Source: Streptomyces sp. NBC_01454 (GTDB taxonomy: Bacteria; Actinomycetota; Actinomycetes; Streptomycetales; Streptomycetaceae). Taken from it: a stretch of DNA of 64,000 nucleotides. The stretch lies in the NCBI RefSeq assembly GCF_036227565.1, contig NZ_CP109460.1, forward strand, positions 682,001 to 746,000, read 5' to 3'. The notes beneath the pieces are model-generated. The model worked only from the letters and a program-made list of their open reading frames with translations. It did no database searches and had not been told where the DNA came from. Position numbers and translations under genes: made by a program. Shown in pieces: positions 1-64,000 of the stretch (position 1 is the stretch's first letter; every line of letters starts with the position of its first letter).

Positions 1-2
1 AG

Positions 3-428
3 CAGCGAAACCGGCTCCGGGTGGCGCATCCTCCAGTCATGCGCGCCCTCATTCGCCCCGATGTCGACTGGCCGCACGATGTCGAGGTCGCCGATAGCAG
101 CCCCTGTCGCGCCACGGACGAACTCGCCGAGCGCCTCGACGTCGAGCCGGGCACCGCGCTGCAGCGGCAGGTCGTCGAATGCCTTGACCCGGGCGGTCGA
201 TCAGCCATGCTCGTCACCACCTGGTGGCCCGGCCGACGCAGGCCGCACCACGACTACGTCGCCGAGCTCGACGTCATCGCACTCGACGCCGACCAGGCAC
301 ACGCGCTCGGACTAACCGTCGACACCGCCGCCTACAGACTGCTCCGCACCCGCATTGACACAGCCGGACGCCCGGTCGAGACCGCGGATCTCATCCTGCC
401 GATGGACCGCTGGACGATCCGGCTCTAA
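3..428 (+). CDS. GntR-family regulator, C-terminal part
   Basis: The reading frame is open from the first bases of the window, so the 5' end lies outside it. The visible part (about 140 residues) matches the UTRA effector-binding domain of GntR/HutC-type repressors: a beta-rich pattern with the conserved run LDVEPGTALQRQ near its start and the closing VETADLILPMDRW. The N-terminal winged-helix domain would be upstream and cannot be seen. A second, complete GntR/UTRA gene occurs at 51891-52646 and the two are not close copies. A GC-rich hairpin region (434-473) follows the stop. The internal GTG at 21 is unlikely to be the real start. Confidence 0.8.
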   Translation, partial: QRNRLRVAHPPVMRALIRPDVDWPHDVEVADSSPCRATDELAERLDVEPGTALQRQVVECLDPGGRSAMLVTTWWPGRRRPHHDYVAELDVIALDADQAHALGLTVDTAAYRLLRTRIDTAGRPVETADLILPMDRWTIRL

Positions 429-575
429 CGCGCCAGCGCCCCGCTCCGGGCGCTGTTCCGGGGCGGGGCGGGGAGTGCAGCGCTACCAGCATGAGCGCAC
501 ACAGTGAATGTGATCCTTCAACGATACGGCTGGCCACTGACAATCTCGGGGCACTCCGGGGCTAGACTCGAACAC

Positions 576-902
576 ATGAGCGAGTTGCCGCCGGATCTGC
601 CCCGCCTCCGCACCCTGGAGACCTGGCTGCAGCTCGCCCTCGACCAGATCCGGCAGGCCATCACCGTTGCCGAGCAGCGGGAAGCCCAGCAGCAGCGGGC
701 CGTCCCACCCCCGCCCCCGGACTGGGTAGTCCAGCTCAGCATCGGCGCCGACGCCCACCCCGTCGCAGTACACATCGGCGGATGCGGAACCGCCGGGCAG
801 CGTGCCCGGCCCATCAGCCGCGAGCAGGCGATCCGTGCGCTCACGGACGGACTGGAGGCCTGCGGGCTCTGCCGCCCGGACACGGAACTCGGCATCCTCT
901 GA
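576..902 (+). CDS. DUF6233-like small protein
   Basis: 108 residues beginning MSELPPDLPRLRTLETWLQ, followed by a charged helix rich in Gln/Glu (QAITVAEQREAQQQR), a proline run and a short beta-rich C-terminal domain with two Cys residues near the end (ACGLC). This arrangement is typical of the DUF6233 family that occurs in many copies in Streptomyces genomes; no function is established. An upstream in-frame ATG at 504 exists, but the family start fits the ATG at 576. It lies between the GntR fragment and another small + strand gene. Confidence 0.75.
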   Translation: MSELPPDLPRLRTLETWLQLALDQIRQAITVAEQREAQQQRAVPPPPPDWVVQLSIGADAHPVAVHIGGCGTAGQRARPISREQAIRALTDGLEACGLCRPDTELGIL

Positions 903-936
903 TGCGCCCCGCGGCATGACGAAGCAGGCTGGAGGG

Positions 937-1152
937 ATGCGGGACCACGCCCCGATCGTCGTACACCCGGTGTCCGCCACCGGCGGCCGGCGAGTCACCG
1001 TGCGCGGGCAGATCCTCGGGCTCGCCTACGACGACCTCGACCTCGTCGAATTCCTGCGGCGGGCCGGTGTCGATGAACCCGAGGCCATCCTTGACGATCC
1101 GACGTGGGTCGAATGGCGCGGCGGGATGCCGCACGACTGGGGCGACACCTGA
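937..1152 (+). CDS. Small conserved Streptomyces protein
   Basis: 71 residues, acidic in the C-terminal half (VEFLRRAGVDEPEAILDD then VEWRGG). I recognise the pattern as a small uncharacterised protein often seen near accessory regions of Streptomyces, without known function. Starts at 916 (ATG) and 937 (ATG) are both possible; 937 gives a more typical N-terminus. A terminator-like hairpin follows directly, so this closes the + strand unit before the convergent recombinase gene. Confidence 0.6.
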   Translation: MRDHAPIVVHPVSATGGRRVTVRGQILGLAYDDLDLVEFLRRAGVDEPEAILDDPTWVEWRGGMPHDWGDT

Positions 1153-1160
1153 CAACAGAA

Positions 1161-1194
1161 GGCCCCGCAGCGACGGGGGATGCGCGGCGGGGCC
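1161..1194. terminator. Hairpin between convergent genes
   Basis: Arms GGCCCCGC (1161-1168) and GCGGGGCC (1187-1194) are perfect complements. It sits between the + strand gene ending at 1152 and the minus-strand recombinase ending at 1223, where a bidirectional terminator would be expected. There is no T-tract, which is common for Streptomyces terminators. Confidence 0.5.
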
Positions 1195-1222
1195 CGGGAA
1201 CAGTGTGGCAGGTGGCGGGCCG

Positions 1223-1822
1223 CTAGGTGGCGAACGCGGATTCCAGCACGGCCGCGATCCCCTCGTCGTAGCCGTCGCGCACCGGCACCAAATCCTTGCG
1301 GGAAGCAGACTTCGTGATGCCGAAGTACGCCTCCAGGTGCTGCACTGGCGCCCCGTCCTCCAATACGGCGCCCATCGCCGAGCGGCGGAGGTCGTGCGCG
1401 CGGACATCCAGCTCGGCAGCACGCATCGCCGCAGCGAACAGCGTCACACGCTTGACGCCCTGCAAGCCGACCAGCAGTGGCTCGCCCGGATCGGCGTCCT
1501 GCCCTTCGAGGTAGGCATCGACGGCAGCCGCCGCGGACGGGGCGATGCGGATGATCCGCGGGTGGCGCACGCCATCAACGTGTAGTCGCCGCTCCCCCAG
1601 CACGTAGTCCCGCACCCGCAACTCTGAGACCTCCTGTGGACGGAGGCCGGCCAGCAGCATCAGCGCGGCGCTGGCGTGCACCAGCGGATCGTCGCGGGTG
1701 GCGGCCAGAACAGCCCGGCCTTCGGCGCTGGTGAGGGTCGGCCACTGAAGGAGCGGCGGCGATCCCTTCCGGTCCACCCACGCCTGTGCCACCTCGCGGC
1801 TCTCGAACTGCGCACCTCGCAT
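1223..1822 (-). CDS. Short tyrosine recombinase
   Basis: 199 residues, read from the ATG at 1822 because GGGAGGAG stands 5 nt before it; an in-frame ATG at 1855 has no such site. The catalytic half of a tyrosine recombinase is visible: Arg61 in AGLRPQEVSEL (box I), His143-x-x-Arg146 in HDLRRS (box II) and a tyrosine near the end (Tyr185, with Tyr166 as alternative). The usual LGH motif seems replaced by FGI. Full integrases have about 350-400 residues with an N-terminal SAM-like core-binding domain; here only about 30 residues precede the catalytic domain, so this is a minimal or truncated enzyme. It lies next to a 13-bp inverted repeat (1952-1986) that has the geometry of a tyrosine-recombinase site. 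Confidence 0.8.
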   Translation of the reverse strand: MRGAQFESREVAQAWVDRKGSPPLLQWPTLTSAEGRAVLAATRDDPLVHASAALMLLAGLRPQEVSELRVRDYVLGERRLHVDGVRHPRIIRIAPSAAAAVDAYLEGQDADPGEPLLVGLQGVKRVTLFAAAMRAAELDVRAHDLRRSAMGAVLEDGAPVQHLEAYFGITKSASRKDLVPVRDGYDEGIAAVLESAFAT

Positions 1823-1951
1823 GACGCTCCTCCCGCCGGTGTGTGGCCACATCATCCCGCGCCGACCGCCGGTACGGGGGCGGAACAGTGGAGCGCCCCG
1901 GTCTCTCCAGCCGGGGATGCGGGCACCTCCTCGCCGCGCTCCAAGTCGGGA

Positions 1952-1986
1952 GGTAGCGCATAACGTCCTATGGGTTATGCGCTACC
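1952..1986. repeat. Perfect 13-bp inverted repeat, 9-nt spacer
   Basis: Arms GGTAGCGCATAAC (1952-1964) and GTTATGCGCTACC (1974-1986) are exact complements around GTCCTATGG. The repeat is clearly less GC-rich than its surroundings and overlaps the stop codon of the endonuclease gene (1982-1984). The geometry, two 13-bp arms around a short asymmetric spacer, resembles lox/FRT-type crossover sites and the adjacent gene is a tyrosine recombinase. A transcription terminator for the endonuclease gene is the main alternative; no T-tract follows. Confidence 0.6.
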
Positions 1987-2512
1987 ACATCCCGCCCCCG
2001 CCCCACGGGGAGCCGTACTGCTCTTCCACCTGAAGCATGGCCGTCGGAGGGTGGCCCCGGTACGCGGCGAACGCGGCTGCGTCTGAGAACGCCTCGGCTG
2101 TGTTGCATTGGGTGCACAGCAGCCCACGAACCAAGCCAGTTCGGTGGCAGTGATCTACCAGCAGGGTCCGGCCAGCTGAACTACACATGGCGCATTCCCC
2201 TACCTGCCAGAGACGGAGAGCCGCCGTGGCCGACAGGTGCGACGGGACCGGCCCGCTCGGCACGGCCCACACGTGGCACGAGGGGATTCCTTCTCGGTCC
2301 AGCATCTCCGCCTCGGCGAAGGTGGGGCGCTTGGGCGTTGCCTGGCCCAGCCATTTGCGCTCCGCTGCGCGCTGGCGACTCGCCTCCGCCATGGCCCACG
2401 CGAGTTCCGCCAGCCTCTCCTCGTCGGTCGCGTGCTCGAAGCAGGGGCCACCTCGCCGCATGCACGGCTTCCCGTTGGCCTTGTGGCGGCCGCACCGTCG
2501 GATCTCACTCAC
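1982..2512 (-). CDS. Endonuclease VII-like HNH nuclease
   Basis: 176 residues from a GTG at 2512 that overlaps the stop of the integrase gene in a GTGA junction, implying translational coupling. The C-terminal third carries the recombination endonuclease VII signature: CAMCSSAGRTLLVDHCHRTG followed by VRGLLCTQCN, with two CxxC zinc pairs bracketing the D-H-C-H catalytic region. The N-terminal part has another Cys/His cluster (CGRHKANGKPCMRRGGPCFEH). Enzymes of this family cleave branched DNA or nick duplex DNA in phages. Coupling to the integrase suggests a role in recombination or element processing, which is an inference. Confidence 0.8.
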   Translation of the reverse strand: MSEIRRCGRHKANGKPCMRRGGPCFEHATDEERLAELAWAMAEASRQRAAERKWLGQATPKRPTFAEAEMLDREGIPSCHVWAVPSGPVPSHLSATAALRLWQVGECAMCSSAGRTLLVDHCHRTGLVRGLLCTQCNTAEAFSDAAAFAAYRGHPPTAMLQVEEQYGSPWGGGGMW

Positions 2513-3528
2513 AGTCCGATGTCCTCCGATGCGGCGTCTGTCCACTTGTCGGCTTCGCGGATGTAGCCCCAGAAGGCGGGGCTGTTGGCGGCGTGCCCGG
2601 ACTGGGCGCGGATCTTCTCTTCGCGCTTCCCGGCGCGGCGGCTGGTGGTGATGAATCCGGCCCGCATCGAGTGGCCGGTGAGGCGGACGGCGAGCCCGGC
2701 GCGTTCGGCGTTGCGGGCGATGATCTCGCGGACGGCTTCTGGGGAGAGGTGGCGGTCGCCGAGCTGGCCCCAGGCGGTGATGGGTAGGAAGGCGGACCCG
2801 CTGGTGATGCCTGCTGCGGCGCGCCAGGTGAGCCAGGCGCGGACGGGGCAGGTGTCGGGGTTGCGGCCGTAGCTGACGACGACATCCCGCGGCGGCCGGC
2901 CCTTCACGGCGGGAACGTGAACTTCGAGGCCCTGGCTGACGTGGACGATGGACTCGGTTCGCAGTGCGGCGACCTCGGCGGAGCGGCCAGCGATACCGAA
3001 GGCCATGAGCCAGAGGGCGCGGTCGCGGAGGCCGGTGAGTCCGTCGGCGACGGCGGCGTTCATCTGCCGTAGCTGCTCGGGCGTGGCGGCGGCTGCCTTG
3101 CCGCGACCGCGCGCCGTGCGCTCGGGGTCGTTCTTCAACGGCTTGAGTGCTTGCCGGGCGGCGACGGTCGCGGCCTTCGGCACCTCGACGCCGTGTTCGT
3201 TCCGGGCGGTGACGGTGACGCCGGTAATCCTGCGGTCGATGCTGTTGGGGGCCGCGAGCTTGATGGCGTCGAGCCAGACGACGAACCCGACGAGCGTGCC
3301 CTTCGTGACGGCGGTCAACGGCAGCGGCTGGCCGGTTCGTTCGGCGAGCCAGCCGTGGAACTCTTCCCAGAGGGCCCAGTCGTTGGCGTAGCCGCGCTTC
3401 GTGTTGTGGGGGCGGATGGCGTCGAGGTGCTTCTCGGCTGCCTCTTCCATGGCAGCCAGGACGGCGAGCGTCGCAGCGTCATAGGCGGCGGGACTGGCGT
3501 CCGGCTGATGCGGGATGAGGTCGGTCAC
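2509..3528 (-). CDS. int: Site-specific tyrosine integrase
   Basis: 339 residues from a GTG at 3528 with GGAGAG 3-4 nt upstream; the longer frame to 3612 has no good start. An N-terminal core-binding domain (about residues 20-120, with NTKRGYANDWALWEEFHGW) precedes the catalytic domain: Arg in GIAGRSAEVAAL, His-x-x-Arg in GHSMRAGF, SGHA, and Tyr in WGYIREAD. These are the complete R-H-R-H-Y residues, so the enzyme should be active. It would integrate and excise the element; no attP core or tRNA gene could be identified next to it. It is followed by the coupled endonuclease gene, and preceded by a strong terminator that isolates it from the 3616-4038 gene. Confidence 0.9.
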   Translation of the reverse strand: MTDLIPHQPDASPAAYDAATLAVLAAMEEAAEKHLDAIRPHNTKRGYANDWALWEEFHGWLAERTGQPLPLTAVTKGTLVGFVVWLDAIKLAAPNSIDRRITGVTVTARNEHGVEVPKAATVAARQALKPLKNDPERTARGRGKAAAATPEQLRQMNAAVADGLTGLRDRALWLMAFGIAGRSAEVAALRTESIVHVSQGLEVHVPAVKGRPPRDVVVSYGRNPDTCPVRAWLTWRAAAGITSGSAFLPITAWGQLGDRHLSPEAVREIIARNAERAGLAVRLTGHSMRAGFITTSRRAGKREEKIRAQSGHAANSPAFWGYIREADKWTDAASEDIGL

Positions 3529-3555
3529 GTGCTCTCCAATCAGATACGGTACGGG

Positions 3556-3590
3556 CGACGCCCCGGCTGCTTTCCTCAGCCGGGGCGTCG
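3556..3590. terminator. 14-bp stem terminator
   Basis: Perfect 14-bp stem, CGACGCCCCGGCTG (3556-3569) pairing with 3577-3590, loop of 7 nt. It lies between the minus-strand gene that stops at 3616 and the integrase start at 3528, so the integrase probably has its own promoter. Confidence 0.75.
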
Positions 3591-3615
3591 TCACGGTCGG
3601 GACGGCTTGCAAGGC

Positions 3616-4038
3616 TCAAGCGGCCGAAGCTTTCGAGGTTGAGATCTCGCTGGCTTCGTCGCGGGCCTCGCGGGCGACCTCCCGCACCGTCCCCATGACC
3701 TTTGTGGCCTTCTCCATCGACACGTCGATGTCACCGCGCTCGGCCTGCACCACCTTGTAGATCGCCGCGTACATCTCGCAGATCATGAGCCGTCCGGCGG
3801 CCATCGTGCGAGCTGTGAAGTTGCTTGCGAGCGCGTGCTTCTCGCGAGCCTCGGCAATCTTGCCCGCGTAGTACAGCGTCTGGTCCTTGCTGTAGTTCTC
3901 CCGGACGGTCCTCTCCGCCAGGGCCAGTCCCTGGCGGATGGTCTGGTTGACCGTGGCTCGGCTGATCAGACCTTCGCGGGCGTAGGCGTTCAGAACGTCG
4001 CGAGCCGCACGCTCCGCCGGGTCCATCTTTCGCGTCAT
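3616..4038 (-). CDS. Helical protein, divergent from RHH gene
   Basis: 140 residues, predominantly helical by inspection, with a possible helix-turn-helix near the N-terminus (REGLISRATVNQTIRQGLALAE) and several helices rich in Ala, Glu and Arg. No family recognised. It is transcribed away from the ribbon-helix-helix gene at 4159; the shared 120-bp region holds two copies of an operator-like repeat. The position upstream of integrase suggests a regulator or directionality factor, but this rests only on context. Confidence 0.65.
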   Translation of the reverse strand: MTRKMDPAERAARDVLNAYAREGLISRATVNQTIRQGLALAERTVRENYSKDQTLYYAGKIAEAREKHALASNFTARTMAAGRLMICEMYAAIYKVVQAERGDIDVSMEKATKVMGTVREVAREARDEASEISTSKASAA

Positions 4039-4057
4039 TTCGACCTCCCTGCTAGTC

Positions 4058-4145
4058 GCTAGTTTCTGTACCTACAGAATTCTCTTGATTGCACCCCTTG
4101 TCAAGTCGTTGCGCCAGATGGATGCTAGTTTCTGTACCTACAAAC
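4058..4145. promoter_or_regulatory. Twin operator-like repeats in divergent promoter region
   Basis: The 19-mer GCTAGTTTCTGTACCTACA occurs at 4058-4076 and again at 4124-4142, 66 bp apart. The first copy extends into a perfect palindrome, TTCTGTA-CC-TACAGAA (4064-4079); the second has a degenerate right arm. The repeats lie between two divergently transcribed genes, one of which encodes a ribbon-helix-helix protein, a class that binds paired short palindromes. Autoregulation by the RHH protein is the simplest explanation. Confidence 0.75.
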
Positions 4146-4158
4146 CCGAGGGGGAGAG

Positions 4159-4386
4159 ATGGCCAGGCCAGCCACCGGCAAGACGCCGCTGCGGAACATC
4201 CGCGTGCCCGACGAGCTCTGGAGTGCCGCCATGACGGAGGCGAAGGAGGAGGGGCGCTCGCTGACCGACGTCATCGTCAGCAACCTGCACCGCTATGTGA
4301 ATCGACGGCGGCGCGAACGAGGCACCCTCGGCGGGGAGATGGGGGGCGAGACCGCTTCCCGAGGGTCGAACAATCATTCCAAGTGA
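4159..4386 (+). CDS. Ribbon-helix-helix DNA-binding protein
   Basis: 75 residues, ATG preceded by GAGGGGGAGAG. Residues 8-45 (LRNIRVPDELWSAAMTEAKE then GRSLTDVIVSNLHRYV) follow the Arc/CopG fold: a short beta strand that reads DNA bases, then two helices. The C-terminus is basic then Gly/Ser-rich and probably disordered. Likely a repressor of its own promoter and of the divergent 3616-4038 gene through the repeats at 4058-4145. Confidence 0.8.
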   Translation: MARPATGKTPLRNIRVPDELWSAAMTEAKEEGRSLTDVIVSNLHRYVNRRRRERGTLGGEMGGETASRGSNNHSK

Positions 4387-4460
4387 CGCCCGCGATATGG
4401 CATGTTATCGGGGCTGGCATTCAAGTGGCGGGGTCGTCTCGGCGAAACCGCTTGCGATCA

Positions 4461-4483
4461 ATACCTTAAGGACCTTAAGGTAT
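4461..4483 (+). promoter_or_regulatory. Perfect palindrome over antitoxin start
   Basis: ATACCTTAAGG (4461-4471), centre A, CCTTAAGGTAT (4473-4483): an 11-bp perfect inverted repeat ending 4 nt before the ATG at 4488. Its right arm contains the AAGG that serves as ribosome site. Phd/YefM antitoxins repress their own operons by binding such palindromes, so this is the probable operator. Confidence 0.8.
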
Positions 4484-4487
4484 AGTT

Positions 4488-4784
4488 ATGAGCAAGGAAG
4501 TAGGCATCGAGCAAGCCCGCAAGACCCTGGGCGACCTCGCCAACGAAGTCCGCTTCACGGGTAACGACATCGTCCTCACCCGCAACGGCAAGCCCGTCGC
4601 CCGCATCGCCCCGCTGGAGGAAGCCATGACTGCTGGAACCCGTGTCACCGTCCCCGACTACTCGGTCCCGGAGGACTGGGCTCGTGCTGGCGAGATCGTC
4701 GAGGTGAACAGCGAGACCGTTGTCGTGGCCCTGGATGACGGGCACCGCCAGGAACTCCCCACCGACGAAGTCACCCCGGCGTGA
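4488..4784 (+). CDS. Phd/YefM-type antitoxin with C-terminal extension
   Basis: 98 residues. Residues 5-43 (GIEQARKTLGDLANEVRFTG then RNGKPVARIAP) are a clear Phd/YefM dimerisation and DNA-binding domain. The toxin-binding tail of ordinary antitoxins is replaced by about 50 residues with a beta-barrel-like pattern (RVTVPDYSV, EIVEVNSETVVVALDDG). No RelE, Doc or PIN-type toxin is encoded next to it. The protein may have become a plain regulator, or may neutralise a toxin encoded elsewhere. Confidence 0.8.
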   Translation: MSKEVGIEQARKTLGDLANEVRFTGNDIVLTRNGKPVARIAPLEEAMTAGTRVTVPDYSVPEDWARAGEIVEVNSETVVVALDDGHRQELPTDEVTPA

Positions 4785-4841
4785 GCTGGCCAGCGTCCGC
4801 AACCACGAGAAGAAGTGCACCGCCACGAAAGGGAACTGACT

Positions 4842-5177
4842 ATGCCCGAGCAAGGCCCCATCGATGATCCCGTGAAAGCCCGGCAGTTGGCCGCAGCCCT
4901 CAATCGAGCAGCAGATGAAGCCGACTGGGCCGCAGGCGTCAACACGCATCCAAGGGTTGCGTACAGGGACTTGCGTGTCGGCGACATCCTCGCTCCGCAC
5001 ACGGACTACCGGGGCGACGACGAGTCCGAGGCCGCTATCTGCGTGAGCGTGAAAAGGGTCGGCACCATGGTGAAACCTACCTGGCAGGCCATCGCTACCG
5101 GCGAGACGTGGACCTTCATGAATCACGAGGAGTGTGAGCTCACCCTCATGCGCCGCGGGCCTGCCACCGAACAGTGA
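4842..5177 (+). CDS. Small acidic protein, unknown function
   Basis: 111 residues from the ATG at 4842, with GAAAGGGA upstream; an ATG at 4815 is less well placed. An N-terminal helix (VKARQLAAALNRAADEADW) precedes a beta-rich part (DLRVGDILAPHTDYRGDD, then CVSVKRVGTMVKPTWQAIAT). It ends TEQ-stop, the C-terminus shared by several of the small genes that follow. First gene after the antitoxin, probably in the same transcript. Confidence 0.6.
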   Translation: MPEQGPIDDPVKARQLAAALNRAADEADWAAGVNTHPRVAYRDLRVGDILAPHTDYRGDDESEAAICVSVKRVGTMVKPTWQAIATGETWTFMNHEECELTLMRRGPATEQ

Positions 5178-5187
5178 GGAGCCGATC

Positions 5188-5373
5188 GTGACCACCACCA
5201 TCGAAGGGGCCGTCGCCGTGGCCATGGACGCAATTGGCGACGACCCCGACTACGCAGCGGCGCGAGACGCGCTCGCCGAGGCGTCCACCGCGCTGGTCTC
5301 GGGCACGACCGCCGAGGTCCAGTGGTACCTGGAGCGGGCCCTCCACCTCATCGACGACACCTGCCCGATCTGA
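5188..5373 (+). CDS. Small helical protein
   Basis: 61 residues from a GTG with GAGGA seven nt upstream. It looks all-helical (two amphipathic helices around GDDPDYAAARDALAEASTAL and VQWYLERALHLIDD). No family recognised. It begins 11 nt after the stop of the preceding gene, as part of the tandem small-gene array. Confidence 0.6.
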   Translation: MTTTIEGAVAVAMDAIGDDPDYAAARDALAEASTALVSGTTAEVQWYLERALHLIDDTCPI

Positions 5374-5401
5374 ACTCCAGCACCGACAAGGAGAACTGAC
5401 C

Positions 5402-5647
5402 ATGTCTGAGCTGGCCATCGCTGTGTGGGTGATCGCGGGGCTTTACGTCGGCGCGTGCGTGGTCCTGGGCGGCGGGCAACACCTGCCAATCGCCTTTCGC
5501 CTGCCGTACCTGGCCTGGGACGTGATCGCGCACTCGTGGCGTCGGCCGCGCCCCGTTCAGGCTCGCCCCAACTACGCCCAGATCGAGCGGCTTGAACGCG
5601 AGCTCGGGCTGGGCGAGACGCACCCCACCAACGACAAGGAGAACTGA
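5402..5647 (+). CDS. Small membrane protein
   Basis: 81 residues with one N-terminal transmembrane helix (about residues 4-24, LAIAVWVIAGLYVGACVVLG) and a short cytoplasmic tail ending in a charged helix (QIERLERELGLGE). Start preceded by GACAAGGAGAACTGACCATG, a 20-mer repeated exactly before the next gene (5633-5652). Confidence 0.65.
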   Translation: MSELAIAVWVIAGLYVGACVVLGGGQHLPIAFRLPYLAWDVIAHSWRRPRPVQARPNYAQIERLERELGLGETHPTNDKEN

Positions 5648-5649
5648 CC

Positions 5650-5796
5650 ATGCATGAGCAGCGCCGCTACGACGTCGACTGGACCGACGAGAACAACCCG
5701 AAGATCGTCCACGCCCAGCCCGGCGACGACGCCATGACCCTGACCGAAGCCCAGCAGGCCATGCGCGACGGCATGGACGAGACCACCGAGCAGTGA
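5650..5796 (+). CDS. Small acidic protein
   Basis: 48 residues (MHEQRRYDVDWTDENNPKIV...), acidic, ending DETTEQ. The strong GGAG ribosome site and the conserved linkers on both sides support translation. No family recognised. Confidence 0.55.
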   Translation: MHEQRRYDVDWTDENNPKIVHAQPGDDAMTLTEAQQAMRDGMDETTEQ

Positions 5797-5807
5797 GGAC
5801 ACTGACT

Positions 5808-5969
5808 ATGACCCGCACGAGCTGCATGCCGCCCGTCGGCGGTTCGAAGCAGAGCCACCCGGAACTAACGGACCACTGCTGCCCGGATGGCGAAGTCACG
5901 TTCCCCGAGCATGACTACCCCGCGACCGGCGAGGCGCGATGTCGCCGGTGCGACGCCGCAGAGCAGTGA
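5808..5969 (+). CDS. Small Cys-rich protein
   Basis: 53 residues with five cysteines including HCC (residues 23-25) and CRRC (45-48), which suggests a zinc site. It ends AAEQ-stop within the GAGCAGTGAGGAC linker. Same array as its neighbours; function unknown. Confidence 0.55.
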   Translation: MTRTSCMPPVGGSKQSHPELTDHCCPDGEVTFPEHDYPATGEARCRRCDAAEQ

Positions 5970-5980
5970 GGACGCCGACC

Positions 5981-6190
5981 ATGGACCCGAAGCACCTGCT
6001 GTACGCGATGATCCTGCCCGGCTTGCTGGGACTCGGCGTGATGGCCAGCATCGTGCTGCCGTTCGCGCGAGGAGGCCACGAACTGACCTGGCCCCGACTC
6101 CTCGCCGGATGCGGCGCGCTGATCGTTATCCAGGTCGGCGGCGGCTACATCGCAGGCCGGACGATCGGACAGCGAGGACACCGACGATGA
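5981..6190 (+). CDS. Small two-helix membrane protein
   Basis: 69 residues with two transmembrane helices (about 6-28, LLYAMILPGLLGLGVMASIV, and 39-58, LLAGCGALIVIQVGGGYIAG) separated by a short charged loop and a basic C-terminus. Its stop overlaps the start of the next gene in an ATGA junction (6187-6190). Could be a small holin-like or regulatory membrane peptide; context does not decide. Confidence 0.6.
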   Translation: MDPKHLLYAMILPGLLGLGVMASIVLPFARGGHELTWPRLLAGCGALIVIQVGGGYIAGRTIGQRGHRR

Positions 6191-6366
6191 TGGAAGATGA
6201 GCAGTCGCGAAAGATTGCGTCCCTGGACGCTGAGCTCCGGGACCGCATCAGCGAAAGCCGGGAGCTGCGTAGCGAAATCGGCAGGACCCTCCGCCTGATC
6301 GAAAGAGGGGACATCGACTCGGCTACCACTTTGTTGCGGTTCCTGTCACGCACCACCAAGAAGTGA
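6187..6366 (+). CDS. Small coiled-coil protein
   Basis: 59 residues, highly charged and helical (LDAELRDRISESRELRSEIG), likely a short coiled coil. It is translationally coupled to the preceding membrane protein through an ATGA overlap, so the two products may act together. It ends RTTKK-stop, followed by the GAGGAC linker. Confidence 0.6.
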   Translation: MMEDEQSRKIASLDAELRDRISESRELRSEIGRTLRLIERGDIDSATTLLRFLSRTTKK

Positions 6367-6373
6367 GGACGCC

Positions 6374-6496
6374 ATGACCCGCGAAGACGACAGCTATGAG
6401 GACTTCGGCACCGAAGAGGTCCCGGACGACTACTGCCTCTTCCACCCCGCTGGCGGATGCTCGCCGGCGGACCACTTCGCCGACACCGAGCAGTGA
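6374..6496 (+). CDS. Very small acidic protein
   Basis: 40 residues (MTREDDSYEDFGTEEVPDDYCLF...), strongly acidic with two Cys and two His residues, ending DTEQ. It is placed between two conserved linkers with ribosome sites. No family known. Confidence 0.5.
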   Translation: MTREDDSYEDFGTEEVPDDYCLFHPAGGCSPADHFADTEQ

Positions 6497-6508
6497 GGAC
6501 ACCAGCCG

Positions 6509-6712
6509 ATGAGCTTTGAGATCAACCTGCACTTCCCGGACGGGGACTACACCGTGAAGATGCCCGCCGTGCCGCGCAAGGGCGAGACGATTGAGTGGGA
6601 GACCACCGACGAGCGCGCAAGCATCTGGACTGTCACCGCTGTCGAGTACACGGCCTACCCAGACCAGGAAGGCTCGATCAACCTGACGCTGGACCCGCCC
6701 GAGCAGCCCTAG
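6509..6712 (+). CDS. Small beta-rich protein
   Basis: 67 residues with alternating hydrophobic strands (FEINLHFPDGDYTVKMP, then IWTVTAVEYTAYPD). Last gene of the + strand array; a strong terminator follows 11 nt after its stop. No family recognised, though the pattern fits a small head-tail-connector or SH3-like fold. Confidence 0.6.
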   Translation: MSFEINLHFPDGDYTVKMPAVPRKGETIEWETTDERASIWTVTAVEYTAYPDQEGSINLTLDPPEQP

Positions 6713-6722
6713 CTCGCACAGA

Positions 6723-6757
6723 CCGATGCCCCGCCAGTCGAAGTGGCGGGGCATCGG
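6723..6757. terminator. 14-bp stem terminator of small-gene array
   Basis: Perfect stem CCGATGCCCCGCCA (6723-6736) with 6744-6757, loop GTCGAAG. It closes the + strand unit and also separates it from the minus-strand genes arriving from 7130. Confidence 0.8.
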
Positions 6758-6783
6758 CATGCCCAGGGTACTGGCCGGTCTGG

Positions 6784-7092
6784 TCAGCAGCGGAGCCAGG
6801 CGGGCTCCAGGGCGCGGACTTCGTCCCGATATGCCTGGACGATGGCGAAGAATCCATCAGGATCGTCGTCGATCATGGCGAGGAGTTCGGCGTACAGGTC
6901 GTGCGCCTCGGCCGTCATCTCGTATGGGCAGGCGCCCGAGGAGCATTGCCACCATTCAACTGAGGCGCTGATCAGCGTGCCGCCGCACTGCGGGCACGGC
7001 AGGGGCGCTACTGCGGCTTCGAGGTCCCGCAGGGGTAGCAGATCGCCCAACCGTCCTGGGTGTTGGTCATCTGCTGTCCGCACTTGTCGCAT
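6784..7092 (-). CDS. Zinc-ribbon protein, start uncertain
   Basis: The C-terminal 75 residues look real: CPQCGG, then CSSGACPYEM as a zinc ribbon, then an acidic helix (LYAELLAMIDDDPDGFFAIV). Upstream of the ribbon there is no ATG or GTG outside the overlapping 40-residue gene at 7008-7130. Options are a start at 7092 or 7125 inside that gene, or a non-standard start (CTG at 7002). The given start is the ATG at 7092 and is only a guess. Confidence 0.45.
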   Translation of the reverse strand: MRQVRTADDQHPGRLGDLLPLRDLEAAVAPLPCPQCGGTLISASVEWWQCSSGACPYEMTAEAHDLYAELLAMIDDDPDGFFAIVQAYRDEVRALEPAWLRC

Positions 7093-7130
7093 GTTGCCCT
7101 GGTCTCGTACAGATCCGTCGCGCACTGCAT
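7008..7130 (-). CDS. Tiny double-CxxC zinc protein
   Basis: 40 residues: a CDKCG pair at 14-17 and a CYPCG pair at 31-34, the classic spacing of a treble-clef or rubredoxin-like zinc site. GGAGG stands 4-5 nt before the ATG, a better translation signal than for the overlapping frame. Similar tiny zinc proteins occur throughout this window (for example 54335-54409 and 58979-59110). Confidence 0.6.
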   Translation of the reverse strand: MQCATDLYETRATCDKCGQQMTNTQDGWAICYPCGTSKPQ

Positions 7131-7227
7131 CGGTCCTCCACTTGAGAGTGGTGATTGTGCCACCGACCGGCGAGTAGCGGCAGTTCGCGAACCGCCCCGC
7201 GTCCGGCGGGGGCTCGGTTGTTTGTGC

Positions 7228-7260
7228 GGCTGGCCGCCGCGTGCACCGCGGCGGCCAGCC
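7228..7260. terminator. 14-bp stem terminator
   Basis: GGCTGGCCGCCGCG (7228-7241) pairs perfectly with 7247-7260, loop TGCAC. It lies 37 nt past the stop of the DUF6415 gene (minus strand). Confidence 0.75.
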
Positions 7261-7296
7261 GTCCCGCGGCGCCTCGGGGGCGTCGGGCTGCGGGGG

Positions 7297-7674
7297 TCAG
7301 GAGTCGGCGCGGGCTACGGACTGACCGAGGAGCCATTCGCAGTCGCGGGCGAGGAGCTGCACCTGCACCAGCGCCGCGAACGGATCGACGGGCAGCGGCT
7401 GCTCGGCCTGCCGGGCGATGCCGTCCAGGCGGGCGGCACGCTGGTACCAGGCCGTGCCGCCGCGCCACAGGCGGTCGGCGTCCCCGCGGGCGATCGGCAG
7501 CAGCAGGGCGACATGCCCACGGAGTGCCTCATGCAAGGCGGTCATTGCGTCGCGGTCGAGCGGGCCAGCGCTGAGCAGCAGTCCGAGGCGGACCGTCTCC
7601 CGGATGGTGTCCGTGTCGATCGGTTCGACGCCTGTGGATTCCCGCGGCTCGCGTTGGCCGGCCTGTGTGGTCAC
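7297..7674 (-). CDS. DUF6415-like protein
   Basis: 125 residues from a GTG at 7674 that overlaps the stop of the preceding gene (GTGA). Mostly helical with the pattern TIRETVRLGLL, LRGHVALLLPIA, AWYQRAARLDGIARQAEQPLP and VQLLARDCEWLL that I associate with DUF6415, a Streptomyces family of unknown function often encoded beside XRE regulators and small zinc proteins, as here. Confidence 0.7.
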   Translation of the reverse strand: MTTQAGQREPRESTGVEPIDTDTIRETVRLGLLLSAGPLDRDAMTALHEALRGHVALLLPIARGDADRLWRGGTAWYQRAARLDGIARQAEQPLPVDPFAALVQVQLLARDCEWLLGQSVARADS

Positions 7675-7880
7675 TGCGGCCTCCGGGTCCGGTGCTGCGG
7701 ACAGGCCACGATGAACCAGATGCGAACGCCGCCGCCACCGACCGGGGTAGTGACCGATCCAGCCGGTGTGAGGGTGCTGTGGGCGGCGCCGCACCAGTAG
7801 CACGCCTCGCCGTGCAGCCGGACGATACTCACCTCGGGGTCTGCGGACGGAACGTCTGGTGGAGCTGTCGTTGCAGTCAC
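7671..7880 (-). CDS. Small zinc-finger-like protein
   Basis: 69 residues from a GTG at 7880 preceded by GGGAGAG. A Cys/His set (CYWCGAAH at 30-37 and CPQH at 62-65) probably binds zinc. Coupled by GTGA to the DUF6415 gene. Both lie downstream of the XRE regulator on the same strand, though 80 bp separate them from it. Confidence 0.6.
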   Translation of the reverse strand: MTATTAPPDVPSADPEVSIVRLHGEACYWCGAAHSTLTPAGSVTTPVGGGGVRIWFIVACPQHRTRRPQ

Positions 7881-7959
7881 ACTCTCTCCCTGTGCCGGTG
7901 GACTCAGGGAGAGATTCGTCCCGCAGGTACCCCTCAAGTACCCCTGCGAGGGGTACCCA

Positions 7960-9147
7960 TCAGCTGATGGAGGCGTGGCACCACTCGGCGAAGTTCGACA
8001 GGGACTCGGCGTCCCCCCTCTTCAACCGGCGCAGGGTGGCGGCGTCCTCCCTCACCCACCGGTGCTCCCGCGCGTGTTGAGGCGCGATCCGCCTCGCCAC
8101 CTTCAGCGACTCGAACGCCGCGTCCGGGCGGCCGGACCAGAGCTGGGCGCGACCGAGTTCGATATAGAAGCCCGACCGTCGTTCGGCTGGCAGTTCCCGC
8201 GGGGGCTTCCACTCCCGAGCCAGCTTCAGCGCGCGGCCCACGTGGTCGTCGCCCAGGCTCACGGCCACCGACACCTCATGGACCCGGACGCTGTTCGGCC
8301 CGAACGCCGTGCCCCGGTAGACGCCCTCCGGTACCCGGTCGCCGAGGGCCCGAGCGTCATCCAGGTGAACGTCAGCGGCCGCGCTGTCGGCAGCTCGGCC
8401 GGCAAGCACCGCGGCACGCATGTGCAGCGCGCCGCGCGCCGCAAGCACGTCCGCCGAGTCGGCACGCGGAGCGTGGTCGAGGGCACGCTCAAGGGCCCGC
8501 AGGCCAACCGTGTATGTCCGGGCGCCGAAGTGCAGTTCAGTCCGGACGTAGGCCACGGCCGCTTCCACGACCGGATCGTCGGCCTGTGCCCCGGCCCACC
8601 GCATCAGGTCGAGAAGACGCGCCGAAAGATCCCTCGCGCCGTGCTTGAACGCGACCGCGTCCGCGGCCCGGCAGGCGTCCACCAGGAGCCGTGCTACCGC
8701 GGGCCGATCGACGGACGGGGCCGTGCTCAAGGCGCGGCACAGTTCGGCGAGGAGTCCCGGCACGGACCGGGCGATGCGCGAATACTGCGCGCTTAGTCTG
8801 AGCCCAACGGTCGTGGACACAGCCTCTCGCAGCGCAGGCAGATCGCGGCACGGCCCATCGTCCGGCTCCTCATATGCGGCAAGGACAGCTGACAGGCCCG
8901 GCATCGCTGCATGCACGCGGTCGTCCGGGCGCTCCCGATCCGGCAGGAGCCTGGTGGGGTCGATGTCGAGCGCGTCGGCGATGGCGTCCAGGACGGCGTC
9001 GGATGCGCCCCGCTCGCCGCGCTCGATCTTCCTGATGGTCCCGAGGGCGGTCCCGGCGGCGCGCGCCAGGTCGGCCTGGGTGAGGCCGGCGATGCGACGC
9101 TCGTAAGCGATGCGGGGGCCTACCCCGCGGTACACGATGCTGGGCAT
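7960..9147 (-). CDS. XRE-family regulator with TPR-like region
   Basis: 395 residues. An N-terminal HTH_XRE domain (about 10-63: GPRIAYERRIAGLTQADLAR then TIRKIERGERGASDAVLDAI) is followed by a long all-helical region rich in Ala and Leu with TPR-like spacing, as in many Streptomyces regulators that respond to peptides or partner proteins. The two genes downstream (DUF6415 and small zinc protein) are typical companions. Whether it controls the prophage or is cargo cannot be decided from sequence; the phage-like repressor role is possible but not shown. Confidence 0.8.
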   Translation of the reverse strand: MPSIVYRGVGPRIAYERRIAGLTQADLARAAGTALGTIRKIERGERGASDAVLDAIADALDIDPTRLLPDRERPDDRVHAAMPGLSAVLAAYEEPDDGPCRDLPALREAVSTTVGLRLSAQYSRIARSVPGLLAELCRALSTAPSVDRPAVARLLVDACRAADAVAFKHGARDLSARLLDLMRWAGAQADDPVVEAAVAYVRTELHFGARTYTVGLRALERALDHAPRADSADVLAARGALHMRAAVLAGRAADSAAADVHLDDARALGDRVPEGVYRGTAFGPNSVRVHEVSVAVSLGDDHVGRALKLAREWKPPRELPAERRSGFYIELGRAQLWSGRPDAAFESLKVARRIAPQHAREHRWVREDAATLRRLKRGDAESLSNFAEWCHASIS

Positions 9148-9210
9148 ACTGGTCTCCGTTCGGTGCAGCCACTCCGAACGGTACCCGCGCCGTCACGGTC
9201 CGGGAACGCA

Positions 9211-9245
9211 AACGGCCCCGCCCGCATCTCGCAGGCGGGGCCGTT
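9211..9245. terminator. 12-bp stem terminator
   Basis: AACGGCCCCGCC (9211-9222) pairs with GGCGGGGCCGTT (9234-9245). It follows the minus-strand HAD gene (stop 9256) and precedes the XRE gene. Confidence 0.75.
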
Positions 9246-9255
9246 CTGTTGACGG

Positions 9256-9897
9256 CTACAGGATCCGCACCGCGTCCACCAGGTCCGTCAGGCTCGTGAC
9301 CCGCACGTCGGCAGCGCGGGCGTCCTCGCTTTCCGCCCACAGGTGCCCGAGCGGGCCCCGCCGCAGGTGCGCCGCGCGGAGCCCCGCCGCCCGCGCCGGG
9401 CCGACGTCGTTCTGTGGGTGGTCGCCGACGTACAGCACCTCACCCGCCGGGACCCCGGCCAGCTCGACAGTACGTGCGAAGAACCTCTCCGCCGGCTTGG
9501 CTACGCCCCACTCTCCGGACGTGGCCACCGCATCCACCGGCAGGTCAAGGGCCCGCAGCAACTCACCAGCCCGCGCCGTCTGGTTGCCAGCCACCACCAC
9601 ACGGATACCGCCTGCCCGGAGCGCGGCGAGCGACGGCCGAACGTCCGGGTACAGATCGGACTCGCCCAGGGCCTCACCCCGGCCGGCCCGCTCCATCGCG
9701 GCTCGCTCCGCCTCCACATCGATGCCCGGCCGGACGAGCCGTAGCGCGTCCGCGTTGTCCCGGCCCTGTGCGACGACCGCGCCGACCAGGGCCGACAGCG
9801 TGTGCCTGTGCACGCCCAGCCAGTCCGCCCACGCGCCCCATCCGCGGTCATCGCTGATGAGGGTCTCGCCGATGTCGAATGCCACTGCGCGGATCAT
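9256..9897 (-). CDS. HAD-superfamily hydrolase
   Basis: 213 residues. Motif I is FDIGETL (Asp8), with Gly in place of the second Asp usual in DxDxT phosphatases; motif II is the Asn in VVVAGNQT; motif III is the Lys of VAKP; motif IV is YVGDHPQND. A helical cap (residues 20-85) lies after motif I. The DxGxT variant occurs in several active HAD phosphatases. Substrate unknown. It stands alone between terminators, so it is probably an independent cargo or host gene. Confidence 0.85.
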   Translation of the reverse strand: MIRAVAFDIGETLISDDRGWGAWADWLGVHRHTLSALVGAVVAQGRDNADALRLVRPGIDVEAERAAMERAGRGEALGESDLYPDVRPSLAALRAGGIRVVVAGNQTARAGELLRALDLPVDAVATSGEWGVAKPAERFFARTVELAGVPAGEVLYVGDHPQNDVGPARAAGLRAAHLRRGPLGHLWAESEDARAADVRVTSLTDLVDAVRIL

Positions 9898-9961
9898 GCG
9901 AGCAGCCTACGGCGAACCAACGGGCGCGCTGTTGTCGGTGCCCGGCCGTAGCATCGGCGGC

Positions 9962-10114
9962 ATGGCGACCCCCTGCGCAACCGACGCCGCCGACGTGGCG
10001 AACGAGGCGATACGTCGGTTCATGGCCGCCCGCGTCGGACGTCCGCTGTGGCCCGAGGAGCAGGAGGAGTACGAGCAGCTGCTCGCCGCGTGGGCCGAGG
10101 CCGCCCGCCCCTGA
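9962..10114 (+). CDS. Small conserved protein
   Basis: 50 residues: a helical protein ending LWPEEQEEYEQLLAAWAEAAR. No clear ribosome site, but the strong terminator directly after its stop and the codon pattern support it. Divergent from the HAD gene. No function known. Confidence 0.5.
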   Translation: MATPCATDAADVANEAIRRFMAARVGRPLWPEEQEEYEQLLAAWAEAARP

Positions 10115-10125
10115 ACGTGACGAAG

Positions 10126-10160
10126 CGCCCCGCCGCCTGCCGAAAGCAGGGGGCGGGGCG
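10126..10160. terminator. 15-bp stem bidirectional terminator
   Basis: CGCCCCGCCGCCTGC (10126-10140) pairs with 10146-10160 with one mismatch, loop CGAAA. It marks the boundary between the small + gene and the end of the minus-strand phage late region. Confidence 0.75.
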
Positions 10161-10167
10161 TTGCCGT

Positions 10168-10851
10168 TCAGGGGTACTGGCGTCGCGTCGGGTCAAGCCC
10201 CAGGTTCAACGGGCCAGATCCAGATGGGGATGGTGTCGGCGTGGGGTCGGGTGCCCCGTCTCGGCGGCAGACGAGGGCGTCGGGATCGTCGGCCGGCGGC
10301 TGGAGGCTGTAGCCGTCGGGGCAAGTTTGCCCATTCTTGCCGTCGGCGCCGTTCTGGCCGTCTTGACCGTCCTTGCCGTCTGCTCCCGGAGGCCCGGCCG
10401 GCCCCGGAGGTCCGCCCGCGCCTGGTGGCCCCTGGATGGTGGAGTCCTGCCCGGGAGCGCCGCCCTTGCCGTTTGTCCCGTTGGCGCCAGCCTTCCCCGG
10501 CGTTCCTGGCTGTCCCGGCTTTCCGGGCGTGCCAGTCGCGTTGGCCCCGTCCCGACCGGTCTTGCCAGGCTCGCCGCTGGGGCCGGGCGGCCCCTGCGGG
10601 CCGACGAGCCCCCGGCCGGGTTCGCCGCGGGATCCCGGCGGGCCGGCGACAGGTTTCACGCCGAGGCCCTGCACCTGCCGGGCGAGTGCGTCACGCGCCT
10701 TGTTCGCGGTCTGGAGGTCGTTGTGGAGACCGACGACTTGTACGGCTAGCCAGACGAGGAACAGAAAGACCAGGACAGCAGTGGCTGCGCCAAGGAGTTC
10801 TGCCTGAGGCAGTCGCAGTCGACGACGGGACGGCCTGTGGCTAGCACTCAT
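10168..10851 (-). CDS. Collagen-like membrane protein in lysis block
   Basis: 227 residues: a basic N-terminus, one transmembrane helix (about 20-44, AATAVLVFLFLVWLAVQVVG), a short helical stalk, then about 110 residues of Gly-X-Y collagen repeat (GPPGSRGEPGRGLVGPQGPP and onward), then a Cys pair and a proline-rich tail. As the last gene of the late operon, after holin and amidase and coupled by ATGA to the coiled-coil membrane gene, it could be a membrane-anchored trimer acting in lysis (spanin-like) or in virion or cell surface interaction. Collagen-like domains are known in phage tail fibres; a membrane-anchored one in a lysis cassette is unusual. Confidence 0.8.
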   Translation of the reverse strand: MSASHRPSRRRLRLPQAELLGAATAVLVFLFLVWLAVQVVGLHNDLQTANKARDALARQVQGLGVKPVAGPPGSRGEPGRGLVGPQGPPGPSGEPGKTGRDGANATGTPGKPGQPGTPGKAGANGTNGKGGAPGQDSTIQGPPGAGGPPGPAGPPGADGKDGQDGQNGADGKNGQTCPDGYSLQPPADDPDALVCRRDGAPDPTPTPSPSGSGPLNLGLDPTRRQYP

Positions 10852-11204
10852 TTTGCGACCACCGCCCAGATCGATATAGCTGCCGCGAGGAGCCCCATGA
10901 AGACGGGCACGATCATCTGGTAGAGGCGTGCTTGGCGTTCCCGCTCCCGCCGGTCCCGCTCCGCCATCTGGTATGCCTCGAACTCCCGCTCCAGAGCTTC
11001 ACGAGCATCGATGGCCTTCTGCAAGTCCTGACTGAGCTGGGTGATGCGCTGGTCCGTGTAGGCGCTCTGGAGGCTGTAGACCTCAGTCGACACGACTTTG
11101 TCCAGCCTCGCGTTGATGCCCTGCGCCATGGCCTGAATGTCGATCCGCAAGGCGTTGACGGTACGCCCGAGTTCGCCCACGGACAGCTCCTCGGGCACGG
11201 TCAT
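10848..11204 (-). CDS. Coiled-coil protein with C-terminal TM helix
   Basis: 118 residues: a long coiled coil (residues 10-85, with LSQDLQKAIDAREALEREFE) and one C-terminal transmembrane helix (about 96-115, MIVPVFMGLLAAAISIWAVV). CCGGAG fits a GTG start at 11198 better than the ATG at 11204. It overlaps the collagen-like gene by ATGA. Proteins of this shape are common next to actinophage holins and may serve as a second holin or antiholin. Confidence 0.75.
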   Translation of the reverse strand: MTVPEELSVGELGRTVNALRIDIQAMAQGINARLDKVVSTEVYSLQSAYTDQRITQLSQDLQKAIDAREALEREFEAYQMAERDRRERERQARLYQMIVPVFMGLLAAAISIWAVVAK

Positions 11205-11210
11205 CTCCGG

Positions 11211-11531
11211 TCAGTCGCCAGCAACGGTGGCCGCGGGGGTGCTGCGTCCCCCGCTGGACGTGCCGACCTCTATGCCGGGAGCGATGCCGGACGGGCGCCA
11301 CAGGGTGTGGTAGGCGACGCCGATGGCGACTGCGGCCGTGAGCATGCAGGTCGTGATGGTCTGGCCGGAGAGCTGGTCGTTGAAGTAAGCGGTGCCGAGG
11401 CCAACGATCGCGGCCCAGGCAAGCATGATGAGCGCCTTCAGCGGGCCGGCGAACCGCGGCTGCTGCACGATCGCGATGACGGGCGGGGACAGGTAGCCGA
11501 GGGCCGCAGCCCACAGTTCAGCATCAGACAT
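11211..11531 (-). CDS. Putative holin
   Basis: 106 residues with two or three hydrophobic helices (about 5-22, 30-50 with LKALIMLAWAAIVGLGTAYF, and 58-75) and a short polar tail. Its size, topology and position directly after the amidase gene fit a holin that opens the membrane for the endolysin. Confidence 0.75.
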   Translation of the reverse strand: MSDAELWAAALGYLSPPVIAIVQQPRFAGPLKALIMLAWAAIVGLGTAYFNDQLSGQTITTCMLTAAVAIGVAYHTLWRPSGIAPGIEVGTSSGGRSTPAATVAGD

Positions 11532-11557
11532 GACGGGATCCGTTTCTGGAGGAGGAT

Positions 11558-12310
11558 CTAGACGTTGGGGACGTGGAGCTTGCCCCAGCTGGTCGGCCCG
11601 GGGATGCCGTCGGCGGCGGTTCCGGCGTAGCCGAGCTTCCGCTGCCAAGCGGCGTAGGACCGTTCATCGCCCGAGCCCCACACATCCGCGTTGGTCTGCG
11701 AGACGTATTTGTTGCAGCCCTCGGCGACGAGCCGGTGATGCATCGCCGCGATGATCGGCGACTTGCGGCCGGACCGGAAGAACGAGGCGCCGGGAAACGG
11801 CTCGTAGGACGGGGCCGGGCTACCGCCGCCCGCGGCCTTGATGATGGCGGCGCGCTGTGCCTTGATCGGGTTGCCGGGGCAGTCGTAGTGCCCGCCCCAT
11901 GCTGCGCCGCCCATGCCGTGCCAGCCGACACCGCGACCGTCGACACTGTCCGTGACCTGTAGCGCGACGCCATGGGTTTCGTGCATCCAGGCGACGATGC
12001 TGGCGGTTGCGGCGAGCTGCTTGGCGGTGAGGGAGTCGCCTCCCTGGCCTTCATGCTCGATGGACAGCCAGGTGCGGTTGCCGGCCATCTGTGCCCAGGC
12101 ACGGTCGGCGGTGTCGACCCACTGGAAGATGCGTCCGTCCTTGCCGACGCCGAAATGCGCGGAGGCCTGGGCGTTCGGGTTGCGGAACCAGGAGTCGGAG
12201 CCGTCGAGTGTGCCCGCCATGATGTGAAGGACGACGCCGTGGACAGCGTCCTGGCCGCCCTTGGTGCAGTTGGGTACAGGGCGCCAATCGGCGCCGGGCA
12301 TACGGGCCAT
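11558..12310 (-). CDS. N-acetylmuramoyl-L-alanine amidase (endolysin)
   Basis: 250 residues. Residues 20-150 are an Amidase_2/PGRP-type zinc amidase: HGVVLHIM (His29), an Asn/Ala/His segment (AQASAHFGV), WLSIEHEG (Glu region), WHG (His131) and HYDCPG (Cys144), matching the His-His-Cys zinc set of the family. The C-terminal 60 residues (SPIIAAMHHRLVAEGC, AAWQRKLGYAGTAADGIPG) form a peptidoglycan-binding-like repeat. It would cut the bond between muramic acid and the stem peptide during lysis. Next to the holin. Confidence 0.92.
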   Translation of the reverse strand: MARMPGADWRPVPNCTKGGQDAVHGVVLHIMAGTLDGSDSWFRNPNAQASAHFGVGKDGRIFQWVDTADRAWAQMAGNRTWLSIEHEGQGGDSLTAKQLAATASIVAWMHETHGVALQVTDSVDGRGVGWHGMGGAAWGGHYDCPGNPIKAQRAAIIKAAGGGSPAPSYEPFPGASFFRSGRKSPIIAAMHHRLVAEGCNKYVSQTNADVWGSGDERSYAAWQRKLGYAGTAADGIPGPTSWGKLHVPNV

Positions 12311-12313
12311 GGG

Positions 12314-12349
12314 TCAGCCCTCCTTGGGGATGTCGCGCAGGTCGGGCAT
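12314..12349 (-). CDS. Possible 11-residue leader peptide
   Basis: ATG at 12349 with GAGGAG six nt upstream, coding MPDLRDIPKEG, stop 12314-12316, 3 nt before the amidase start. The strong ribosome site argues for translation; it may serve to couple translation into the endolysin gene. A chance frame cannot be excluded. Confidence 0.35.
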   Translation of the reverse strand: MPDLRDIPKEG

Positions 12350-12379
12350 GAGGGCTCCTCGGGGTGAGGGTTGTGTGGG

Positions 12380-13228
12380 TTAGAGGCCCTTGGCTGTGCG
12401 CCAGGTCTGGAATGCGGCGGCCAGTGCAGCGTCAGCGCTGGTGGGGGTGGGAGTCGGCGCGGGTGCCGGGGAGGCGGTCCAGGCGGGCACGGTGACGTCT
12501 CCGGTCTGCGACAGCAGCCATGACAGGTCCGCGGCGGTGAGATAGCCCCAGCCGTCCTGGCCCCAGCTCGCGCCCCAGCTGTTCGGCACCCAGTACTCGC
12601 CGGTGGTCGCGTCAAACCGGGAGAGTTCCAGTTCGTGGCCGCCGGCTTCCCCGGAGTTCTTGTCGACCTTGATGCGGCCGTCGCTGGCCGTGTCGAACAT
12701 CGACTTCATCCAAGGGATGCCGATGAGGACCGGGCCGGCCTGGAGGGCCGAGTTGAGGGCGTCCAGGGAGAAGGCGTGGGTGTAGCCGCTGGCCAGTCCG
12801 AGCGCCTTGAGTGCCTTGGCCACGCCGATGCCGGACGAGCCGGTGTCGGTGGGCGGGTACTGGCCGGTGACGCCGTCGAGGATGGTGGCCAGGGAGTACA
12901 GGGCGACCGCGAACGCCTCGTCGAGGGGGTACTCCCCCGCGGTGAAAAGCCCGCGTGAGGCTGCGGCGCCTGCGGCCGAGATGGTGGCCGTCGTAGTGGC
13001 GGTCCGTCCAGCCGAGTCGGTCGCGAGCGCGCCGGTCGCCGCGTTGCCCGTGCAGCTGCCGAGCTGCCCCTGGTCGAGAATCGGGACCCGTCGCGCCCAT
13101 TCGACGGACTTGATCGCCGAGGTTGGGAGGACGCCATGCGCGTACCGAAGCGACCGGGGGTCGTGCTCGATGTGGCGGCCGAGTGGCGGCCGGCCGGCAT
13201 TGGAAACGGACAAGAGGCGCAGGCGCAC
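12380..13228 (-). CDS. Papain-like (C1) cysteine peptidase
   Basis: About 282 residues from a GTG at 13228 with GGAGGG five nt upstream. The papain triad is visible: Gln55 and Cys59 in [14 protein letters not shown], His198 in AGGHELEL, Asn216 in [11 protein letters not shown] Pro/Thr/Ala linker and a short C-terminal helix follow. C1-family peptidases occur in actinophage lysis or tail regions, where they may cut wall peptides or process virion proteins. It lies between the tail genes and the endolysin, so a second lytic enzyme or a virion-associated peptidase are both possible. Confidence 0.85.
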
Positions 13229-13245
13229 AGGGCCCTCCGGGCATG

Positions 13246-13265
13246 AAAAAGGCCCCATGCGGGGC
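13246..13265 (-). terminator. Intrinsic terminator with T-tract
   Basis: On the minus strand GCCCC-GCAT-GGGGC is followed by CTTTTT. One of the few terminators in the window with a clear T-run. It lies after the stop of the 13285-13815 gene and just before the start region of the C1 peptidase gene, so it may set the ratio between tail and lysis gene expression. Confidence 0.65.
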
Positions 13266-13284
13266 GGGGTGAGAAGCGGGCTGT

Positions 13285-13815
13285 CTATCTGCTGAGCCAG
13301 ATGACACGGAGGCTCGGGGCGAAATCTGTCACCGAGGTATTCAGGGCCGATCCGGTGCTCTGCGAGGCGTGAACCTCGACGTAGTCGGTGGTGCCGTTCA
13401 GCACCACGATCGTCGACGTGGAGTTTCCGGCGAGGACTGAGGTGGTTGCGTCGCTGCCTACGCTGCTACCGGGGACGCGCGTGCCGTTGAGCGCGATGGA
13501 CGTGCGCCGGTATCCGGTGGCGTTGGCGGCCCAGGCGGCGGTGCCCAGGACGAGGTAGGTGCCGGGCACGGTGGCGGTGTACCGGCTGGTGTTGGTCGTG
13601 GTGGAGTGCCCGCCGTCACTATCGATCACCTCGGTGTCGATCGTGAGAGGGGTGAAAGTGCCGGTCGAGACAGACTGGACGGTTCCCTGGTAGCCGGCGA
13701 AAACGGGCACCCCGGTGGTGAAGTCGTTGAGGGCTTTGAGCTGGGCGTTCCACAGGGCCCCTGTGATGAACTGGCCGGGGCTGACGGATGCCGAAACTGG
13801 GACGATGCGGCCCAT
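13285..13815 (-). CDS. Tail-associated beta-sandwich protein
   Basis: 176 residues. After an N-terminal helix with the phage tail pattern [20 protein letters not shown], residues 50-175 alternate in strands like the C1q/TNF-like jelly roll seen at the tips of phage fibres ([19 protein letters not shown], then [16 protein letters not shown]). It is encoded right after the large tail protein and probably sits at the tail tip, perhaps binding the host surface. Confidence 0.7.
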
Positions 13816-13825
13816 GACTCACCTC

Positions 13826-16800
13826 CTAGTAGGCGAAAGTGCAGTCGTCGAACTGGTCGACCGCATCCCATGTAGTGGGGTCGGTGGTTCCGGCGGGTAG
13901 CGGCTCGCAGATGGTGTCGCCGGAGGTGTGGACCTTGGTGGTGGCTGCCGTGAGGGCGATCGTGGCCTGCGTCCATCCCGGGACAGTGCCGCCGACGGAG
14001 GCCACGGTGACGGTCTCCTGGTTCGCGCTGCCCTGGCCGAGGACGATTTGTTGCCCTGCTGCGAGTTGCGTGGCCAGCGGGTTGGTGGTGTCCGCCGAGG
14101 CGTTGACGGTGATGCTCGTGACGCCGGACGCCACGCTGGTTTTGAGGGTGGTGTGCCAGGCGGCGAAGCTGGCGTATGGGTTGATGTCTGCTGGTGAGCA
14201 TTGCAGGGTGGCCCACGCGTCGCCGTCGTCTCCGAGCTCCCACGCGATGCTCTCGATGTAGCAGTCCACCGCGACAGCTGGGACTCCGGGCGGGCGCCGC
14301 ATGACCCGGGCCCGGGTGCCGAGTTCGAGATTGAGGAGGACCGGCCATAGTGCCGGCTGCGCCGAGGGGTGCAACTTGACGCTGGGCACCCGGACGGCGG
14401 GCTGCTTGTAGCGGGACAGGAGGTAGCCGGCCGCGTCCTGGCACTCCAGCCCGGAGGACGCATTGATCGTGCGAGTCAGGGTGCGAGGAAAGTAGCTCGC
14501 GATCGATGCGGCGTCCTGCTGATAGAACGTCTGCCCGGTGGACGCTTGGGTGACGGTGACCTGGTTGGACAGGTGCGTCGAGTCGTAGTCGAGTTGGCAG
14601 TCCTCATACGGCCATTCGCCGAGATCGGCTCGCTCGCCGAGGATCAGCACGGGGTTGAGGGCGTTGTAGCGGGCCGACCGGGACCGGAAAGTTACGGTGC
14701 CGGCCCTGTCGACGAAGTGCTCGCCGTTTTCCGTGTCGACCACGGCCTGCAGTGCCGTGACGATGTCCTGCCCCTCGAACGCTGCGGGCCCCATGCTGGT
14801 GGTGAGGCCCGTCTGGATCGACGAGGGCCCCGTGTATCCGGAGTAGCGGAGGATGCGCGCGTATCGGGCATCGGTGGATTCGCCGGCACACGAGTTTCGC
14901 CACGCCGTGTAGATCGTCCCCGCGTCCGCGATGCTGAGGGCAGTAGGGAACTCGGCGGCATATGACAGGTCGCCCCGGAAGTTGCCAATGGACCAGCCGC
15001 CGCTGGTGACGTCGACGTAGGCGCCGAGGCAGTCGCTGATGAGGCCCGTCGGCTCGCTGCTGCTGATGCCCGCCCAGTAGGTGGTCGGGGCGTCGACGGT
15101 GACACTCAGCGTGCCGGTGGCATGTGTGTAGGAGGCTATTGCCAGGTGCCAGTTGGAGTCGACCACGCTGACGGATGTCTCGTAGGCGGTGAGGAACCCT
15201 GATGGGCCGGCCATCCAAACGGCGAACTTGCCGGAGGTGCCGACTACGAAGTAGAGCTGGCTGCCGTCCGACTGCCCGTTGGCGTGTTGCCGGTCCATGC
15301 AGGACCAGAGGAACGCGGCGTAGGTGGGTGTGGGGCCGGTGTACCGGAATGCGAGCATCCTGGTCCAGTCGCCGGTCGGGTTCGCCGGGCCCTTGATTCC
15401 CGCCTGGTCGAGCTGGAGGAAGGTGCTGGGGGTCAGGGATGCCACGCCGGGGCTGGGGTTGTTGATGGTGGCGACGGTGCCGCCGGATCCGGTGTAGAGG
15501 CCGGTGGTGGTGTTGGCGGCCGTGATGGTGCTCCCGAACGCCCAGGAGCCCGCACCGTATTTGCTGTTGGCCAGCGGCGCGGCCGCATAGTTGCCAGTCG
15601 CGTCGGTGGCGGTCGTGCTGCCTTGCGGGTCGTCGAGCTTGTACAGGAACCGCGGGTTACGGTTGGTGATCTCCTGGGTGAGCGGGTCGGTCAACTGCAC
15701 CTGCGACAGTAGCGAGAAAGCGTCGACACACGTCGGCGCGATGGTGCCGTAGGTGCCGGACATTGCCCACGCCGGGGACCAGCGCTCGACGAATCCGCCG
15801 TACATCGGGTACGAGGTGCCAGGGCACGTCCAGGCGGATGCCGTGGGGCCGTGCTCCATCTGCCAGCCGTCGACTTGGATGTTGCATGTGGCTGCGGCTG
15901 TGGCGGCAGTACGAATGCCGCACACCGTGTATGCCGCATCCGGTCCGAGGGTGGCAGTGACCGTCAGGGTCGTCCAGTTGGCTGTGGGCGAGCCGGTCAG
16001 GGTCACCGTAGAGCCGACGTTGGCGGTACCGACGCTGGCTGCGGTGGCCCCGTAGATGAACGCCGCGACCTGCTGCGATGTGCCAGCGGTGACGTTGCGG
16101 GCGCGGATTTGCATCGTGTACGTCTCGCCCGGCTGCGCGCTGGGCCGCGGCGTCCAGCAGATCAGGCCCGGGGTGGTGGTCCCCGATGCGGCCACGGTTC
16201 CGGAGGCGACGGGCGCCTGGATGACGGTTCCGCCCTGCCAGGCCGACGCGCTGGCCACGGTCGCGAACGTTCCGGCGCCGGCGGTGCTGCAGTACGTGCT
16301 GGGCCCCGTGTTGCCCTGGTCGATGGTGCCGAGGGTGTATCCGCCGAGGTCGCCGCCGGTCGCCTGGAACTGGGACAGGAGGTTGCGGGTGGCTGGCCAT
16401 TGGGCGCGGATCCGGTAGGGCTGGTAGGGCTGGATGTGCCCGTAGAAGGGGCCGGTCGTGTTGGTGGGGTCGAGTGCGCTGTCGGTGTTGGCGAGCTGGA
16501 CGGTCGCTTCGGCGGAGCGGATCTGGTCCAGCTCGTACTGTCGGCCGCGGCTCATGCTGGTGGATCCGCGGGTGCGGAGGCTCACGTCGGTGTACTGGTC
16601 GTGCGGCGAGTTGCCGCCGTTGCACGTCCAGCGGGCACCCCATCCGTGCTCGATCAGCGGCCAGTTCGGATTCTGCGGGCCGCCGAGCGGGGTGTTGATG
16701 TTCTCGATGCTGGCGATCAGGCCGGCGACCTCGGTTCCGCCCGCCGCCGTCTGAAAGGCGAAGGTGAGCCCGGTTGCCGACCAGGTGTACGTGGTGGTGG

Positions 16801-17251
16801 CGAGGGTCGTCCATGTGATGCCGTCTGCTGAGGTGTCCGCATACCAGGAGCCGGCCGCCTCCCGGATCCGCCACCAGCGGTGAGCGTCCGGCGAGTAGGC
16901 GGGCAGAGTGGTGGCGACTGTCGAGCCAGCAGTCTGGAGAGTCAGTTTGAAGACGCTGGCCTCGAGGCGGATGGCTACCGAGTTGTTGGTGTCGAGTCGC
17001 AGAACCATTGCGGTGCTGGTGGTGCCTGCGCCGGTGGGTACGGTGCCGATCTGGGCGTAGATCTGGGATGAGGTGGCGTCCCACAGGGTGCTGCTGCCGA
17101 AGCTGTTGGTGGCGCCGCTGGTTGTGGGCTGCGCCAGCGTCACCAGGTCGTTGACGGTGTCGAGGGTTGCCGTGCCGGTGATGTTGTCCCACAGCGCCGT
17201 GTTGATCGACGGCGTGGTGAAGGAGTCGACGAGCGTACTTAGCTTGACCAC
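13826..17251 (-). CDS. Large minor tail protein with LamG and CBM-like domains
   Basis: 1141 residues. In order: a beta-sandwich (1-190), a Streptomyces-phage minor tail core (about 200-300, with GSTSMSRGRQYELDQI and GHIQPYQPYRIRAQWP), a carbohydrate-binding CBM4/9-like domain (about 300-480), a concanavalin/LamG-like domain (about 560-800), and a C-terminal tail-tip region (ILGERADLGEWPYEDCQLDY). It fills the place of the tail tip and adsorption protein following the tape measure; the sugar-binding domains suggest contact with wall polysaccharide. Confidence 0.85.
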   Translation of the reverse strand: MVKLSTLVDSFTTPSINTALWDNITGTATLDTVNDLVTLAQPTTSGATNSFGSSTLWDATSSQIYAQIGTVPTGAGTTSTAMVLRLDTNNSVAIRLEASVFKLTLQTAGSTVATTLPAYSPDAHRWWRIREAAGSWYADTSADGITWTTLATTTYTWSATGLTFAFQTAAGGTEVAGLIASIENINTPLGGPQNPNWPLIEHGWGARWTCNGGNSPHDQYTDVSLRTRGSTSMSRGRQYELDQIRSAEATVQLANTDSALDPTNTTGPFYGHIQPYQPYRIRAQWPATRNLLSQFQATGGDLGGYTLGTIDQGNTGPSTYCSTAGAGTFATVASASAWQGGTVIQAPVASGTVAASGTTTPGLICWTPRPSAQPGETYTMQIRARNVTAGTSQQVAAFIYGATAASVGTANVGSTVTLTGSPTANWTTLTVTATLGPDAAYTVCGIRTAATAAATCNIQVDGWQMEHGPTASAWTCPGTSYPMYGGFVERWSPAWAMSGTYGTIAPTCVDAFSLLSQVQLTDPLTQEITNRNPRFLYKLDDPQGSTTATDATGNYAAAPLANSKYGAGSWAFGSTITAANTTTGLYTGSGGTVATINNPSPGVASLTPSTFLQLDQAGIKGPANPTGDWTRMLAFRYTGPTPTYAAFLWSCMDRQHANGQSDGSQLYFVVGTSGKFAVWMAGPSGFLTAYETSVSVVDSNWHLAIASYTHATGTLSVTVDAPTTYWAGISSSEPTGLISDCLGAYVDVTSGGWSIGNFRGDLSYAAEFPTALSIADAGTIYTAWRNSCAGESTDARYARILRYSGYTGPSSIQTGLTTSMGPAAFEGQDIVTALQAVVDTENGEHFVDRAGTVTFRSRSARYNALNPVLILGERADLGEWPYEDCQLDYDSTHLSNQVTVTQASTGQTFYQQDAASIASYFPRTLTRTINASSGLECQDAAGYLLSRYKQPAVRVPSVKLHPSAQPALWPVLLNLELGTRARVMRRPPGVPAVAVDCYIESIAWELGDDGDAWATLQCSPADINPYASFAAWHTTLKTSVASGVTSITVNASADTTNPLATQLAAGQQIVLGQGSANQETVTVASVGGTVPGWTQATIALTAATTKVHTSGDTICEPLPAGTTDPTTWDAVDQFDDCTFAY

Positions 17252-17295
17252 CGGGCACCTCCATGTCGTTGGGGCGCCCGGTGGCGCTCAGCTGA

Positions 17296-20200
17296 TCAGC
17301 GGCCGTATGGGGGGTACGTGGTCGGGTTGCGCATACCGCGGCGGAGGAACGCGGCTTCGACGTCCTTGGCTAGGCCGTCGACTGTGGCGACGCTGCCCGC
17401 GATCTCGAAGGTGTAGTGGTTGTGGATGATGGTCTGACCACCCCCGCCGGTTCCGGCGACCGCGACGCCCGCCGTGCCGACGCCGCCGGCTCCTGCCACG
17501 GCGCCTGCCAGGTTGGCTGCCGCCGTGGTGGCGTGGTGGGCCGCGTCGGAGATGCCTTGGGCGAGGCCCTGGGGGATGAACTGGCCGAGGTCGGCGAAGA
17601 CCCGGCTGGGCGACCGGATGCCGAGCGCCCGCTTGATTGCCGTCTGCATGGACTTGGCGATCTTCGTCATTTGCTTGGCGATCGCCTTCTCCTGCGACTG
17701 CAGGCCCTTGATCAGCCCCTGCGCCGACTTCATGCCAGCGCCGTACATGGAGTTGGCGACCGCTGCGCCTGTGCTGTTTGCCGCGCTCTGCATGTTCGAC
17801 TGCAGCTTGTTCATCTCGGCGACCTGGCCCTTGGTGCCGGCCGCGAGCGCCTGGGCGGTGTCCCCTGCCTGGTCCACGCCCGCCGATGCGAGCTGGGCAA
17901 CCAGGTCGGAGCGCAGCCCCTTCTTCTGGAGTGCCTTGAGGTTCGCCGCGAACGCGTTCGCCTTCGCCACCTGGTCACGCATGTGCTGGACGACGTCAAA
18001 GCTGTTGACGCTACGGCCCTCATCGGGGGACGCGGTGACGATCGACGCGGACTCCATGATTCCCTTGGCGACCGCGTCGCGCTCTTTCGTCCAGTCCTTC
18101 TGGACGGCCGCCAGTTTCTTCTGCGCGTCCTTCAGCCGAGTCGCCACAGAGTCCCTGCGGGCGGCCAGGCCGCGCAGAACGCGGTCCTCGCGCGCGGCGT
18201 AGCTCTGCAAGCGGCTGATGGCCCGGACGTGGGAGTGCACCCAGGAGACCAGGCCCCGGTTGCGGCGGGCGCTCTTGCTGTCCAGCAGATCCTGGACGCG
18301 GTTTTTGGAGGAGATCAGCAGCGACTCGACGCGCCGGGTTGCTGCCTTCACGCGGGCTGTCGACGAGGTGAGGCCGTCGATGAGGCCCGTGTTGACGTAG
18401 ATGCCGAGCTGCCGGAAGACCTTCGACGGGCTGCTGATGCCGAGCATGCTCTTGAAGCCGGACACGGCGGAGCTGGCCAGGCTCTTGACCTTGTCGACGA
18501 CGGCGCCGGCCATGCCGGAGATGCCGCTGATCAGGCCGTGGATCAGGTCGCGGCCTGCGCTGACCAGCCATGATGCCGCGCCTGAGAGGGCGTTCATCGC
18601 CTTGCTTTTGATCGACGACAGGAAGCCGCCGATGCCAGAGACGGCTGACGACACGGCGTTCTTGGCTCCGTTGATCGCTCCGGTGATGGTCGACCGGATG
18701 CTGTTCCAGATGGATGAGGCGACGCTCTTGATGCCGTTCCATATGGACGACCAGGTGGAGCGGATACCGTTGAGGACGGCGCTGATCGTGCCGCGGATGA
18801 GGTTGATGTTCGTCTGAATGAACGACTTGATCGCGTTCCAGACCGACACGGCGATCGCCTTGGTGCCGTTCCAAATGCTGTTCCACGTCGACTTGATCGC
18901 GTTCAGGGTGCCGGTGATGATCGTCCGGACGGCCAGGATGTTGAGGTTGATGAACGCCTTGATGCCGTTCCACACGGCCACCGCAACGGCCTTGATGCCG
19001 TTCCACACCGACGACCACGCCGACTTCAGCGCGCCGGAAACCGAGTTCCAGATGCTGATGAAAAAGGAGATGGTCGCGTGGAACGCGGTCTTCAGTGCGT
19101 TCCAGACAGCCAGGCCGACCGTCTTGATTACGGTCCAGGTCATCCGCCACGCGGTCTGGAACCACGTCGTCTTCGTCGCGACCCAGATGATGCCTGCGAC
19201 GAGCGCCGCGATCGCCAGGATGATCAAGCCGATGGGGTTGGCGTCCATAGCGGCGTTCAGGAGCCACTGCGCTACGGCCGCGGCCTTCTCCGCGACCGCC
19301 GACGCGATCAGCGCCACCTTCTGGGCAACCCAGGCAGCGGCGGAGCGGAGGCCGGCCGCGGCGCTCGCTGCCATCGACCGGACGAAACCCAGGCTGGCGA
19401 GCGATGCCGTCTTCATGGCCGCGCCGACGCCCTTGATGCTGGAGACCAGCCCCGACCACGCGCTCCGACCCGCCGAGGCAGCCGCAGTCCCGACCTTGCG
19501 CCCGAAACTGGCGACCGCGGAACCGGCGCTGTTGGCGCCGGACTTCACGCCATCCCAGGCGTACATGCCCTTCAGACGCACAGTGTCGAATGCCGACTTC
19601 GCGGCCGAGGCGGCACCACCCAGGCCTCGACGGATCGCGCCCCCCAGAGAGCCGGCCATGCCGGAAGCGTCCGATGCTGCCGCTGAGGCGCTACGGAACC
19701 CCCGGATCACGTTGACGCCAGCCTTGACGCCAGAAGCGCCGAGCTTCGCCATGCTGGCGACACCCTTGACGGCGCTCATCGTCAGCTTGGTGGCGTAGGC
19801 GACCACGGACAGGGCCAGCACGCCGCCGATCACTGCGGCCAGGGCCATTGCGACGTCCTTGTGCCGGCCGAACCAGCTGACAGCGCCGGTGACGACCGGC
19901 AGGAGCTTCGTGCCGATCTCGATCGCGAGGACGTTGATGGTCTGCTTGGCCTTGGCGATCTGGACGTTGAACAGCTGCTGGGTGGCCTTCCAGCCCTCCA
20001 CATCCTTGGTGGCATGGCCGTAGGACTCGCCGACCTTCTTGACGCGGTCCTTGAAGCCGCCCATGTTTTCGCCGGTCAGCATCAAGGTCGTGTTCATGCC
20101 GGTCGCGCCGCCGGTCATCTTCTTGATGGCGTCGGTGTACGTCTGGGCTGCCGGGCCGCCCTTTTTGAGCTCGGCGGAGAAGCCAGTCGTCCGGTTCTGC

Positions 20201-21264
20201 AGCGTGGCGTACTGGGACAGCAAATTGGCCTGCTCCGGCGGCAGCCCCTTGAGTGCCGCCCTCCAGTCCGCCACCGAGAGGGAGCCCTTGGAGTAGGAGC
20301 CGGCCAGCTTCTGCAGGTTGGGCGGCATCTGCTTGATCATGGTGTTGGCGTCAGCAGCCGCCTGCTTGCTCTTGTTGAAGGCCGACATGAGGACGGTGCC
20401 GCTGCTGCCCATCTTCGACAGGACCGTCTGCGACAGCATGTCGAGGGTGCCGGTCAGGCCACGCTTGCCCAGGTGCGTCGACACGTCTGTGGATGAGATG
20501 CCCAGACGCTGCATCTCCTGGATCGCCACGTTGTTCGGCGCGGCCAGGTTCCTGATGGTGTTGGCGAGTTCCTGGGTGCCTTCGCGGGCGCTGGTGCCGT
20601 GCTGGGTGAGCGTGGCGAGAGCGCCGGACACCTCGGCAAAGCTGATCTTGTTGGCGGAGGCGATCGGCAAAACGGTCGAGAGGCTGCCAGCGAACTCCTC
20701 CATCGTCATCTTGCCTTCACCGGCTGCGGTCTTCATGGCGTTCATGACCTGGACGGACTTGTCGGCCCCCAGGTGATACGACGCCATAACGCTGGTCATC
20801 GCGTTGGTGACCGACGACAGGGAGGCGTTCTCCTCGCGCGCACCCTGGGCCGCCGCCTTGAGGACTTTGAGGCCGTCGGCGCCGCGGAAGCCCGCCTTCT
20901 CGACCTGGTACATGCCGTCGGTGAGCTTGTGCCAGTCGGTACCCGTGCCCGAGGCGATGTCGAGGATGCCCTTACGGACAGTGCTCAGACCCTTGAGGGT
21001 CTCCCCCGCCGCCGTGTGCAGCACCATCGTCTGCGCCTGAAAATCGCCAGCCATCTTCACGCTGGCTACCGCCGCGCCGAGGCCCAGGACGCTGACGCCC
21101 TTACCGATCTTGGCCGCTCCGGCGAAGACGGTCTCGCCGGCCTTGCGCATGCCGCCGGCGGTGCCGTCCACCATCGAGCGGGCCTGGGTCATCGAGGATC
21201 GCAGCTGCCGCACGTCGCCCATCAGGCGAACGACGACGGGGGGCAGCAGGGCGCCTTCGGACAT
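17296..21264 (-). CDS. Tape measure protein
   Basis: 1322 residues, the longest gene. The N-terminal third matches phage tail tape measure proteins (PhageMin_Tail type: KISFAEVSGALATLTQHGTS). Hydrophobic helices lie at about 470-500 and 675-700 (NPIGLIILAIAALVAGIIWV). From about 720 to 880 there is a tandem repeat of roughly 60 residues built around SIWNGIKAVA...NAIKSF. The C-terminal end has an amphipathic region with KQMTKIAKSMQTAIKRALGI followed by SPSRVFADLGQF, a motif also present internally as SPSKVFRQLG. The length would fit a tail of roughly 200 nm using the usual 0.15 nm per residue (inference). Confidence 0.95.
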   Translation of the reverse strand: MSEGALLPPVVVRLMGDVRQLRSSMTQARSMVDGTAGGMRKAGETVFAGAAKIGKGVSVLGLGAAVASVKMAGDFQAQTMVLHTAAGETLKGLSTVRKGILDIASGTGTDWHKLTDGMYQVEKAGFRGADGLKVLKAAAQGAREENASLSSVTNAMTSVMASYHLGADKSVQVMNAMKTAAGEGKMTMEEFAGSLSTVLPIASANKISFAEVSGALATLTQHGTSAREGTQELANTIRNLAAPNNVAIQEMQRLGISSTDVSTHLGKRGLTGTLDMLSQTVLSKMGSSGTVLMSAFNKSKQAAADANTMIKQMPPNLQKLAGSYSKGSLSVADWRAALKGLPPEQANLLSQYATLQNRTTGFSAELKKGGPAAQTYTDAIKKMTGGATGMNTTLMLTGENMGGFKDRVKKVGESYGHATKDVEGWKATQQLFNVQIAKAKQTINVLAIEIGTKLLPVVTGAVSWFGRHKDVAMALAAVIGGVLALSVVAYATKLTMSAVKGVASMAKLGASGVKAGVNVIRGFRSASAAASDASGMAGSLGGAIRRGLGGAASAAKSAFDTVRLKGMYAWDGVKSGANSAGSAVASFGRKVGTAAASAGRSAWSGLVSSIKGVGAAMKTASLASLGFVRSMAASAAAGLRSAAAWVAQKVALIASAVAEKAAAVAQWLLNAAMDANPIGLIILAIAALVAGIIWVATKTTWFQTAWRMTWTVIKTVGLAVWNALKTAFHATISFFISIWNSVSGALKSAWSSVWNGIKAVAVAVWNGIKAFINLNILAVRTIITGTLNAIKSTWNSIWNGTKAIAVSVWNAIKSFIQTNINLIRGTISAVLNGIRSTWSSIWNGIKSVASSIWNSIRSTITGAINGAKNAVSSAVSGIGGFLSSIKSKAMNALSGAASWLVSAGRDLIHGLISGISGMAGAVVDKVKSLASSAVSGFKSMLGISSPSKVFRQLGIYVNTGLIDGLTSSTARVKAATRRVESLLISSKNRVQDLLDSKSARRNRGLVSWVHSHVRAISRLQSYAAREDRVLRGLAARRDSVATRLKDAQKKLAAVQKDWTKERDAVAKGIMESASIVTASPDEGRSVNSFDVVQHMRDQVAKANAFAANLKALQKKGLRSDLVAQLASAGVDQAGDTAQALAAGTKGQVAEMNKLQSNMQSAANSTGAAVANSMYGAGMKSAQGLIKGLQSQEKAIAKQMTKIAKSMQTAIKRALGIRSPSRVFADLGQFIPQGLAQGISDAAHHATTAAANLAGAVAGAGGVGTAGVAVAGTGGGGQTIIHNHYTFEIAGSVATVDGLAKDVEAAFLRRGMRNPTTYPPYGR

Positions 21265-21306
21265 CTGCGCCTCCTCGTGGTGACGGCAAACGCGGATGTT
21301 GGCGGG

Positions 21307-21762
21307 CTATCGGGCTATGGCCGCCCGCCACGCCTGGTGATAGATGGCGGACACGGCGCCGGTGGCGATGACTCGCTCATACGCTGGTGCCACGTAGGGT
21401 CGGGCTGGCAGTTCGGTGGCGCCGCCGCGGCCAGTCGGCCCGCCGAGTTCTTGGACGCGCCCGTAGACGGCAGTTGGGCCGATTTGCGCCTCCCATCGGC
21501 CCATCCCGAGCGGGTGCGGGCCGGTGACCTTGATGGAGCGTCGCAGGGTCCCTGTCACCAACGAGGGCGGTTCGCCTGGCGCCGATGGAGTTGGGGTGCC
21601 CGGGCGGTGGCTCGAGGTCGTCAACTTCTCCTTGATGGCGCCTTCGGTGAGGTGCGCGGCCTTCGCCGTCGCCGACTTGGTCGCGAGGTTGAACGATGCA
21701 GTCAGCCGGGACAGAGCCCCCGTCAGCTCCGACACGCCGATCACCTGCACGCTGCCTGTCAC
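21307..21762 (-). CDS. HK97 gp10-like tail component
   Basis: 151 residues with the pattern typical of HK97-gp10 proteins: an N-terminal helix with LSRLTASFNLATKSATAKAA, a segment PSLVTGTLRRSIKV, and the C-terminal LPARPYVAPAYERV. Such proteins act in head-tail joining or tail completion. Unusually, it lies between the tail chaperone and tape measure genes, and not upstream of the tail tube gene as in many siphophages. Confidence 0.8.
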   Translation of the reverse strand: MTGSVQVIGVSELTGALSRLTASFNLATKSATAKAAHLTEGAIKEKLTTSSHRPGTPTPSAPGEPPSLVTGTLRRSIKVTGPHPLGMGRWEAQIGPTAVYGRVQELGGPTGRGGATELPARPYVAPAYERVIATGAVSAIYHQAWRAAIAR

Positions 21763-21765
21763 GGG

Positions 21766-22029
21766 TCACCTCCTGGCGTTGCGTTCCGCTTCACGCTCGG
21801 CCCGCTCCTGGGCCGCCTCTCGGGCTTCGTCGACGACCATTGCCATGCGTGGCAGGCGGGCGTCGAGCCACGCCGGGATTTCGTCTACCTGCTGTGGCGT
21901 CCATCGGTATCGCTCGGCGTACCAGAGGTAGTCGTATGCCTCGTCGTATGCGGTGATCGGGTGCCCAGGTGGGACTTCGTGTCCCTCCAGCCGTGCTCTT
22001 AGGCGGCGGAGGGCTCGGTAGGGGATGCC
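21766..22029 (-). CDS. Tail assembly chaperone, frameshift extension (gpT-like)
   Basis: An 87-codon frame with no start of its own, in the -1 frame relative to the short form, reading GIPYRALRRLRARLEGHEVP then YDYLWYAERYRWTPQQVDEI. The sequence is typical of the downstream half of siphophage tail chaperones. In this frame a TGA at 22030-22032 bounds the shift on the 5' side and the zero-frame TAA at 21999 on the 3' side, so slippage must occur within about 30 nt. The best run there is ATCCCCT, which is not an ideal heptamer. The gene lies in the expected place between tail tube and tape measure. Confidence 0.85.
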   Translation of the reverse strand, partial: GIPYRALRRLRARLEGHEVPPGHPITAYDEAYDYLWYAERYRWTPQQVDEIPAWLDARLPRMAMVVDEAREAAQERAEREAERNARR

Positions 22030-22355
22030 TCATCCTTGGCGTCCTTCGCGGACTCCTCCGGCCACAGGAGCTTGCGGACAGGTTCCGTGAGTTCCATCAG
22101 CTTCTGGTCGTCGGCCAGCGGCAGCAGGTCCAGCGAGTCGGGCGACGCGGATGGGAGCGGCAGGTCGTAGGACCAGTCGATGATGAGGACCTGGAGGATG
22201 CCGTCGGTCATCTCGTAGGCCATCGCCAGGGGCTTGTCGACGTCTCCGCTGACGCTGGCCATGGCGCGCTTCTTGTCGCCGCGGCGCAGCGTCATGGGGT
22301 CGCGGAACTGGACCCAGGCGCCGGAGGGCAGGTTGTGGCGTTCGGTGGTGGACAT
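21999..22355 (-). CDS. Tail assembly chaperone, short form
   Basis: 118 residues from ATG 22355 (start MSTTERHNLPSGAWVQFRDP), ending at TAA 21999-22001. This is the gpG-like product made without frameshifting. The C-terminus is acidic and Ala/Glu-rich. A second frame (21766-22029) overlaps its end and continues the protein by a -1 shift. Confidence 0.85.
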   Translation of the reverse strand: MSTTERHNLPSGAWVQFRDPMTLRRGDKKRAMASVSGDVDKPLAMAYEMTDGILQVLIIDWSYDLPLPSASPDSLDLLPLADDQKLMELTEPVRKLLWPEESAKDAKDEASPTEPSAA

Positions 22356-22393
22356 GAGGGTGCTCCGAGGGTGTGAGGGTTGGGTGGTTCGGA

Positions 22394-23629
22394 TCAGAAG
22401 CCGGTGGCGTTGTTCGTCACCGAGATCTTGATGGGGCTGTAGCCGCCGGATCCGCCCGCGTTCGTCGTCGAGAGGACGGAGACCCATGAACCGCCGTATT
22501 CCACCGCGGCCTTGGTACCGTCGGGGTCGACGTCAGTGAACGCCGCAGTGGCGACGTCGAACTGGATGGCGATCCGGTTGACCCCGGTGAGGCCGTTGTC
22601 GATCACCATCTGCAGCTGCGGTTGCGTGTTGTTGAGCACGTACAGCAGCGGACTCTCGTCACTGGCGACGAAATTCAGCTTGCCTTCCACCGAGACGCCG
22701 CCGCGCTGGATGATGTACGGCGACTGCACGCCGGTCGTCGTGTAATAGGGGTTGAGCTCCCGCTTGATGGTGATCTCACCGTCGGTGATCGTGTTGACCA
22801 GGGTGCCGCCCGCCGCCGGGCCGCCGATACCCGCAGTCATCCGCCACGACGCCACCGGCAGGATCGTCGACGGGTTCGAGACCGGGGCCGAGCCGAGCGC
22901 CACCGACGGGTACGACTGCGCCTTCCCAGACCAGGTCAGCAGCTCGCTCTCCGCGTTCCACTTGAAGGAGACCTCGGAGAAGCAGGCGCCCGGATACTGG
23001 CGGGCGCCAGACGTCGGTGTCGGGCCGAGGAAATGCGTCAGCGTGTGCGTGAGCGGCTGGCCGCTACCGGAGTTCAGCAGACTGTGGGCCTGAGTGTAGG
23101 GGCCGGTGGACGGGGCGACCGCCTGCGCGGAGGCGTGCGCGTACTGAAGAGTGGAGCCGGTGATCGGGATCGTGTACGGCCCGGAGCCGGACGGGGTGCC
23201 GGTAGTGACAACCTCTGCGGTAGCCCCGGTGCCGATCTGCACGATTGTGGCGGCGGGAATTGACGCGACGCACGAGATGGACGACGCACCGGCTGCCGCG
23301 CCCGCGGCGAGGGTCGTCGCCCCGGTGCCGGTGGCGGTCGCGCTGGTGGCCATGTCGCCGAGCACGTTGCGCAGGAAATACCCGATGCCGTCCCCGTAGA
23401 CCGGCCCGCCGAGATCGAACTCGGCGGCCTTGACGCCGGCGATCTGCGCGAACGAGTCCGTGGCCATGGAACCACGCCACGACTTGTCCTCCAGGAACTT
23501 CGGCTGATCTTTCGGCTTGAACTCGGCGACCAGGACCGTGGCCGTCATCGCGACTGGTGTGCCCTGCGTGGTCTCGGGCGCGATGCCGACGAACTGCTTG
23601 GCGGGTGCGTATGTGGTGGGAGTCGGCAC
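22394..23629 (-). CDS. Major tail (tube) protein
   Basis: 411 residues, beta-rich, with the tail tube start pattern AKQFVGIAPETTQGTPVAMT and FLEDKSWRGSM. A Ser/Thr/Ala/Gly-rich insert (residues 100-180, including GTGATTLAAGAAAGASSISC) resembles the loop domains found in decorated tail tubes. Position between the connectors and the chaperone supports the call. Confidence 0.88.
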   Translation of the reverse strand: MPTPTTYAPAKQFVGIAPETTQGTPVAMTATVLVAEFKPKDQPKFLEDKSWRGSMATDSFAQIAGVKAAEFDLGGPVYGDGIGYFLRNVLGDMATSATATGTGATTLAAGAAAGASSISCVASIPAATIVQIGTGATAEVVTTGTPSGSGPYTIPITGSTLQYAHASAQAVAPSTGPYTQAHSLLNSGSGQPLTHTLTHFLGPTPTSGARQYPGACFSEVSFKWNAESELLTWSGKAQSYPSVALGSAPVSNPSTILPVASWRMTAGIGGPAAGGTLVNTITDGEITIKRELNPYYTTTGVQSPYIIQRGGVSVEGKLNFVASDESPLLYVLNNTQPQLQMVIDNGLTGVNRIAIQFDVATAAFTDVDPDGTKAAVEYGGSWVSVLSTTNAGGSGGYSPIKISVTNNATGF

Positions 23630-23632
23630 CGG

Positions 23633-23989
23633 TCACTCCTCGCTGGAAAGGGCCGGCGCATTGTCGGCGGCCTGATTCGGCTTGGTCTTGCGGGTCTTGG
23701 CCCAGCGGCCGTCGTTCGGCGGGCCGAATGGCCAGTCGAAGACGGTGGCGGGGAGTTCCTTGCCGTCGTCCGCCTCGCGGGCCGGGTAGGCGGTCAGCGG
23801 CACGTGCGGATAGACGCAGGCGGTCGGGTGCACGTACTCGTAGACCCCCGGGGCCGGGCCGTCCTGGTCCTGCGGCGCCTCCACGGGCTCCGGCGTGGGC
23901 GGGGCCGCATCGGCTTCACGCGGGGCGTGGGCTTCGCTCACGGACGCCTCATCAGGGGCGTCCTTGGCCGGGGTGCTCTTTGTCGACAT
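23633..23989 (-). CDS. Conserved phage protein near tail tube gene
   Basis: 118 residues: an acidic, proline-rich and probably disordered N-terminal half, then an ordered part with CVYPHVPLTAYPAREADDG and FDWPFGPPNDGRWAKTRKT. I have seen this C-terminal pattern in Streptomyces phage head-tail regions. Function unknown. It is 8 nt from the preceding gene and 3 nt from the tail tube gene. Confidence 0.65.
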   Translation of the reverse strand: MSTKSTPAKDAPDEASVSEAHAPREADAAPPTPEPVEAPQDQDGPAPGVYEYVHPTACVYPHVPLTAYPAREADDGKELPATVFDWPFGPPNDGRWAKTRKTKPNQAADNAPALSSEE

Positions 23990-23997
23990 GGACGCTC

Positions 23998-24540
23998 CTA
24001 TGCGTTAACGAACTCGATCGCAGCGAAAGACATCTCAAGGAAGCTCTTGGTCAGCTCGGCTTTGGTCTCGGGCTGGCCGTAGCGGAAGTCGATGCCCGCC
24101 TGACCCGAGTCGACGTGCTCACCGGCCTGGAAGACGGCGCCGCCGAGGGTCCGGTCGAGGCGCATGTGCTCGACGAGGGCATCCCGCAGCGCGTACACGT
24201 CGTCTTGGGCGTCCTCTGCGTAGGCGGTCTTCGACCGGAGGTAGCAGAGCACCTGCACTTCGTAGGTGATCTGCTTCATGCCGCTGTGGGCGCCGCCGAG
24301 GGCGATGCGCTCCTCGTGGTGGCGCGGGATGAACACGACGATCTGGCAACCGGTCCGTGCCCCGTCGTCTTGGCCGTGGAAGTAGTCGTTGTGGTCGTCG
24401 CGCTTGGCCCACGCCCGCCGGACGACGCCAACACCGGCTGCTGCCAGCGGCGAGGAGCGGTAGGTGCGGGTCTGCTCGTCATAGGGCCCACCGAAATACC
24501 GGCAGATGCCGTCGAGCGCAGTCTGGACGCTCACCGTCAC
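23998..24540 (-). CDS. Tail terminator/completion protein
   Basis: 180 residues of alpha-beta pattern (RTGCQIVVFIPRHHEERIAL, then ITYEVQVLCYLRSKTAYAED and DDVYALRDALVEHMRL) typical of phage minor tail proteins that close the tail tube at the head side. Start overlaps the end of the preceding connector gene (ATGA, 24537-24540). Confidence 0.75.
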   Translation of the reverse strand: MTVSVQTALDGICRYFGGPYDEQTRTYRSSPLAAAGVGVVRRAWAKRDDHNDYFHGQDDGARTGCQIVVFIPRHHEERIALGGAHSGMKQITYEVQVLCYLRSKTAYAEDAQDDVYALRDALVEHMRLDRTLGGAVFQAGEHVDSGQAGIDFRYGQPETKAELTKSFLEMSFAAIEFVNA

Positions 24541-25427
24541 CTCACACGCCGGTAGGAGCAGAGGATCCGGCGCGCCTGGTCGACCAGGCCAACGCCGGTA
24601 CGGCGCGAGTCCTTGCCGCGGGTGGTGGACGCCATGGCCGTGTCAGGAAACTCGTCCTCGGCGCTGGTGTCCGGCCGCAACAGCAGGGCGGTCGTGTACG
24701 AGACGACAGCGAGCCGCACATCTGCAGGCATCCCAGAGAAGTCGTGCCCCGCATCGTGGTCGACGACCGTGGGCGAGGTCAGTGTCACTGTGGTCGCGGC
24801 GGGGATGGTGGTCGGTGTCGGCGGCTGCCAGAGAGGCGACACCGTCACCGTCTCCTCGGCCCCGGGCTCCCAGATGCGGTACTGGCCGCCCGGCTCGATG
24901 CCGGTGGGATCGGCGACCTGCAGTGTGGTCGCGCCGGCGGTCGACGCGGCTGTGAGCTGGGTTGCCACGTGGCCGGCCACGTAGGTGATGCGCGCGAACG
25001 TCTCCATGCCGGGGGCTGTGCCGAATCCGAGTTGGAGTGATCCGGTCCAGGCCCCGGACGCCCCGCCCAGGCCGACGACCATGTTGGTGCCGTCCTCCAC
25101 CCACGCCTGCGGTGAGGCGAGCGAGGTGATGGAGGTGGGCGACCAGCCGAATCCGAAGCCTGTGACCGTGCTGACGGGCCCGTGATCGGCGTGGATGCGG
25201 ATCATCCCGGACCGGTCGGTACGCGCCCTGGTCAACTGGGTGTTGAGATGCGCACCGAGCGGCTGGTCGCATTCGTTGTCCGCCCACGCCGACGCCTGCA
25301 GTAGCAGGTTGGTGAGTACCGCGTCCTGTGCCGCCGGGTCGGGATTGTCGGGGCGGAGGCTGTCGAGGTCGAGGTAGGTGGGGTGGGCGCGGAATGCCGC
25401 GGCGGACACGTAGGGCGTGCTGGGCAT
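24537..25427 (-). CDS. Head-tail connector protein
   Basis: 296 residues. The N-terminal helical part (PYVSAAAFRAHPTYLDLDSL, NLLLQASAWADNECDQPLG) and the C-terminal part (PADVRLAVVSYTTALLLRPD) resemble adaptor proteins of the gp6 class; a beta-rich insert of about 100 residues lies in between. Two ATGA-type couplings tie this set of connector genes together. Confidence 0.75.
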   Translation of the reverse strand: MPSTPYVSAAAFRAHPTYLDLDSLRPDNPDPAAQDAVLTNLLLQASAWADNECDQPLGAHLNTQLTRARTDRSGMIRIHADHGPVSTVTGFGFGWSPTSITSLASPQAWVEDGTNMVVGLGGASGAWTGSLQLGFGTAPGMETFARITYVAGHVATQLTAASTAGATTLQVADPTGIEPGGQYRIWEPGAEETVTVSPLWQPPTPTTIPAATTVTLTSPTVVDHDAGHDFSGMPADVRLAVVSYTTALLLRPDTSAEDEFPDTAMASTTRGKDSRRTGVGLVDQARRILCSYRRVR

Positions 25428-25445
25428 TGCGCGCCTCCCCTCGCT

Positions 25446-25757
25446 CTACTTGGTCTCGCGGACCCAGGTTCCGTGTGTGCATCCGACGGAGAACGCGCCC
25501 TCGGGCCAGCCGTTCGGCATGCACTCGGTGCACGGCTGGTCGGCCGTCTTGAGGTCGCTCTTCGCCGGGCCGTCGGGTTCCTTGGGACCGGGACTGTCCT
25601 CCTCCACTGCGCTCTCGGGCGGGGTGTCGCTGTTGTCGGGCTGGTCGTTCGTGTCAGCTGAGTCGCCCGGCGCCGGCTCTTCCGCCTCCAGTCCCTCGGC
25701 CGTCTGCTGGTCTTCGGTCGCTTCGGGTTTGGCAGCGGTGCGCTTCCTGGGCGGCAT
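25446..25757 (-). CDS. Phage protein with C-terminal zinc motif
   Basis: 103 residues. The first 65 are acidic and low in complexity (Glu, Pro, Asp); the last 30 hold CTECMPNGW and GCTHGTWVRE, a likely zinc site. Begins in a TGATG overlap with the preceding zinc-ribbon gene. This pair of genes follows the capsid gene and may stabilise or decorate the head; this is inference from position. Confidence 0.6.
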   Translation of the reverse strand: MPPRKRTAAKPEATEDQQTAEGLEAEEPAPGDSADTNDQPDNSDTPPESAVEEDSPGPKEPDGPAKSDLKTADQPCTECMPNGWPEGAFSVGCTHGTWVRETK

Positions 25758-26029
25758 CAGCCGGCCTCCTTCTCGCAGGCGCCCCCACATCGGGAGCAGG
25801 ACTTGAAGAACGCCCCGAACCCGCATGAGGTGCAGCGGTAGCCACCTCGGGTCCGGCCGCCAAGGTTGGCGGGGAACGCCCCGTAGGCGAGCAGAGCCTT
25901 CTCGTGCTGGGCGTTGTCGACCGTGACGGTGCCGTCGCGGCCTGGGGTGTAGGCGGTGGTGGCGCCCGTCTGGGCTCCCTGTACGTCGATGCCGCGGACC
26001 GCCCCGTCGGGCATGCACAGTCGTGCCAT
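25757..26029 (-). CDS. Zinc-ribbon protein after capsid gene
   Basis: 90 residues. N-terminal beta-rich part (DGTVTVDNAQHEKALLAYGA) and a C-terminal zinc ribbon, CTSCGF at 66-71 and CSRCGGAC at 78-85. Start at the ATG 26029. Small beta proteins here are often head decoration or head completion factors. Confidence 0.65.
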   Translation of the reverse strand: MARLCMPDGAVRGIDVQGAQTGATTAYTPGRDGTVTVDNAQHEKALLAYGAFPANLGGRTRGGYRCTSCGFGAFFKSCSRCGGACEKEAG

Positions 26030-26094
26030 GACTGCCTCTCGTTGAGGGTGCCCGCGGCCCCGCACCCTCGAGCGGGGCCGCGGACGATCGGGGG

Positions 26095-27813
26095 TCAGGC
26101 GCTCTTGATGCCGGTGATCGCGCCATTCCAGGCCGGGGCGTAGCAGAGCAGGGCCCCGAACCAGTACGACGAGGACTCGAAGGCAAACTGCGAGACCGGC
26201 CAGTCGATGCCCATCAGATCCTGGACGTTGAAGACACTCCACACGTCGCTGACCTCAGAGTCCGGGATGGGCAGGCTGTCCGAGAGGACCACCGAGCTGC
26301 CCTGCGGCATCCACGGGTGGACCTCGACGGCGACGCCCTTGCCCGTCACCTCATTGATGATCGTGTTGACGACGTCGCCAATGGTGACACCGGTCAGCTG
26401 ATCCTGGGTGATCGTCATCCTGTAGTTACTGGACGACGAGCCCTTCAGCGCGTCCGACAGCTGCTTGCGGTCGGACCCGTTCAGCAGCGTCCTGTCCGGG
26501 TCCGCCTTCACCGAGTTGTAGAGCGACACGAACGCGTTCTGCCACTCCACGCCGGGGTTGCTGGTGCTCAGCGCGGCGTTGAGGCGGTTGACGTAGCCGG
26601 AGTCGGCGCCGGTGCAGATCGGCAGGATGCCGTCGTAGCCGGAGGCGTAGGCCGTGGTGTCGGCCGTCACCGTCGACGCGGCGGTGCCGGAGGTCGGCAG
26701 GGCGCCCTGCAGAGTGAACGTGTTGGTGCCGGACTTGCCGGCGTACCAGCGTGCGGCGTCGCCGGGGTCGGATGCGCCGGTGCCCACGTAGACCCGGAAC
26801 CCGGTGGCGCCGGCGGGCAGCGTGACGGTGACGTCGACGACCTGGGTGGACGGGGCGACGTTGGCCGCGGAGGTCAGCACGGACTGGCCGAAGTCGCCGG
26901 CGTCGCTGGTGACCTTGACGTAGATGTTGGTGGAGACACCGGTCAGGGCAGTCTCACCGGCCGCCGCGGAACGGGCGGTCAGCGTCAGGCCGGTCGGGGC
27001 GGCAACGGCACCGAGGAAGCCGTTGCCCGCGGTGCCGCGGCCCATGAGCAGCATGCGCTCCTCCAGCAGCATGCTGGAGTACATGAGGCTGGTGCGGGAC
27101 AGCTGCCGGATGTCCTGGTAGCCCTGGCCCGCGTACTGTGCGGACCACGTGACCTGGTCGGAGACGGAGAACTGCGAGTACGACACGTTCTTGTCGTAGC
27201 CCGCATAGGAGATCTTCGGGCCGCGGGCGTAGTACAGCGACTGGCTGCCGCCGCCTGGCGCGAAGTTGTTCTGCGTGCTGTCGGCGATACCGGGGTGGAT
27301 GTTGCCGACGCCGCCGGTGCCGGTACCGGTGAACCCGGAGATGACCTTGAAGCGGTGGGAGAGGCCGATGCCCTTCTTCCGCGGGATCCGGTTGCGCAGC
27401 GGCGTCGGCCTCGGAGTCAGCATTTTCGCAGGCCCCTCCAAGTCGAAGGCGACCAGGCCACCCGCCACGGGCGACGACGTGGTCAGATCCTTGACGAGGT
27501 CCGGCTGCTGGGACTTCAGCTCGTCCAGCGCGCCCGTGATGGAGGCGAGCGACTCGGCGCTGAGGCCCTTGGTGATGTCTGCGCTACCAAGCGCCTTGGT
27601 GATGGCGCCGTAGGCGTTGGTCGGCTGCTGGTCGAAGGAGATGCCGCGACCCTCGGAGAAGGCCTGGACGACGTCCCCGGGGCCAAGGGTGCGGCCGGGA
27701 GCGTTGTCGACGGCGGACATCAGCTCGTCAAAGCGGGTGCTGACCTCGGCCTTGCTGAGCTGCGGGCCCTCGGGGCTGTCACCGAAAAGGACTTCGGCCT
27801 TGGGCAGAGCCAT
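26095..27813 (-). CDS. Major capsid protein with Ig-like insert
   Basis: 572 residues. The N-terminal 120 residues are helical (delta-domain-like, including KAEVSTRFDELMSAVDN). The HK97-type core follows from about 130, with FKVISGFTGTGTGGVGN and the E-loop region near RGPKISYAGYDKNVSYSQFS. An insert at about 285-400 (TGLTLTARSAAAGETALTGV, GFRVYVGTGASDP) has the fibronectin/Ig-like pattern found as capsid surface domains. The C-terminal part (VAVEVHPWMPQGSSVVLSD, SYWFGALLCYAPAW) is typical of actinophage capsid proteins. Confidence 0.88.
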   Translation of the reverse strand: MALPKAEVLFGDSPEGPQLSKAEVSTRFDELMSAVDNAPGRTLGPGDVVQAFSEGRGISFDQQPTNAYGAITKALGSADITKGLSAESLASITGALDELKSQQPDLVKDLTTSSPVAGGLVAFDLEGPAKMLTPRPTPLRNRIPRKKGIGLSHRFKVISGFTGTGTGGVGNIHPGIADSTQNNFAPGGGSQSLYYARGPKISYAGYDKNVSYSQFSVSDQVTWSAQYAGQGYQDIRQLSRTSLMYSSMLLEERMLLMGRGTAGNGFLGAVAAPTGLTLTARSAAAGETALTGVSTNIYVKVTSDAGDFGQSVLTSAANVAPSTQVVDVTVTLPAGATGFRVYVGTGASDPGDAARWYAGKSGTNTFTLQGALPTSGTAASTVTADTTAYASGYDGILPICTGADSGYVNRLNAALSTSNPGVEWQNAFVSLYNSVKADPDRTLLNGSDRKQLSDALKGSSSSNYRMTITQDQLTGVTIGDVVNTIINEVTGKGVAVEVHPWMPQGSSVVLSDSLPIPDSEVSDVWSVFNVQDLMGIDWPVSQFAFESSSYWFGALLCYAPAWNGAITGIKSA

Positions 27814-27882
27814 AGCACTGCTCCTTTCATGCGAAAGGCCCCGTCGCCGGGGCCGGGAGTCTGGTGGAAGGGTGCAGGCGGA

Positions 27883-29712
27883 TTAGGCGTCGGCCTTGGC
27901 GAGGAGCGCCTTGGCGCGGTCGCGGTAGCCGTCCCGGAGATCCCGGTCGGCGACCTGGTCGGCCTTGGCCATCAGGGTCTTAGCTTCCTGGCGCATGCGG
28001 TCTGCGTCGGATCCCTTCGCCTGTGCCTGCTGTGCTGCGGTGCGAGTGAGCGCGGGTCCGCCCGCTGTGGGCATCGCCCGAAACTCCTCGATAGCCTGCT
28101 GCGCCTTCGCCAGCTCCACCTCGAGCGCCTTGTTGCGCTCCTCTGAGGCTTCGGCGGCCTGTGCAACTGCAGCCTTGACGAGTTCGGCCAGGTCGGCCTT
28201 CGTCACTGCTTCGGTGGGCTGCTCGCCGTCGGCGCGCTCGCCCTCCTTGGTAGTGCTCTCGGCAGTCGGAGAACCCGATGCCGAAGTCTGTGCGGCCATC
28301 GCCTCGGCGACGACCTCCTTCGTGATGGGGGTACCAGGCGGCAGGCCCGCCGCGTGCACTGCGGCCACCTGCTCGGCGGTGAGGAGCGACCCGGCGACAG
28401 CTTCCGGCCCCGGCGCCTCCGGTGAGCCCGCCCCATCGGCGTCGTCGGACTTGGAGGCAGCGGCCTCTTCGTACTGCTCGTTCTGCTTGAACCAGGTCAG
28501 CGAGCGGACGGCGGAGAGCAGCAGGTCGATGTCGCATGCCTCGTTGAGGTTGCCCTGGGCGAGGGACTCGGCCTCGGCGATGATGAGTCGGGCGATGCAG
28601 GCGATTGCCTCGTCGGCGCCAGAGATGTCCTCGGCCTCTTCGCCGTCTGCGCCGGATGCTCCGCCGGCCTCCGCCTCTTCGCCGTCAGCCTTCGACAAGG
28701 ATGGGGCGAGGGCGCGCACGTCGCGGAGCAGCTGCTCCGCCTTCGCTACGACCTCGTCGTCCGCCTTGGCGGAGGCCTTGAGGGATCCGTTGCTGTTCCA
28801 GTTGCTGGGCACCATGGCCTCCAGTCCGAGGGCCTTGGCCCGCTTGATCACATGCGCGCGGATCTTGTCGTGGTCGGAGCCGCCCCGCCCAACGGCCTTG
28901 ATGGCCTTCCGCAGGTCCGCCTTGGTCTTGATCGGATACGAGCCGTCAGGAAGTGCGGCCCCGTCGGCGGCGGCCTCCCGGCGTCCGGACGCGGAGGTGT
29001 CCGCCTTGGCGGACTCTGTCGCCGTGACGGCTACGTTCACGACCAGCTGAGGTGCCGCATCGTCGCTCTTCACCGTCTCGGCACTCACTGTGGCGCCGCC
29101 GGCGGCGAGTTCGGCGAGCGCGTCCTTCACGGGGGCGGCCAGTCGGTCGTACAGCTCTTGCGGCAGGCCGAACGCTTCGGCCTCGCTCTTCTCTGTGACC
29201 TCGGCGCCGTCCACGGCCTCCAGATGCCCGCCCGCGCCGTCCGCCTTAGCGATCTCGAACAGCGTCGTCGGGTTGCATGGCCGGTCCACCACCGACACCT
29301 CGATGATGTCCCCGCCCACGATCTCCCCGCCGGGCGCGTCCGTCTTGCCCATGGTGACTCTCGGGCTCTTGATGCCGACGGAGAATCCCTTCAGTACGCC
29401 GTGGCGGCACTTCGCCACAGCGACGGGGTCGACGATGCGGGCGGCGAGCATGTGCGTGCCGCCCTCGTCGTCGCCCTTCGTCAGGCCGACACCGACCCCG
29501 ACCGCCTTCCGGCCGTCGTGCTGCTCTCTTACGTTCGCCCCCTCCGAGAACCAACGGGGCATGGCCTGGTCCAGCCACGCCGAGTTGAGACGCTGCTGGT
29601 CCCGGTCGAGGTCAGAGGAAGCGGCGGGCCCGTATACGAGGAGTGTGCCGTCGTCCTCTTCCTGCATCTTGGTGATCGGCGCCCACGCGTAGGCGACGTC
29701 CGGCTGTGGCAT
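27883..29712 (-). CDS. Prohead protease fused to scaffold-like domain
   Basis: 609 residues. The first 150 are a U35-type prohead protease: His65 in VREQHDGRK, Ser111 in LKGFSVGIK and Asp143 in EVSVVDRPCNP form the expected triad. After a linker, a module around 265-315 (KADLRKAIKAVGRGGSDHDK, RAKALGLEAMVPSNWNS) is known from other actinophages. The last 120 residues form a coiled coil (EERNKALEVELAKAQQAIEE) that could serve as scaffold. The tripeptide KAD occurs eight times along the chain, far more than expected by composition, and may mark cleavage sites. Confidence 0.88.
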   Translation of the reverse strand: MPQPDVAYAWAPITKMQEEDDGTLLVYGPAASSDLDRDQQRLNSAWLDQAMPRWFSEGANVREQHDGRKAVGVGVGLTKGDDEGGTHMLAARIVDPVAVAKCRHGVLKGFSVGIKSPRVTMGKTDAPGGEIVGGDIIEVSVVDRPCNPTTLFEIAKADGAGGHLEAVDGAEVTEKSEAEAFGLPQELYDRLAAPVKDALAELAAGGATVSAETVKSDDAAPQLVVNVAVTATESAKADTSASGRREAAADGAALPDGSYPIKTKADLRKAIKAVGRGGSDHDKIRAHVIKRAKALGLEAMVPSNWNSNGSLKASAKADDEVVAKAEQLLRDVRALAPSLSKADGEEAEAGGASGADGEEAEDISGADEAIACIARLIIAEAESLAQGNLNEACDIDLLLSAVRSLTWFKQNEQYEEAAASKSDDADGAGSPEAPGPEAVAGSLLTAEQVAAVHAAGLPPGTPITKEVVAEAMAAQTSASGSPTAESTTKEGERADGEQPTEAVTKADLAELVKAAVAQAAEASEERNKALEVELAKAQQAIEEFRAMPTAGGPALTRTAAQQAQAKGSDADRMRQEAKTLMAKADQVADRDLRDGYRDRAKALLAKADA

Positions 29713-29731
29713 CGGTGACTCCTTCCGCGTG

Positions 29732-32446
29732 TCAGGCGGTGTAGGTGGCGAGCCCGGTCGAGCCGGTCTCGGGGTAAATGGCGCAGCGGCACGAGGGGTG
29801 CCCTGGTGGAGACTGGGCGCCGCTTGGGAACGCCGCGGTCAACGAGATGGCGCCAACCCCTTCGTTGCGAAGGCAGACCGCACAGACGCGCTCGTCAACA
29901 GCCGACAGCCAGCTTTTCGCCCCGATACCGTTGGCCTGGTAGGTGGCCAGGGATGCCGCAGAGATGGCCCGGGAGATTTCGGTGACGGCTACGCGATCGG
30001 CCCAGGCGGGGTCGTCGAGGATGTCTCGGAGATCCCGGGCCAGCGTGTCGGTGGAGTCGCCGCGCTCCAGGGCCCCGGATAGGGCTTCGGCGAGCTTGTC
30101 CATGCGGTTGGCCGCGATGGACTGGATCGTCACCCCGTCCTGCTCCAGGAGCGCCGTCAGGCCGTTGCTGCCGTCCGAGTGCAGGACGAGCTTCGCGGCG
30201 TCTGGATCGCCAGGCTTCCACGCCGTCCAGTCCACCGTGGAGTGCCCGGCAAGGACAGCGCTGGCGGAGCGTTCGCCGATGACGTAGCCCTCGGCGTGCA
30301 GCTGGCGGATGATGCCGAGCGCCACGGTGAGGTCAACTCCGTGATCGGCCAGCCACGATGCCGCATCGTCGCCCGGTCGGATCGAGGCCTCGTCGCCGCC
30401 GGCCCGCTGCACTCCGGAGAGGTCCGCCTCGTCGGCCTTGACGGTGATGGCCCGCGCGGCGATCCACTGTTCGGCGATACGCCGGGTGTCGACCGCGTCC
30501 CGCATGGCCTTGCGGATGCGGGGCTTCCAGTGGGCTACGGCTTTGAGGTCGACCTGCCAGCCGGGCCAGTCACGGACGCTGGCCGCGTCCGGGACTTTTG
30601 GGCCGGCATCAGCCCCCGCCAGGAGCACGCGCGGGTCGTCGGCGAGATCGGGTGCATCCGCCTTGGTGACGGTGGTGAACTCGAAGCGGCGGCCCGGCTT
30701 GGGGTTCCGCCTGACCCAACGGCCGAACGCGGCGAGCTCGGATTTCACTGCCTCCTGGTGGTCCTGGTCGTCGGAGCTGTCAGCCTCGTCGCCGTCATCG
30801 GGCTTGTCACCTGCGTCCTCGCCGCCCTGCGGGCTGCCGCCGGTGCTGCTTTTGGGGGCGGCGACGATCGTGCCGGGGGTGGCTCGCTCTGAGGCGCCTT
30901 CCATGAAGACGATGCCGCGGGTCGTCATGACCATTGGCATGTCGGCTTCGGGTATGTCGAACCTGGGCTGGCCCATCCGGTCCCGGTCTTCGTTGATGGT
31001 CATGCGGCCCCACATGACGCGCTGGCGTGCCACCTCGTCGGCGGCGGCCTCGTCCTCTTCCTCCAGGCCGAGGAACCGGAACTCCAGCTCGGCCGGCATG
31101 TCGAGGTGGGTTCGGGAGATGGACGTGAGGAGCTGCTGCAGCCATCGCAGCGTCGGCAATGTGGCCTTGCGCTGCTGGACGTCGGCTTGGCCCTCGTGCC
31201 AGCCGGTGGACCCGAGGCCGCCTGTTTCGGTGAAGCCCAATTCGGCGATGGTGACGTCGAAGTGCGCCGCGATCTGCTTGATCAAAAAAAGATCGTATTC
31301 GGGCTTGTACTTCTCCCCGACGTCCTGCGGCGTGTCGATGTCGAAGCCTGGCGGCAGGACCCTCAACCTGTGCCTGGCCGCCGTGGATCCGGCGTAGGCG
31401 TCGTTGAGCGCTGTTTCGTATTCGGCGGTCTGGGCAGGCGACCAGCCGGTCTGGCCGTTGCTCTTCACGAACCCGGCGGGGACGGTGCCCTCGGTGTACT
31501 CGTCGCGGATCCACTTGCGGCGTCGCAGCCACACGTCGACGTCCTCAAGCGCCTGCTCGACCGCCGAGTAGCCGTAGGGCGTGTGCGCGCGGACGTTGCG
31601 GCGCTTGTACACCAGCTGGTCGGAGCGGTAGCCGCCGATGACGTTCCCCTCGGCGTCCGTGTCCGCGACGAACTCGCCGCGGGGAAAACCCCACAGGATC
31701 TGCTGGAACGCCGGGTTCGGTGGCAGCGGCCGGCCACCGCGGTGATCCCGCAGCGGTTTGATGGTGGAGGAGTCGAGAAGCTCCAGGGCGTAAAGCTCGC
31801 CGCCGTAGGTGCGCCGCGGGTAGATGGCGACCGCGTCCAGGACTAGCTGCTCTTCGAGGAGTTTGCCGAGCCACTCGGCGAAGCATTCGTCCTGCCCTGG
31901 GTCGGGCTTCTCCCAGAAGCGCGTGCAGCGCACCATCTCCGCGCTCAGGGACTGGCGCAGTTCCTGCTCGACTTCGGCGCGCGGCCGGTCCGACTTGGCC
32001 TGCGCCTCCTCGACGGCCTCCTTGGTGATGGTGATGGCCCAGTCGAGGGTGGTGACCTCCGCTTTACGGATCTCGATGCAGCGCCGCGGTAGCCCGCCGG
32101 CGTCCGCGGCGTCCCGGAGCACCTTCCACGGGACGAGACGGTCGCCGACGCCCGGCAGGTTGCTCGTGACCGGGTATTCGTTGAAGCGGGGCTCGGGGCG
32201 GCCGTCTGGGCGCAGCGGGTCGATCGCCGCCGGGGTGAGGGGTGTGCCTGGCCCGAACGGGACCGCGGGGTCCGTGCGCGGCAGCGGGACAAAGGTTGTG
32301 GCTTCGCCCGCGGCCCGGGCGGTCGCGGTAACGAGGGTGGCCACCTGTTGGGGTGTGTACGTCTCCGCGGTGGCGGTGAGGGCCTTGGTGATGTCGGGCT
32401 GGGTGAAGGCGTCACGCAGGGCGCGGAGCGGGTTCCAGCGGGCCAC
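29732..32446 (-). CDS. Portal protein fused to MuF-like domain
   Basis: 904 residues from a GTG with GGGAGG upstream. Residues 80-520 are a phage portal (VPWKVLRDAADAGGLPRRCI, FGFTET-like IAELGFTETGGLGSTGWHEG, and the GRMTINEDRDRMGQP C-terminal core). An acidic linker (DDGDEADSSDDQDH) leads to a MuF-type minor head domain at about 800-904: VTEISRAISAASLATYQANG, VCAVCLRNEG and PPGHPSCRCAIYP with the conserved Cys/His set. MuF proteins are usually separate; here portal and MuF are one chain, so each of the 12 portal subunits would carry a copy inside the head. Confidence 0.92.
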   Translation of the reverse strand: MARWNPLRALRDAFTQPDITKALTATAETYTPQQVATLVTATARAAGEATTFVPLPRTDPAVPFGPGTPLTPAAIDPLRPDGRPEPRFNEYPVTSNLPGVGDRLVPWKVLRDAADAGGLPRRCIEIRKAEVTTLDWAITITKEAVEEAQAKSDRPRAEVEQELRQSLSAEMVRCTRFWEKPDPGQDECFAEWLGKLLEEQLVLDAVAIYPRRTYGGELYALELLDSSTIKPLRDHRGGRPLPPNPAFQQILWGFPRGEFVADTDAEGNVIGGYRSDQLVYKRRNVRAHTPYGYSAVEQALEDVDVWLRRRKWIRDEYTEGTVPAGFVKSNGQTGWSPAQTAEYETALNDAYAGSTAARHRLRVLPPGFDIDTPQDVGEKYKPEYDLFLIKQIAAHFDVTIAELGFTETGGLGSTGWHEGQADVQQRKATLPTLRWLQQLLTSISRTHLDMPAELEFRFLGLEEEDEAAADEVARQRVMWGRMTINEDRDRMGQPRFDIPEADMPMVMTTRGIVFMEGASERATPGTIVAAPKSSTGGSPQGGEDAGDKPDDGDEADSSDDQDHQEAVKSELAAFGRWVRRNPKPGRRFEFTTVTKADAPDLADDPRVLLAGADAGPKVPDAASVRDWPGWQVDLKAVAHWKPRIRKAMRDAVDTRRIAEQWIAARAITVKADEADLSGVQRAGGDEASIRPGDDAASWLADHGVDLTVALGIIRQLHAEGYVIGERSASAVLAGHSTVDWTAWKPGDPDAAKLVLHSDGSNGLTALLEQDGVTIQSIAANRMDKLAEALSGALERGDSTDTLARDLRDILDDPAWADRVAVTEISRAISAASLATYQANGIGAKSWLSAVDERVCAVCLRNEGVGAISLTAAFPSGAQSPPGHPSCRCAIYPETGSTGLATYTA

Positions 32447-32463
32447 GGCACCTCCCGGTCACG

Positions 32464-33636
32464 TCATTTCGGCATAGTCCGTAGCGCAAAGTTGTGCGGG
32501 ATCACTTCACCCAAAGCGGATGTCAGCATGAGTGCCTGCCCGCGGGCTTGCGTCGATTCCAGCGCCTTGACCTTGGTAAGCAGCCGTGCGCCCTCGATCG
32601 CGACGGTCTTCTGTCTGATCTTTCGGCCAGGGACTCCCAGCCATGAGGCGCTCGAAACAGGGAAGCGCACCTCATAACGGGTCTGGGTCGGGGTCACGCC
32701 CCACATCAGCGAGGAGGCCACGCCGAGGCGCGCCAGGATCTGGTGCACGGCGGTCAGCAGCGGAAGTGATACGGATGCGATACGCGCCCAACCGTCATTC
32801 ATCGTTCCCCCTACTGGGGTGACGGTTCCGTCCCCGGCCCAGTATCCGCGCACGAGTTCTCGGGCGTATGTCTCACAGAGAAGCACCAGTTCGCTGGGCA
32901 GTCGCTTGTTGTGCGCTCCGTGCCCCATCTGGGTCATGAATTTGGCGAGCTGCTGCGAGGAACAGCGCACCGTCAAGGAGCTCGCGCCGTTGACGGCATG
33001 CCAGTTGACGTTGATGTCGTATCGCCCAAGAACTGCTGCGACGTCCTCCGCGTAGGACTCCTCATCAAGACCGAACGTCCAGCGAACGACGTTGGGGTCG
33101 CCTCCTTTCCTGCTGGTCGTCACGTCGCCTTCCGCCAGCCAGTACCCAACGATCCTCCAAAAGTCAGGGTCGTTCGTCGGGTCCCCCTGCAGGACGTGGT
33201 GTGCAGTTCGGGTCAGTCCGTAGTGCAGTGCCCAGTCGAAGGCGCTGGCACGATGCTTTCGACCGTATAGCTCTGCGATCTGCTGGTAGGAAAGCCCATC
33301 GGAGAGATGTTGCGCGAGCGCGGATCGGCTCACCGGGAGCCGAGCACCGCTCAGCCTGCTCACGGTTCGTGGTGCTGATAGCGGAGGCGCCGGGAGGAGC
33401 GCGCTTAGCCCACTGTCGAGCGTGTCGCCTTGCGGGATCGTGAACGCGAGCCAGTCGGTTGGGCGTAGTTCTGCAGCGGGCTGCCAGCCTTCCGAAGTCA
33501 GGACTTCCTGATCCGGCGTGACTTGCAGCGGGATGGGATAGCCGAACGTTCGGATGCTGATCGCCTCTCCCTCATAAGGGGAAACTTCTCCCGAGAGAGA
33601 TGCATACAAGTTGGCATCTTCAAACATAAGGGCCAT
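32464..33636 (-). CDS. Free-standing intein-derived LAGLIDADG endonuclease
   Basis: 390 residues between the terminase and portal genes. Residues 13-66 keep the outline of an intein Hint domain (block B-like PLQVTPDQEVLTSEGWQPAA then L..TDWLAF), but the catalytic His of block B is Gln or Glu and no Cys/Ser stands at a proper N-splice position. A small helix-turn-helix-like stretch lies at 115-137. Two LAGLIDADG motifs follow: IVGYWLAEGDV (162-172) and LVRGYWAGDGTV (261-272), each with the acidic metal ligand. The end, GEVIPHNFA (376-384), recalls intein block G. So splicing is unlikely but DNA cleavage may persist. There is no ribosome site, and the frame is the same as that of the terminase, five codons past its TGA. 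Confidence 0.82.
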   Translation of the reverse strand: MALMFEDANLYASLSGEVSPYEGEAISIRTFGYPIPLQVTPDQEVLTSEGWQPAAELRPTDWLAFTIPQGDTLDSGLSALLPAPPLSAPRTVSRLSGARLPVSRSALAQHLSDGLSYQQIAELYGRKHRASAFDWALHYGLTRTAHHVLQGDPTNDPDFWRIVGYWLAEGDVTTSRKGGDPNVVRWTFGLDEESYAEDVAAVLGRYDINVNWHAVNGASSLTVRCSSQQLAKFMTQMGHGAHNKRLPSELVLLCETYARELVRGYWAGDGTVTPVGGTMNDGWARIASVSLPLLTAVHQILARLGVASSLMWGVTPTQTRYEVRFPVSSASWLGVPGRKIRQKTVAIEGARLLTKVKALESTQARGQALMLTSALGEVIPHNFALRTMPK

Positions 33637-33651
33637 GCCGTAAGAATACCG

Positions 33652-35127
33652 TCACCCGGCCTGTAGCGCGGCGAGATAGCCCATAGCCGCATCGAATCCG
33701 CCGGGCGCTGCGTAAAACGCGAGGAGAAGCGCGTCGGCGTTGTCCGGCGACCGCCCCAGGCGCTTGATCGTCTCGGCCTTCGGTTCCACGACGATGCGGC
33801 CAGCCGAATCGAGGCTGTACTTAGGGGCGGTGAGCTGGGAGATCAGCCGCTCACGGTCATCTTCTTCAAGCTGAGAGAGGTCCCAGGCCCGATCTTCGGA
33901 AAGCTTGCGACCGATCTCCCACCAGATCTGCGATCGCAGACGCGGGAAGCGGTGTGGCTCTGTCGACGCCTCGGACACGTTGACGCCCAGGATTTCGGCA
34001 CTGTGCCGCCCCTGCTCGCGCTTCTCGCGGAGGTTGCCAACAATGCCCCAGCCGATGCCGATCGAGTCGACCTTGACGGTGGTGGCCCCGGACTCGCGGA
34101 TGGCCTCCACGATCCGGGCAGCAGCCTTGACTGGGTCCTTCTCCCGGAACTTCCACTCGCGGCCGACTAGCATGCCGCGGCGTTCGCGGATCGAGGTCTC
34201 GTCGCCGCCGGCGCCCATGTCGATCCCGAGTTCAACTGGCAGTAGGCGTTCGTCTGGGTGCGGCGCCTCGCGGGGCGCAGCGCAGGCCCGGAGGGTCGAC
34301 AGTCGGACGACGCCGTCTTCGGAGTCGGTGGGGAATTCGCCCTTCACTTTCGAGGTGAAAGTGGGTGATTGCTCGCCGTACTCCGATCGCATGTCGTCGA
34401 CGTAGTCGTGGCTAACGAGCATGGACCGCAGTTCGTCGGGGACCTGTTCGCCCGTGAAGTTCGGGGTGTCGAATGCGGAGATCCGGATGACGTTCCAGCG
34501 GTCGGTGTTGGCGCAGGCGCGTGCAAACTGTGACCCGGGGTCATCCGGGTTGCCGATCGCCAGGATCCGGCAGTGCTCGCCGGTAGCAATGGCGCTCGCC
34601 GCCGTCCAGAACTGCTTGTTGACGCCGCATGCCTCGTCGAGGATGACGAGGACGTACTTCGCGTGGATGCCTTGGAAGGCGTGCGGGTTGTAGTCGGACG
34701 GTTTACGCCCGAAGGCGATGAGCCGCTTGCCGAGCTTCCACTCGGTCTCGTTGATCCGGCCGAGGAACGGGTTTTCGCGAGCCTCGGCCTTCGAGAAGGC
34801 TGCGTTGATTTCTGACCACAGAATCGCCTTGACCTGGTCGCCGGTCGGAGCTGTGGTGACGACGCGGGCCTCGCCGGGCGGGTGGGTGTCAAGCCACCAG
34901 GCGGTGAGTCGTGAGGCGGTCCAGGACTTGCCGACTCCATGGCAGGACTGGACGGCAGTGAGCCTGTGGTCGCGTACCGACTCGGCGATTTCGATCTGCT
35001 TGGACCACAAGTGTTCGCTGAGCTTGTCGCGCGCCCAGAGCGCGGGGTCGCGCGAGTAGTCAGATGCTCGACGGTCCCGCTCGTTGCCTTCCTCCAGGCG
35101 ATCAGCCGCACGAGTGAGCATGTCCAT
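33652..35127 (-). CDS. terL: Terminase large subunit
   Basis: 491 residues. Walker A is SCHGVGKSW (61-69); Walker B is VILDEA (161-166); a coupling motif region with AIGNPDDPGS follows. The nuclease domain shows GIDMGAGGDET (Asp303), VKVDSIGIGWG (Asp354) and a late SPDNADALL (Asp near 464), the three acidic residues of the RNase H-like fold. It drives DNA packaging into the prohead. It follows the zinc-finger small subunit candidate, in the order usual for actinophages. Confidence 0.95.
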   Translation of the reverse strand: MDMLTRAADRLEEGNERDRRASDYSRDPALWARDKLSEHLWSKQIEIAESVRDHRLTAVQSCHGVGKSWTASRLTAWWLDTHPPGEARVVTTAPTGDQVKAILWSEINAAFSKAEARENPFLGRINETEWKLGKRLIAFGRKPSDYNPHAFQGIHAKYVLVILDEACGVNKQFWTAASAIATGEHCRILAIGNPDDPGSQFARACANTDRWNVIRISAFDTPNFTGEQVPDELRSMLVSHDYVDDMRSEYGEQSPTFTSKVKGEFPTDSEDGVVRLSTLRACAAPREAPHPDERLLPVELGIDMGAGGDETSIRERRGMLVGREWKFREKDPVKAAARIVEAIRESGATTVKVDSIGIGWGIVGNLREKREQGRHSAEILGVNVSEASTEPHRFPRLRSQIWWEIGRKLSEDRAWDLSQLEEDDRERLISQLTAPKYSLDSAGRIVVEPKAETIKRLGRSPDNADALLLAFYAAPGGFDAAMGYLAALQAG

Positions 35128-35144
35128 TGCTCACCCCTGACCGT

Positions 35145-35855
35145 CTACCGCACGGCTCGGAGCTTGCGGGCCGCCACCTGCTTGGCGTCGGCAGCCTGCT
35201 GCCCAGTGACTCCTGCGAAGGAGAGGGCGGCTTCGATGGCGGCGATGACCGCGTCCGCCTGCCGTTCGGAGATCGCGGCGAGCCGCTCATCAATGTTGAG
35301 TTTTGCGATGGTGGCGAGGAGGGTGCCGGCCCGGTCCATGGCCCGCTCGTACAGGACGATTTCGGCGCGGATTTGTTCGCCGGCTGCGCCTTGGTAGCGG
35401 ATCTCTTCGAGTTCGTTGACGCGCTCGGCGAGGATCTCTTTGAACGCGAGTACCTCGCCGGCCAGCTCGGCGAGCGCGGTGAGGGGGTTGTCTACCGGCT
35501 TGGCGCCGATCCGGGCGAGGGTTCGGTGTGCTGCTTTCTCCACTGCCGCCTCCGCCAACCGTCGCTCGGCCGCCCGCTTCGCCTGTGGGGCATTGCCGCC
35601 GTGGTACTTGCAGACCGTCTGCCCTTTGAGGGCCCATTGGGTACAGCGTCCGCCTTTGTTACTGGTGGCGGTGCACTGCCGTTCTTCGGGCAGGTCCTTG
35701 CGGATGTTGGGGGCTGTGCCGGCGTGGACGGGGCAGAGGTCAATGCCCTTCTTCTTCCATCCCTGGCAGCGTGTGGCCGGCTTGCCGTCTCGTCCGGGGC
35801 GGATGGCGGTGCATTGCCGGTCGGGCGGTGCCCGGTGCGGGCTGTCCGCGGTCAT
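35145..35855 (-). CDS. Zinc-finger terminase small subunit candidate
   Basis: 236 residues from ATG 35855 (ATGA overlap with the previous gene). Two successive Cys/His motifs near the N-terminus, RCQGWKKKGIDLCPVH and RCTQWALKGQTVCKYHGG, are typical of the small proteins encoded before actinophage large terminases. The rest is helical, with a long central helix (ALAELAGEVLAFKEILAERV) and C-terminal ADAVIAAIEAALSFAGVTG. DNA recognition for packaging is the probable role, inferred from the domain and position. Confidence 0.75.
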   Translation of the reverse strand: MTADSPHRAPPDRQCTAIRPGRDGKPATRCQGWKKKGIDLCPVHAGTAPNIRKDLPEERQCTATSNKGGRCTQWALKGQTVCKYHGGNAPQAKRAAERRLAEAAVEKAAHRTLARIGAKPVDNPLTALAELAGEVLAFKEILAERVNELEEIRYQGAAGEQIRAEIVLYERAMDRAGTLLATIAKLNIDERLAAISERQADAVIAAIEAALSFAGVTGQQAADAKQVAARKLRAVR

Positions 35856-36262
35856 TCCGTGTGCCAGCCGTCGGGCAGTCGGGGTGCTGCGGCACGGACG
35901 AGTTCCTCGTCTGGTGGCGGGGGCGATTCGGGGGTGCAGTCGCATTCGGGCAGGTCGGCCGTCTGCGGGGCAGTGCAGGTCTTGCGGTGGATGAGCGCGG
36001 CGAGGTCGAGGGTGATGCCGTGGGAGGCACAGGCGTACACCGCGGTGGTGTAGTCGCTGGGCTGAGGCATCGGCCCGAACACGGGCGGCTGCTCGGGGTC
36101 AGCGAGGAGGGTGGCCTCGTCGCGGCGGGCCTGCTCGGCGTCGAGAACCTGCTGGAATTCGGCGTCGGTGAGCCGCCGGCGCCACTGCACTACGGCGGGC
36201 TCGCCGCACAGCGCGCAGGCCGGACCAGCGGACATCGGCTCGACGGGTGTGGGTGTGGCCAT
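35852..36262 (-). CDS. Zinc-binding phage protein
   Basis: 136 residues with CALCGEP (16-22), YACASHGI (77-84) and a Cys-containing stretch TCTAPQTADLPECDC, suggesting a zinc-bound core with an acidic tail. Coupled to the small terminase candidate. Similar proteins precede terminase genes in Streptomyces phages; no function known. Confidence 0.65.
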   Translation of the reverse strand: MATPTPVEPMSAGPACALCGEPAVVQWRRRLTDAEFQQVLDAEQARRDEATLLADPEQPPVFGPMPQPSDYTTAVYACASHGITLDLAALIHRKTCTAPQTADLPECDCTPESPPPPDEELVRAAAPRLPDGWHTE

Positions 36263-36271
36263 GGACTCCCC

Positions 36272-38155
36272 CTATGAGACGCCGTACCACTGCGACGCCC
36301 AGCCGGTGTTGATGATGCTGGTGGTCTGCTGGGTGAGGTCGAGAGTGGATGGCAGCGTGGTCTGGCCGGTGAGCATGTTGGAGTAGCGCAGGCGCGGGGC
36401 GGAGAGGCCGCAATTGACGGTGACGCCCGCACCGGTCGCCTTCAGCGTGAAGGTGTTGGTGCTCCATGTGCCATTCAGCAGTAGGCCGATGAAGTATTCG
36501 CCGGGCGGTGCGGTGAACGGTGAGGTCAGCGCGAAGGAGATGCCCTTGGCGTTGGAGCCGTTGACGAGCTGGGAGGAGAGGTCCGCGGTGGCGCCTTTCA
36601 GGTTCCCGTTGCTGTCGTACACGCCGATGTAGTTGTTGCTGAGGGTGGCAGCCGTGTCGACGCCGGCCAAGCCGATCCACACGTTCGTCCAGGTGATCTG
36701 CTTCCTGATCTGGATCTTTGTGAGGGTGATGCGGCCCGCGACTCCTGCGCTGCTCTGGGCGGTGACGTGGCCCGCGTCGTTGGGGTCACCGGTCCAGGCG
36801 AGCAGCGCCTGATCGGACGGCAGAGCAAGCGGGGTGTCGAGGTTGATGCCGGAGGCGGCGGGGGCATTGCCGGAGACCTTGACGACCTCGAGCAGCGACC
36901 CGGCCTTCAGGGTGACCGGGCTGGCATTGGTGGTCTGCTGGGACCAGCGGAGCCGGAGCAGGCCAGGGGTCGTGCTGGTGGTGATGATGCCGCGCGGCAG
37001 GGCCATGATTCCGGCGAGGGTCGCGGACGACGCCATGACGCCGATGTCGCTGTTGCTGCCGAACTGCCGTGCCGCGACCTTGATCTGCGCGCTTCCGTCC
37101 GGCGTGGTGGTACCGAGCGTGCCTGCGTTGGGCGCCCATCCGCCTGTGGCGCCGGACGGCACGGTGTAGGTGATGCTGGCGTCGGCGGTCTCGGGTCCGT
37201 CGAAGAGGAGCGTCGACGAGAACCGGTAGGTGGAGTTCGCCTCCAGTGAGGCGTACAGGTGTAGGTCGTCGGCGACCGTGGTGGTGGAGATGCGCTGCTC
37301 GTCGGCGCTTTTCACGACGGTCTGAGTCAGGGCGGAGAGTGCGGCGACGGCTGTGCTGGCGGCGCCAGCGGCGTCGGCTCCGATGTCGGCGGGGCTGAGC
37401 GCGTCGCTTCCGCCGGTGGCGTGGGTGCTCTTGTGGGCGGTCGGCGTCCGGGAGTTGCTGAGTCGGGAGTCGTCTCCGGCGGCGACCGTCCCCGTCGCTG
37501 TGCCGACGCTCAGAACTGCGGCGCCGCCGAGCCCGAGGTTCGTGCGCGCCGTGGCGGCGGACCCGAGGCTGGCCAGGTTGTCGTTCTTGGTCAGCCCGGT
37601 GTTCTCGACGGTGGTGACGCGGCCCTCGAGGGTGACGCCGGCCGCGCTGGTGTACGCGCCGATGGCGGCCGGGGTGACGGGGTCGCTGCCGTTGGCGGCA
37701 TGGGTGGAGGCGTGCGTGGTGGGGGTGCGCGCGTTTGCCAGCCGGCCGTCGTCCCCTGCCGCCACCGTGCCGGTTCCGGTGCCGACGTTCAGTACGGCGG
37801 CTCCGCCGAGGCCGAGGCTGGTGCGCGCGGCACTGACCGAGTTGACGTCGGACAGGTTGCTGCTGCGCGCCAGGGCGCCGACATCTGAGGCGGCCAATGT
37901 GACGGCGCCCGTCTTGGTGTTGACGGAGACGACGGCGCCGCCGCCTCCCCCGCCGCTGAGTGCCTGCCCGCTCCCCCAGGCGCCGCCGGTCTTAGGCCCG
38001 TAGATGATGAGGGCGGTCGGCGTGGTGTTGTCGATGTACCAGTCGCCGTCGATGCCGGTCGTCGAGCTGGGTGTTCCGGTGCCGGTCAGGATGCTGTTGC
38101 CGCGGGGGCCGGAAGTGCCGGCGGAGGAGACGACGACGCTGGTCATGCCGGGCAC
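36272..38155 (-). CDS. Tail fibre-like protein with internal duplication
   Basis: 627 residues. N-terminal part with GTGTPSSTTGIDGDWYID and a Gly-rich hinge; then two imperfect copies of about 65 residues, each starting ARTxLGLGGAAVL and running through GTVAAGDDxRLxNxRTPTxH to IGA (about residues 110-175 and 205-270). The rest is a beta-rich tip with GEYFIGLLLNGTWSTNTF and a C-terminal STIINTGWASQW-like end. Tail fibres of many phages carry such repeats. It is encoded upstream of the terminase, which is unusual: tail fibre genes normally follow the tape measure. Confidence 0.8.
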   Translation of the reverse strand: MPGMTSVVVSSAGTSGPRGNSILTGTGTPSSTTGIDGDWYIDNTTPTALIIYGPKTGGAWGSGQALSGGGGGGAVVSVNTKTGAVTLAASDVGALARSSNLSDVNSVSAARTSLGLGGAAVLNVGTGTGTVAAGDDGRLANARTPTTHASTHAANGSDPVTPAAIGAYTSAAGVTLEGRVTTVENTGLTKNDNLASLGSAATARTNLGLGGAAVLSVGTATGTVAAGDDSRLSNSRTPTAHKSTHATGGSDALSPADIGADAAGAASTAVAALSALTQTVVKSADEQRISTTTVADDLHLYASLEANSTYRFSSTLLFDGPETADASITYTVPSGATGGWAPNAGTLGTTTPDGSAQIKVAARQFGSNSDIGVMASSATLAGIMALPRGIITTSTTPGLLRLRWSQQTTNASPVTLKAGSLLEVVKVSGNAPAASGINLDTPLALPSDQALLAWTGDPNDAGHVTAQSSAGVAGRITLTKIQIRKQITWTNVWIGLAGVDTAATLSNNYIGVYDSNGNLKGATADLSSQLVNGSNAKGISFALTSPFTAPPGEYFIGLLLNGTWSTNTFTLKATGAGVTVNCGLSAPRLRYSNMLTGQTTLPSTLDLTQQTTSIINTGWASQWYGVS

Positions 38156-38158
38156 CTC

Positions 38159-38530
38159 CTACACGCTGGCGGTCGGCCTGCTGTTGAAACGGCCCTCGAC
38201 GAGGCAGGTCGCGGACGGCTGCCCGGGATCCATCCACAGGGCGAACGGCCTGCTGCCCTTACCGAGGAGTGCAGTGGCCGTCGGGGTGAGAACAACCTGC
38301 ACGGTGGCCGTGCCCGTGTCGATCGCGATGTAGCCCTGGACGGTGGGCGTCGCCGTCACCTTGATCAGCGGCGGGGATGCAGTATCGACGACGGTGGGCC
38401 GGATGACGAACTCGAAGCCCTTGCCGTTGATCGCCATCGGTGTGCCGTCGTCGTCCAGCAGTGTGAAGTCCGCTCCCCACTCCGAGCCGACTGCGGTGGT
38501 GGTGTTCCACTGCAGGGGAAGGTCGGGCAC
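38159..38530 (-). CDS. BppU-like beta protein
   Basis: 123 residues with an immunoglobulin-like strand pattern (WGADFTLLDDDGTPMAINGK, FEFVIRPTVVDT, FALWMDPGQPS) resembling the N-terminal domain of phage baseplate upper proteins. It ends 3 nt before the start of the tail fibre gene, so the two likely form a baseplate or fibre attachment unit. Confidence 0.65.
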   Translation of the reverse strand: MPDLPLQWNTTTAVGSEWGADFTLLDDDGTPMAINGKGFEFVIRPTVVDTASPPLIKVTATPTVQGYIAIDTGTATVQVVLTPTATALLGKGSRPFALWMDPGQPSATCLVEGRFNSRPTASV

Positions 38531-38597
38531 GGCGTCTCCTCGGGTTGCTGGGCCCGCTGCCGGCCGCGGGTGAAGTCGACGGGCAGCGGGTGCTTTG

Positions 38598-38633
38598 GGT
38601 CCGCCCGGCCGTTTCGGGGTGGCCGGGCGGACC
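38598..38633. terminator. 13-bp stem terminator
   Basis: GGTCCGCCCGGCC (38598-38610) pairs with 38621-38633, loop GTTTCGGGGT. It separates the HTH gene at 38740 from the structural operon that begins at 38530, implying a late promoter in the 60 bp between. Confidence 0.7.
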
Positions 38634-38739
38634 TGGGTGCCGAGCGCCGTGCGCTACAAGGCCCCTGCCTGCCCGCACAGCAGGCGTTTCCTCTCGCGGG
38701 CGGGAGCTGCCGCCGGGGGCTCGACCACCCGCGAGGAGT

Positions 38740-38982
38740 TCATGCGGCGCGGAGGCCGCGTTGCGGTGTGGCCCGGTAGGTGCGGGCCAGCGCCTCGATC
38801 TCGGGGAGGGCGTACATGGTCTTGTACTCGTGCCCGAGGCCGGTCAGCCGGTTCTCGCCGGGGAAGCGCCGGATCTTGCCGCGGGACGCCCACTGGCGGA
38901 TCGTCGCCCGGGGAACCCCGGTTGCGGTTTCCGCCTCGTGGACGAAGACCAAATCCTCTTCCTGGATCGAGGTGAGGCGCAT
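38740..38982 (-). CDS. Small HTH DNA-binding protein
   Basis: 80 residues. Residues 12-40 (VHEAETATGVPRATIRQWAS then RGKIRRF) form a MerR/excisionase-type helix-turn-helix followed by a beta wing. It could be an excisionase, a late regulator or a terminase-associated DNA-binding factor; its place directly upstream of the structural operon favours a regulator or packaging role. Confidence 0.7.
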   Translation of the reverse strand: MRLTSIQEEDLVFVHEAETATGVPRATIRQWASRGKIRRFPGENRLTGLGHEYKTMYALPEIEALARTYRATPQRGLRAA

Positions 38983-39002
38983 CGAATCCCCTTGTGCATG
39001 CA

Positions 39003-39030
39003 GAAAGCCCCCGACCGGAAGTCGAGGGCT
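39003..39030 (-). terminator. Intrinsic terminator
   Basis: On the minus strand AGCCCTCGAC pairs imperfectly with GTCGGGGGCT (one A-C mismatch), followed by TTTC. It lies after the gene ending at 39107. Confidence 0.6.
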
Positions 39031-39106
39031 CTAAGAGTGGGGCGGACACAGGTGTTCCGTCTGCGGGCAGTATGACATTCAACAATCGCTGCGGCAAGCG
39101 GGACGA

Positions 39107-39757
39107 TCAGGCGGCCATGCCCCGCACAGCGAGGGGCAGCTCGAGGACGTCCGCTCGGGCGTACTGGGCGCCGCAGCCGCCGCATCGGGCGCCTGGGGTG
39201 GAGATGGTTACGCGCAGGATGTCGCCGCAGGGGCAAGCCACGGATATGCGGCGCTCGGGTTTCTCCCCTGTGATCTGGCGGCGGCACGAGCGGGTGAGTG
39301 TTGCCACCTCCGCCGCGAAATCACCGAACGCGGCATGCTCGGTGGCTGCCCATTCCAGGTTGGCGCGCAGGGCCCGCACCACCTGGTCGAGTTGCTGCTG
39401 CAGGTCTCCCTGCCAGCGGGGATGAGCCCATTGCAGCTGGTCGTGCCAGTCCACGAGCCATGTCTGCAGCACGGTGACGACTCCGCCGCGGGCGGACAGG
39501 CTGAGCGGTTCGAGACGGAGTGGCAGGGGCGCGCTTCGTGTGCCGCCCGATACCCGCGCATCCCCCCTGCCGGCCCCAGGCGCGAGTGCGGCGGCGAGTC
39601 CTGCGTACAGCCCGTCCGGCCCGGCGAGTGCTTCGAGGTTCTGGTCCGCGCGCCGTTGGCACATCCGGCAGGCGCACCGTCCGAGTTCGTTCTCCCACAG
39701 GTTGCGGCTGCACGCCGCGCAGGTCGGCCAGGCGTATTCGTCGGCGGGGTGGTTCAT
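39107..39757 (-). CDS. Double zinc-motif phage protein
   Basis: 216 residues with an N-terminal CAACSRN/CRMCQ pair (14-34) and a C-terminal zinc ribbon (VACPCGDILRV then ARCGGCGAQY). The middle is helical (LDQVVRALRANLEWAATEHA). The C-terminal pattern CRRQITGEKPERRISVACPC is common in Streptomyces prophages, where it is encoded next to a small HTH gene, as here. Function unknown, probably DNA binding. Confidence 0.7.
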   Translation of the reverse strand: MNHPADEYAWPTCAACSRNLWENELGRCACRMCQRRADQNLEALAGPDGLYAGLAAALAPGAGRGDARVSGGTRSAPLPLRLEPLSLSARGGVVTVLQTWLVDWHDQLQWAHPRWQGDLQQQLDQVVRALRANLEWAATEHAAFGDFAAEVATLTRSCRRQITGEKPERRISVACPCGDILRVTISTPGARCGGCGAQYARADVLELPLAVRGMAA

Positions 39758-39836
39758 GGCGGCTCCTCGCGGCGCGTGGGACTGCGGGGTGAACTGATCC
39801 CATTGTGCCTACGCACCGCGACAACGCCGGCCAGAG

Positions 39837-40100
39837 CTACCGGGAAACGCGTCCGCCAGCCTCTTCGTAGGCCACAGCGAACTCGGCGACCTGGCCGACC
39901 GAGGTACCGCTCGGGAACGTGATAACGCCACCGTCGACAAGGAGCGACCCGGCGGGGGCGAATGCACGCCTGAGCCTGATGGCGAAGTCCGCCACCGTGC
40001 CGGGCTGGGGCTCGATACCGAAGAGCTCGTACTCCAACTCCGCTATACGAAGCGGGTCTGCGCGCTGAGGCAGAGGCTTCCGCCCTTGGAACCACTTCAT
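39837..40100 (-). CDS. Small conserved phage protein
   Basis: 87 residues from ATG 40100: a basic start (MKWFQGRKPLPQRADPLRIA), then an alpha-beta pattern ending in a helix (SVGQVAEFAVAYEEAGGRVS). No family recognised. Adjacent to the lipoprotein gene. Confidence 0.55.
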   Translation of the reverse strand: MKWFQGRKPLPQRADPLRIAELEYELFGIEPQPGTVADFAIRLRRAFAPAGSLLVDGGVITFPSGTSVGQVAEFAVAYEEAGGRVSR

Positions 40101-40125
40101 GGATTCAGTGTGCACTGCCTGACGG

Positions 40126-40656
40126 CTACTTGCCCTTGGCGACGTTCTCCGCGTCCCTGTCGGCCTTGGCGAACGCCTTACCCACTGCCGCGGATGGCGG
40201 CATTTTCGACCGTTCCGCAGTGTCGAGGGTGTTCTTCGCGGCCCACTGGTTGATGGCATCTCCTGCGGCGGCGATGTCGTCGTGCCATGTGTTGATGCTG
40301 GCCGGTTCGGTGGCCGCCGTGAACTGCCGGTCCGCCTTGGTGAATGCGGCCTGGTACGAGAGGTCTACCATCGCATTCTGCTGCCAGGGCCCGAATCGGG
40401 GGCTGCCCCACGCGCCTCGGCCTGCGGCTAGAACGTCACGGTAGTGCTGGACGTTGGTGTGGAGGATCCTGGCGGCTGCGGCTCGGCGATTCCCAGGGGC
40501 GAGCTTGTGCTGCGGACCGGCCGCCGGGGTCGACGCCCCCGCGGCTCTCGTGGCCTTGGGCGCCGATGGGCTCAAGTTCGGCCCGTCGCTGCTGGAGCAG
40601 CCGGCGAGGCTGAGCGCTGCGATGGCTGTCACGGCGATGGCGAGGGTGCGCTTCAT
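40126..40656 (-). CDS. Lipoprotein, possible superinfection exclusion factor
   Basis: 176 residues from ATG 40656. A lipoprotein signal: MKRTLAIAVTAIAALSLAGC, with the lipobox LAGC and Cys20 as lipidation site, then Ser/Pro-rich linker and a helical domain (NVQHYRDVLAAGRGAWGSPR, YQAAFTKADRQFTAAT). It would sit on the outer face of the membrane. Prophage lipoproteins can block DNA entry of related phages (for example Ltp of TP-J34); a host-surface role is the alternative. No sequence similarity to Ltp is claimed. Confidence 0.75.
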   Translation of the reverse strand: MKRTLAIAVTAIAALSLAGCSSSDGPNLSPSAPKATRAAGASTPAAGPQHKLAPGNRRAAAARILHTNVQHYRDVLAAGRGAWGSPRFGPWQQNAMVDLSYQAAFTKADRQFTAATEPASINTWHDDIAAAGDAINQWAAKNTLDTAERSKMPPSAAVGKAFAKADRDAENVAKGK

Positions 40657-40747
40657 GACCCGGGATGCTCTCACGGGGCTACCGCCGTTGGAGGGGCTCT
40701 ACCCGAATTCGCCCCCAACTGTGTACCGTCCGGGGCAAACTGTCGCT

Positions 40748-40930
40748 ATGGCGACTGTGTTCACGGTCCTCGCGGATTCGCGGGATGCGGCAGACGTGGA
40801 GCTGGCCCGTCTCTGTCGGCTTCTTGGCCTCTCGCCGTTGGGCGCCCCGTCGTTGGTTCTTGGCCGTGGCCGGTGGCTGGCCCGCGCAGTCGAATCGAAG
40901 CGCCCGCCGGAGCGCGAGAACTCAGCCTGA
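40748..40930 (+). CDS. Small + strand protein
   Basis: 60 residues (MATVFTVLADSRDAADVELARLC...) with a helical first half and basic C-terminus. It is divergent from the lipoprotein gene and closed by the terminator at 41005. The only + strand gene in a 42-kb stretch of minus-strand genes. Confidence 0.5.
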   Translation: MATVFTVLADSRDAADVELARLCRLLGLSPLGAPSLVLGRGRWLARAVESKRPPERENSA

Positions 40931-41004
40931 CCCGGTTCGGGGGAATGCACGTCGGACAGGGCGCGGCTTCCGTGCCACATTCCCGAGTAGTCTCGGACGC
41001 GACT

Positions 41005-41037
41005 GGGCCCCACCGCAGTTCCCGTGCGGTGGGGCCC
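41005..41037. terminator. 13-bp stem bidirectional terminator
   Basis: GGGCCCCACCGCA (41005-41017) pairs perfectly with 41025-41037, loop GTTCCCG. It stands between the convergent genes ending at 40930 (+) and 41057 (-). Confidence 0.8.
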
Positions 41038-41056
41038 TGTTGCTCTTCGGGGCGCG

Positions 41057-41533
41057 TCAGACGGTGGCGATGATGAGCGCGGCGACGAGCAGCCACAAGT
41101 GGTGGAACGACTGGTCCAACGCGTAGGCGCCGGTGCCGAGATGCGCGGCCGGCTTGCCCTCGGCGGTGACCGGGTGGGCGGGGTGCGCACCGGTGCCGAG
41201 GTTGTAGAACTCGGCCTTGCCGGTGACCTTGGCGAGCCACGCGAGGGTGCTGCGCCGGTCGGCCCACCAGTGGGTGATGGCGTCCACGGCGAGCCCGATG
41301 GTGACGCCGGCCGCGGTGACCGGCACGTCGAGGAGCAGCACGACGGCGACCAGGGCGAGCCCCTTGGTGAGGGTCAGACCGAGGACGTGCCGGGTGTCGG
41401 CGAGCCTTCCGGCCCACCCGGGCTTGCCCTTGTCGGCGGACTGGCAGGAGGTCTGTACCCAGTGGTCGCCGACGCTGTGACCGACGTACAGGGCGATGAA
41501 CACGGCGGCGAACACGACGGCGGCGTCGGTCAT
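41057..41533 (-). CDS. DUF3307-like membrane protein
   Basis: 158 residues with an N-terminal hydrophobic helix (AAVVFAAVFIALYVGHSVGD), two central ones (GLTLTKGLALVAVVLLLDVP, VTIGLAVDAITHWWAD) and a C-terminal one (HHLWLLVAALIIATV). Conserved His and Asp residues lie at membrane boundaries (GDHW, DAITHWWADR, DQSFHHLW), as in DUF3307. Common on Streptomyces plasmids and integrative elements; function unknown. Confidence 0.75.
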   Translation of the reverse strand: MTDAAVVFAAVFIALYVGHSVGDHWVQTSCQSADKGKPGWAGRLADTRHVLGLTLTKGLALVAVVLLLDVPVTAAGVTIGLAVDAITHWWADRRSTLAWLAKVTGKAEFYNLGTGAHPAHPVTAEGKPAAHLGTGAYALDQSFHHLWLLVAALIIATV

Positions 41534-41621
41534 GATGGGGGTTCTCCTGTCTGCGGTGAGTGGATGGGGGTGCCGGGGGCGGTCGTTCTGCTGGCAGGCG
41601 CGCGGCCGCCCCCGGGCGGAG

Positions 41622-41792
41622 CTACTTCTCTACGTGGGCAACGAGCTTGGCCAAGCCGGGCGCCATTCCGGCCGCGTATTCCTCGGTCCGGCAGCCGGAG
41701 CAGTGGACGAGCAGGTGGCCTCCGTTGTCCTGTTCGACGCGGGCGAATCCGCCGTTGTGCCGGTACTGCTTGCTGACGATCTCGCGCTTCAT
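41622..41792 (-). CDS. Small CxxC protein
   Basis: 56 residues from ATG 41792 with AAGGGA upstream: MKREIVSKQYRHNGGFARVE then CSGCRTEEYAAG. One CxxC with His neighbours (HLLVHCSGC) suggests metal binding. Function unknown. Confidence 0.55.
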   Translation of the reverse strand: MKREIVSKQYRHNGGFARVEQDNGGHLLVHCSGCRTEEYAAGMAPGLAKLVAHVEK

Positions 41793-41913
41793 GGGGTGTT
41801 TCCCTTCTTGTTTGGGTGATTCCAGAGTGCTGTGGTGGGTGGGTTCGTTCTGCACACCTGAGTGCAGAACAAGGGTGACCTGGGCCATAGGTTCGCGGTG
41901 GCGCCGCATCAGC

Positions 41914-42105
41914 TCACGGGCGAGGCTCGGCCTGGGAGAGGATTCGGGCGTAGTCCTTGGCGGTGACGCCGAAGACTTCGGCCAAGTCCATCGCACTGTT
42001 GGCGGCGCGCACGTCGTCGTGGCGCGCGCTTCCGGTCTCCAGCTGGTCGAAGACGGTGCGGAGGTGTCGTGCCGCGTCGGTGGCGGCGGATTCCTCGAGG
42101 GTCAT
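41914..42105 (-). CDS. Small helical protein
   Basis: 63 residues, helical (LEESAATDAARHLRTVFDQL, SAMDLAEVFGVTAKDYARIL), with AAAGGA before the ATG. A phage/plasmid small protein with no known function. Confidence 0.55.
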   Translation of the reverse strand: MTLEESAATDAARHLRTVFDQLETGSARHDDVRAANSAMDLAEVFGVTAKDYARILSQAEPRP

Positions 42106-42141
42106 TGCGTGTTCCTTTCGGTGGTTGGTGCGGCGGGGCCG

Positions 42142-42492
42142 TTACAGGCTGAGGAGGTGGTAGGGGAACGGGTCGCGTTCCATGTGGACGCCGAAGGAGC
42201 GGATCCAGTACCAGATGAACGAGAACTCGGGGGCGCCCAGCTCGATGTGCGCGATGGCTCGGTGGTGCCCGTCGGCTACGTACACGTCGTGGTACCTGTC
42301 GTCGATGCCCAGGGTGATCGGCTCCACTGGCCGGCCCTTCAGGAGCTGCGCCTTGTATTCGTCGACCGTCACGCGGTCCTTGTCGCGGCGGGCGAATTGG
42401 TCGTGGGCGTGGCGCCACTTCGTGTATTCCGTGGGCCGGATCTGCTTGTCGTTGAGGAGCGTCGTCTTCATCTCCCCGCGGTACAGCCCCAT
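42142..42492 (-). CDS. ParB/Srx-fold protein
   Basis: 116 residues from ATG 42492, which overlaps the previous stop (TGATG). Residues 42-85 carry the ParB-N/sulfiredoxin-like pattern: VDEYKAQLLKGRPVEPITLG, then VADGHHRAIAHIELG with the conserved GHHR. In ParB this box binds CTP; here no DNA-binding helix-turn-helix domain follows, so plasmid partition is not established. Similar short ParB-like proteins are frequent in actinobacterial mobile elements. Confidence 0.75.
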   Translation of the reverse strand: MGLYRGEMKTTLLNDKQIRPTEYTKWRHAHDQFARRDKDRVTVDEYKAQLLKGRPVEPITLGIDDRYHDVYVADGHHRAIAHIELGAPEFSFIWYWIRSFGVHMERDPFPYHLLSL

Positions 42493-42806
42493 CAGCGCCA
42501 TTCCCAGGACTGCCGGGCGTTGGCGGCGTTCTGTGCGGCATCGGCGAATTCGCGGGCGAGGTCGCCCCAGTCGGCGGGCATTTTGCGGTGGCTGGCGGCT
42601 CGTCGCAGTACGGCGGCGATGCGGCGTGCCTCGTTGTGCGGGACGCGGAACGGGCCGCCTGAGCGGTCACCGAACACCGGCTCGATGGCGCGCCAATCGG
42701 AGGCCGGCAGGACGTAGGCGAGGTGCTGGCCGAGCACGGAGATGCTCCTGTACGAGGGGCTGATCTGGCCGTTGTTGTGAGTGCCGTGCGAGATGGTCCA
42801 GCCCAT
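42492..42806 (-). CDS. Conserved small protein, unknown function
   Basis: 104 residues: a beta-rich start (WTISHGTHNNGQISPSYRSI), middle with WRAIEPVFGDRSGGPFRVP and a helical end (NEARRIAAVLRRAASHRKMP). Coupled by TGATG to the ParB-like gene. No family recognised. Confidence 0.6.
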   Translation of the reverse strand: MGWTISHGTHNNGQISPSYRSISVLGQHLAYVLPASDWRAIEPVFGDRSGGPFRVPHNEARRIAAVLRRAASHRKMPADWGDLAREFADAAQNAANARQSWEWR

Positions 42807-42875
42807 GACGGGCTCCTTTCGGATTGGCGGGCGTGGGGCCCTGTGTCGGCTTCCGGGCCCCCGGGGGGCGGATCG

Positions 42876-43094
42876 CTAGTCGTCGAGCAAGTGAGCGGGG
42901 AGCTCGTCGCGGACATGGGTGGGGAGCTTGAACGCGTTGCGCACGTAGTCCTGGTCCGACAGCTCGGTGCTGCCCTCGAGCGCGCCGCGGACCCACCCGG
43001 TGTCCATGAGGCTTCCGGCGTCGGCGACGCGCAACCAGAGCTCGCGGATGATGGCGCGCAGCTCGCTGACCTCGTTCGGAGTCGCATTGGCCAT
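42876..43094 (-). CDS. Small helical protein
   Basis: 72 residues (MANATPNEVSELRAIIRELW...), helical and acidic, AAAGGA upstream of the ATG. Function unknown; part of the polycistronic minus-strand run. Confidence 0.55.
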   Translation of the reverse strand: MANATPNEVSELRAIIRELWLRVADAGSLMDTGWVRGALEGSTELSDQDYVRNAFKLPTHVRDELPAHLLDD

Positions 43095-43108
43095 GATTCG
43101 ATGTCCTT

Positions 43109-43297
43109 TCAGCTGTAGTCGTCGGCGCGACGGAGTCCGTGGCGTCGTTCCCATTCGCGGTCGTAGACGCCAGCCCAGTTGCGGTTGAGGTCGCCTCCGG
43201 CTTTGCGGTAGGTGTCGGCGGCGTCGCCGAGTTCTTCGAGGGTCATTTCGGCGGCCTTCTTGTTGGCCCAGCTCTTGCCGGTCAGGTTGGGGTCCAT
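43109..43297 (-). CDS. Small protein
   Basis: 62 residues from ATG 43297: MDPNLTGKSWANKKAAEMTL then NRNWAGVYDREWERRHGL. AAAGGA fits this start with a 7-nt gap, whereas the ATG at 43303 would touch it. No family recognised. Confidence 0.5.
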   Translation of the reverse strand: MDPNLTGKSWANKKAAEMTLEELGDAADTYRKAGGDLNRNWAGVYDREWERRHGLRRADDYS

Positions 43298-43308
43298 GGG
43301 CATTCCTT

Positions 43309-43848
43309 TCAGTGGTTGGGGAGTTGCCGTGCGAGGGCTTCGAGGTTGGCGGCCTGCGTTTCGCGGATGTCGATGAGCCGCTCGTATTCGCGCTGGTCGG
43401 CTTTGCTGTGGGCAGTGATGCCGTACTGCTGGCGGAGGTAGGCGATGTGCCGGTTGCGGGCGCCGGGCTGGTTGAGCTGGACGGTGTGACCCAACTCGTG
43501 GATGAGGGTGCGGTCGAGTTCGCGGAGGTCGCTGTTGCGGGATGCGTTGATGGCAACCAGCGCTCCGCGGTTCGTAAGAGCGGTGGCGGCGAATGCGTGG
43601 CGGGCGTGCCAATGGTCGATGACGCGGCCGACGGCGCGGCGACGCCAGGTGGTTCGGCCTGCGAGTTCGAGGTCGGCGCGCTGGATGAGGGATGTGACGC
43701 CGTTCCCGTCGGTCAGGACTATCTCCACCTGGGGCAGTCGGCCGCCGAGATGGCGGGCGGCGAGCCGGCCGGCATGGTCGCCTATCTCGCGGATGCGCTG
43801 CTCGATGCGGCGGGCGTCCCGGCTGCGGCAGTCGATGGTGATGTCCAC
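43309..43848 (-). CDS. Zincin-type metallopeptidase-like protein
   Basis: 179 residues. The motif IHELGHTVQLNQPG (about residues 114-127) contains HExxH with Gly before the second His, as in zinc metallopeptidases; a third ligand (Glu in REYERLIDI or His in NRHIAYLR) is plausible. The N-terminal half is alpha-beta. The gene lies in the transfer-module operon, so a role in wall or protein processing during transfer is conceivable but unproven. Confidence 0.7.
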   Translation of the reverse strand: MDITIDCRSRDARRIEQRIREIGDHAGRLAARHLGGRLPQVEIVLTDGNGVTSLIQRADLELAGRTTWRRRAVGRVIDHWHARHAFAATALTNRGALVAINASRNSDLRELDRTLIHELGHTVQLNQPGARNRHIAYLRQQYGITAHSKADQREYERLIDIRETQAANLEALARQLPNH

Positions 43849-43863
43849 GGGGTCCTTTCGATG

Positions 43864-44427
43864 TCAGTAGCCGGTGGCCCTGTTGAGCGCGGACCAGAGT
43901 CGGTGTTCGCGGCCCCAGATGGGGTCGATGAGTGTGGTGTGGGTGGCCTTGCGAAGTTCGCGGATCGCTTGACTACCGACGCCTGGGAATGTGCTGGAGA
44001 TGAGTCGCCGGTGTCCGGGTGACCAGCCGAATCCTGTGGTTACCTCGGTGCCGGCTTCGGTGACGGGCATGCCGGGATGGCTGCGGTCACCGGGCCGGTT
44101 GGTGATGACGACGATGCCCGCACGTTCGGCCTGGGTGCGGATCCGGTCGAGGAGCTGGGGATCGGCGATCCAGCCGTCGACGGCGGCACGCTGCCGCCAC
44201 ATGCGGCCGTCGTAGCCGCGGCTGGGCGGGAGGCCGGGCTGCGAGCTGGTGGTGACATACCCGGCCCGGTTGGCGCTGGCGAGGGGGAGGATGAGGTGCC
44301 GGGTTTCAGTGTCAGGGCGGGGGTCGCCGTAGCCGGGCCAGGTGCGGATGCGGCCTTCGAGCCAGTCGGCCATGAGCCGGCCGAGGTCGGCGACGGTGCG
44401 GGCGGTCTTCCACGGGTTGGGAGGCAC
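43864..44427 (-). CDS. DUF6919-like protein
   Basis: 187 residues. TARTVADLGRLMADWLEGRI, LASANRAGYVTTSSQPG and the Arg/Trp-rich C-terminus fit DUF6919, a Streptomyces family common on mobile elements. No catalytic residues are evident; function unknown. Confidence 0.7.
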   Translation of the reverse strand: MPPNPWKTARTVADLGRLMADWLEGRIRTWPGYGDPRPDTETRHLILPLASANRAGYVTTSSQPGLPPSRGYDGRMWRQRAAVDGWIADPQLLDRIRTQAERAGIVVITNRPGDRSHPGMPVTEAGTEVTTGFGWSPGHRRLISSTFPGVGSQAIRELRKATHTTLIDPIWGREHRLWSALNRATGY

Positions 44428-44445
44428 AGCGTTCCTTTCAGGGAG

Positions 44446-44976
44446 TTAGATGCCGCGTGCGTCGGCGCGGCTGGCGGCGTGGCCGAGGATGCGGGCGGGC
44501 ATGTGCCCGTCGCGTTGCCGGTCGTTCCAGCTGGCGATGGTTTCGGCGCTGGGGTCGAACTCGTTGCGGACGATGTCGAGGAGGAGGGTGCAGGCGTCGT
44601 CGGCTTCGGATCGACTGCCGGCTTCGGCGCGGATGACGCCGATCAGGCAGGCGGCGCCCTGCTCGTCGCGAAGCCGGCCGGTGCACCAGCCGTCGCGGAG
44701 GAGCCTGGTGTGGGCTCGGTGGAAGAGGGCGGCAATCGGCGTCCGATACGGCTGCAGCGCCGGGGCGGTGGGCGCGTCCACGGGGCCGCGGATCACGTCG
44801 GCCAGGTCAAGCGGTGCGGTGGCAATCCGGGCGTCCACGGCCAGGGCGGCGAGGGCGAGGCGCTCGTCGAAGGTCAGGGTGGGGGCCCACGCTGACTGCT
44901 CGGGCTCGGTCAGGGTCGGGGCGATGGGCGCGGCGGCCTGGTCGAGGGCGGCGGCGGTCAGCGTGGGCGCGGGCAT
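44446..44976 (-). CDS. DUF6197-like protein
   Basis: 176 residues, helical, with the signature WCTGRLRDEQGAACLIGVIR around residue 98-117 known in DUF6197 proteins of actinobacterial phages and plasmids. The second part (DDACTLLLDIVRNEFDPSAE, SWNDRQRDGHM) is also typical. Function unknown. Confidence 0.7.
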   Translation of the reverse strand: MPAPTLTAAALDQAAAPIAPTLTEPEQSAWAPTLTFDERLALAALAVDARIATAPLDLADVIRGPVDAPTAPALQPYRTPIAALFHRAHTRLLRDGWCTGRLRDEQGAACLIGVIRAEAGSRSEADDACTLLLDIVRNEFDPSAETIASWNDRQRDGHMPARILGHAASRADARGI

Positions 44977-44981
44977 CTAGA

Positions 44982-45143
44982 TCACTTCTCCTTCTTGTTC
45001 ATGAGCTGGGTGGCGGCGTCGGTGAGTCCTCCGGCAGCGGCCTGGTTTCCCTTGTCGCGGGCGATGCGAGCGGCGTTCGAGTACTGGTGGCTGAGCTCCT
45101 CGCGCTTCTGCTTGTCCTGGTTGGAGCTGGAGTTGTTGGGCAT
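44982..45143 (-). CDS. Small Asn/Gln/Lys-rich protein
   Basis: 53 residues from ATG 45143 with GAGAGGA upstream: MPNNSSSNQDKQKREELSHQ and a helix AARIARDKGNQAAAGGLTDA. Polar and charged. It begins directly downstream of the CGTGACG repeat array, so its promoter or leader, if any, would overlap the array. Confidence 0.6.
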   Translation of the reverse strand: MPNNSSSNQDKQKREELSHQYSNAARIARDKGNQAAAGGLTDAATQLMNKKEK

Positions 45144-45218
45144 ATCGGGTCCTCTCGTGGTTGGCGCCTCGGGCGTTGGCCGAGGTTCGCATTTATGGAT
45201 CTTTCGGGCATCTGAGCC

Positions 45219-45362
45219 CGTGACGTTGCCCGTGACGGGGCGTTACGCCGCAGGTCAGAAACTTGATGGAGGGCGTGACGGGGGCGTGACGCGTCACGGG
45301 CAGATCGGCTCCGTCACGCCCTCGTCACGGGTGGCGTCACGGCCGTGACCTGCGACGTCACG
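45219..45362. repeat. CGTGACG heptamer array with mirror orientation
   Basis: CGTGACG occurs at 45219, 45231, 45274 and 45285; its complement CGTCACG at 45292, 45312, 45323, 45335 and 45356 (first bases). Variants are CGTTACG at 45241 and CGTGACC at 45344. So all exact forward copies precede all reverse copies, and they meet in a perfect 14-bp palindrome (45285-45298). Several spacings are 11-12 bp, close to one helical turn. It lies between the FtsK-like gene (stop 45380) and the next small gene, in a 236-bp gap. Such clusters bind proteins cooperatively: a transfer locus (clt), a partition site, or a replication iteron set. Confidence 0.8.
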
Positions 45363-45379
45363 CCCTCGACGTCGGCGGG

Positions 45380-47407
45380 TCAGGTGCCTTCGGGGGCTTC
45401 CTCGCCGGTGAGCTCGATCAGCGTGGCGAGGTAGAAACCGCGACCTCCGCGCCACTGCTTGGTCTTCATATCGACTGCCGGGGCCACCTCGGTGGCGGCA
45501 TCTCGCAGAGCCTTCAGGTACCGGTCGCGGGCGATGTCGATCTCCTCGTCCTCTTCCGGCGCCCACGACTCTGGGGCTGCAGCGGCCACGTACTCGTACA
45601 GGTCGGCGGCCGTCATGCGGGCAGGGTCGTCAGCGGCGGTGAACGCGGCCCGCGCCAGCTCGATCGCCTCGGGCAGTTGCTCGTGAGGCTGGACGGTGTC
45701 GAGGTCGTCGAAAGTGACACCCGCCAGATCCAGGGACTCCGGATCGAACCAGGGCCGGCCAGCGGCTGCGCGCTCGGCGGCGCGCCGCTTGCCCTCCTCG
45801 TAGGTCATCGGGATGAACTTGTGGATGAGGGGGTCGGTGGAGCCGCCGCCCATGATGTACGCCTTGCCGGCGTCCGCCGGGTCCTCGCCCTGGGCGGGGT
45901 GGAGTCGGTCCGAGCGCCAGCCGTTGGCGCCGGCTCCGGCTCCGAAGACCTGCACGATGTCCTGGTGCCTGCTCGGACCGACGATCTTCAGGGCGATGGA
46001 GTCGGCGATGGCCGCGCCGATCGAGTCCTTCGTGGCTTCCTGAGCGGCGAGGCCGATCTGAACGCGGGACTTGCGGCCAACCCGCAGGATCGCGACTACC
46101 AACGCCTTGGCTCGCTGCGACAGCTGCGGGTACTCGTCGATCAGGGTGACGATCGCCGGATAGCGGGGCGACGGAATCCAGTTGTCGCCCATGCCGAGCT
46201 TGCCGAGGAGCATCGCCCGCGCCTTCGCGATCTTCAGGAGTTTCTCCAGCACCGCCTCAATGATGTGCATCTGATCGGCGCCGACCACCCGCACCCCCAC
46301 CGCGGCAGCCAGGGGCTCCAAGCCGTTGCCTCCCGGGTCGAGGTCGACGACGATGACGTCCTCGCAGTCGGTGAGGGTGTCGCCGATCGTCCTGAAGGTC
46401 ACCGACTTACCGCCGCCGGAGCTGGCGATCACGATGAAGTGCTGGCCGAGGAACGACAGCATGGTGTGCTGCCCGTCCATCCGCTTGGCGACCAGCGCCT
46501 TGTCGCGCATAGCGATGCTGTTGGGCTTGCGGACCGGCAGCGCTGGCATGTCTTCGAACGGGTCGCCCTCGACGAGGCGCAGCACGACCTGGGCGCGCTT
46601 CTGCCGCATGGGCTGGCACAGCAGCCCGTCTGTTGGCAGGTCGAGGGGTGTCTCCAGCTCGGGCGCTTTGGCAATCAGGTCGGCGGGGGTGCCCTTCTTC
46701 AGCCGGACGGTGATCTCCCATCCCCAGGGGTAGCGACGGCCGGCCTCGACCGCGGCCACGTTGATGCCCTCAGACACGAGGGCACGGCGCACGCACTCGG
46801 CGGCCTCGTCACGGGTGTTGGCGTCGGCGATCGGGAACGGGTCGTTCTCGCCGGGCTCGATGGCGATCAGGCCGCTGGTCGCGTCCGTGAAGGCGGACTG
46901 CCCTGCACCTGGCCGGCCGTGCCACGTGCCGACGGCGTAGGCGCCGAGGGCGAGCAGCACATCGACCCATCCCCCGCCGACGACCACCGCGGTGGTGATG
47001 CCCGTGGTGCCAGCCGCACTCCACCCGCCGGTCTTGATCCAGTGCCAGCGCTTGTGGACCCGGTACTCGGCGCGACGCTCCTTGACGAGCTCCTTGGCTG
47101 CGGTCTCCGCGGCCGTGTTCCCGGCCGACGCCTTCCTCTCCGCAATCGCGGACTGGATCAACTGCGGGTAGTCGTCGCGGCGGGCCTCCAGCCACCGCCG
47201 GGTGAGGTTGCGGTAGCCGCGGACGGTCCAGCCGATGTAGAGCTGGTTCTCGGCGGCGTGCTCGCGGGCGCGGGCGGCGAGTTCCTTCCCGGAGTCGCTC
47301 CAGGCGGGCCGCAGGGTCTCGCCCTGGTGCTCGACTACCGCGCCTTCGATGGACTCGGGCTTGACGAGGCTGAGGGTCGGCCGGGTGTCCTCGGCGACGG
47401 TCGCCAT
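45380..47407 (-). CDS. FtsK/SpoIIIE-type DNA translocase (TraB-like)
   Basis: 675 residues from ATG 47407, chosen for AGAGGAAA upstream; ATG 47452 is an alternative. An N-terminal cytoplasmic part is followed by a hydrophobic pair of segments (about 126-163, AAGTTGITTAVVVGGGWVDV and LLALGAYAVG). The motor domain has Walker A ASSGGGKSV (328-336) and Walker B IVTLIDEYPQ (419-428). Streptomyces conjugation uses a single such hexameric translocase (TraB, TraSA) to move double-stranded DNA between hyphae, recognising 8-bp repeats near the 3' end of its own gene; here the CGTGACG array is in that place. Phages do not normally carry a membrane FtsK. Confidence 0.88.
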   Translation of the reverse strand: MATVAEDTRPTLSLVKPESIEGAVVEHQGETLRPAWSDSGKELAARAREHAAENQLYIGWTVRGYRNLTRRWLEARRDDYPQLIQSAIAERKASAGNTAAETAAKELVKERRAEYRVHKRWHWIKTGGWSAAGTTGITTAVVVGGGWVDVLLALGAYAVGTWHGRPGAGQSAFTDATSGLIAIEPGENDPFPIADANTRDEAAECVRRALVSEGINVAAVEAGRRYPWGWEITVRLKKGTPADLIAKAPELETPLDLPTDGLLCQPMRQKRAQVVLRLVEGDPFEDMPALPVRKPNSIAMRDKALVAKRMDGQHTMLSFLGQHFIVIASSGGGKSVTFRTIGDTLTDCEDVIVVDLDPGGNGLEPLAAAVGVRVVGADQMHIIEAVLEKLLKIAKARAMLLGKLGMGDNWIPSPRYPAIVTLIDEYPQLSQRAKALVVAILRVGRKSRVQIGLAAQEATKDSIGAAIADSIALKIVGPSRHQDIVQVFGAGAGANGWRSDRLHPAQGEDPADAGKAYIMGGGSTDPLIHKFIPMTYEEGKRRAAERAAAGRPWFDPESLDLAGVTFDDLDTVQPHEQLPEAIELARAAFTAADDPARMTAADLYEYVAAAAPESWAPEEDEEIDIARDRYLKALRDAATEVAPAVDMKTKQWRGGRGFYLATLIELTGEEAPEGT

Positions 47408-47458
47408 GGTGGTTTCCTCTCGGTGCTCGCGGGTGCTGAGGTGGGTGCTCATGGCGGG

Positions 47459-48805
47459 TTACTTCTCTTCGGCCTGGACGACGTCACGCAGGCGCATGAG
47501 GTAGGCGTCGGCGCCGCCGACTCCGGCCTCGGTGCGGATCTTCTTGACGCTCAACTTGTCGGCTCCGCCGAGGGTCTGCGCGAGGGCGCGGACGGCGGTG
47601 AGGTCGGCTTCAGCGAGGGGCTTGTCGGGCACCTTCGCGGAAGTGCGGCCAGGAGCCCGGTTCCCTTTGCGCCCTAGGGGATTTTGCCCCCCAGAGGGCC
47701 TATCGGAGAGCTTGAGCGCAGATCCGCCACCGGCGCCGCGCGGGCCGCCCTGAGGGCCCCTGTCGCGCGTTCCTCCGGCGGTTCCGCCGTCCCCAGGGGA
47801 GGGGTCGAAGACGTCCGCGAGGAAGAGGTCGACGGCGACGCTTTCGCGGGTCCGATCGGAGGCGGCCATGAGCTCGTCGATAGCCTCGCGAGCGACCTCG
47901 CGGGCGGCGAGCGTGCCCACCGTGACGCCGACCGGCAGCATGTGCAGGTTGTCCCACGCGGCCTTCCATGCCTCGTCCCGAGTGATCGCTCCGATCGGGT
48001 GGGCGGCGACGATCCGCTCGTATTCGTTGAAGACCTCACCCCACTTGGCCTTGCGCCGCTCGTCCTCAAGCTTGTGACGCTTGGCCGCTTCGCGCTCCTC
48101 GGCGGCCCGCTTCTTCGCGGCCTCCTTCTCCTTCGCGCGCTGCTCCCGACTGCGGTTGTCAACAGCGGCCTTGCTCTCCAGCGCCTGCCGCACCTCAGCC
48201 AGCACCGGCCCGATCACCGACGTGGCAGCGAGGGCTACACCGGCGACCAGCCCGTACTCGGTCGCCCCGTGGGTGAGGTTGATGTAGCCGGCAACCGAGG
48301 CGAGGGCCGCGGTGAGGATCCAGAACGGCCACCGCGGCAAGCCCTTACGGTGCGCCCACTGTGTACCCAGGACGCCGACCCAGGCGAGAAGTTCGAGGAA
48401 GAACGGCACCGGCGCCATGAGCCAGGCCAGGTCACCACTCGTGTCGCCCTTGCGGTGCAGCTTCAGGAAGTACGACAGCTGGGCCGGCAGTGCGGCGAGC
48501 AGCCCGAGTGTGAGGACGATGTTGGTGACGAGCTTGAAGCGGGTGCCGTTGTCGGCGGCCTCCTCGCGCTTCTGCGCCTTGTCCTGCTGCTCGTCGGCCT
48601 TGGCGTCGCGCTGGATGCCGGCGAGTCGTCGGTTCAGCTTGGCCTGCTCGACCTGTTCGGCCAGCTTGCTGGTCTCGGTCTTGGCTGCGCCTGCCGCTAC
48701 GGCCTGCTCGGCGGCCTTCGTCTCGGCTGCGATCCTCGCGGCTTCGGCGCGTGTCTTCGCCGCCTCGGCCTCGCGCTCCTCCCAGGAGCGGTATCCGCTG
48801 GTCAT
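47459..48805 (-). CDS. DUF2637 membrane protein (SpdB-like)
   Basis: 448 residues: a long N-terminal coiled coil (EREAEAAKTRAEAARIAAET and onward to about 85), four hydrophobic segments between about 90 and 205 (LVTNIVLTLGLLAALPAQL, PVPFFLELLAWVGVLG, FWILTAALASVAGYI, GLVAGVALAATSVIGPVLAE), a second charged coiled coil, then a helical C-terminal domain. DUF2637 proteins accompany TraB/TraSA genes on Streptomyces elements and are thought to act in intramycelial spread. It ends 51 nt before the translocase start, so they share a transcript. Confidence 0.85.
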   Translation of the reverse strand: MTSGYRSWEEREAEAAKTRAEAARIAAETKAAEQAVAAGAAKTETSKLAEQVEQAKLNRRLAGIQRDAKADEQQDKAQKREEAADNGTRFKLVTNIVLTLGLLAALPAQLSYFLKLHRKGDTSGDLAWLMAPVPFFLELLAWVGVLGTQWAHRKGLPRWPFWILTAALASVAGYINLTHGATEYGLVAGVALAATSVIGPVLAEVRQALESKAAVDNRSREQRAKEKEAAKKRAAEEREAAKRHKLEDERRKAKWGEVFNEYERIVAAHPIGAITRDEAWKAAWDNLHMLPVGVTVGTLAAREVAREAIDELMAASDRTRESVAVDLFLADVFDPSPGDGGTAGGTRDRGPQGGPRGAGGGSALKLSDRPSGGQNPLGRKGNRAPGRTSAKVPDKPLAEADLTAVRALAQTLGGADKLSVKKIRTEAGVGGADAYLMRLRDVVQAEEK

Positions 48806-48838
48806 GTCGTTCAGTCCCTTCGGGGGTGGGTTGCCGGG

Positions 48839-49054
48839 TTAGGCGGCGGTGTCGTAGTCGTGGGCGGGGCGGGGTGCGGGGATCTTGGCGCGCTGATCTT
48901 CAATGGCGCCGTCCCCGGCGACAGCAACGGCGAGCAGCACGGCGATCAGGATGCGAACGCCGACTGGGGCGTCAAGACCGATGAACCAGGACAGGCCGGC
49001 GGCCATCAGAGCGAGTCGGAGGCGGGTGAGTGCGATCAGAAGGGCGTGCTGCAT
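48839..49054 (-). CDS. Small membrane protein next to DUF2637 gene
   Basis: 71 residues, with a hydrophobic stretch from 4 to 47 that can form two helices (ALLIALTRLRLALMAAGLSW, VRILIAVLLAVAVAGDG) and a polar tail. Its place before DUF2637 and FtsK resembles the small Spd proteins of Streptomyces plasmids. Confidence 0.65.
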   Translation of the reverse strand: MQHALLIALTRLRLALMAAGLSWFIGLDAPVGVRILIAVLLAVAVAGDGAIEDQRAKIPAPRPAHDYDTAA

Positions 49055-49151
49055 GGCGTGTCCTTCGACGGGGGTGAGGGTGGGTGCTGCGTCGGATCTC
49101 CAGGCCGCCGGTGCCGGTGCGGGACCGGCGGCGAGGGCTACCGGCGAGCGG

Positions 49152-49352
49152 TCAGCGCCCGCGCTTGGTGCCGCCGAACATGCGGGGCACCTTGGCGGCC
49201 TTCTCGTTGGCGATCCTGTTCAGGCGCTGGTACTCGGGGGTCTCGTCCCGGATGCCGGCCTTGAACTCCCGGTCGCTGTTCTCGTGGAGTGCCTTGTCAG
49301 CAGCCTTCATCTCGACGATGGCCTGCTTCTCTTCCGGGGTCTTTCCGAACAC
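49152..49352 (-). CDS. Small charged protein
   Basis: 66 residues from a GTG at 49352 with AGGAGG upstream (VFGKTPEEKQAIVEMKAADK...). Charged and helical. Comparable small proteins are common upstream of spd/tra genes. No function known. Confidence 0.6.
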   Translation of the reverse strand: MFGKTPEEKQAIVEMKAADKALHENSDREFKAGIRDETPEYQRLNRIANEKAAKVPRMFGGTKRGR

Positions 49353-49457
49353 GTGGTCCTCCTGTGTGGGCTGGGGCCTGGCCGGTTGGCCGGCTCCCTG
49401 CGGGCCCGGCGCCAGGTGGTGCGAGTTCTGGCGTTGCTCCGGGGCCACAGGCAGCGG

Positions 49458-49655
49458 TCAGATCAGGGACTGGAGGCGGGCGATGCGCTGCTGGCGTTCG
49501 GAGATGCCGTGTTCGAGCGTGTAGATCTCGGTGTCGGGGACCTGGCCGGAGGTGATCGCGCCACGCATGTTCGCGATGTCGGCCCGCAGCTTCGTGATGA
49601 TCGCCTGAGCCTGCTCGGTCTCGGTGCGGGGACGCTGATCGGTGATGGACGGCAT
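49458..49655 (-). CDS. Small coiled-coil protein
   Basis: 65 residues, helical and coiled-coil-like (AQAIITKLRADIANMRGAIT, ISERQQRIARLQSLI), GGGAGAG before the ATG. Function unknown. Confidence 0.6.
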   Translation of the reverse strand: MPSITDQRPRTETEQAQAIITKLRADIANMRGAITSGQVPDTEIYTLEHGISERQQRIARLQSLI

Positions 49656-49667
49656 GAGCGGCTCTCC

Positions 49668-49901
49668 CTAGTGGGAGTCCGGGTCAGGGCCCGGCTCATA
49701 GGTGTGGCCTTCGGAGCAGGCACGGCTGTCGATGTCGGTGACCATCCGCCAGCCGGGCGGCACGAACCCGGACTTCTCAGCTCGGAGCCGGCATCCGCAG
49801 TCCTGGCAGGCCCAGATGTCGCCGCCATGTGACTGCAAGGGCTTGCCGCAGCAGGTGGCGTCCTGCGGCCGGATCGGCGACTCGACGGTGACCTCGGCCA
49901 T
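49668..49901 (-). CDS. Small zinc-ribbon protein
   Basis: 77 residues from ATG 49901 in a TGATG overlap. Two Cys groups, CCGKP (17-21) and CQDCGC (32-37), then a Cys near the end (RACSEGHTYE). Likely zinc-bound; function unknown. Confidence 0.6.
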   Translation of the reverse strand: MAEVTVESPIRPQDATCCGKPLQSHGGDIWACQDCGCRLRAEKSGFVPPGWRMVTDIDSRACSEGHTYEPGPDPDSH

Positions 49902-50236
49902 CAGCGGCGGGCCTTCTGGCGGCCCCGACTCCCCCGCACCTTGAGGACGTCGCCGGGCTCGGCGTACACCTGGTCGTCGTCGCACTCGAACATTGCGCGG
50001 ATGTGGCGGCCAGGTTTCTCGTCGTACATCGGCCCGAAGCGCCTGCACGCCGACTGGGCGTCGACTCCGCCTGCGGTCGGCGTGCCGAAAATCGGCAGCC
50101 GATCGGTGAACACCCACTCCTTCCAGAGCGGTTCCTCGCCCCACGGGTTCACGGAGGTCTCGATCGTGTAGTAGGGCATGTTCAGCTTCGCCTGAAGGCC
50201 GAACTTCTTGGCGTCTTTGGGCTGCCAAACGGTCAT
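49901..50236 (-). CDS. Conserved protein of transfer module
   Basis: 111 residues, beta-rich (YYTIETSVNPWGEEPLWKEW, RHIRAMFECDDDQVYAEPGD). No family recognised. Coupled to the zinc-ribbon gene that follows. Confidence 0.55.
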   Translation of the reverse strand: MTVWQPKDAKKFGLQAKLNMPYYTIETSVNPWGEEPLWKEWVFTDRLPIFGTPTAGGVDAQSACRRFGPMYDEKPGRHIRAMFECDDDQVYAEPGDVLKVRGSRGRQKARR

Positions 50237-50290
50237 GGCTGTCTCCTCAACTCGGGGGTGCGGGGTGGGTGGTGGCGGGTCGGGCGGTGA

Positions 50291-50530
50291 TCAGGCGGCG
50301 CGGGTGTAGTGGGCCTGGAGGCCGCGGATCTCATCCATCAGTCGCGGCTCGGCCGGGTGCGCCCCGTCGAAAGCGATGGCGGCGAGGATCGCGTCCTGCA
50401 TGCCGCCGTAGTCGTTGGCGGCGGAGGCGGAGGCGTAGCGGCTGACGATCCCGGCACGCTCGGTCCGGTGGGCCTCGGCGGCCTTCGTGCCCTGGGCGTA
50501 CTCGGCGTCGGAGATCAGGTGAAGCGACAT
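50291..50530 (-). CDS. Small helical protein
   Basis: 79 residues from ATG 50530: MSLHLISDAEYAQGTKAAEA and a helical end (LMDEIRGLQAHYTRAA). GGAAG upstream. Function unknown. Confidence 0.55.
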   Translation of the reverse strand: MSLHLISDAEYAQGTKAAEAHRTERAGIVSRYASASAANDYGGMQDAILAAIAFDGAHPAEPRLMDEIRGLQAHYTRAA

Positions 50531-50579
50531 GGTGGTGGTCCTTCCGGAAAATGTGGGCGGTGGCAGGGGGTGGCGCGGG

Positions 50580-50813
50580 TCAGGCGGTGGGCCGCGGAAG
50601 CTGACGGCACCGTTCGGCGTGGGTTGCAGCCCAGCTCGTGACGGCGACCGCGTAGCTATTTCTGGTGCCGCCCTGGCAGCCGCGGCACTCAGCGGCAAAG
50701 CCGTCGTCGGTGACATCGACGGTGATATTCGGGTCGGCGAGCGCAGCGCCCGCGAGGGTGAGGTAGCGGTTGACGACGCCCTCCGGCCAGGCGGTCTCGG
50801 TCTTTGCGGGCAT
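50580..50813 (-). CDS. Small protein with Cys/His site
   Basis: 77 residues from ATG 50813. CRGCQGG (44-50) and HAERC near the end form a possible zinc site; between them a helix SYAVAVTSWAATHAERC. This C-x2-C ... H-x3-C pattern recurs in small Streptomyces mobile-element proteins. Function unknown. Confidence 0.6.
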   Translation of the reverse strand: MPAKTETAWPEGVVNRYLTLAGAALADPNITVDVTDDGFAAECRGCQGGTRNSYAVAVTSWAATHAERCRQLPRPTA

Positions 50814-50845
50814 GGCGGTATGGCCTTTCGGAAGGAGTGAGCGGG

Positions 50846-51127
50846 TCAGGCGTTGCGGCGACTGGGGAGCCACAGGCGGCGCTTGGGCTCCGACGCTGGG
50901 GGCTCCTCGGCGGCGGGCTTGTCCAGCGCGGCAGCGATCCGGCCGAGGCTGTCGGCGATCTGGGCGAGGTGCGCGTTCGTCGCCTGCTGCTCAGTGACCA
51001 GGGCCAGGAGCGCGTGGGGCACAGCCCTCTGCGGACCGTCCTGGGCGGAGAAGCCGTTCATCGGGTTCTTGCCGTCGACGCCGTCCTCGGCGCGGCTGAC
51101 GTGGATATCGGTCGGGGTACCAGGCAT
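50846..51127 (-). CDS. Small protein, helical C-terminal half
   Basis: 93 residues: a polar N-terminal half and a helix HALLALVTEQQATNAHLAQI continuing through ADSLGRIAAALDK, then a basic tail. No family recognised. Confidence 0.5.
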   Translation of the reverse strand: MPGTPTDIHVSRAEDGVDGKNPMNGFSAQDGPQRAVPHALLALVTEQQATNAHLAQIADSLGRIAAALDKPAAEEPPASEPKRRLWLPSRRNA

Positions 51128-51184
51128 GACGGCATGGCCTCTCGGTGGAGGTGGTGCGGGATGGGGTGAGATGCGAGGTAGTGC

Positions 51185-51224
51185 GCCGCGCTCGGGGGCT
51201 GGGGGTGGTCACCCCGAGCGCGGC
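51185..51224. terminator. 13-bp stem hairpin inside operon
   Basis: GCCGCGCTCGGGG (51185-51197) pairs with 51212-51224. It stands between the promoter-proximal HTH group (51227-51746) and the long downstream run, so it may attenuate transcription of the transfer genes. Confidence 0.7.
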
Positions 51225-51226
51225 AG

Positions 51227-51319
51227 TTAGAGGGAGCCGGCGGGAGTCCGCTGCGGAAGCGGCGGCAGGGCGGGCGGGGTGTCGGCCCGGTCGTGGCGGG
51301 GCTCAGGCTCGGCCGGCAT
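51227..51319 (-). CDS. Tiny proline-rich peptide
   Basis: 30 residues (MPAEPEPRHDRADTPPALPP...), starting in a TGATG overlap with the preceding gene. Translation coupling supports it; the composition is low-complexity and function unknown. Confidence 0.4.
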   Translation of the reverse strand: MPAEPEPRHDRADTPPALPPLPQRTPAGSL

Positions 51320-51516
51320 CAGGCCGCCGCCAACTCGATCGCGGTGGCGACGGTCGTCTTGCCGCGGAGCGCGGTGACGCCCGACGAGCGGCGGGCCGCA
51401 TCGGCGTCACCCAGGGACTCGGCCAGACGAGCAGCCGGGCGGGGGCGGACGTAAGAGCCAGCTGCATGAGCGGCGACATCTGCGGCGGTCATGGCGGGGG
51501 CGGTGGAGGTAGTCAT
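51319..51516 (-). CDS. Small protein coupled to HTH gene
   Basis: 65 residues from ATG 51516 (TGATG overlap with the HTH gene): helical (AADVAAHAAGSYVRPRPAAR, KTTVATAIELAAA). No family recognised; possible partner of the HTH protein. Confidence 0.55.
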   Translation of the reverse strand: MTTSTAPAMTAADVAAHAAGSYVRPRPAARLAESLGDADAARRSSGVTALRGKTTVATAIELAAA

Positions 51517-51746
51517 CAGGCCACCTCGCCGATCGCCGGGGTGACGGCGGCGTCGCGAAGGAAAGCCTCGACGGCTTCCTCCGCGATACGGAAGCGGGGA
51601 CGTACAGATCCCTTGGCGATGTTGATCGCCTCGATGGCCCCAATTCGGATGAGTTCGCGGATGTGCTGCGGGGTGCTGCCGATGCGCTTGGCGGCCTGGC
51701 CGGTGGTGAGGTAGTCGCTCACAGGAGCGGCTGAGGATGGCGTCAT
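51516..51746 (-). CDS. Excisionase-like HTH protein
   Basis: 76 residues from ATG 51746 with GGGAGC upstream. DYLTTGQAAKRIGSTPQHIR then ELIRIGAI is a MerR/excisionase HTH_17 domain, and the C-terminal half is a short beta-helix tail. In pSAM2-like elements such a protein (Xis) is encoded near replication and transfer genes and works with the integrase. It is the first gene of the long minus-strand transcript that begins at the GntR-type operator (51793-51828). Confidence 0.75.
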   Translation of the reverse strand: MTPSSAAPVSDYLTTGQAAKRIGSTPQHIRELIRIGAIEAINIAKGSVRPRFRIAEEAVEAFLRDAAVTPAIGEVA

Positions 51747-51779
51747 TGGGTGCTCCCATGCGGTCGACGGGCTGACACC

Positions 51780-51828
51780 TAGATAGAAACACATTGCTAT
51801 GGAGCAATCAAGAGCGCTCCATAGCAAT
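51780..51828 (-). promoter_or_regulatory. Promoter with GntR-type operators
   Basis: On the minus strand TTGCTC (51807-51802) and TATCTA (51785-51780) are 16 nt apart and form a plausible -35/-10 pair. The -35 box lies inside ATTGCTATGGAGC (51793-51805), which has an exact inverted copy at 51816-51828. The first arm also forms a smaller palindrome ATTGCT-ATGG-AGCAAT. The motif TTGCTmTrGAGC recurs at the GntR gene's own promoter, so GntR repression of the HTH/transfer operon is likely. Confidence 0.7.
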
Positions 51829-51847
51829 ACAGCGAATCCAGGCCATC

Positions 51848-51878
51848 AAAAAGCCCCCGCCAGTCGATGGCGGGGGCT
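51848..51878 (-). terminator. Intrinsic terminator of GntR gene
   Basis: 11-bp perfect stem AGCCCCCGCCA (51852-51862) with 51868-51878, loop of 5, followed by TTTTT on the minus strand. It lies 13 nt past the stop of the GntR gene. Confidence 0.85.
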
Positions 51879-51890
51879 GGAAAGCGCAGG

Positions 51891-52646
51891 TCAGGAAGGA
51901 AAGTCGTACAGCAGTAGGTACCTGGACGCGTCCAGAACCATGCGGTTCACCTCGACCACCCGATCAGCCGAGTCGTAGGCGTACCTATTGATTTCCACCA
52001 CGGGCGTCGCGGGAGGGAGGGCCAGGTCCGCAACCTCGGAGGCCGCCGGCATACGACACCGCAACTCCTCCCGGAAGCGCGCCGGCTTGTGCCCTGCATC
52101 GGCGAGGCGCGCATAGATCCCGCCAGGACCAGTATCGATCTGGGTGATGCGCGTCCCCCGCGCCAGGTCATCCGGAATGTGCGATGTGGCGCGCATTACG
52201 GCCACCCCATCCACGAGATACCTCCGACCGCGACGCCACACGAGCTCCCCCTCATCGAGCTCCAGAACGCGCGCAACCTCCGGCGTGGCAGGCAACTGCT
52301 CGATTTGAGCGTCATCGACCTGGAGCTGGCGGTCCTCGACATCGACCTCCCACATCGATCGCCCTTCACCCCACTGCTCAGTCGACAGCCTCTTGAGGGC
52401 GTTGCGAGCGATCGGGCGCCATGCTCGGACGGATACGCCGGAGCCGACGCGAGACTCGACAATCCCCTCGTCGCGAAGTGCACCGAGAGCCTGCCGGACG
52501 GTGCCTAGCGCTACGGCGTACTCCTCCCGAAGCTTCCTCTCAGGGGGGAGCTTGTCGCCGACCTGGAACTCTCCGTCATCGATTCGCCTACGCAAGTCGT
52601 TGGCGATCTCCCGGTACTTCAGCGGTTCGCCGGGCTTACGTGGCAC
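51891..52646 (-). CDS. GntR-family repressor, KorSA-like
   Basis: 251 residues from a GTG at 52646 with GAGGGAGG upstream. Residues 8-75 are a winged helix (LKYREIANDLRRRIDDGEFQ, LREEYAVALGTVRQALGALR, VGSGVSVRAW); residues 95-245 are a UTRA domain (EVARVLELDEGELVWRRGRR, ending NRMVLDASRYLLLYDFP). In Streptomyces AICEs and plasmids GntR proteins of this kind (KorSA of pSAM2, TraR of others) keep transfer genes silent. Three nearby promoter regions contain its probable operator, including its own. Confidence 0.88.
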   Translation of the reverse strand: MPRKPGEPLKYREIANDLRRRIDDGEFQVGDKLPPERKLREEYAVALGTVRQALGALRDEGIVESRVGSGVSVRAWRPIARNALKRLSTEQWGEGRSMWEVDVEDRQLQVDDAQIEQLPATPEVARVLELDEGELVWRRGRRYLVDGVAVMRATSHIPDDLARGTRITQIDTGPGGIYARLADAGHKPARFREELRCRMPAASEVADLALPPATPVVEINRYAYDSADRVVEVNRMVLDASRYLLLYDFPS

Positions 52647-52667
52647 GTGACCTCCCTCTACATGGAT

Positions 52668-52763
52668 TCATCTAGAGCAACGTTACCTGCTGTAGTTGCC
52701 ATTGGGTTGGCGCGGGATTGGGAGCAGCCCGAGTCGGCACTAGCCATAAATTGCTCTAGAGCG
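52668..52763. promoter_or_regulatory. Two GntR-type operator copies flanking intergenic promoters
   Basis: TCTAGAGCAA (52671-52680) and its exact reverse complement TTGCTCTAGA (52751-52760) face each other across 70 bp. The first lies 25 nt upstream of the GntR start, the second in front of the + strand DUF6907 gene; each begins with TTGCTC in the direction of the gene it precedes, as at 51802. The second extends to TTGCTCTAGAGC. They probably bind the GntR protein and regulate both directions. Confidence 0.7.
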
Positions 52764-52805
52764 CTACGGTGTGCTGTGTAGCCACTGCGTCACTACGAAC
52801 GCACG

Positions 52806-52835
52806 AAGGCCGGACGGTTGCTGCCGTCCGGCCTT
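52806..52835 (+). terminator. 12-bp stem between promoter and DUF6907 gene
   Basis: AAGGCCGGACGG (52806-52817) pairs perfectly with 52824-52835, loop TTGCTG, then a second weak hairpin (AGCGAG...CTCGCT). It is on the + strand path from the operator at 52751 to the gene at 52895, about 45 nt from the likely promoter; it may be an attenuator, or the end of a very short RNA. Confidence 0.65.
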
Positions 52836-52894
52836 GGCTCAGCGAGCTGCGAACTCGCTGATCAGTGATCCGTCTCGTCAAAGAGGAGTCACCC

Positions 52895-53296
52895 ATGAGC
52901 GTAGCAACCACTGCCCCTGCCGTCGCCGTGTCGACCGCCACGCCCGTCGTTCCGGTCCAGCCCTCCACTCCCCAGGCCGCCTCGCATCCGACTCCCTGTC
53001 CGGCGTGGTGCAAGGATCGCTGTCATGTCGCCGGCCACCACTTTGGGCCGACGGCGACGTGGCACTGGTCACCGCAGTACGTGCTCGGCAATCCGCGTCC
53101 GCTCTCCGACGATAGCCCGGTGATCCTGACGGCGGAGTTGTCGCGCGGCGATGAGGGTGACGGGGTCGGCGAGGCGGTGCTCTACGTGCAGGGCATGACG
53201 GACATCGACTTGTCGGCGGCTGAGGCCGACATCTTCATCGCTCAGGCGCAGGCGTTCGTGGACACGCTGCGCGTACTGCGCGCCCAAATGGGCTGA
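52895..53296 (+). CDS. DUF6907-like protein
   Basis: 133 residues from ATG 52895 with AAAGAGGAG upstream. The signature PCPAWCKDRCHVAGHHFGPT followed by WHWSPQYV (Cys/His cluster) and a C-terminal half with AVLYVQGMTDIDLSAAEADI fit DUF6907, frequent on Streptomyces mobile elements and near transfer genes. Function unknown. Confidence 0.75.
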   Translation: MSVATTAPAVAVSTATPVVPVQPSTPQAASHPTPCPAWCKDRCHVAGHHFGPTATWHWSPQYVLGNPRPLSDDSPVILTAELSRGDEGDGVGEAVLYVQGMTDIDLSAAEADIFIAQAQAFVDTLRVLRAQMG

Positions 53297-53311
53297 CACC
53301 CCGCACTTCCC

Positions 53312-53341
53312 CGGCCGGGCAGCCCTAGAGCTGCCCGGCCG
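53312..53341. terminator. 12-bp stem terminator
   Basis: CGGCCGGGCAGC (53312-53323) pairs with 53330-53341, loop CCTAGA-like of 6 nt. It follows the DUF6907 gene. Confidence 0.8.
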
Positions 53342-53433
53342 TTCTCATACCCGCGGGCGTGGTCCCGCGAGATCCAGGAGTTGGCCTTGGGTGTACTGGG
53401 CTGCGCGTCTGCCTGCCTGTGGGCGGGGGCGCG

Positions 53434-54249
53434 ATGAAGGTCGTCAGGGTTCTGCCGGAGACCGGCTGGACCGGCGTGGACAACGCGGTGGCGAGGAGCC
53501 GCCGGATCAGCTGGCGAGCAAAGGGCCTGCTGCTGGAGCTGTTGAGCTATCCGCCGGACAACGACATCACGCTGGCGAAGCTGGCTGGGTGGGGCGCCAC
53601 CTCGCGCAAGGAGGGCTACACGGCAGAGGGCCGGGAGGCGCTACAGATGGCGATGCGCGAGCTGGAGCGGGAGGGCTATGTCGTCCATGTGCGGCGGCGC
53701 GGGGACCGGGGGCGGTGGGAGACGACGACTTACGTGTCCACGGCGCCGGAGAGGTTGCCGCAGGTCGCACCGAGTACGGGTTCTCCGCGTTCGGTCGACC
53801 AGTACTCGGCGGAGCAGCGCTCGGTCGACCAGCGTTCGGTAGACCAGTCCCTAAGTACTTGTAAGACGGACGACAACATGGACAAGAAGACGGACGAAGG
53901 AGAGGAAGGCTTGGAATACTCCTCCGCACTCGCTGCCGCTCGTGCGGGCCAGCAAGCCGGCCCGCAAGATCCACGACGCGAGGAACTTCGCCACCTGTAC
54001 GAGGCCGCGAACGACCTTGACGATGACCGGCTACGCCGGCTGCTCCTCCAGTTCGAGAAGAAGCGGCCACGGATCTACAGGGAGCAGCGGCAGGCGGCCC
54101 TCGGCCAGCTGGAGCGCGAGAGTCCGGCGATCCTGAAGAGCCCCGACTCGGTGCGGTCGATGGACCTGCTGAGCTACAAGTACGCCCTGATGCACTACAC
54201 GAGCGACGACAAACCGGTGCCGGACTGGCTGGCGAGATTCCCCCGCTGA
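53434..54249 (+). CDS. Winged-helix protein with SVDQ repeats
   Basis: 271 residues. The N-terminal half (ISWRAKGLLLELLSYPPDND, LAGWGATSRKEGYTAEGREA, MRELEREGYVVHVRRRGDRG) is a winged helix of the kind found in replication initiators and helix-turn-helix proteins of Streptomyces elements. A degenerate repeat SVDQ occurs three times (plus SAEQ) around 125-148, in a linker that is probably disordered. The C-terminal helical domain (LRRLLLQFEKKRPRIYREQR) may bind a partner. A replication-initiation or regulatory role is possible. Confidence 0.7.
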   Translation: MKVVRVLPETGWTGVDNAVARSRRISWRAKGLLLELLSYPPDNDITLAKLAGWGATSRKEGYTAEGREALQMAMRELEREGYVVHVRRRGDRGRWETTTYVSTAPERLPQVAPSTGSPRSVDQYSAEQRSVDQRSVDQSLSTCKTDDNMDKKTDEGEEGLEYSSALAAARAGQQAGPQDPRREELRHLYEAANDLDDDRLRRLLLQFEKKRPRIYREQRQAALGQLERESPAILKSPDSVRSMDLLSYKYALMHYTSDDKPVPDWLARFPR

Positions 54250-54334
54250 CCTGCTGAAATCCCCGCCGATCAAGCGTGGGGTGCGGGACAATGGGACTAC
54301 CGCAAATCAGGATCAACTCGAAGGGGTTTTGGCT

Positions 54335-54409
54335 GTGAGCGAGTGTGATCACGACTGGGTGCAGTGGTCGGGTGCAACGCGTTGCCGCAAATGCGGGGCG
54401 ACTGCGTAG
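54335..54409 (+). CDS. 24-residue zinc-finger peptide
   Basis: GTG start at 54335 with AGGGG upstream: VSECDHDWVQWSGATRCRKCGATA. The pattern CxH ... CRKCG is a compact zinc site; such peptides are widespread in Streptomyces. A strong terminator follows. Confidence 0.55.
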   Translation: MSECDHDWVQWSGATRCRKCGATA

Positions 54410-54425
54410 CGACGCCTGAATGATG

Positions 54426-54455
54426 GTGGTGGGGCCGAGTAGTCGGCCCCACCAC
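54426..54455 (+). terminator. 13-bp stem terminator
   Basis: GTGGTGGGGCCGA (54426-54438) pairs perfectly with 54443-54455, loop GTAG. It separates the small zinc peptide gene from the kinase-like gene that starts 18 nt later. Confidence 0.8.
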
Positions 54456-54472
54456 TGTCGAGGAGGTCTCTG

Positions 54473-55264
54473 ATGGCGCTGCGGATCGACTGGGCTGACC
54501 TGCCTGCCGCTGCCCGTGCGGCGATTGAGGCGCGCACCGGGGCCGTGTTGGCGGCGGAGCCGATCGCTGATGGTCTCACCTGCGCCGTGGCGGCGCGGCT
54601 GGTCACGTGCGCTGGGGCGTTCTTCGTCAAGGGTGTGCCTGTCGAGGACGGGCGGGGCCGCGCGGCGCAACGCTGGGAGTTGGCCGTCAACCCGCAGGTG
54701 TGTTCGGCGAGTCCGGTGCTGCGCTGGCAGGTTGTGGCCGACGGCTGGGATCTGCTGGTCTTCGATCATGTCGACGGCGAGCATGCGGACTTGTCTCGGC
54801 CGGCGGACCGTGAGCTGGTCGCCGGGGTGCTGCAGTCGGTGCAGGGCGTTGCAGCTCCCGCGGGGGTTCCGTCGTTCGCGGACCGGTTCTCCGATGTCTT
54901 GGACGCCGGCGAGCTGGTTCTGCTGTCCGGGGATGCGCTGCTCCACACCGACACCAACCCGCACAACCTGCTCGTCGGGGCGGGGCGGGCTTGGCTGGTG
55001 GATTGGGCGATGCCTGCTGCCGGACCTGCTTGGGTGGATGTGACCTATACGGCGGTGCGGCTGCTGGAGGCTGACGTGTCGGCCCCCGAGGCGCTCGGCT
55101 GGGCGTGGCAGTTCCCGTCGTGGCGGGCGGCCGATCCGGCGGCGTTGGAGGCGTTGGTGGTGGGGACGTGCCGCCAGTGGGAGTCGGTCGTGGGCGCGGC
55201 GGGTGCTCGGCAGAGCAACGCCCGGTTCGCGGCGCTTCTCGGGGCGACAGTCGCTGTGCCGTAG
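54473..55264 (+). CDS. Aminoglycoside phosphotransferase-like kinase
   Basis: 263 residues with GAGGAGG upstream. The APH-type catalytic loop [13 protein letters not shown] (about 161-173) and the metal-binding VDWAMP (about 181-186) are present; the N-lobe lysine is in FFVKGVP. The substrate is unknown; many such proteins phosphorylate small molecules other than antibiotics. It lies 20 nt upstream of the Nudix gene, and the pair is often found together near GntR genes in Streptomyces. Confidence 0.8.
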
Positions 55265-55284
55265 CCAATCGACAGTGGTCTGCG

Positions 55285-55701
55285 ATGGACGGAGTGGGTA
55301 TGGGCGAGAGGCCGGTAGCGGCTGCCGTGATCGTGCGGGATAGTCGCGTACTGCTGGTGCGCCGCGCGGTCGAGGAGGGTGAGCTGCGCTGGCAGTTCCC
55401 GGCGGGCAAGCTCGAGGCCGGCGAGTCGCCGGAGCAGGCGGCAGTGCGCGAGACCCAGGAGGAGACCGGGCTGACCGTCGAGGTGGTCAAGACCCTGGGT
55501 GACCGGGTGCATCCGAAGACGGGCCGGCTGATGCACTACGTGGCCTGCGCTCCGATCTCCGGCGAGGCGTATGTCGCCGATGCGGAGGAGCTGGCCGAGG
55601 TGGCGTGGGTCGCGCACGGGGAGATCACGGACTATGTGCCGTACCCGCTGGCGCCGATGGTGCAGGAGTACCTCGACGCCGAGTTGGCGCCGGCCGAGTA
55701 G
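55285..55701 (+). CDS. Nudix hydrolase, possible Pif-type immunity protein
   Basis: 138 residues (starts at 55285 or 55300). The complete Nudix box [20 protein letters not shown] then TGL lies at residues 41-63, with Glu47, Arg55, Glu56 and the EExG acid pair. Nudix enzymes cleave nucleoside diphosphates linked to another group. In pSAM2 the Nudix protein Pif prevents transfer between cells that already hold the element and lies by KorSA. The neighbourhood here fits that, but Nudix genes are common and sequence identity to Pif cannot be tested here. Confidence 0.85.
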
Positions 55702-55717
55702 CTACCCGCGGCGCGAC

Positions 55718-55749
55718 GAAGCCCCCACCTGGGATCGAGTGGGGGCTTC
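55718..55749 (+). terminator. 11-bp stem terminator
   Basis: GAAGCCCCCAC (55718-55728) pairs with 55739-55749. It follows the Nudix gene by 16 nt. Confidence 0.8.
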
Positions 55750-55843
55750 TGTTGTTCGCTCACACCGATGTTCGCCACTACGCGCCTCTGCCGAATCTGC
55801 GGTTCCGCTGGCAAGCTGTCGCTCTTCTGACGAGGGGGCTGGG

Positions 55844-56191
55844 ATGGCGTTGGCGTGTCCGCGGTGTAAGGGCAGTGGCCAGGTTCTGCATCTGCCGGAG
55901 TTTGTGGCGTCGCTGCCGGGAGAGTCGCCGTTGCGCGGCAAGTACGGTCAGCCGCCGGAGTATGTGGCGCAGTGGCTGCTGCCGATCGGCGCGGTCGCGG
56001 CGGGGGTACTGCTGCTGGTGAGCGGCGCGGTGGGCGGGGGCGTCCTGCTGCTGGTCGGCGGCGTCGGGTTGGGCTTCTGGTTCTCCCGGCTGACGGCGGC
56101 GGCGGAGGAGGCGCGGGAGCGGTGGGCGCGGTCGCTGTACTGCCGGCAGTGCCCGGCGACGTTTCTGCGGGAGGACGCCGTGACGGTCTGA
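55844..56191 (+). CDS. Zinc-ribbon membrane protein
   Basis: 115 residues. An N-terminal CPRCKGSGQV and a C-terminal CRQCPATF flank two hydrophobic helices (about 45-64, QWLLPIGAVAAGVLLLVSGA, and 66-80). The cysteines at both ends could form one zinc ribbon on the cytoplasmic side. Function unknown. Confidence 0.6.
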   Translation: MALACPRCKGSGQVLHLPEFVASLPGESPLRGKYGQPPEYVAQWLLPIGAVAAGVLLLVSGAVGGGVLLLVGGVGLGFWFSRLTAAAEEARERWARSLYCRQCPATFLREDAVTV

Positions 56192-56201
56192 GCAGCGCAG
56201 A

Positions 56202-56232
56202 GAGGCCCCTGCCCGGTTCGGGCAGGGGCCTC
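56202..56232. terminator. 14-bp stem bidirectional terminator
   Basis: GAGGCCCCTGCCCG (56202-56215) pairs with 56219-56232, loop GTT. It stands between the convergent genes ending at 56191 and 56238. Confidence 0.85.
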
Positions 56233-56237
56233 GATTG

Positions 56238-56576
56238 TTAGCGGTCGACGCCCAGCTGACGCGCCTCCCGGTCCGCCCACACGGCAAGCCGGATCGCCTG
56301 CTCGACTTCGGCTAGCTGCTGCCCGCGCAGGTGGTTCGGTGGGGTTAGCGGCTGGCCGGCGGGGTCGAGGAAGAGCCTGGCTTTCTGCGGGATGGGCAGC
56401 ATGTCTGCTCCGTCGTAGCAGTCGCGCCAGGGGGTGTGGTGGCCGGGCGGGGTACACCAGTTGGCGTGGGCACGGTTGAGGATCCGGTGGGTGTGTTCGT
56501 CGCCGAGCTGTTCTTCGTGGGGTGGGGGTAGCTTGCGGGCGATGAACTTGGCGGCGTTGATCCTGCCGATGGGCAT
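56238..56576 (-). CDS. Hypothetical protein
   Basis: 112 residues; INAAKFIARKLPPPHEEQLG then HRILNRAHANWCTPPGHHTP and a C-terminal helix QQLAEVEQAIRLAVWADREA. Several His and two Cys could bind metal. No family recognised. About 160 bp upstream of it (56577-56735) hold no gene I can support. Confidence 0.5.
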   Translation of the reverse strand: MPIGRINAAKFIARKLPPPHEEQLGDEHTHRILNRAHANWCTPPGHHTPWRDCYDGADMLPIPQKARLFLDPAGQPLTPPNHLRGQQLAEVEQAIRLAVWADREARQLGVDR

Positions 56577-56735
56577 GGTGGGCCAATCTTGTTGCCACGC
56601 GCCTCGCGGCTAGGCCCCGCGCCTGGGCACAGGGTGGCACATTCCGCTTGGGCCGTTCCCCCTGTGTGCCGTTTCTGCTGGTCAACGCAATGCGGCGCCC
56701 TGTCCTGGGGCGAGGGTCTCGCGTGTCCGGCGCGG

Positions 56736-57023
56736 TCAGTCGCCCGGCTCGTCGTCGACGTGCTTGAGCCGCATGCGGGCCGTGACGAGGTCGGTCCCGC
56801 TGAGCGTGTCCCAGTACGGGTGGGTGTGGACCTGGTCGATGAGGTCTTGCAGGCGCTGCCGCAGCTCGACTTCGCGCGCCTTGTCCTCTGCGCTCCAGCC
56901 GGCCGTGCCGTTGATCGGCTCGGGCGGTTCGGGGTGGGCGTGGAGGAAGGCCCGCAGGTCGGCGGTGGCGGCGTGGAGGTGACGCTGCAGCTGTACCAGG
57001 TCGTGGGGGAAGTCGTGGCTCAC
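56736..57023 (-). CDS. Small helical protein
   Basis: 95 residues, helical (LVQLQRHLHAATADLRAFLH, LRQRLQDLIDQVHTHPYWDT). A small Streptomyces protein without known function. Confidence 0.5.
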   Translation of the reverse strand: MSHDFPHDLVQLQRHLHAATADLRAFLHAHPEPPEPINGTAGWSAEDKAREVELRQRLQDLIDQVHTHPYWDTLSGTDLVTARMRLKHVDDEPGD

Positions 57024-57100
57024 GGCGGGATGCTAACCCGGCGGGTCGATCGGGCCGGCGGTGGGGCGCAGATCCCTGTCGACTGCCCGGCGCAGCAGTG

Positions 57101-57128
57101 CGGCCCCCGCCCGTTCGGGCGGGGGCCG
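57101..57128 (-). terminator. 12-bp stem terminator
   Basis: CGGCCCCCGCCC (57101-57112) pairs with 57117-57128, loop GTTC. It follows the toxin-like gene that stops at 57143. Confidence 0.8.
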
Positions 57129-57142
57129 TCGCCGTGGGGCTG

Positions 57143-57382
57143 TCAGCCTGCGTAGTTGAGCTGTACGAGGGTGATGTCGCTGTCGCCGATGAGGATGACT
57201 CCAGCGATCCGGCCGCGGGCGATGGTGCGCATGATGCCGTCGTCGATGCCGTAGGGCTCGGAGTGGGCGAGCGGGTCGGCCATGGCCTCGAGGAGGCAGG
57301 TCGATAAGTCGGCGCGGGCCTGGTCTGGCAGGGCCTTGAAGGCGGCGTGGAGGGCCGGGTCGAGGTGGAGCCGGTAGGTCAC
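57143..57382 (-). CDS. RelE/ParE-like toxin candidate
   Basis: 79 residues: an N-terminal strand and two helices (YRLHLDPALHAAFKALPDQA, RADLSTCLLEAMADPL), then strands ending GRIAGVILIGDSDITLVQLN. Size and topology match RelE/ParE ribosome-dependent or gyrase toxins, though the catalytic residues of active RelE are not obvious. It overlaps the preceding gene by ATGA, and the pair is flanked by its own promoter repeats and terminator. Confidence 0.55.
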   Translation of the reverse strand: MTYRLHLDPALHAAFKALPDQARADLSTCLLEAMADPLAHSEPYGIDDGIMRTIARGRIAGVILIGDSDITLVQLNYAG

Positions 57383-57678
57383 GCGGCGCCCCTGCGGCTG
57401 GTGTCGGCTGCGGCGGAGCGGAGTTCGTCCGGGGTCACGTCGATGAGGCTAGCGGTGTAGCTGGCCGGGGGGTGGCCGTTTGCTCGGACGAGGGTGCGGA
57501 GGTGTTCGAGGCGGTCGCGGCCGGCTTCGAAGTCTTCGATGAATTCGACCCAGCGTTCGAGGGTTGCGGGGAGTTCACGCACGTTGGTGAAGGTGGCTTC
57601 GCGCATGAACTGAGCGCGTAGCTCGGAGTGTGGGAGGGCGTGGGCGATGCTGTCGACGGTCCACGGTCCGGTGCTCAT
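57379..57678 (-). CDS. Antitoxin candidate
   Basis: 99 residues, GGGAGGA before the ATG. Helical: HSELRAQFMREATFTNVREL, ATLERWVEFIEDFEAGRDRL, then a polar C-terminus with PDELRSAAADTSRR. It precedes and overlaps the RelE-like gene, the typical antitoxin-toxin order. Confidence 0.5.
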   Translation of the reverse strand: MSTGPWTVDSIAHALPHSELRAQFMREATFTNVRELPATLERWVEFIEDFEAGRDRLEHLRTLVRANGHPPASYTASLIDVTPDELRSAAADTSRRGAA

Positions 57679-57701
57679 CGGGTCCTCCCACGCGGCGGCT
57701 T

Positions 57702-57765
57702 GCGTGATCCTCGTGAATCACGTAACTCGGGCCCAACCGTAGCGAATCTGGTACCACTCTGGTAC
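57702..57765 (-). promoter_or_regulatory. Repeats upstream of toxin-antitoxin-like pair
   Basis: TCTGGTAC occurs twice with an 11-bp period (57747-57754 and 57758-57765), and an inverted repeat CGTGAT...ATCACG lies at 57702-57721, all within 90 bp upstream of the antitoxin candidate. These are suitable sites for autoregulation. Confidence 0.5.
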
Positions 57766-57838
57766 TGCATCGCCAACCTCGCGCCGCGCCTAGCGAGGGA
57801 TCTTCCCGCGGATCCCTATCGCCGAACAGCCGCGCGAA

Positions 57839-57867
57839 AGCCCCGCCCGATCATGCTGGGCGGGGTT
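57839..57867 (-). terminator. Terminator of small membrane gene
   Basis: Arms around CCCCGCCC (57841-57848) and GGGCGGGG (57858-57865) with a 9-nt loop; TTT follows on the minus strand. Confidence 0.75.
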
Positions 57868-57889
57868 GACGGGCGACTTTGGAGGCTGG

Positions 57890-58093
57890 CTACTTCTGTC
57901 GAATCCTGCACGCCTCGACAAAGATCTCCTTGGCCTTTGCTGCGATCTGCACTGCGTCCTTCCCGAGTAGAGCCTGGCGGATCAGGCCGGCAACGGTCTT
58001 CAGCGCCAGAAGCTTGTACGTGAGGACCATGGCGAGGTAGACGATCGTCGCGACGAGGACGGCGGGGGCGGCATTGCTGAGGTTGTTGAGCAT
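57890..58093 (-). CDS. Small membrane protein
   Basis: 67 residues with AAGGAG upstream. One transmembrane helix (about 9-33, PAVLVATIVYLAMVLTYKLL) and a basic helical tail (QIAAKAKEIFVEACRIRQK). It is monocistronic between terminators. The size resembles small type I toxins or membrane regulators, but no evidence decides. Confidence 0.6.
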   Translation of the reverse strand: MLNNLSNAAPAVLVATIVYLAMVLTYKLLALKTVAGLIRQALLGKDAVQIAAKAKEIFVEACRIRQK

Positions 58094-58115
58094 CGGTCTC
58101 CTTGAGGCAGTAGAA

Positions 58116-58199
58116 AACCCCCTTCCACCTGCACGAAGAGGGTTGATTGGGTTGCGGGTACAGCTGAGGCCTCATCGCTCATGTCGCGGATGAGGCCTC
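58116..58199 (-). terminator. Two successive hairpins
   Basis: GAGGCCTCATC (58166-58176) pairs with 58189-58199, and a second stem with one C-A mismatch (58116-58125 with 58135-58144) is followed by TTTTC on the minus strand. They end the operon that stops at 58222 and precede the small membrane gene. Confidence 0.7.
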
Positions 58200-58221
58200 G
58201 TGTTCGGGTGCCGATCGTGCG

Positions 58222-58719
58222 CTATCCGGACGCAGGCGCGGTGAGTTCGCCCGTGAGAAGGTGGTCTTGCCAGGCGGCTACGGCGTAGCCCTGCCATCGG
58301 GCGACGGGTGAGCCCCAGCCGCAGGCGCAGCGCAGGACGACTGCTTCATCGGTGTGCCGGTCCCAGCTGGGCCGGTGATGCTCCAGGAGCGGGGCATGGT
58401 CGGGGCAGATGTAGCCGGTGGCAACGGTGGGCCTGATCTGCTTCCACCCCTCACTGGACCAGTATTCCCGCACTGGCCCCCCGCCCAGGCTGGCGCCCAT
58501 GTCGAACTCGCGCAGGCAGCCCGGGTGCAGGCAGTGCCGCAGGATGGGCTGCCGGTTGAAGGCGTCTACCTCTTCGTCACGCACCGCGGACTCGAAGGCG
58601 TCGACGAGCTTGTTGGCGTGCGCTTCGACCACCGGGTTCGGGCAGTCCTTGAACGCGGCCAGGGTGAGATCGAGGACTGCTTCCCGGGCCTGCTGGACAG
58701 GCGACTCCTGGTCGGGCAT
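58222..58719 (-). CDS. Zinc-binding protein
   Basis: 165 residues from ATG 58719 with AAGGGGG upstream. Three metal-type clusters: HCLHPGCLREF, YICPDHAPLLEHH and LRCACGWGS (about residues 60-70, 105-117 and 130-138). The C-terminal CACGWGSPVARWQGYAVAAW pattern is common in small Streptomyces proteins. Function unknown. Confidence 0.6.
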   Translation of the reverse strand: MPDQESPVQQAREAVLDLTLAAFKDCPNPVVEAHANKLVDAFESAVRDEEVDAFNRQPILRHCLHPGCLREFDMGASLGGGPVREYWSSEGWKQIRPTVATGYICPDHAPLLEHHRPSWDRHTDEAVVLRCACGWGSPVARWQGYAVAAWQDHLLTGELTAPASG

Positions 58720-58982
58720 CACGCCCCCTTGTCGTGACAGCTGCACGGGCAGGGTGCACCGGTGAACTTGTTGTTCAGCCGGCACCGAGAGTGCAGCCGC
58801 CGGGCCCACCCGGTGGCGTCCGGGACATCCGCCGGCTCGACGCGGAGTGCGGTGTCGCAGGCGGTGGACAGGTACGGCGGCACGTTGATCGCGGCCAGGA
58901 TCTCGGCGGGCAGGAGTTCGCTGGTCGAGCCGGGAGCGTTGACGAATCCGGGCGTCAGGTTCGGGCCGGGGTCGTCGGTCAC
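58719..58982 (-). CDS. Small protein with Cys-rich tail
   Basis: 87 residues from a GTG at 58982, with GTGA coupling at the start and TGATG at the end. The tail CRLNNKFTGAPCPCSCHDKG carries four Cys and a His in a likely zinc site. Function unknown. Confidence 0.6.
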   Translation of the reverse strand: MTDDPGPNLTPGFVNAPGSTSELLPAEILAAINVPPYLSTACDTALRVEPADVPDATGWARRLHSRCRLNNKFTGAPCPCSCHDKGA

Positions 58983-59110
58983 TGCCGCTCCTCGGTGTCA
59001 ATGGGGTATGGGCAGGTGCAGCCCTGGTTTGTTCGGCAGCCGCAGGTGAACGTGGCGGCCGGCATGGGGCGGGTGCCGGCGTTGGCGCGTTGCCGCAGTT
59101 CGTCGGTCAC
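58979..59110 (-). CDS. Small Cys-rich protein
   Basis: 43 residues from a GTG at 59110 that overlaps the stop of the preceding gene (GTGA). CGCRTNQGCTCPYP holds four Cys. Very similar tail logic to its neighbour at 58719-58982. Function unknown. Confidence 0.55.
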   Translation of the reverse strand: MTDELRQRANAGTRPMPAATFTCGCRTNQGCTCPYPIDTEERQ

Positions 59111-59433
59111 AGCACCTCCTCGATGGTCGTGGTGATACGGCGAATCAGGCGATGCTGCATGTGCGGGAGTCGCTCGCGCTTCTCGGCGAGACGCCGCTCG
59201 GCCTTTGCCTGCTCGGCATAGTGGAAGCGAACGCCCAGGGTCTGCCATTCATCGCCGCCGATGCGGGACTCGACCCGATAGGTGATGGACTGCTCCACCT
59301 GGGGTGCGCCGCATTCGTCACCGCAGAATGCGTGCTCGCCCTCTGCGTGGGCCTGCCGCCGCTCGCACGGGCCGCAGGGCTCGCCGTCGGTGTGCTCGCG
59401 GGGGATGCAGTCGCTGTCGGTTGTACTGGCCAT
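59107..59433 (-). CDS. Zinc-binding small protein
   Basis: 108 residues from ATG 59433 with AAGGAG upstream. CGPCERRQAHAEGEHAFCGD and a following Cys form a His/Cys cluster (20-41); the rest is an alpha-beta tail (YRVESRIGGDEWQTLGVRFH, AERRLAEKRERLPH). Function unknown. Confidence 0.6.
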   Translation of the reverse strand: MASTTDSDCIPREHTDGEPCGPCERRQAHAEGEHAFCGDECGAPQVEQSITYRVESRIGGDEWQTLGVRFHYAEQAKAERRLAEKRERLPHMQHRLIRRITTTIEEVL

Positions 59434-59483
59434 GCTGCTGCTCCTTGTGGTGTGGGCCCGCCGCGGGGTGCGGCAGACCGGGG

Positions 59484-60158
59484 TCACAGGTCGTCGGTCC
59501 ACGTGTCGCCTGCGGCGTTGCGGTGGTTGTCGTGGGGCCCGATCTCGATGCACGGTTCGAAGGGGGCGGGGCCGATAGGCAGCAGGCCGGCCGAGCAGTG
59601 CGTGAGGGGACGGTCGGGTTCGGGTGTCCAGTACGGGGCGTCGGGCCCGTCGCTGGCGATGTGGACGTGGATGTTGCGCATGATGGAGACGATCAGGTCG
59701 GTGCGCTCCCCTTCGGCGAAGGTCGGCCGGTCGGCGCGGTGGATTTCGTCGGCGACGAGGTCCCGCACCTGTTGCTCAATCGCGGGCGGGACCGGGTCGC
59801 CGAGCCAGACGGTGGCCGGCTCGATGCGGGTGACGCTCGGCCCGTCCACGCTGTAGGCCCACAGGTCGCCGTCAGGGCTGCGGGCCTGGATGCGGCCGGC
59901 CACCGTGTGCGTAGCGCTGTGCACTTCAGCGAACGCAGTCAACTCCTCCTCGATCTCGTAGCCGTTGTACGCCTCGGTGGTGAGCGGCACGATCGCGGCA
60001 GCGGTGACGGTGCGGACCTGCCCAGTGGCGGTGTCCTCCACCGTCTCGTCGAGACGTAGCTTCAGATCCTGAAAGGCGACGGGACTGTTCTTGATCTCGG
60101 CCCAGGTGAGAGGCGGGTCAATCCGCACCTCACCAGACCAGCGGGACTCGTAGCCCAT
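59484..60158 (-). CDS. DUF6205-like protein
   Basis: 224 residues starting MGYESRWSGEVRIDPPLTWA, the N-terminal pattern I associate with DUF6205 in Streptomyces. A central beta-rich part (TVTAAAIVPLTTEAYNGYEI, THTVAGRIQARSPDGDLWAY) precedes a helical tail. Function unknown; common on mobile elements. Confidence 0.65.
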   Translation of the reverse strand: MGYESRWSGEVRIDPPLTWAEIKNSPVAFQDLKLRLDETVEDTATGQVRTVTAAAIVPLTTEAYNGYEIEEELTAFAEVHSATHTVAGRIQARSPDGDLWAYSVDGPSVTRIEPATVWLGDPVPPAIEQQVRDLVADEIHRADRPTFAEGERTDLIVSIMRNIHVHIASDGPDAPYWTPEPDRPLTHCSAGLLPIGPAPFEPCIEIGPHDNHRNAAGDTWTDDL

Positions 60159-60174
60159 GGGGATACTCCTTCGG

Positions 60175-60525
60175 TCAGGCGTCGGGGTCGACTTGGGGGT
60201 GGGTGAACCGGACCGGCATACCGAGCGACCGGGCGTAGGCGATCTCGGCGCGGGTCGAGTCCCCGATGTAGTCCCCGACGACCAGCACCTCGTCTGCGAG
60301 GCGGATCTTCGCCCGGTGCAGGGAGTCCAGCCGCACCTTCCCCGCCTCCGCCTCGTCCGGATCGGCCCACAGCGGGTGCGGCTCCTTCATGTTGCAGCCG
60401 GGCTTGATGACGATGCGGCCGGCCCAAGTCAGGTCGCGGTCAGCGTCGGCCATCTCGCGCATGAAGCGGGTGCTACCGCAGATGGCGACGATGGTCGGGG
60501 TGTCGGGCGGCTCGGGATAGGACAC
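60175..60525 (-). CDS. Deoxyribosyltransferase-like protein (DUF4406 type)
   Basis: 116 residues. IVAICGSTRFMREM at the start, LDSLHRAKIRLADEVLVVGD and IGDSTRAEIAYARSLGMPV later correspond to the nucleoside 2-deoxyribosyltransferase-like fold, including the GSTRF loop and the conserved Asp/Glu of DSTRAE. Proteins of this class hydrolyse or exchange deoxynucleotide bases, or act as small-molecule sensors. As phage or element cargo it might change nucleotide pools; that is inference. Confidence 0.75.
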   Translation of the reverse strand: MSYPEPPDTPTIVAICGSTRFMREMADADRDLTWAGRIVIKPGCNMKEPHPLWADPDEAEAGKVRLDSLHRAKIRLADEVLVVGDYIGDSTRAEIAYARSLGMPVRFTHPQVDPDA

Positions 60526-60543
60526 GGGCGGTTCTCCTTCGGG

Positions 60544-60612
60544 TTAGGTGTTGCAGGCTGCCCGGCGGGCGAGTACCTGGGCCTTGATCTGCCGGCTGGA
60601 GGCTGCGGTCAC
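60544..60612 (-). CDS. Possible 22-residue peptide
   Basis: GTG at 60612 in a GTGA overlap with the preceding stop, reading VTAASSRQIKAQVLARRAAC then NT. Only the coupling and basic composition support it. Confidence 0.35.
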   Translation of the reverse strand: MTAASSRQIKAQVLARRAACNT

Positions 60613-60854
60613 CACGTCGGCTCCTCATAGGCCTGCCGGGTGTGGCGGGATGACCACCACCGTTCGTCGACCTCCGGGTTGTCGGGGTCGGGCCGTCGGG
60701 AGATGTTGGCGCCGGTGCGCACGAGGTACTCGTAGTCGCCGTGCCGGTCCGGGCCCTCGACACGGACGATGACGCCGGTGCCGCCGGGCAGGGTGCGGGC
60801 CCAGATCTGGCCGCCGTGGAAGACGCGGGTGCCGGGGTCGAGACGGGTGGTCAT
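60609..60854 (-). CDS. Small beta-rich protein
   Basis: 81 residues, starting in a TGATG overlap. TRVFHGGQIWARTLPGGTGV and DYEYLVRTGANISRRPDPDN look like a small barrel (SH3- or KOW-like). Common small protein of Streptomyces elements; function unknown. Confidence 0.6.
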   Translation of the reverse strand: MTTRLDPGTRVFHGGQIWARTLPGGTGVIVRVEGPDRHGDYEYLVRTGANISRRPDPDNPEVDERWWSSRHTRQAYEEPTW

Positions 60855-61144
60855 CACGCACCCTCAGCTACGGCGACTGGCCGGTACTGCTCGACGAGTT
60901 CGCGAATCCACGGCTCCCACAGGTCCGGCTCCTCGATGTGGGTGTGAAGCGTGTCCGTCGTGGTGAGAATGCTGATCGCGGTCACCTCGCTGTCGCGGTA
61001 GGCGATGCGCACGCCGGTGGCCGTGAAGGTCTCCGGGCTGTGCAGGTATCCGGCCTCTACCGGCGGAGCGCCGGAGACGGACACGATCACTTCGTAGGTT
61101 CGGGACTCTGCGGTGATGCTGCTGGTGATTCCGATGCTGGTCAC
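60854..61144 (-). CDS. Small beta protein
   Basis: 96 residues from a GTG at 61144 with GGAGAAG upstream. Beta-rich (ESRTYEVIVSVSGAPPVEAG, VRIAYRDSEVTAISILTTTD) with a helical end. No family recognised. Confidence 0.55.
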   Translation of the reverse strand: MTSIGITSSITAESRTYEVIVSVSGAPPVEAGYLHSPETFTATGVRIAYRDSEVTAISILTTTDTLHTHIEEPDLWEPWIRELVEQYRPVAVAEGA

Positions 61145-61167
61145 GGTGCTTCTCCTCGAGGTGGGTG

Positions 61168-61190
61168 GCCCGCCCCAGACCGGGGCGGGC
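61168..61190 (-). terminator. 9-bp stem hairpin
   Basis: GCCCGCCCC (61168-61176) pairs with GGGGCGGGC (61182-61190), loop AGACC, between two minus-strand genes. Confidence 0.65.
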
Positions 61191-61197
61191 GCGGGGT

Positions 61198-61329
61198 TCA
61201 TGCGGCTTCGGCGTCGTCGTAGTCGTCGGGGTCCGGGTCGTGGCCGTAGCGGTCGGCCCAATAACGCTCGTCGTCCCGGGCGACCTCACGTATCGACGGC
61301 TCCGGGAAGAGCGGGACCGGGGCGGTCAT
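61198..61329 (-). CDS. Small acidic protein
   Basis: 43 residues from ATG 61329 (ATGA overlap): MTAPVPLFPEPSIREVARDD then ADRYGHDPDPDDYDDAEAA. Very acidic tail. Function unknown. Confidence 0.5.
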   Translation of the reverse strand: MTAPVPLFPEPSIREVARDDERYWADRYGHDPDPDDYDDAEAA

Positions 61330-61577
61330 CGAATGACCTCGGAGCGGGCGGCCTGCAACGCCTCCCGGTGGGCATCCATGGCCTCTTCGCGAGTGTCGCT
61401 GCGCACTTCGCCGGTGCCGATGATGTGCCTGCCGATGCGCTTGCCGGCGTGCCGACGGTCGGAGTGATCGTCGAAGACGACGGTGCTGTACCGCCGGTGC
61501 GCGATCTTGACTGTGGAGACGGTGAGCTTCTTACCGTCCTCGCGAACGGGGCTGGTGCGGACTTCCTGCGGGAACAC
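61326..61577 (-). CDS. Small basic protein
   Basis: 83 residues from a GTG at 61577 with AAGGAG upstream: VKIAHRRYSTVVFDDHSDRR and a helical end (EEAMDAHREALQAARSEVI). No family recognised. Confidence 0.55.
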   Translation of the reverse strand: MFPQEVRTSPVREDGKKLTVSTVKIAHRRYSTVVFDDHSDRRHAGKRIGRHIIGTGEVRSDTREEAMDAHREALQAARSEVIR

Positions 61578-61666
61578 GGCGGACTCCTTCGGGGTAGAGC
61601 GGGCGGGAAGCGGGAGGCAGGAGGGGCCGCCCCGCGGTGGGGGCTTGGGGCGGCGTGGAAGCTGCG

Positions 61667-62116
61667 TTAGGAATCACAGCGGGTGAGCCAGAAGCACCGT
61701 CCGTGCTCATCGCGGAAGGTTCGGCCAATCTCCCAGCCAGAGATGGAAGCCAGTTCGCTCCACGTCCAGCGGGCCGCAAGGGAAGCCCAGCCGTCTTCGG
61801 GCCGGTTCATCAGATGCGGCCGACCATCGGGATGGTCGACGCGAACCAGGACCCGGTCCGTCAGGGCGTCCAGAGTCCGAGGCGGGCGGCGCATGACAGG
61901 GCAGCCGCCGCAGTCTCCGGCGCTGACGCAAGGCCCGTAGCCGCCATAGCGAGCGCGCCGTGTGTCCAGAGACTCCCAGAAGTGCGTGAGGTCACGGGGT
62001 TGCAGGGCGCACTGATCCGAGGAGAGCCCGCCCATAGAGGCAAGGGACATGCGCGTCCAGCCCTGCCCGTCAGGGCCTCCGTTAGCCGGTGTTGGGACCG
62101 GAAGGTATATCGGCAT
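61667..62116 (-). CDS. Hypothetical protein with Cys/Trp-rich core
   Basis: 149 residues with AAGGAGAAG before the ATG. GYGPCVSAGDCGGCPVM (about 59-75) holds three Cys that could bind metal or iron-sulphur; the tail WELASISGWEIGRTF-like segment and WLTRCDS end the chain. No family recognised. Confidence 0.5.
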   Translation of the reverse strand: MPIYLPVPTPANGGPDGQGWTRMSLASMGGLSSDQCALQPRDLTHFWESLDTRRARYGGYGPCVSAGDCGGCPVMRRPPRTLDALTDRVLVRVDHPDGRPHLMNRPEDGWASLAARWTWSELASISGWEIGRTFRDEHGRCFWLTRCDS

Positions 62117-62126
62117 CGCTTCTCCT

Positions 62127-62315
62127 TCAGGCGCGGGGACGAATGGTGACGGTCTGATCGGCGCTGATGAACGCCTTGTCTCGCGTTCCGGGGTTGATGG
62201 TCACGTCGCCGAACTCGTCGACGACCAGCTCGCGAACGTGGAAGTCGCGGCGAGGGTCCGAGGTGATGACGTCGCCGCACTGCAGGTAGCGCGGGAAAAT
62301 TCGGATGTCGGTCAT
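62127..62315 (-). CDS. Small beta protein
   Basis: 62 residues from ATG 62315 with GAGGAGGCAG upstream: IRIFPRYLQCGDVITSDPRR then REL VVDEFGDVTINPG-type strands. Similar in style to the small barrel proteins at 60609 and 60854. Function unknown. Confidence 0.6.
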   Translation of the reverse strand: MTDIRIFPRYLQCGDVITSDPRRDFHVRELVVDEFGDVTINPGTRDKAFISADQTVTIRPRA

Positions 62316-62325
62316 AACTGCCTCC

Positions 62326-62379
62326 TCATGCGGCGGTGGGGATGGCGAGCAGGTCGAGGAACGTCCCGCGGGCGGCCAC
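62326..62379 (-). CDS. Possible 17-residue peptide
   Basis: GTG at 62379 with GGAG upstream, coding VAARGTFLDLLAIPTAA, ending 10 nt before the next start. A hydrophobic peptide that may be a coupling leader or chance. Confidence 0.3.
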   Translation of the reverse strand: MAARGTFLDLLAIPTAA

Positions 62380-62395
62380 GGTCGGCTCCGGGGTT

Positions 62396-62779
62396 CTAGG
62401 CCGCCTCCGCGAACTGGGCCTGGACGAGATGCCGGGTGCGCCCGTAGGAGGCGAGGCCGGCGAACAGGGCCGGGTCGGCGGGCCGGTAGACGTGGACGTG
62501 GATCCAGCGGCCGGTGGTGCGGTGCTGCGCCCACACCCGGATCGCGTCGGCGCCCAGGTGCGCGGCCCGGTAGGCCTTGGCTACGTGGCGGCCAAACCAC
62601 GACCGCTGACCGTCGGGAAGGTCCGCGCCGAGCCGGTCCAGCAGATCCCCCGTGCGCACCAACCGGCCCGCAGCGACCAGGGCGGCGACCTCGCCGGAGA
62701 GGGCCGTGAAGCGGAGGTGCCGGCTGGTGGTGAGAGCGGCGGCGATCGTGCGGCGGATGGCGGTGACGGTGCGGTACAT
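62396..62779 (-). CDS. Small basic protein
   Basis: 127 residues from ATG 62779 with AAGGGGG upstream. Basic and helical at first (TVTAIRRTIAAALTTSRHLR), later RHVAKAYRAAHLGADAIRVW and RWIHVHVYRPADPALFAGLA. No family recognised. Confidence 0.55.
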   Translation of the reverse strand: MYRTVTAIRRTIAAALTTSRHLRFTALSGEVAALVAAGRLVRTGDLLDRLGADLPDGQRSWFGRHVAKAYRAAHLGADAIRVWAQHRTTGRWIHVHVYRPADPALFAGLASYGRTRHLVQAQFAEAA

Positions 62780-62818
62780 GGGTCCCCCTTGACGCGGATG
62801 TGCAGGTGGTGACGCAGG

Positions 62819-62841
62819 GCCCGGCCCGCGAAGGGCCGGGC
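62819..62841 (-). terminator. 9-bp stem terminator
   Basis: GCCCGGCCC (62819-62827) pairs with GGGCCGGGC (62833-62841), loop GCGAA. It follows the gene ending at 62848. Confidence 0.7.
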
Positions 62842-62847
62842 TGCGAG

Positions 62848-63261
62848 TCAGGCGGCGCGCCCCATTCGCCCGAGGAGTGCGGCTGCGATGGTCGCGGCTT
62901 CGGCGGGGCTGTGGTCGCGGAGGTAGGCGAGCATCACTGTCTCTGCGCGGGCGATCGTCCACTGGTTGGCCTTGGCGACCTCGTTGGCCTTGGCCTCGAA
63001 GGCTGCCAGGACGTCTGCATCTGTGGCGCCCTCAGCCTCAACCTCGGCCTCTTCGGCGGGGGCGTGGGCGGTGATGGCCGCCTCTACGTCCTCTTGGTCG
63101 ACGTACATGCCGAGCCAGTCCAGGCCGTCCCACACGTGGTAAGCGGCGGGCATGCGCTCGACCTTGTAGGTCTTGGCGTCCAACGTGACAGCCCAGCGAT
63201 TGGCGCTGGCGTAGGGGCGCAGTCGGCGGTCAGTCTCGTCAGTCCACGTGATGGCGTTCAT
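62848..63261 (-). CDS. Hypothetical protein at start of minus operon
   Basis: 137 residues from ATG 63261 with AGGGGAGA upstream. Beta-rich start (WAVTLDAKTYKVERMPAAYH, WDGLDWLGMYVDQEDVEA), acidic middle (EEAEVEAEGATDADVL), helical end. First gene of the right-hand minus run; its promoter region holds an 11-bp inverted repeat shared with the divergent HTH gene. Confidence 0.6.
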   Translation of the reverse strand: MNAITWTDETDRRLRPYASANRWAVTLDAKTYKVERMPAAYHVWDGLDWLGMYVDQEDVEAAITAHAPAEEAEVEAEGATDADVLAAFEAKANEVAKANQWTIARAETVMLAYLRDHSPAEAATIAAALLGRMGRAA

Positions 63262-63341
63262 ATCCGTCTCCCCTGCGGTTGGTGCGCTTGGCGATGACTC
63301 CATCATGCACCCCTACGCGTTGGGATGCAATAGCCATACAC

Positions 63342-63375
63342 GTAGCCCTACATGATCCTTTGCGTGTAGGGCTAC
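63342..63375. promoter_or_regulatory. 11-bp inverted repeat in divergent promoter
   Basis: GTAGCCCTACA (63342-63352) and TGTAGGGCTAC (63365-63375) are exact complements with a 12-nt spacer, between the minus-strand gene starting at 63261 and the + strand HTH-like gene at 63420. A likely operator for that protein. Confidence 0.7.
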
Positions 63376-63419
63376 CCACTGCACTACCCATCGCCCCGAT
63401 GACGTGCGACCATGACCCC

Positions 63420-63707
63420 ATGACCAGCGACTGGACCCCCGACGACGAAACGGCCCGCACCTTCAGCCGCTACCGGAAAGCCCTGCTGACCGAACGCGAG
63501 CTGAAGCCCACCGTTCGCGAGCTCGCCGTAGCGGAACTCCGCAACGGCGCCACCGCCGCACAACTCTCGGACGCCACAGGCATGACCCCCGAGGTCTTCC
63601 GCCGCCTCGCCCGCGAGCACGACATCCCGGTAGCCGAGAAGTACCGAAGCCGCGCCGAGCTGTTCCGCGCCCGCACCGCAGCCGACAAGGCCACTGGCGA
63701 CGCCTGA
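63420..63707 (+). CDS. HTH regulator candidate
   Basis: 95 residues from ATG 63420 (63399 also possible). A helix-turn-helix pattern at about 29-62: VRELAVAELRNGATAAQLSD then TGMTPEVFRRLAREHDIP. Basic C-terminus. Divergent from the small-gene operon and next to the 11-bp inverted repeat, so it may repress both directions. Confidence 0.6.
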   Translation: MTSDWTPDDETARTFSRYRKALLTERELKPTVRELAVAELRNGATAAQLSDATGMTPEVFRRLAREHDIPVAEKYRSRAELFRARTAADKATGDA

Positions 63708-63719
63708 CCTGCCCCACCC

Positions 63720-63750
63720 GAGCCGCACGCCACCGATCGGCGTGCGGCTC
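63720..63750. terminator. 12-bp stem bidirectional terminator
   Basis: GAGCCGCACGCC (63720-63731) pairs perfectly with 63739-63750, loop ACCGATC, between convergent genes. Confidence 0.85.
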
Positions 63751-63763
63751 TCGCATGCCCCGG

Positions 63764-63877
63764 TCACGGCCGGCCGTGTGCTACGGGCGCCCGTATCTCC
63801 AGCCGCACCGGCGCGACGATCGGGCCGAGCACCATGTAGGCGAACAGGCTGGCCAGCAGCGCGCAGATCGCCCTCAC
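63764..63877 (-). CDS. Small membrane peptide
   Basis: 37 residues from a GTG at 63877, overlapping the previous stop by GTGA. One hydrophobic helix (AICALLASLFAYMVLGPIVA) and a short basic tail. Function unknown. Confidence 0.5.
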   Translation of the reverse strand: MRAICALLASLFAYMVLGPIVAPVRLEIRAPVAHGRP

Positions 63878-64000
63878 AGCGCACCCCCGCCGGACGGGTC
63901 GGCGGCACTGTGGCCTGCGGTTGACGGGTCTCCTGCCTGCGGCCGATGGGTCGACCGGTTGTCCGTCCAGCCGAGCGCTTCTCGGGTTTCGGCGAGTACG
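63874..64000 (-). CDS. C-terminal end of gene running out of window
   Basis: An open frame of 41 codons ending at 63874, continuing past the window edge: LAETREALGWTDNRSTHRPQ and a Gly/Ser-rich end. The GTGA coupling with the next small gene and the absence of stops support a real gene whose start lies outside. No family can be assigned. Confidence 0.5.
   Translation of the reverse strand, partial: VLAETREALGWTDNRSTHRPQAGDPSTAGHSAADPSGGGAL

Follow-up and report, generated by a model that had tools for sequence, protein, structure and literature searches.

A 64-kb stretch of Streptomyces chromosome (hereafter the window) contains a block of phage virion genes and, beside it, a group of genes resembling a conjugative transfer locus, including one for an FtsK-fold DNA translocase (Tra) (Table 1). 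The head, tail and lysis set proposed in a preliminary description of this DNA stands as regards the terminase, portal, tape measure and endolysin, the genes expected of a prophage; for the major capsid protein, no capsid family match was obtained among the element proteins scanned and the families searched.

Table 1. Features of the virion block and the transfer module, with positions in the window.
Feature	Position	Strand	Basis
Amidase endolysin	11558..12310	-	Amidase_2 E=1.8e-20; phrog_1493 E=2.1e-36
Tail tape measure protein	17296..21264	-	phrog_58 E=2.9e-77
Portal-MuF fusion protein	29732..32446	-	PF04860 E=4.6e-13; PF04233 E=2.5e-11
Terminase large subunit	33652..35127	-	phrog_2 E=3.2e-36; Terminase_6N E=7.7e-5
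Genes between translocase and virion block (42142, 42492, 43309, 43864, 44446)	42142..44976	-	
Candidate clt, mirrored 7-bp repeat array	45219..45362	.	just 3' of translocase gene
FtsK-fold DNA translocase (Tra)	45380..47452	-	ORF 690 aa; likely start 47407 (675 aa)
Membrane protein M, 448 aa	47459..48805	-	directly upstream of translocase gene
71-aa protein, possible Spd-like	48839..49054	-	two hydrophobic stretches (hydropathy)
Small module ORFs	49152..51127	-	ORF and GC-frame calls; those scanned without family
HTH_17 / excisionase-like protein	51516..51827	-	HTH_17 E=1.5e-7; phrog_66 E=8.4e-6
GntR-UTRA regulator, KorSA-like by class	51891..52646	-	GntR E=4.3e-21; UTRA E=1.8e-23; phrog_10724 E=2.4e-51
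Phage-type replication initiator-like protein	53359..54249	+	phrog_4707 E=2.9e-10
Nudix hydrolase	55285..55701	+	PF00293 E=2.2e-23; longest ORF 55105-55701

A perfect 49-bp direct repeat flanks an 84.1-kb element (C1:681346-765461), with a tyrosine integrase gene adjoining its right end (attR) and no third copy of the repeat inside; the transfer module, terminase, portal-MuF fusion, tape measure and endolysin all lie within this one att pair. The element extends past the window on both sides, an extent that the preliminary description did not mention. At 13 of 14 loci from other genomes the site is empty, the gene left of attL and the gene right of attR standing next to each other in that order (one of the 13 represented by only 36 residues at a contig end). 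An att search restricted to the window's left 14 kb gave nothing useful, and scans of the window and two 20-kb flanks found no tRNA. The single att pair, the lack of an internal third copy and the empty sites rule out two independent insertions lying side by side, the arrangement that had been named as fatal to a composite element. Judging from att repeats and integrase, the element appears to be an integrated temperate siphophage, to which the module genes, on sequence, belong.

The translocase matches phrog_12531 ('FtsK/SpoIIIE-like'; E=1.1e-115) and carries Walker A (ASSGGGKS) and Walker B (LIDEY) motifs, conserved in an alignment of 24, and a 124-aa variable domain at its C-terminus. The best Foldseek matches of its AlphaFold model (pLDDT 74) are the FtsK motors 6t8o and 2ius (E about 1e-14); it therefore has the FtsK/SpoIIIE-fold motor with both Walker motifs that characterizes TraB-type loci, together with the expected N-terminal membrane segment, a single hydrophobic stretch at about residues 151–174 of 690 as predicted by a hydropathy scan only. 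The FtsK/SpoIIIE class assigned earlier thus holds by phrog_12531 and by fold, whereas Pfam FtsK_SpoIIIE (PF01580) gives no match up to E=1 and there is one membrane stretch rather than several. The genome has seven PF01580 places, all of them outside the element, and Tra of plasmid pFP1, which aligns with the translocase at 47% over 426 aa (blastp), likewise lies under the PF01580 cut-off (E=0.0094).

No relative was found by a PDB sequence search, and a fold search with the C-terminal domain, which in TraB-type loci is a winged helix that recognizes the clt repeats, returned no TraB or FtsK-gamma structure among the matches listed, a result that does not speak against such a fold. The genome's chromosomal FtsK has no blastp match to the translocase at E<1, ruling out a chromosomal FtsK paralog, although it weakly matches two translocase homologs (E=0.002 and 0.053). 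In a tree that carries a long-branch warning, the translocase groups with prophage proteins, pFP1 Tra and one phage FtsK-like protein; the grouping with chromosomal FtsK or unrelated phage proteins that had been named as fatal to the transfer reading was not observed. By homology and predicted fold, the protein is an FtsK-fold motor related to pFP1 Tra. Its dN/dS is 0.23 against the homolog in genome G138, and 0.23–0.38 across three pairs.

Relatives of the other module genes were sought in four mapped prophage loci (G138, G387, G015 and G371, described below) and in pFP1. Protein M had been labeled DUF2637; it has no Pfam match (DUF2637: none up to E=1), but is distantly homologous to a DUF2637-annotated pFP1 protein (26%, E=1e-9; blastp), itself under the Pfam cut-off (E=0.002). 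M gives no tblastn match to the phage collection. Of the 27 homolog loci for which an ORF upstream of the translocase was picked, 13 have one that M matches (blastp). The supposed Spd-like protein is indeed small with two hydrophobic stretches, but lacks a family match; G138 (53%) and G387 (39%) each have a relative of it next to the module, and both also have relatives of ORF 50580-50873. The excisionase-like HTH protein, the GntR repressor (as a GntR-UTRA regulator) and the Nudix hydrolase were all correctly recognized from the sequence. The first has a 59% relative in G138, the regulator a 67% relative in the equivalent position in G138 (its best matches in G015 and G371, at 50%, are away from the module), and the hydrolase a 59% relative near the G015 module; the replication initiator-like protein has no match in the four. 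Of the genes between translocase and virion block, 42492 and 43864 each have a relative next to the translocase in three of the four, 44446 in two, 42142 in one and 43309 in none.

Within the repeat array, CGTGACG occurs at 45219, 45231, 45274 and 45285, and CGTCACG at 45292, 45312, 45323, 45335 and 45356, accompanied by boxes GCAGGTC (45250) and GACCTGC (45347). Nine of the window's 30 CGTGACG/CGTCACG sites fall within the array, which is absent from the preliminary description, and its mirrored-array score of 9 is the highest among 2794 scanning windows of the 84 kb (next elsewhere, 8 at 55921). As anatomy, this short-repeat cluster near tra corresponds to a clt; the clt of pWTY27, according to PMC3583192, is 175 bp at the traA 3' end, consists of 7-bp repeats, is bound by TraA and is required for transfer. 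A mirrored 7-bp array 3' of the translocase, with what looks like plasmid clt anatomy, is the new feature here.

Scores of at least 7 were found downstream of the translocase homolog at 17 of 34 loci and inside the gene at 0 of 34; random segments reached this score in 45 of 2000 cases and PF01580 control genes in 0 of 5. These tests omit seven of the 37 places described below (second places in G000, G371, G351 and G367, plus G174, G111 and G061). Among held-out loci the figure was 13 of 26, the set being 26 of 47 places (those best matches that gave a new locus, less one G016 repeat) and including the pFP1 copy G651 and G404, which has a masked run. The array-score and control comparisons rule out chance clustering of the repeats.

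Many relatives, and pFP1, have the same array layout with different repeat units. In all 23 rows compared (the window, 20 of 29 other loci, pFP1 and one pFP1-like plasmid), the best C-terminal match belongs to the same unit class, and the class follows the C-terminal domain even where that domain was exchanged: the motors of G382 and G170 are 77 and 75% like that of G096 (CGTCT class), yet their C-termini and units are of the TGCTC class. The rows exclude loci with no clear mirrored array (G149, G075, G321, G271, G224, G257, G256, G023 and G041, of which G075 and G257 pass the plain repeat count); TGCTA (G186) and the degenerate G118 were lumped with TGCTC, and CGTCC (G198) with CGTCT, and the classes of G118, G351, G096 and G070 were assigned by eye because their arrays are weak (scores 0, 3, 5 and 6). 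Since the unit goes with the C-terminal domain, exchanged cases included, the array is probably the site that the pump reads, a candidate clt.

Translocase homologs occupy 37 places in 392 genomes of the same genus. A phage terminase lies within 30 kb at 19 of these, in all 19 on the same strand and 3.6–20.9 kb downstream (a count that uses phrog_9 only, with the G070 and G041 contigs too short to tell). In G138, G387 and G015, att repeats bound elements of 58–62 kb that contain the module, virion genes and an integrase match (27% over 58% in G015); G371 likewise has module and virion genes, and a search there found no att repeat. Relatives that keep phage and transfer modules together, as the preliminary description had proposed looking for, therefore exist, three of the four mapped lying inside their own att repeats. 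All four have the module in common with the element but almost no virion genes, and relatives retain it alongside a different terminase and capsid set; they were searched as 20-kb pieces, so that genes at piece borders may be missed.

Plasmid pFP1 (NC_006912) has the same order of GntR, small ORFs, DUF2637 membrane protein, Tra and mirrored repeat array. Its gene table is incomplete; it lists a MobF relaxase but no virion gene. An FtsK_gamma domain lies at the N-terminus of pFP1 Tra, and the pFP1 array unit is CTCTAC as opposed to CGTGACG. The pFP1-like Tra locus and array support and sharpen the earlier view of a transfer module, whereas the accompanying comparison with pSAM2 is unsupported, because Tra is pFP1-like and is not recognized by PF01580. 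Actinomycete integrative and conjugative elements (AICEs) such as pSAM2 resemble the element in being integrated, with a tyrosine integrase, GntR and Nudix classes and an FtsK-type translocase, but their definition in PMC3218068 finds Tra by PF01580, which fails here. TraB regions spanned 11.9–36.2 kb in one surveyed population (PMC9513070), as against 84 kb with virion genes, and the one Rep-like protein scanned has no RepSA, RepAM or Prim-Pol Pfam match.

The closest precedent is plasmid-phage pZL12 (phage ZL12, GQ919031), a circular record combining phage-like genes with GntR, membrane protein and FtsK-like genes upstream of the phage block, whose conjugal transfer, according to PMC3583192, requires a major tra and two adjacent genes. 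The two do not have homologous tra proteins, the pZL12 FtsK-like 71c matching the translocase over just 47 aa (36%); unlike the element, pZL12 has no array beside this gene and carries ParA/ParB, to which region element proteins have no tblastn match at E<1e-4 (a search covering pZL12-type Par only). The earlier argument that phages have no use for a dsDNA translocase is unsupported, because 89 Streptomyces phage records carry a homolog (120–135 kb among the 60 listed). In such phages (Wofford, Karimac and others) the motor is about 51% identical over half the protein, but in Wofford, the one examined, the match ends before the C-terminal domain and no array lies beside the gene. Streptomyces prophages with a TraB/clt locus were not described in the titles and abstract openings searched, among which subscription journals are thinly covered.

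We consider it likely, with a probability of about two in three, that the stretch belongs to a single integrated temperate siphophage that carries, as a standing module, a TraB-type locus for dsDNA transfer, as indicated by one att-bounded element with virion genes and module, the pFP1 Tra homology, the array and the linkage of that array with the C-terminal domain. Binding, pumping, regulation and transfer would then proceed as follows. In the lysogen, the GntR regulator would hold module expression low; upon its release, membrane protein M and the translocase would be produced, and the translocase C-terminal domain would load the FtsK-type motor onto the mirrored 7-bp array beside its own gene. 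Anchored at septa or at the tips of hyphae, the motor would form a hexameric ring and pump phage DNA, excised or still integrated, in double-stranded form into the adjacent compartment or a mycelium in contact with it, to be reinserted there by the integrase.

As related prophages keep the locus despite differing capsid genes, naked DNA of such phages may also pass between hyphae, a possibility to which the candidate clt now lends weight. More tentatively, and at somewhat less than even odds, a widespread class of integrative Streptomyces phages might be conjugative, keeping its own pump and matching clt while capsid cassettes and integration sites are exchanged, spreading both as virions and as naked dsDNA, and changing specificity by exchange of C-terminal domain and array. 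If so, phage and conjugative element would not be separate classes in mycelial bacteria, one genome would have both a diffusible and a contact route, and host range, phage resistance and Streptomyces gene flow would need recounting. Prophage finders and AICE finders would each detect half of such elements, the Pfam model used for AICE transfer genes missing the translocase here, and the C-terminal domain/array pairs would offer natural specificity variants for studying DNA choice by dsDNA translocases.

Plasmid TraB loci perform both intramycelial spread and intermycelial mating, so a reading in which the pump serves infection, driving phage DNA through the cross-walls of one mycelium, overlaps with the mating reading. 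The homologous motors in Streptomyces phages and the small Spd-kind membrane protein speak for it; we nevertheless consider it unlikely as an alternative to mating, given that the array with its matching C-terminal domain points to a TraB/clt pair and that the closest non-phage homolog found is a plasmid Tra. Actinophage ftsK has also been listed among genes that may manipulate development (PMC10117723, citing Hardy et al. 2020), but action on host chromosome segregation or development instead of phage DNA movement seems highly improbable, leaving unexplained both the gene order common to pFP1 and an element-borne array whose unit changes with the C-terminal domain.

A transfer locus lacking a clt, its array being instead a replication origin (iterons), operator, transcription terminator or packaging site, we regard as rather unlikely: mirrored repeats can fold as terminators, and the replication iterons of pWTY27 are also inverted 7–8 bp repeats (PMC3583192), but the array unit follows the translocase C-terminal domain, and arrays adjoin the translocase gene in prophages, in pFP1 and in homologs from other genera, near which a phrog_9 terminase was found in 0 of 17 cases. 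Because pFP1 and these homologs have arrays, a packaging site in particular is unlikely. A phage may instead have picked up a plasmid locus that was formerly conjugative and that it now carries as passive cargo. This would suit the modular mosaic, in which the mapped relatives share with the element its module and hardly any virion genes, yet is improbable in view of the low translocase dN/dS, the conserved Walker motifs, the presence of arrays and the position of the module, upstream of the terminase at the same place wherever phrog_9 was detected nearby.

In the 9.46-Mb source genome, which carries the window at C1:682001-746000, chromosomal genes extend along the left flank up to ~580 bp before the window and resume beyond its right edge. 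An initial search confined to the window's left end found no att repeats; a perfect 49-bp direct repeat flanks the whole region, with no third copy inside it (best further match 30/49). In 13 of 14 loci of other genomes this site's left-hand neighbour gene is followed by its right-hand neighbour, which leaves the site empty there. The repeat pair, the flanking chromosomal genes and the empty sites therefore define a single element of 84.1 kb, and the att pair and empty sites imply that its virion half and its transfer module (the translocase and neighbouring transfer-type genes) either arrived together or were joined within the element.

The genes named in the preliminary description were all found where it had placed them, and its GntR regulator, HTH and Nudix labels were upheld by family matches. 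The proposed FtsK/SpoIIIE translocase matches a corresponding phage family in frame, but no Pfam model, PF01580 included, scored above cut-off; the DUF2637 label likewise fell short of the Pfam cut-off, although this protein has a homologue in plasmid pFP1 that is annotated as DUF2637 (26%, E=1e-9). The terminase, a portal-MuF fusion, tape measure and endolysin were recovered from the predicted head, tail and lysis genes, but no major capsid protein was recognised in the virion half with the families searched.

Features of the element (window coordinates; negative values and those above 64000 lie in the flanks)
Feature	Coordinates	Remarks
Left copy of 49-bp repeat	-654	
UTRA-domain (GntR-type) gene and neighbour	21-902	Left end; relatives also at left end of the element in genome G387, one at far end of that in G015
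Two further tyrosine recombinases, endonuclease VII gene between	1223-3612	Left end; larger recombinase matches pZL12 36c (41%), endonuclease VII matches pZL12 35c (36%)
Papain-like cysteine peptidase	12380-13258	Adjoins endolysin; relative in pZL12
LAGLIDADG-type homing endonuclease	32464-33636	Between portal and terminase genes
phrog_2 (terminase) match	33706-35379	Whole-genome search; runs upstream past terminase ORF start across three in-frame TGA codons; ORF itself retains Walker A motif
Candidate clt array	45219-45362	Orientations meet at 45291/45292
Translocase	45380-47452, minus strand	phrog_12531 (FtsK/SpoIIIE-like), 1.1e-115
DnaB helicase		Right part, left of integrase
RecT		Right part, left of integrase
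Beta-clamp		Right part, left of integrase; weak match
Cytosine methylase		Right part, left of integrase
Small divergent gene		Right part, left of integrase; no Pfam match; read as repressor
Tyrosine integrase		Adjoins right repeat; PF14659 E=1.3e-7, PF00589 below cut-off only
Right copy of 49-bp repeat	83413	
Chromosomal genes resume	83535	

Translocase homologues (E<=1e-40) occupy 37 places in 33 of the 392 same-genus genomes searched. When the element's predicted proteins were mapped onto four near relatives (G138, G387, G015, G371), the translocase found a match, as did part of both the module and the lysogeny end, whereas the 11-38 kb genes matched only in short stretches of tape measure (G138, G371) and part of the endolysin (G387). 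All four carry a phrog_9 terminase; a phrog_104 portal, a phrog_10 capsid and a tape measure were each detected in both relatives tested for it; and three have att repeats of their own (60, 117 and 133 bp), in sequence contexts that differ from the window's. Two close relatives are present in IMG/VR as viral contigs (62,110 and 58,870 bp), as are two more distant ones. In 19 of the 37 places a phrog_9 terminase lies within 30 kb of the translocase; it always shares the translocase's orientation and follows it at a distance of 3.6 to 20.9 kb, the relative position taken in the window by a terminase of phrog_2; the same holds for 5/9 held-out same-genus genomes (6 to 22 kb downstream) and for 0/17 genomes of other genera. 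In genome G367, equal-scoring translocase places 90 kb apart (C111:60696 and 150577), each with a terminase at equal distance, are possibly a duplicated prophage. The source genome itself has a second family member on a 388-kb contig (C3:362306-363475).

Directly past the translocase stop codon, a repeat scan revealed dense inverted repeats: four CGTGACG heptamers followed by five CGTCACG, many of them spaced 11-12 bp from their neighbours, together with GCAGGTC/GACCTGC boxes. Of the 30 copies of these heptamers in 64 kb, nine fall within this array. When 2794 scan windows across 84 kb were scored for mirrored repeats, the array ranked first with a score of 9 (next best elsewhere, 8). Many relatives and pFP1 have an equivalent layout 3' of the translocase gene, built from other units (GTGAC, TGCTC, CGTCT/CGTCC, CTCTAC). 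When loci were compared by one unsupervised mirrored-repeat score, values of 7 or more occurred downstream of the gene at 17/34 loci and at 13/26 held-out loci from genomes unused before, inside the gene at 0/34, at 0/5 PF01580 control genes and in 45/2000 random segments. Several homologues from another genus (g14, among L092-L113) also have arrays, with units that differ again (CCGGT, GATCG and ATCGG, for example); these array-bearing homologues may perhaps be plasmids or AICEs, because no phrog_9 terminase lies nearby.

The FtsK-type motor (residues 190-552) and the variable C-terminus of the translocase were compared separately across 23 rows, and unit class agrees with the best C-terminal match in all 23 and with the best motor match in 22; this agreement is mostly shared descent. 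The informative cases are exchanges, in G382 and G170, whose motors share 77 and 75% identity with the G096 motor (unit CGTCT), and whose C-termini belong with TGCTC-class relatives (43 and 48% to G367), as do their TGCTC arrays. In held-out G686 and G630 the unit also tracks the C-terminus better than the motor. A good match to the C-terminus (≥45% over 100 aa) was available for eight held-out loci; it gave the exact unit for five of them, a unit differing by a single base for two and a different unit for one, as against four, two and two for the nearest motor. The link, which rests on few exchanges, would fit the pairing of a DNA-reading domain with its target. The modelled C-terminal domain is only weakly winged-helix-like. 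According to PMC3583192, a C-terminal winged helix of pSVH1 TraB reads 8-bp repeats, and the 175-bp clt bound by TraA of pWTY27 lies at the 3' end of that protein's gene and is required for transfer.

We give a probability of roughly two in three to an integrated temperate siphophage carrying a TraB-type dsDNA transfer locus with a candidate clt; this confidence is tempered slightly by the fact that, in the rows compared, the unit can be predicted from the motor by itself almost as well as from the C-terminus. Putative movement of this element by both routes, virion and conjugation, is a well-posed claim. Actinophage FtsK genes have been noticed before and, in PMC10117723, interpreted as developmental; the literature searched yielded no report of a phage that integrates and has a candidate clt in its transfer locus. 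Streptomyces plasmid-phages are known. Like the element, the plasmid-phage pZL12 combines phage-like and transfer-type genes in broadly the same order, but the pZL12 FtsK-like protein shows hardly any relationship to the window translocase and is not accompanied by an array. pSLE1, as portrayed in PMC4487206, resembles pZL12.
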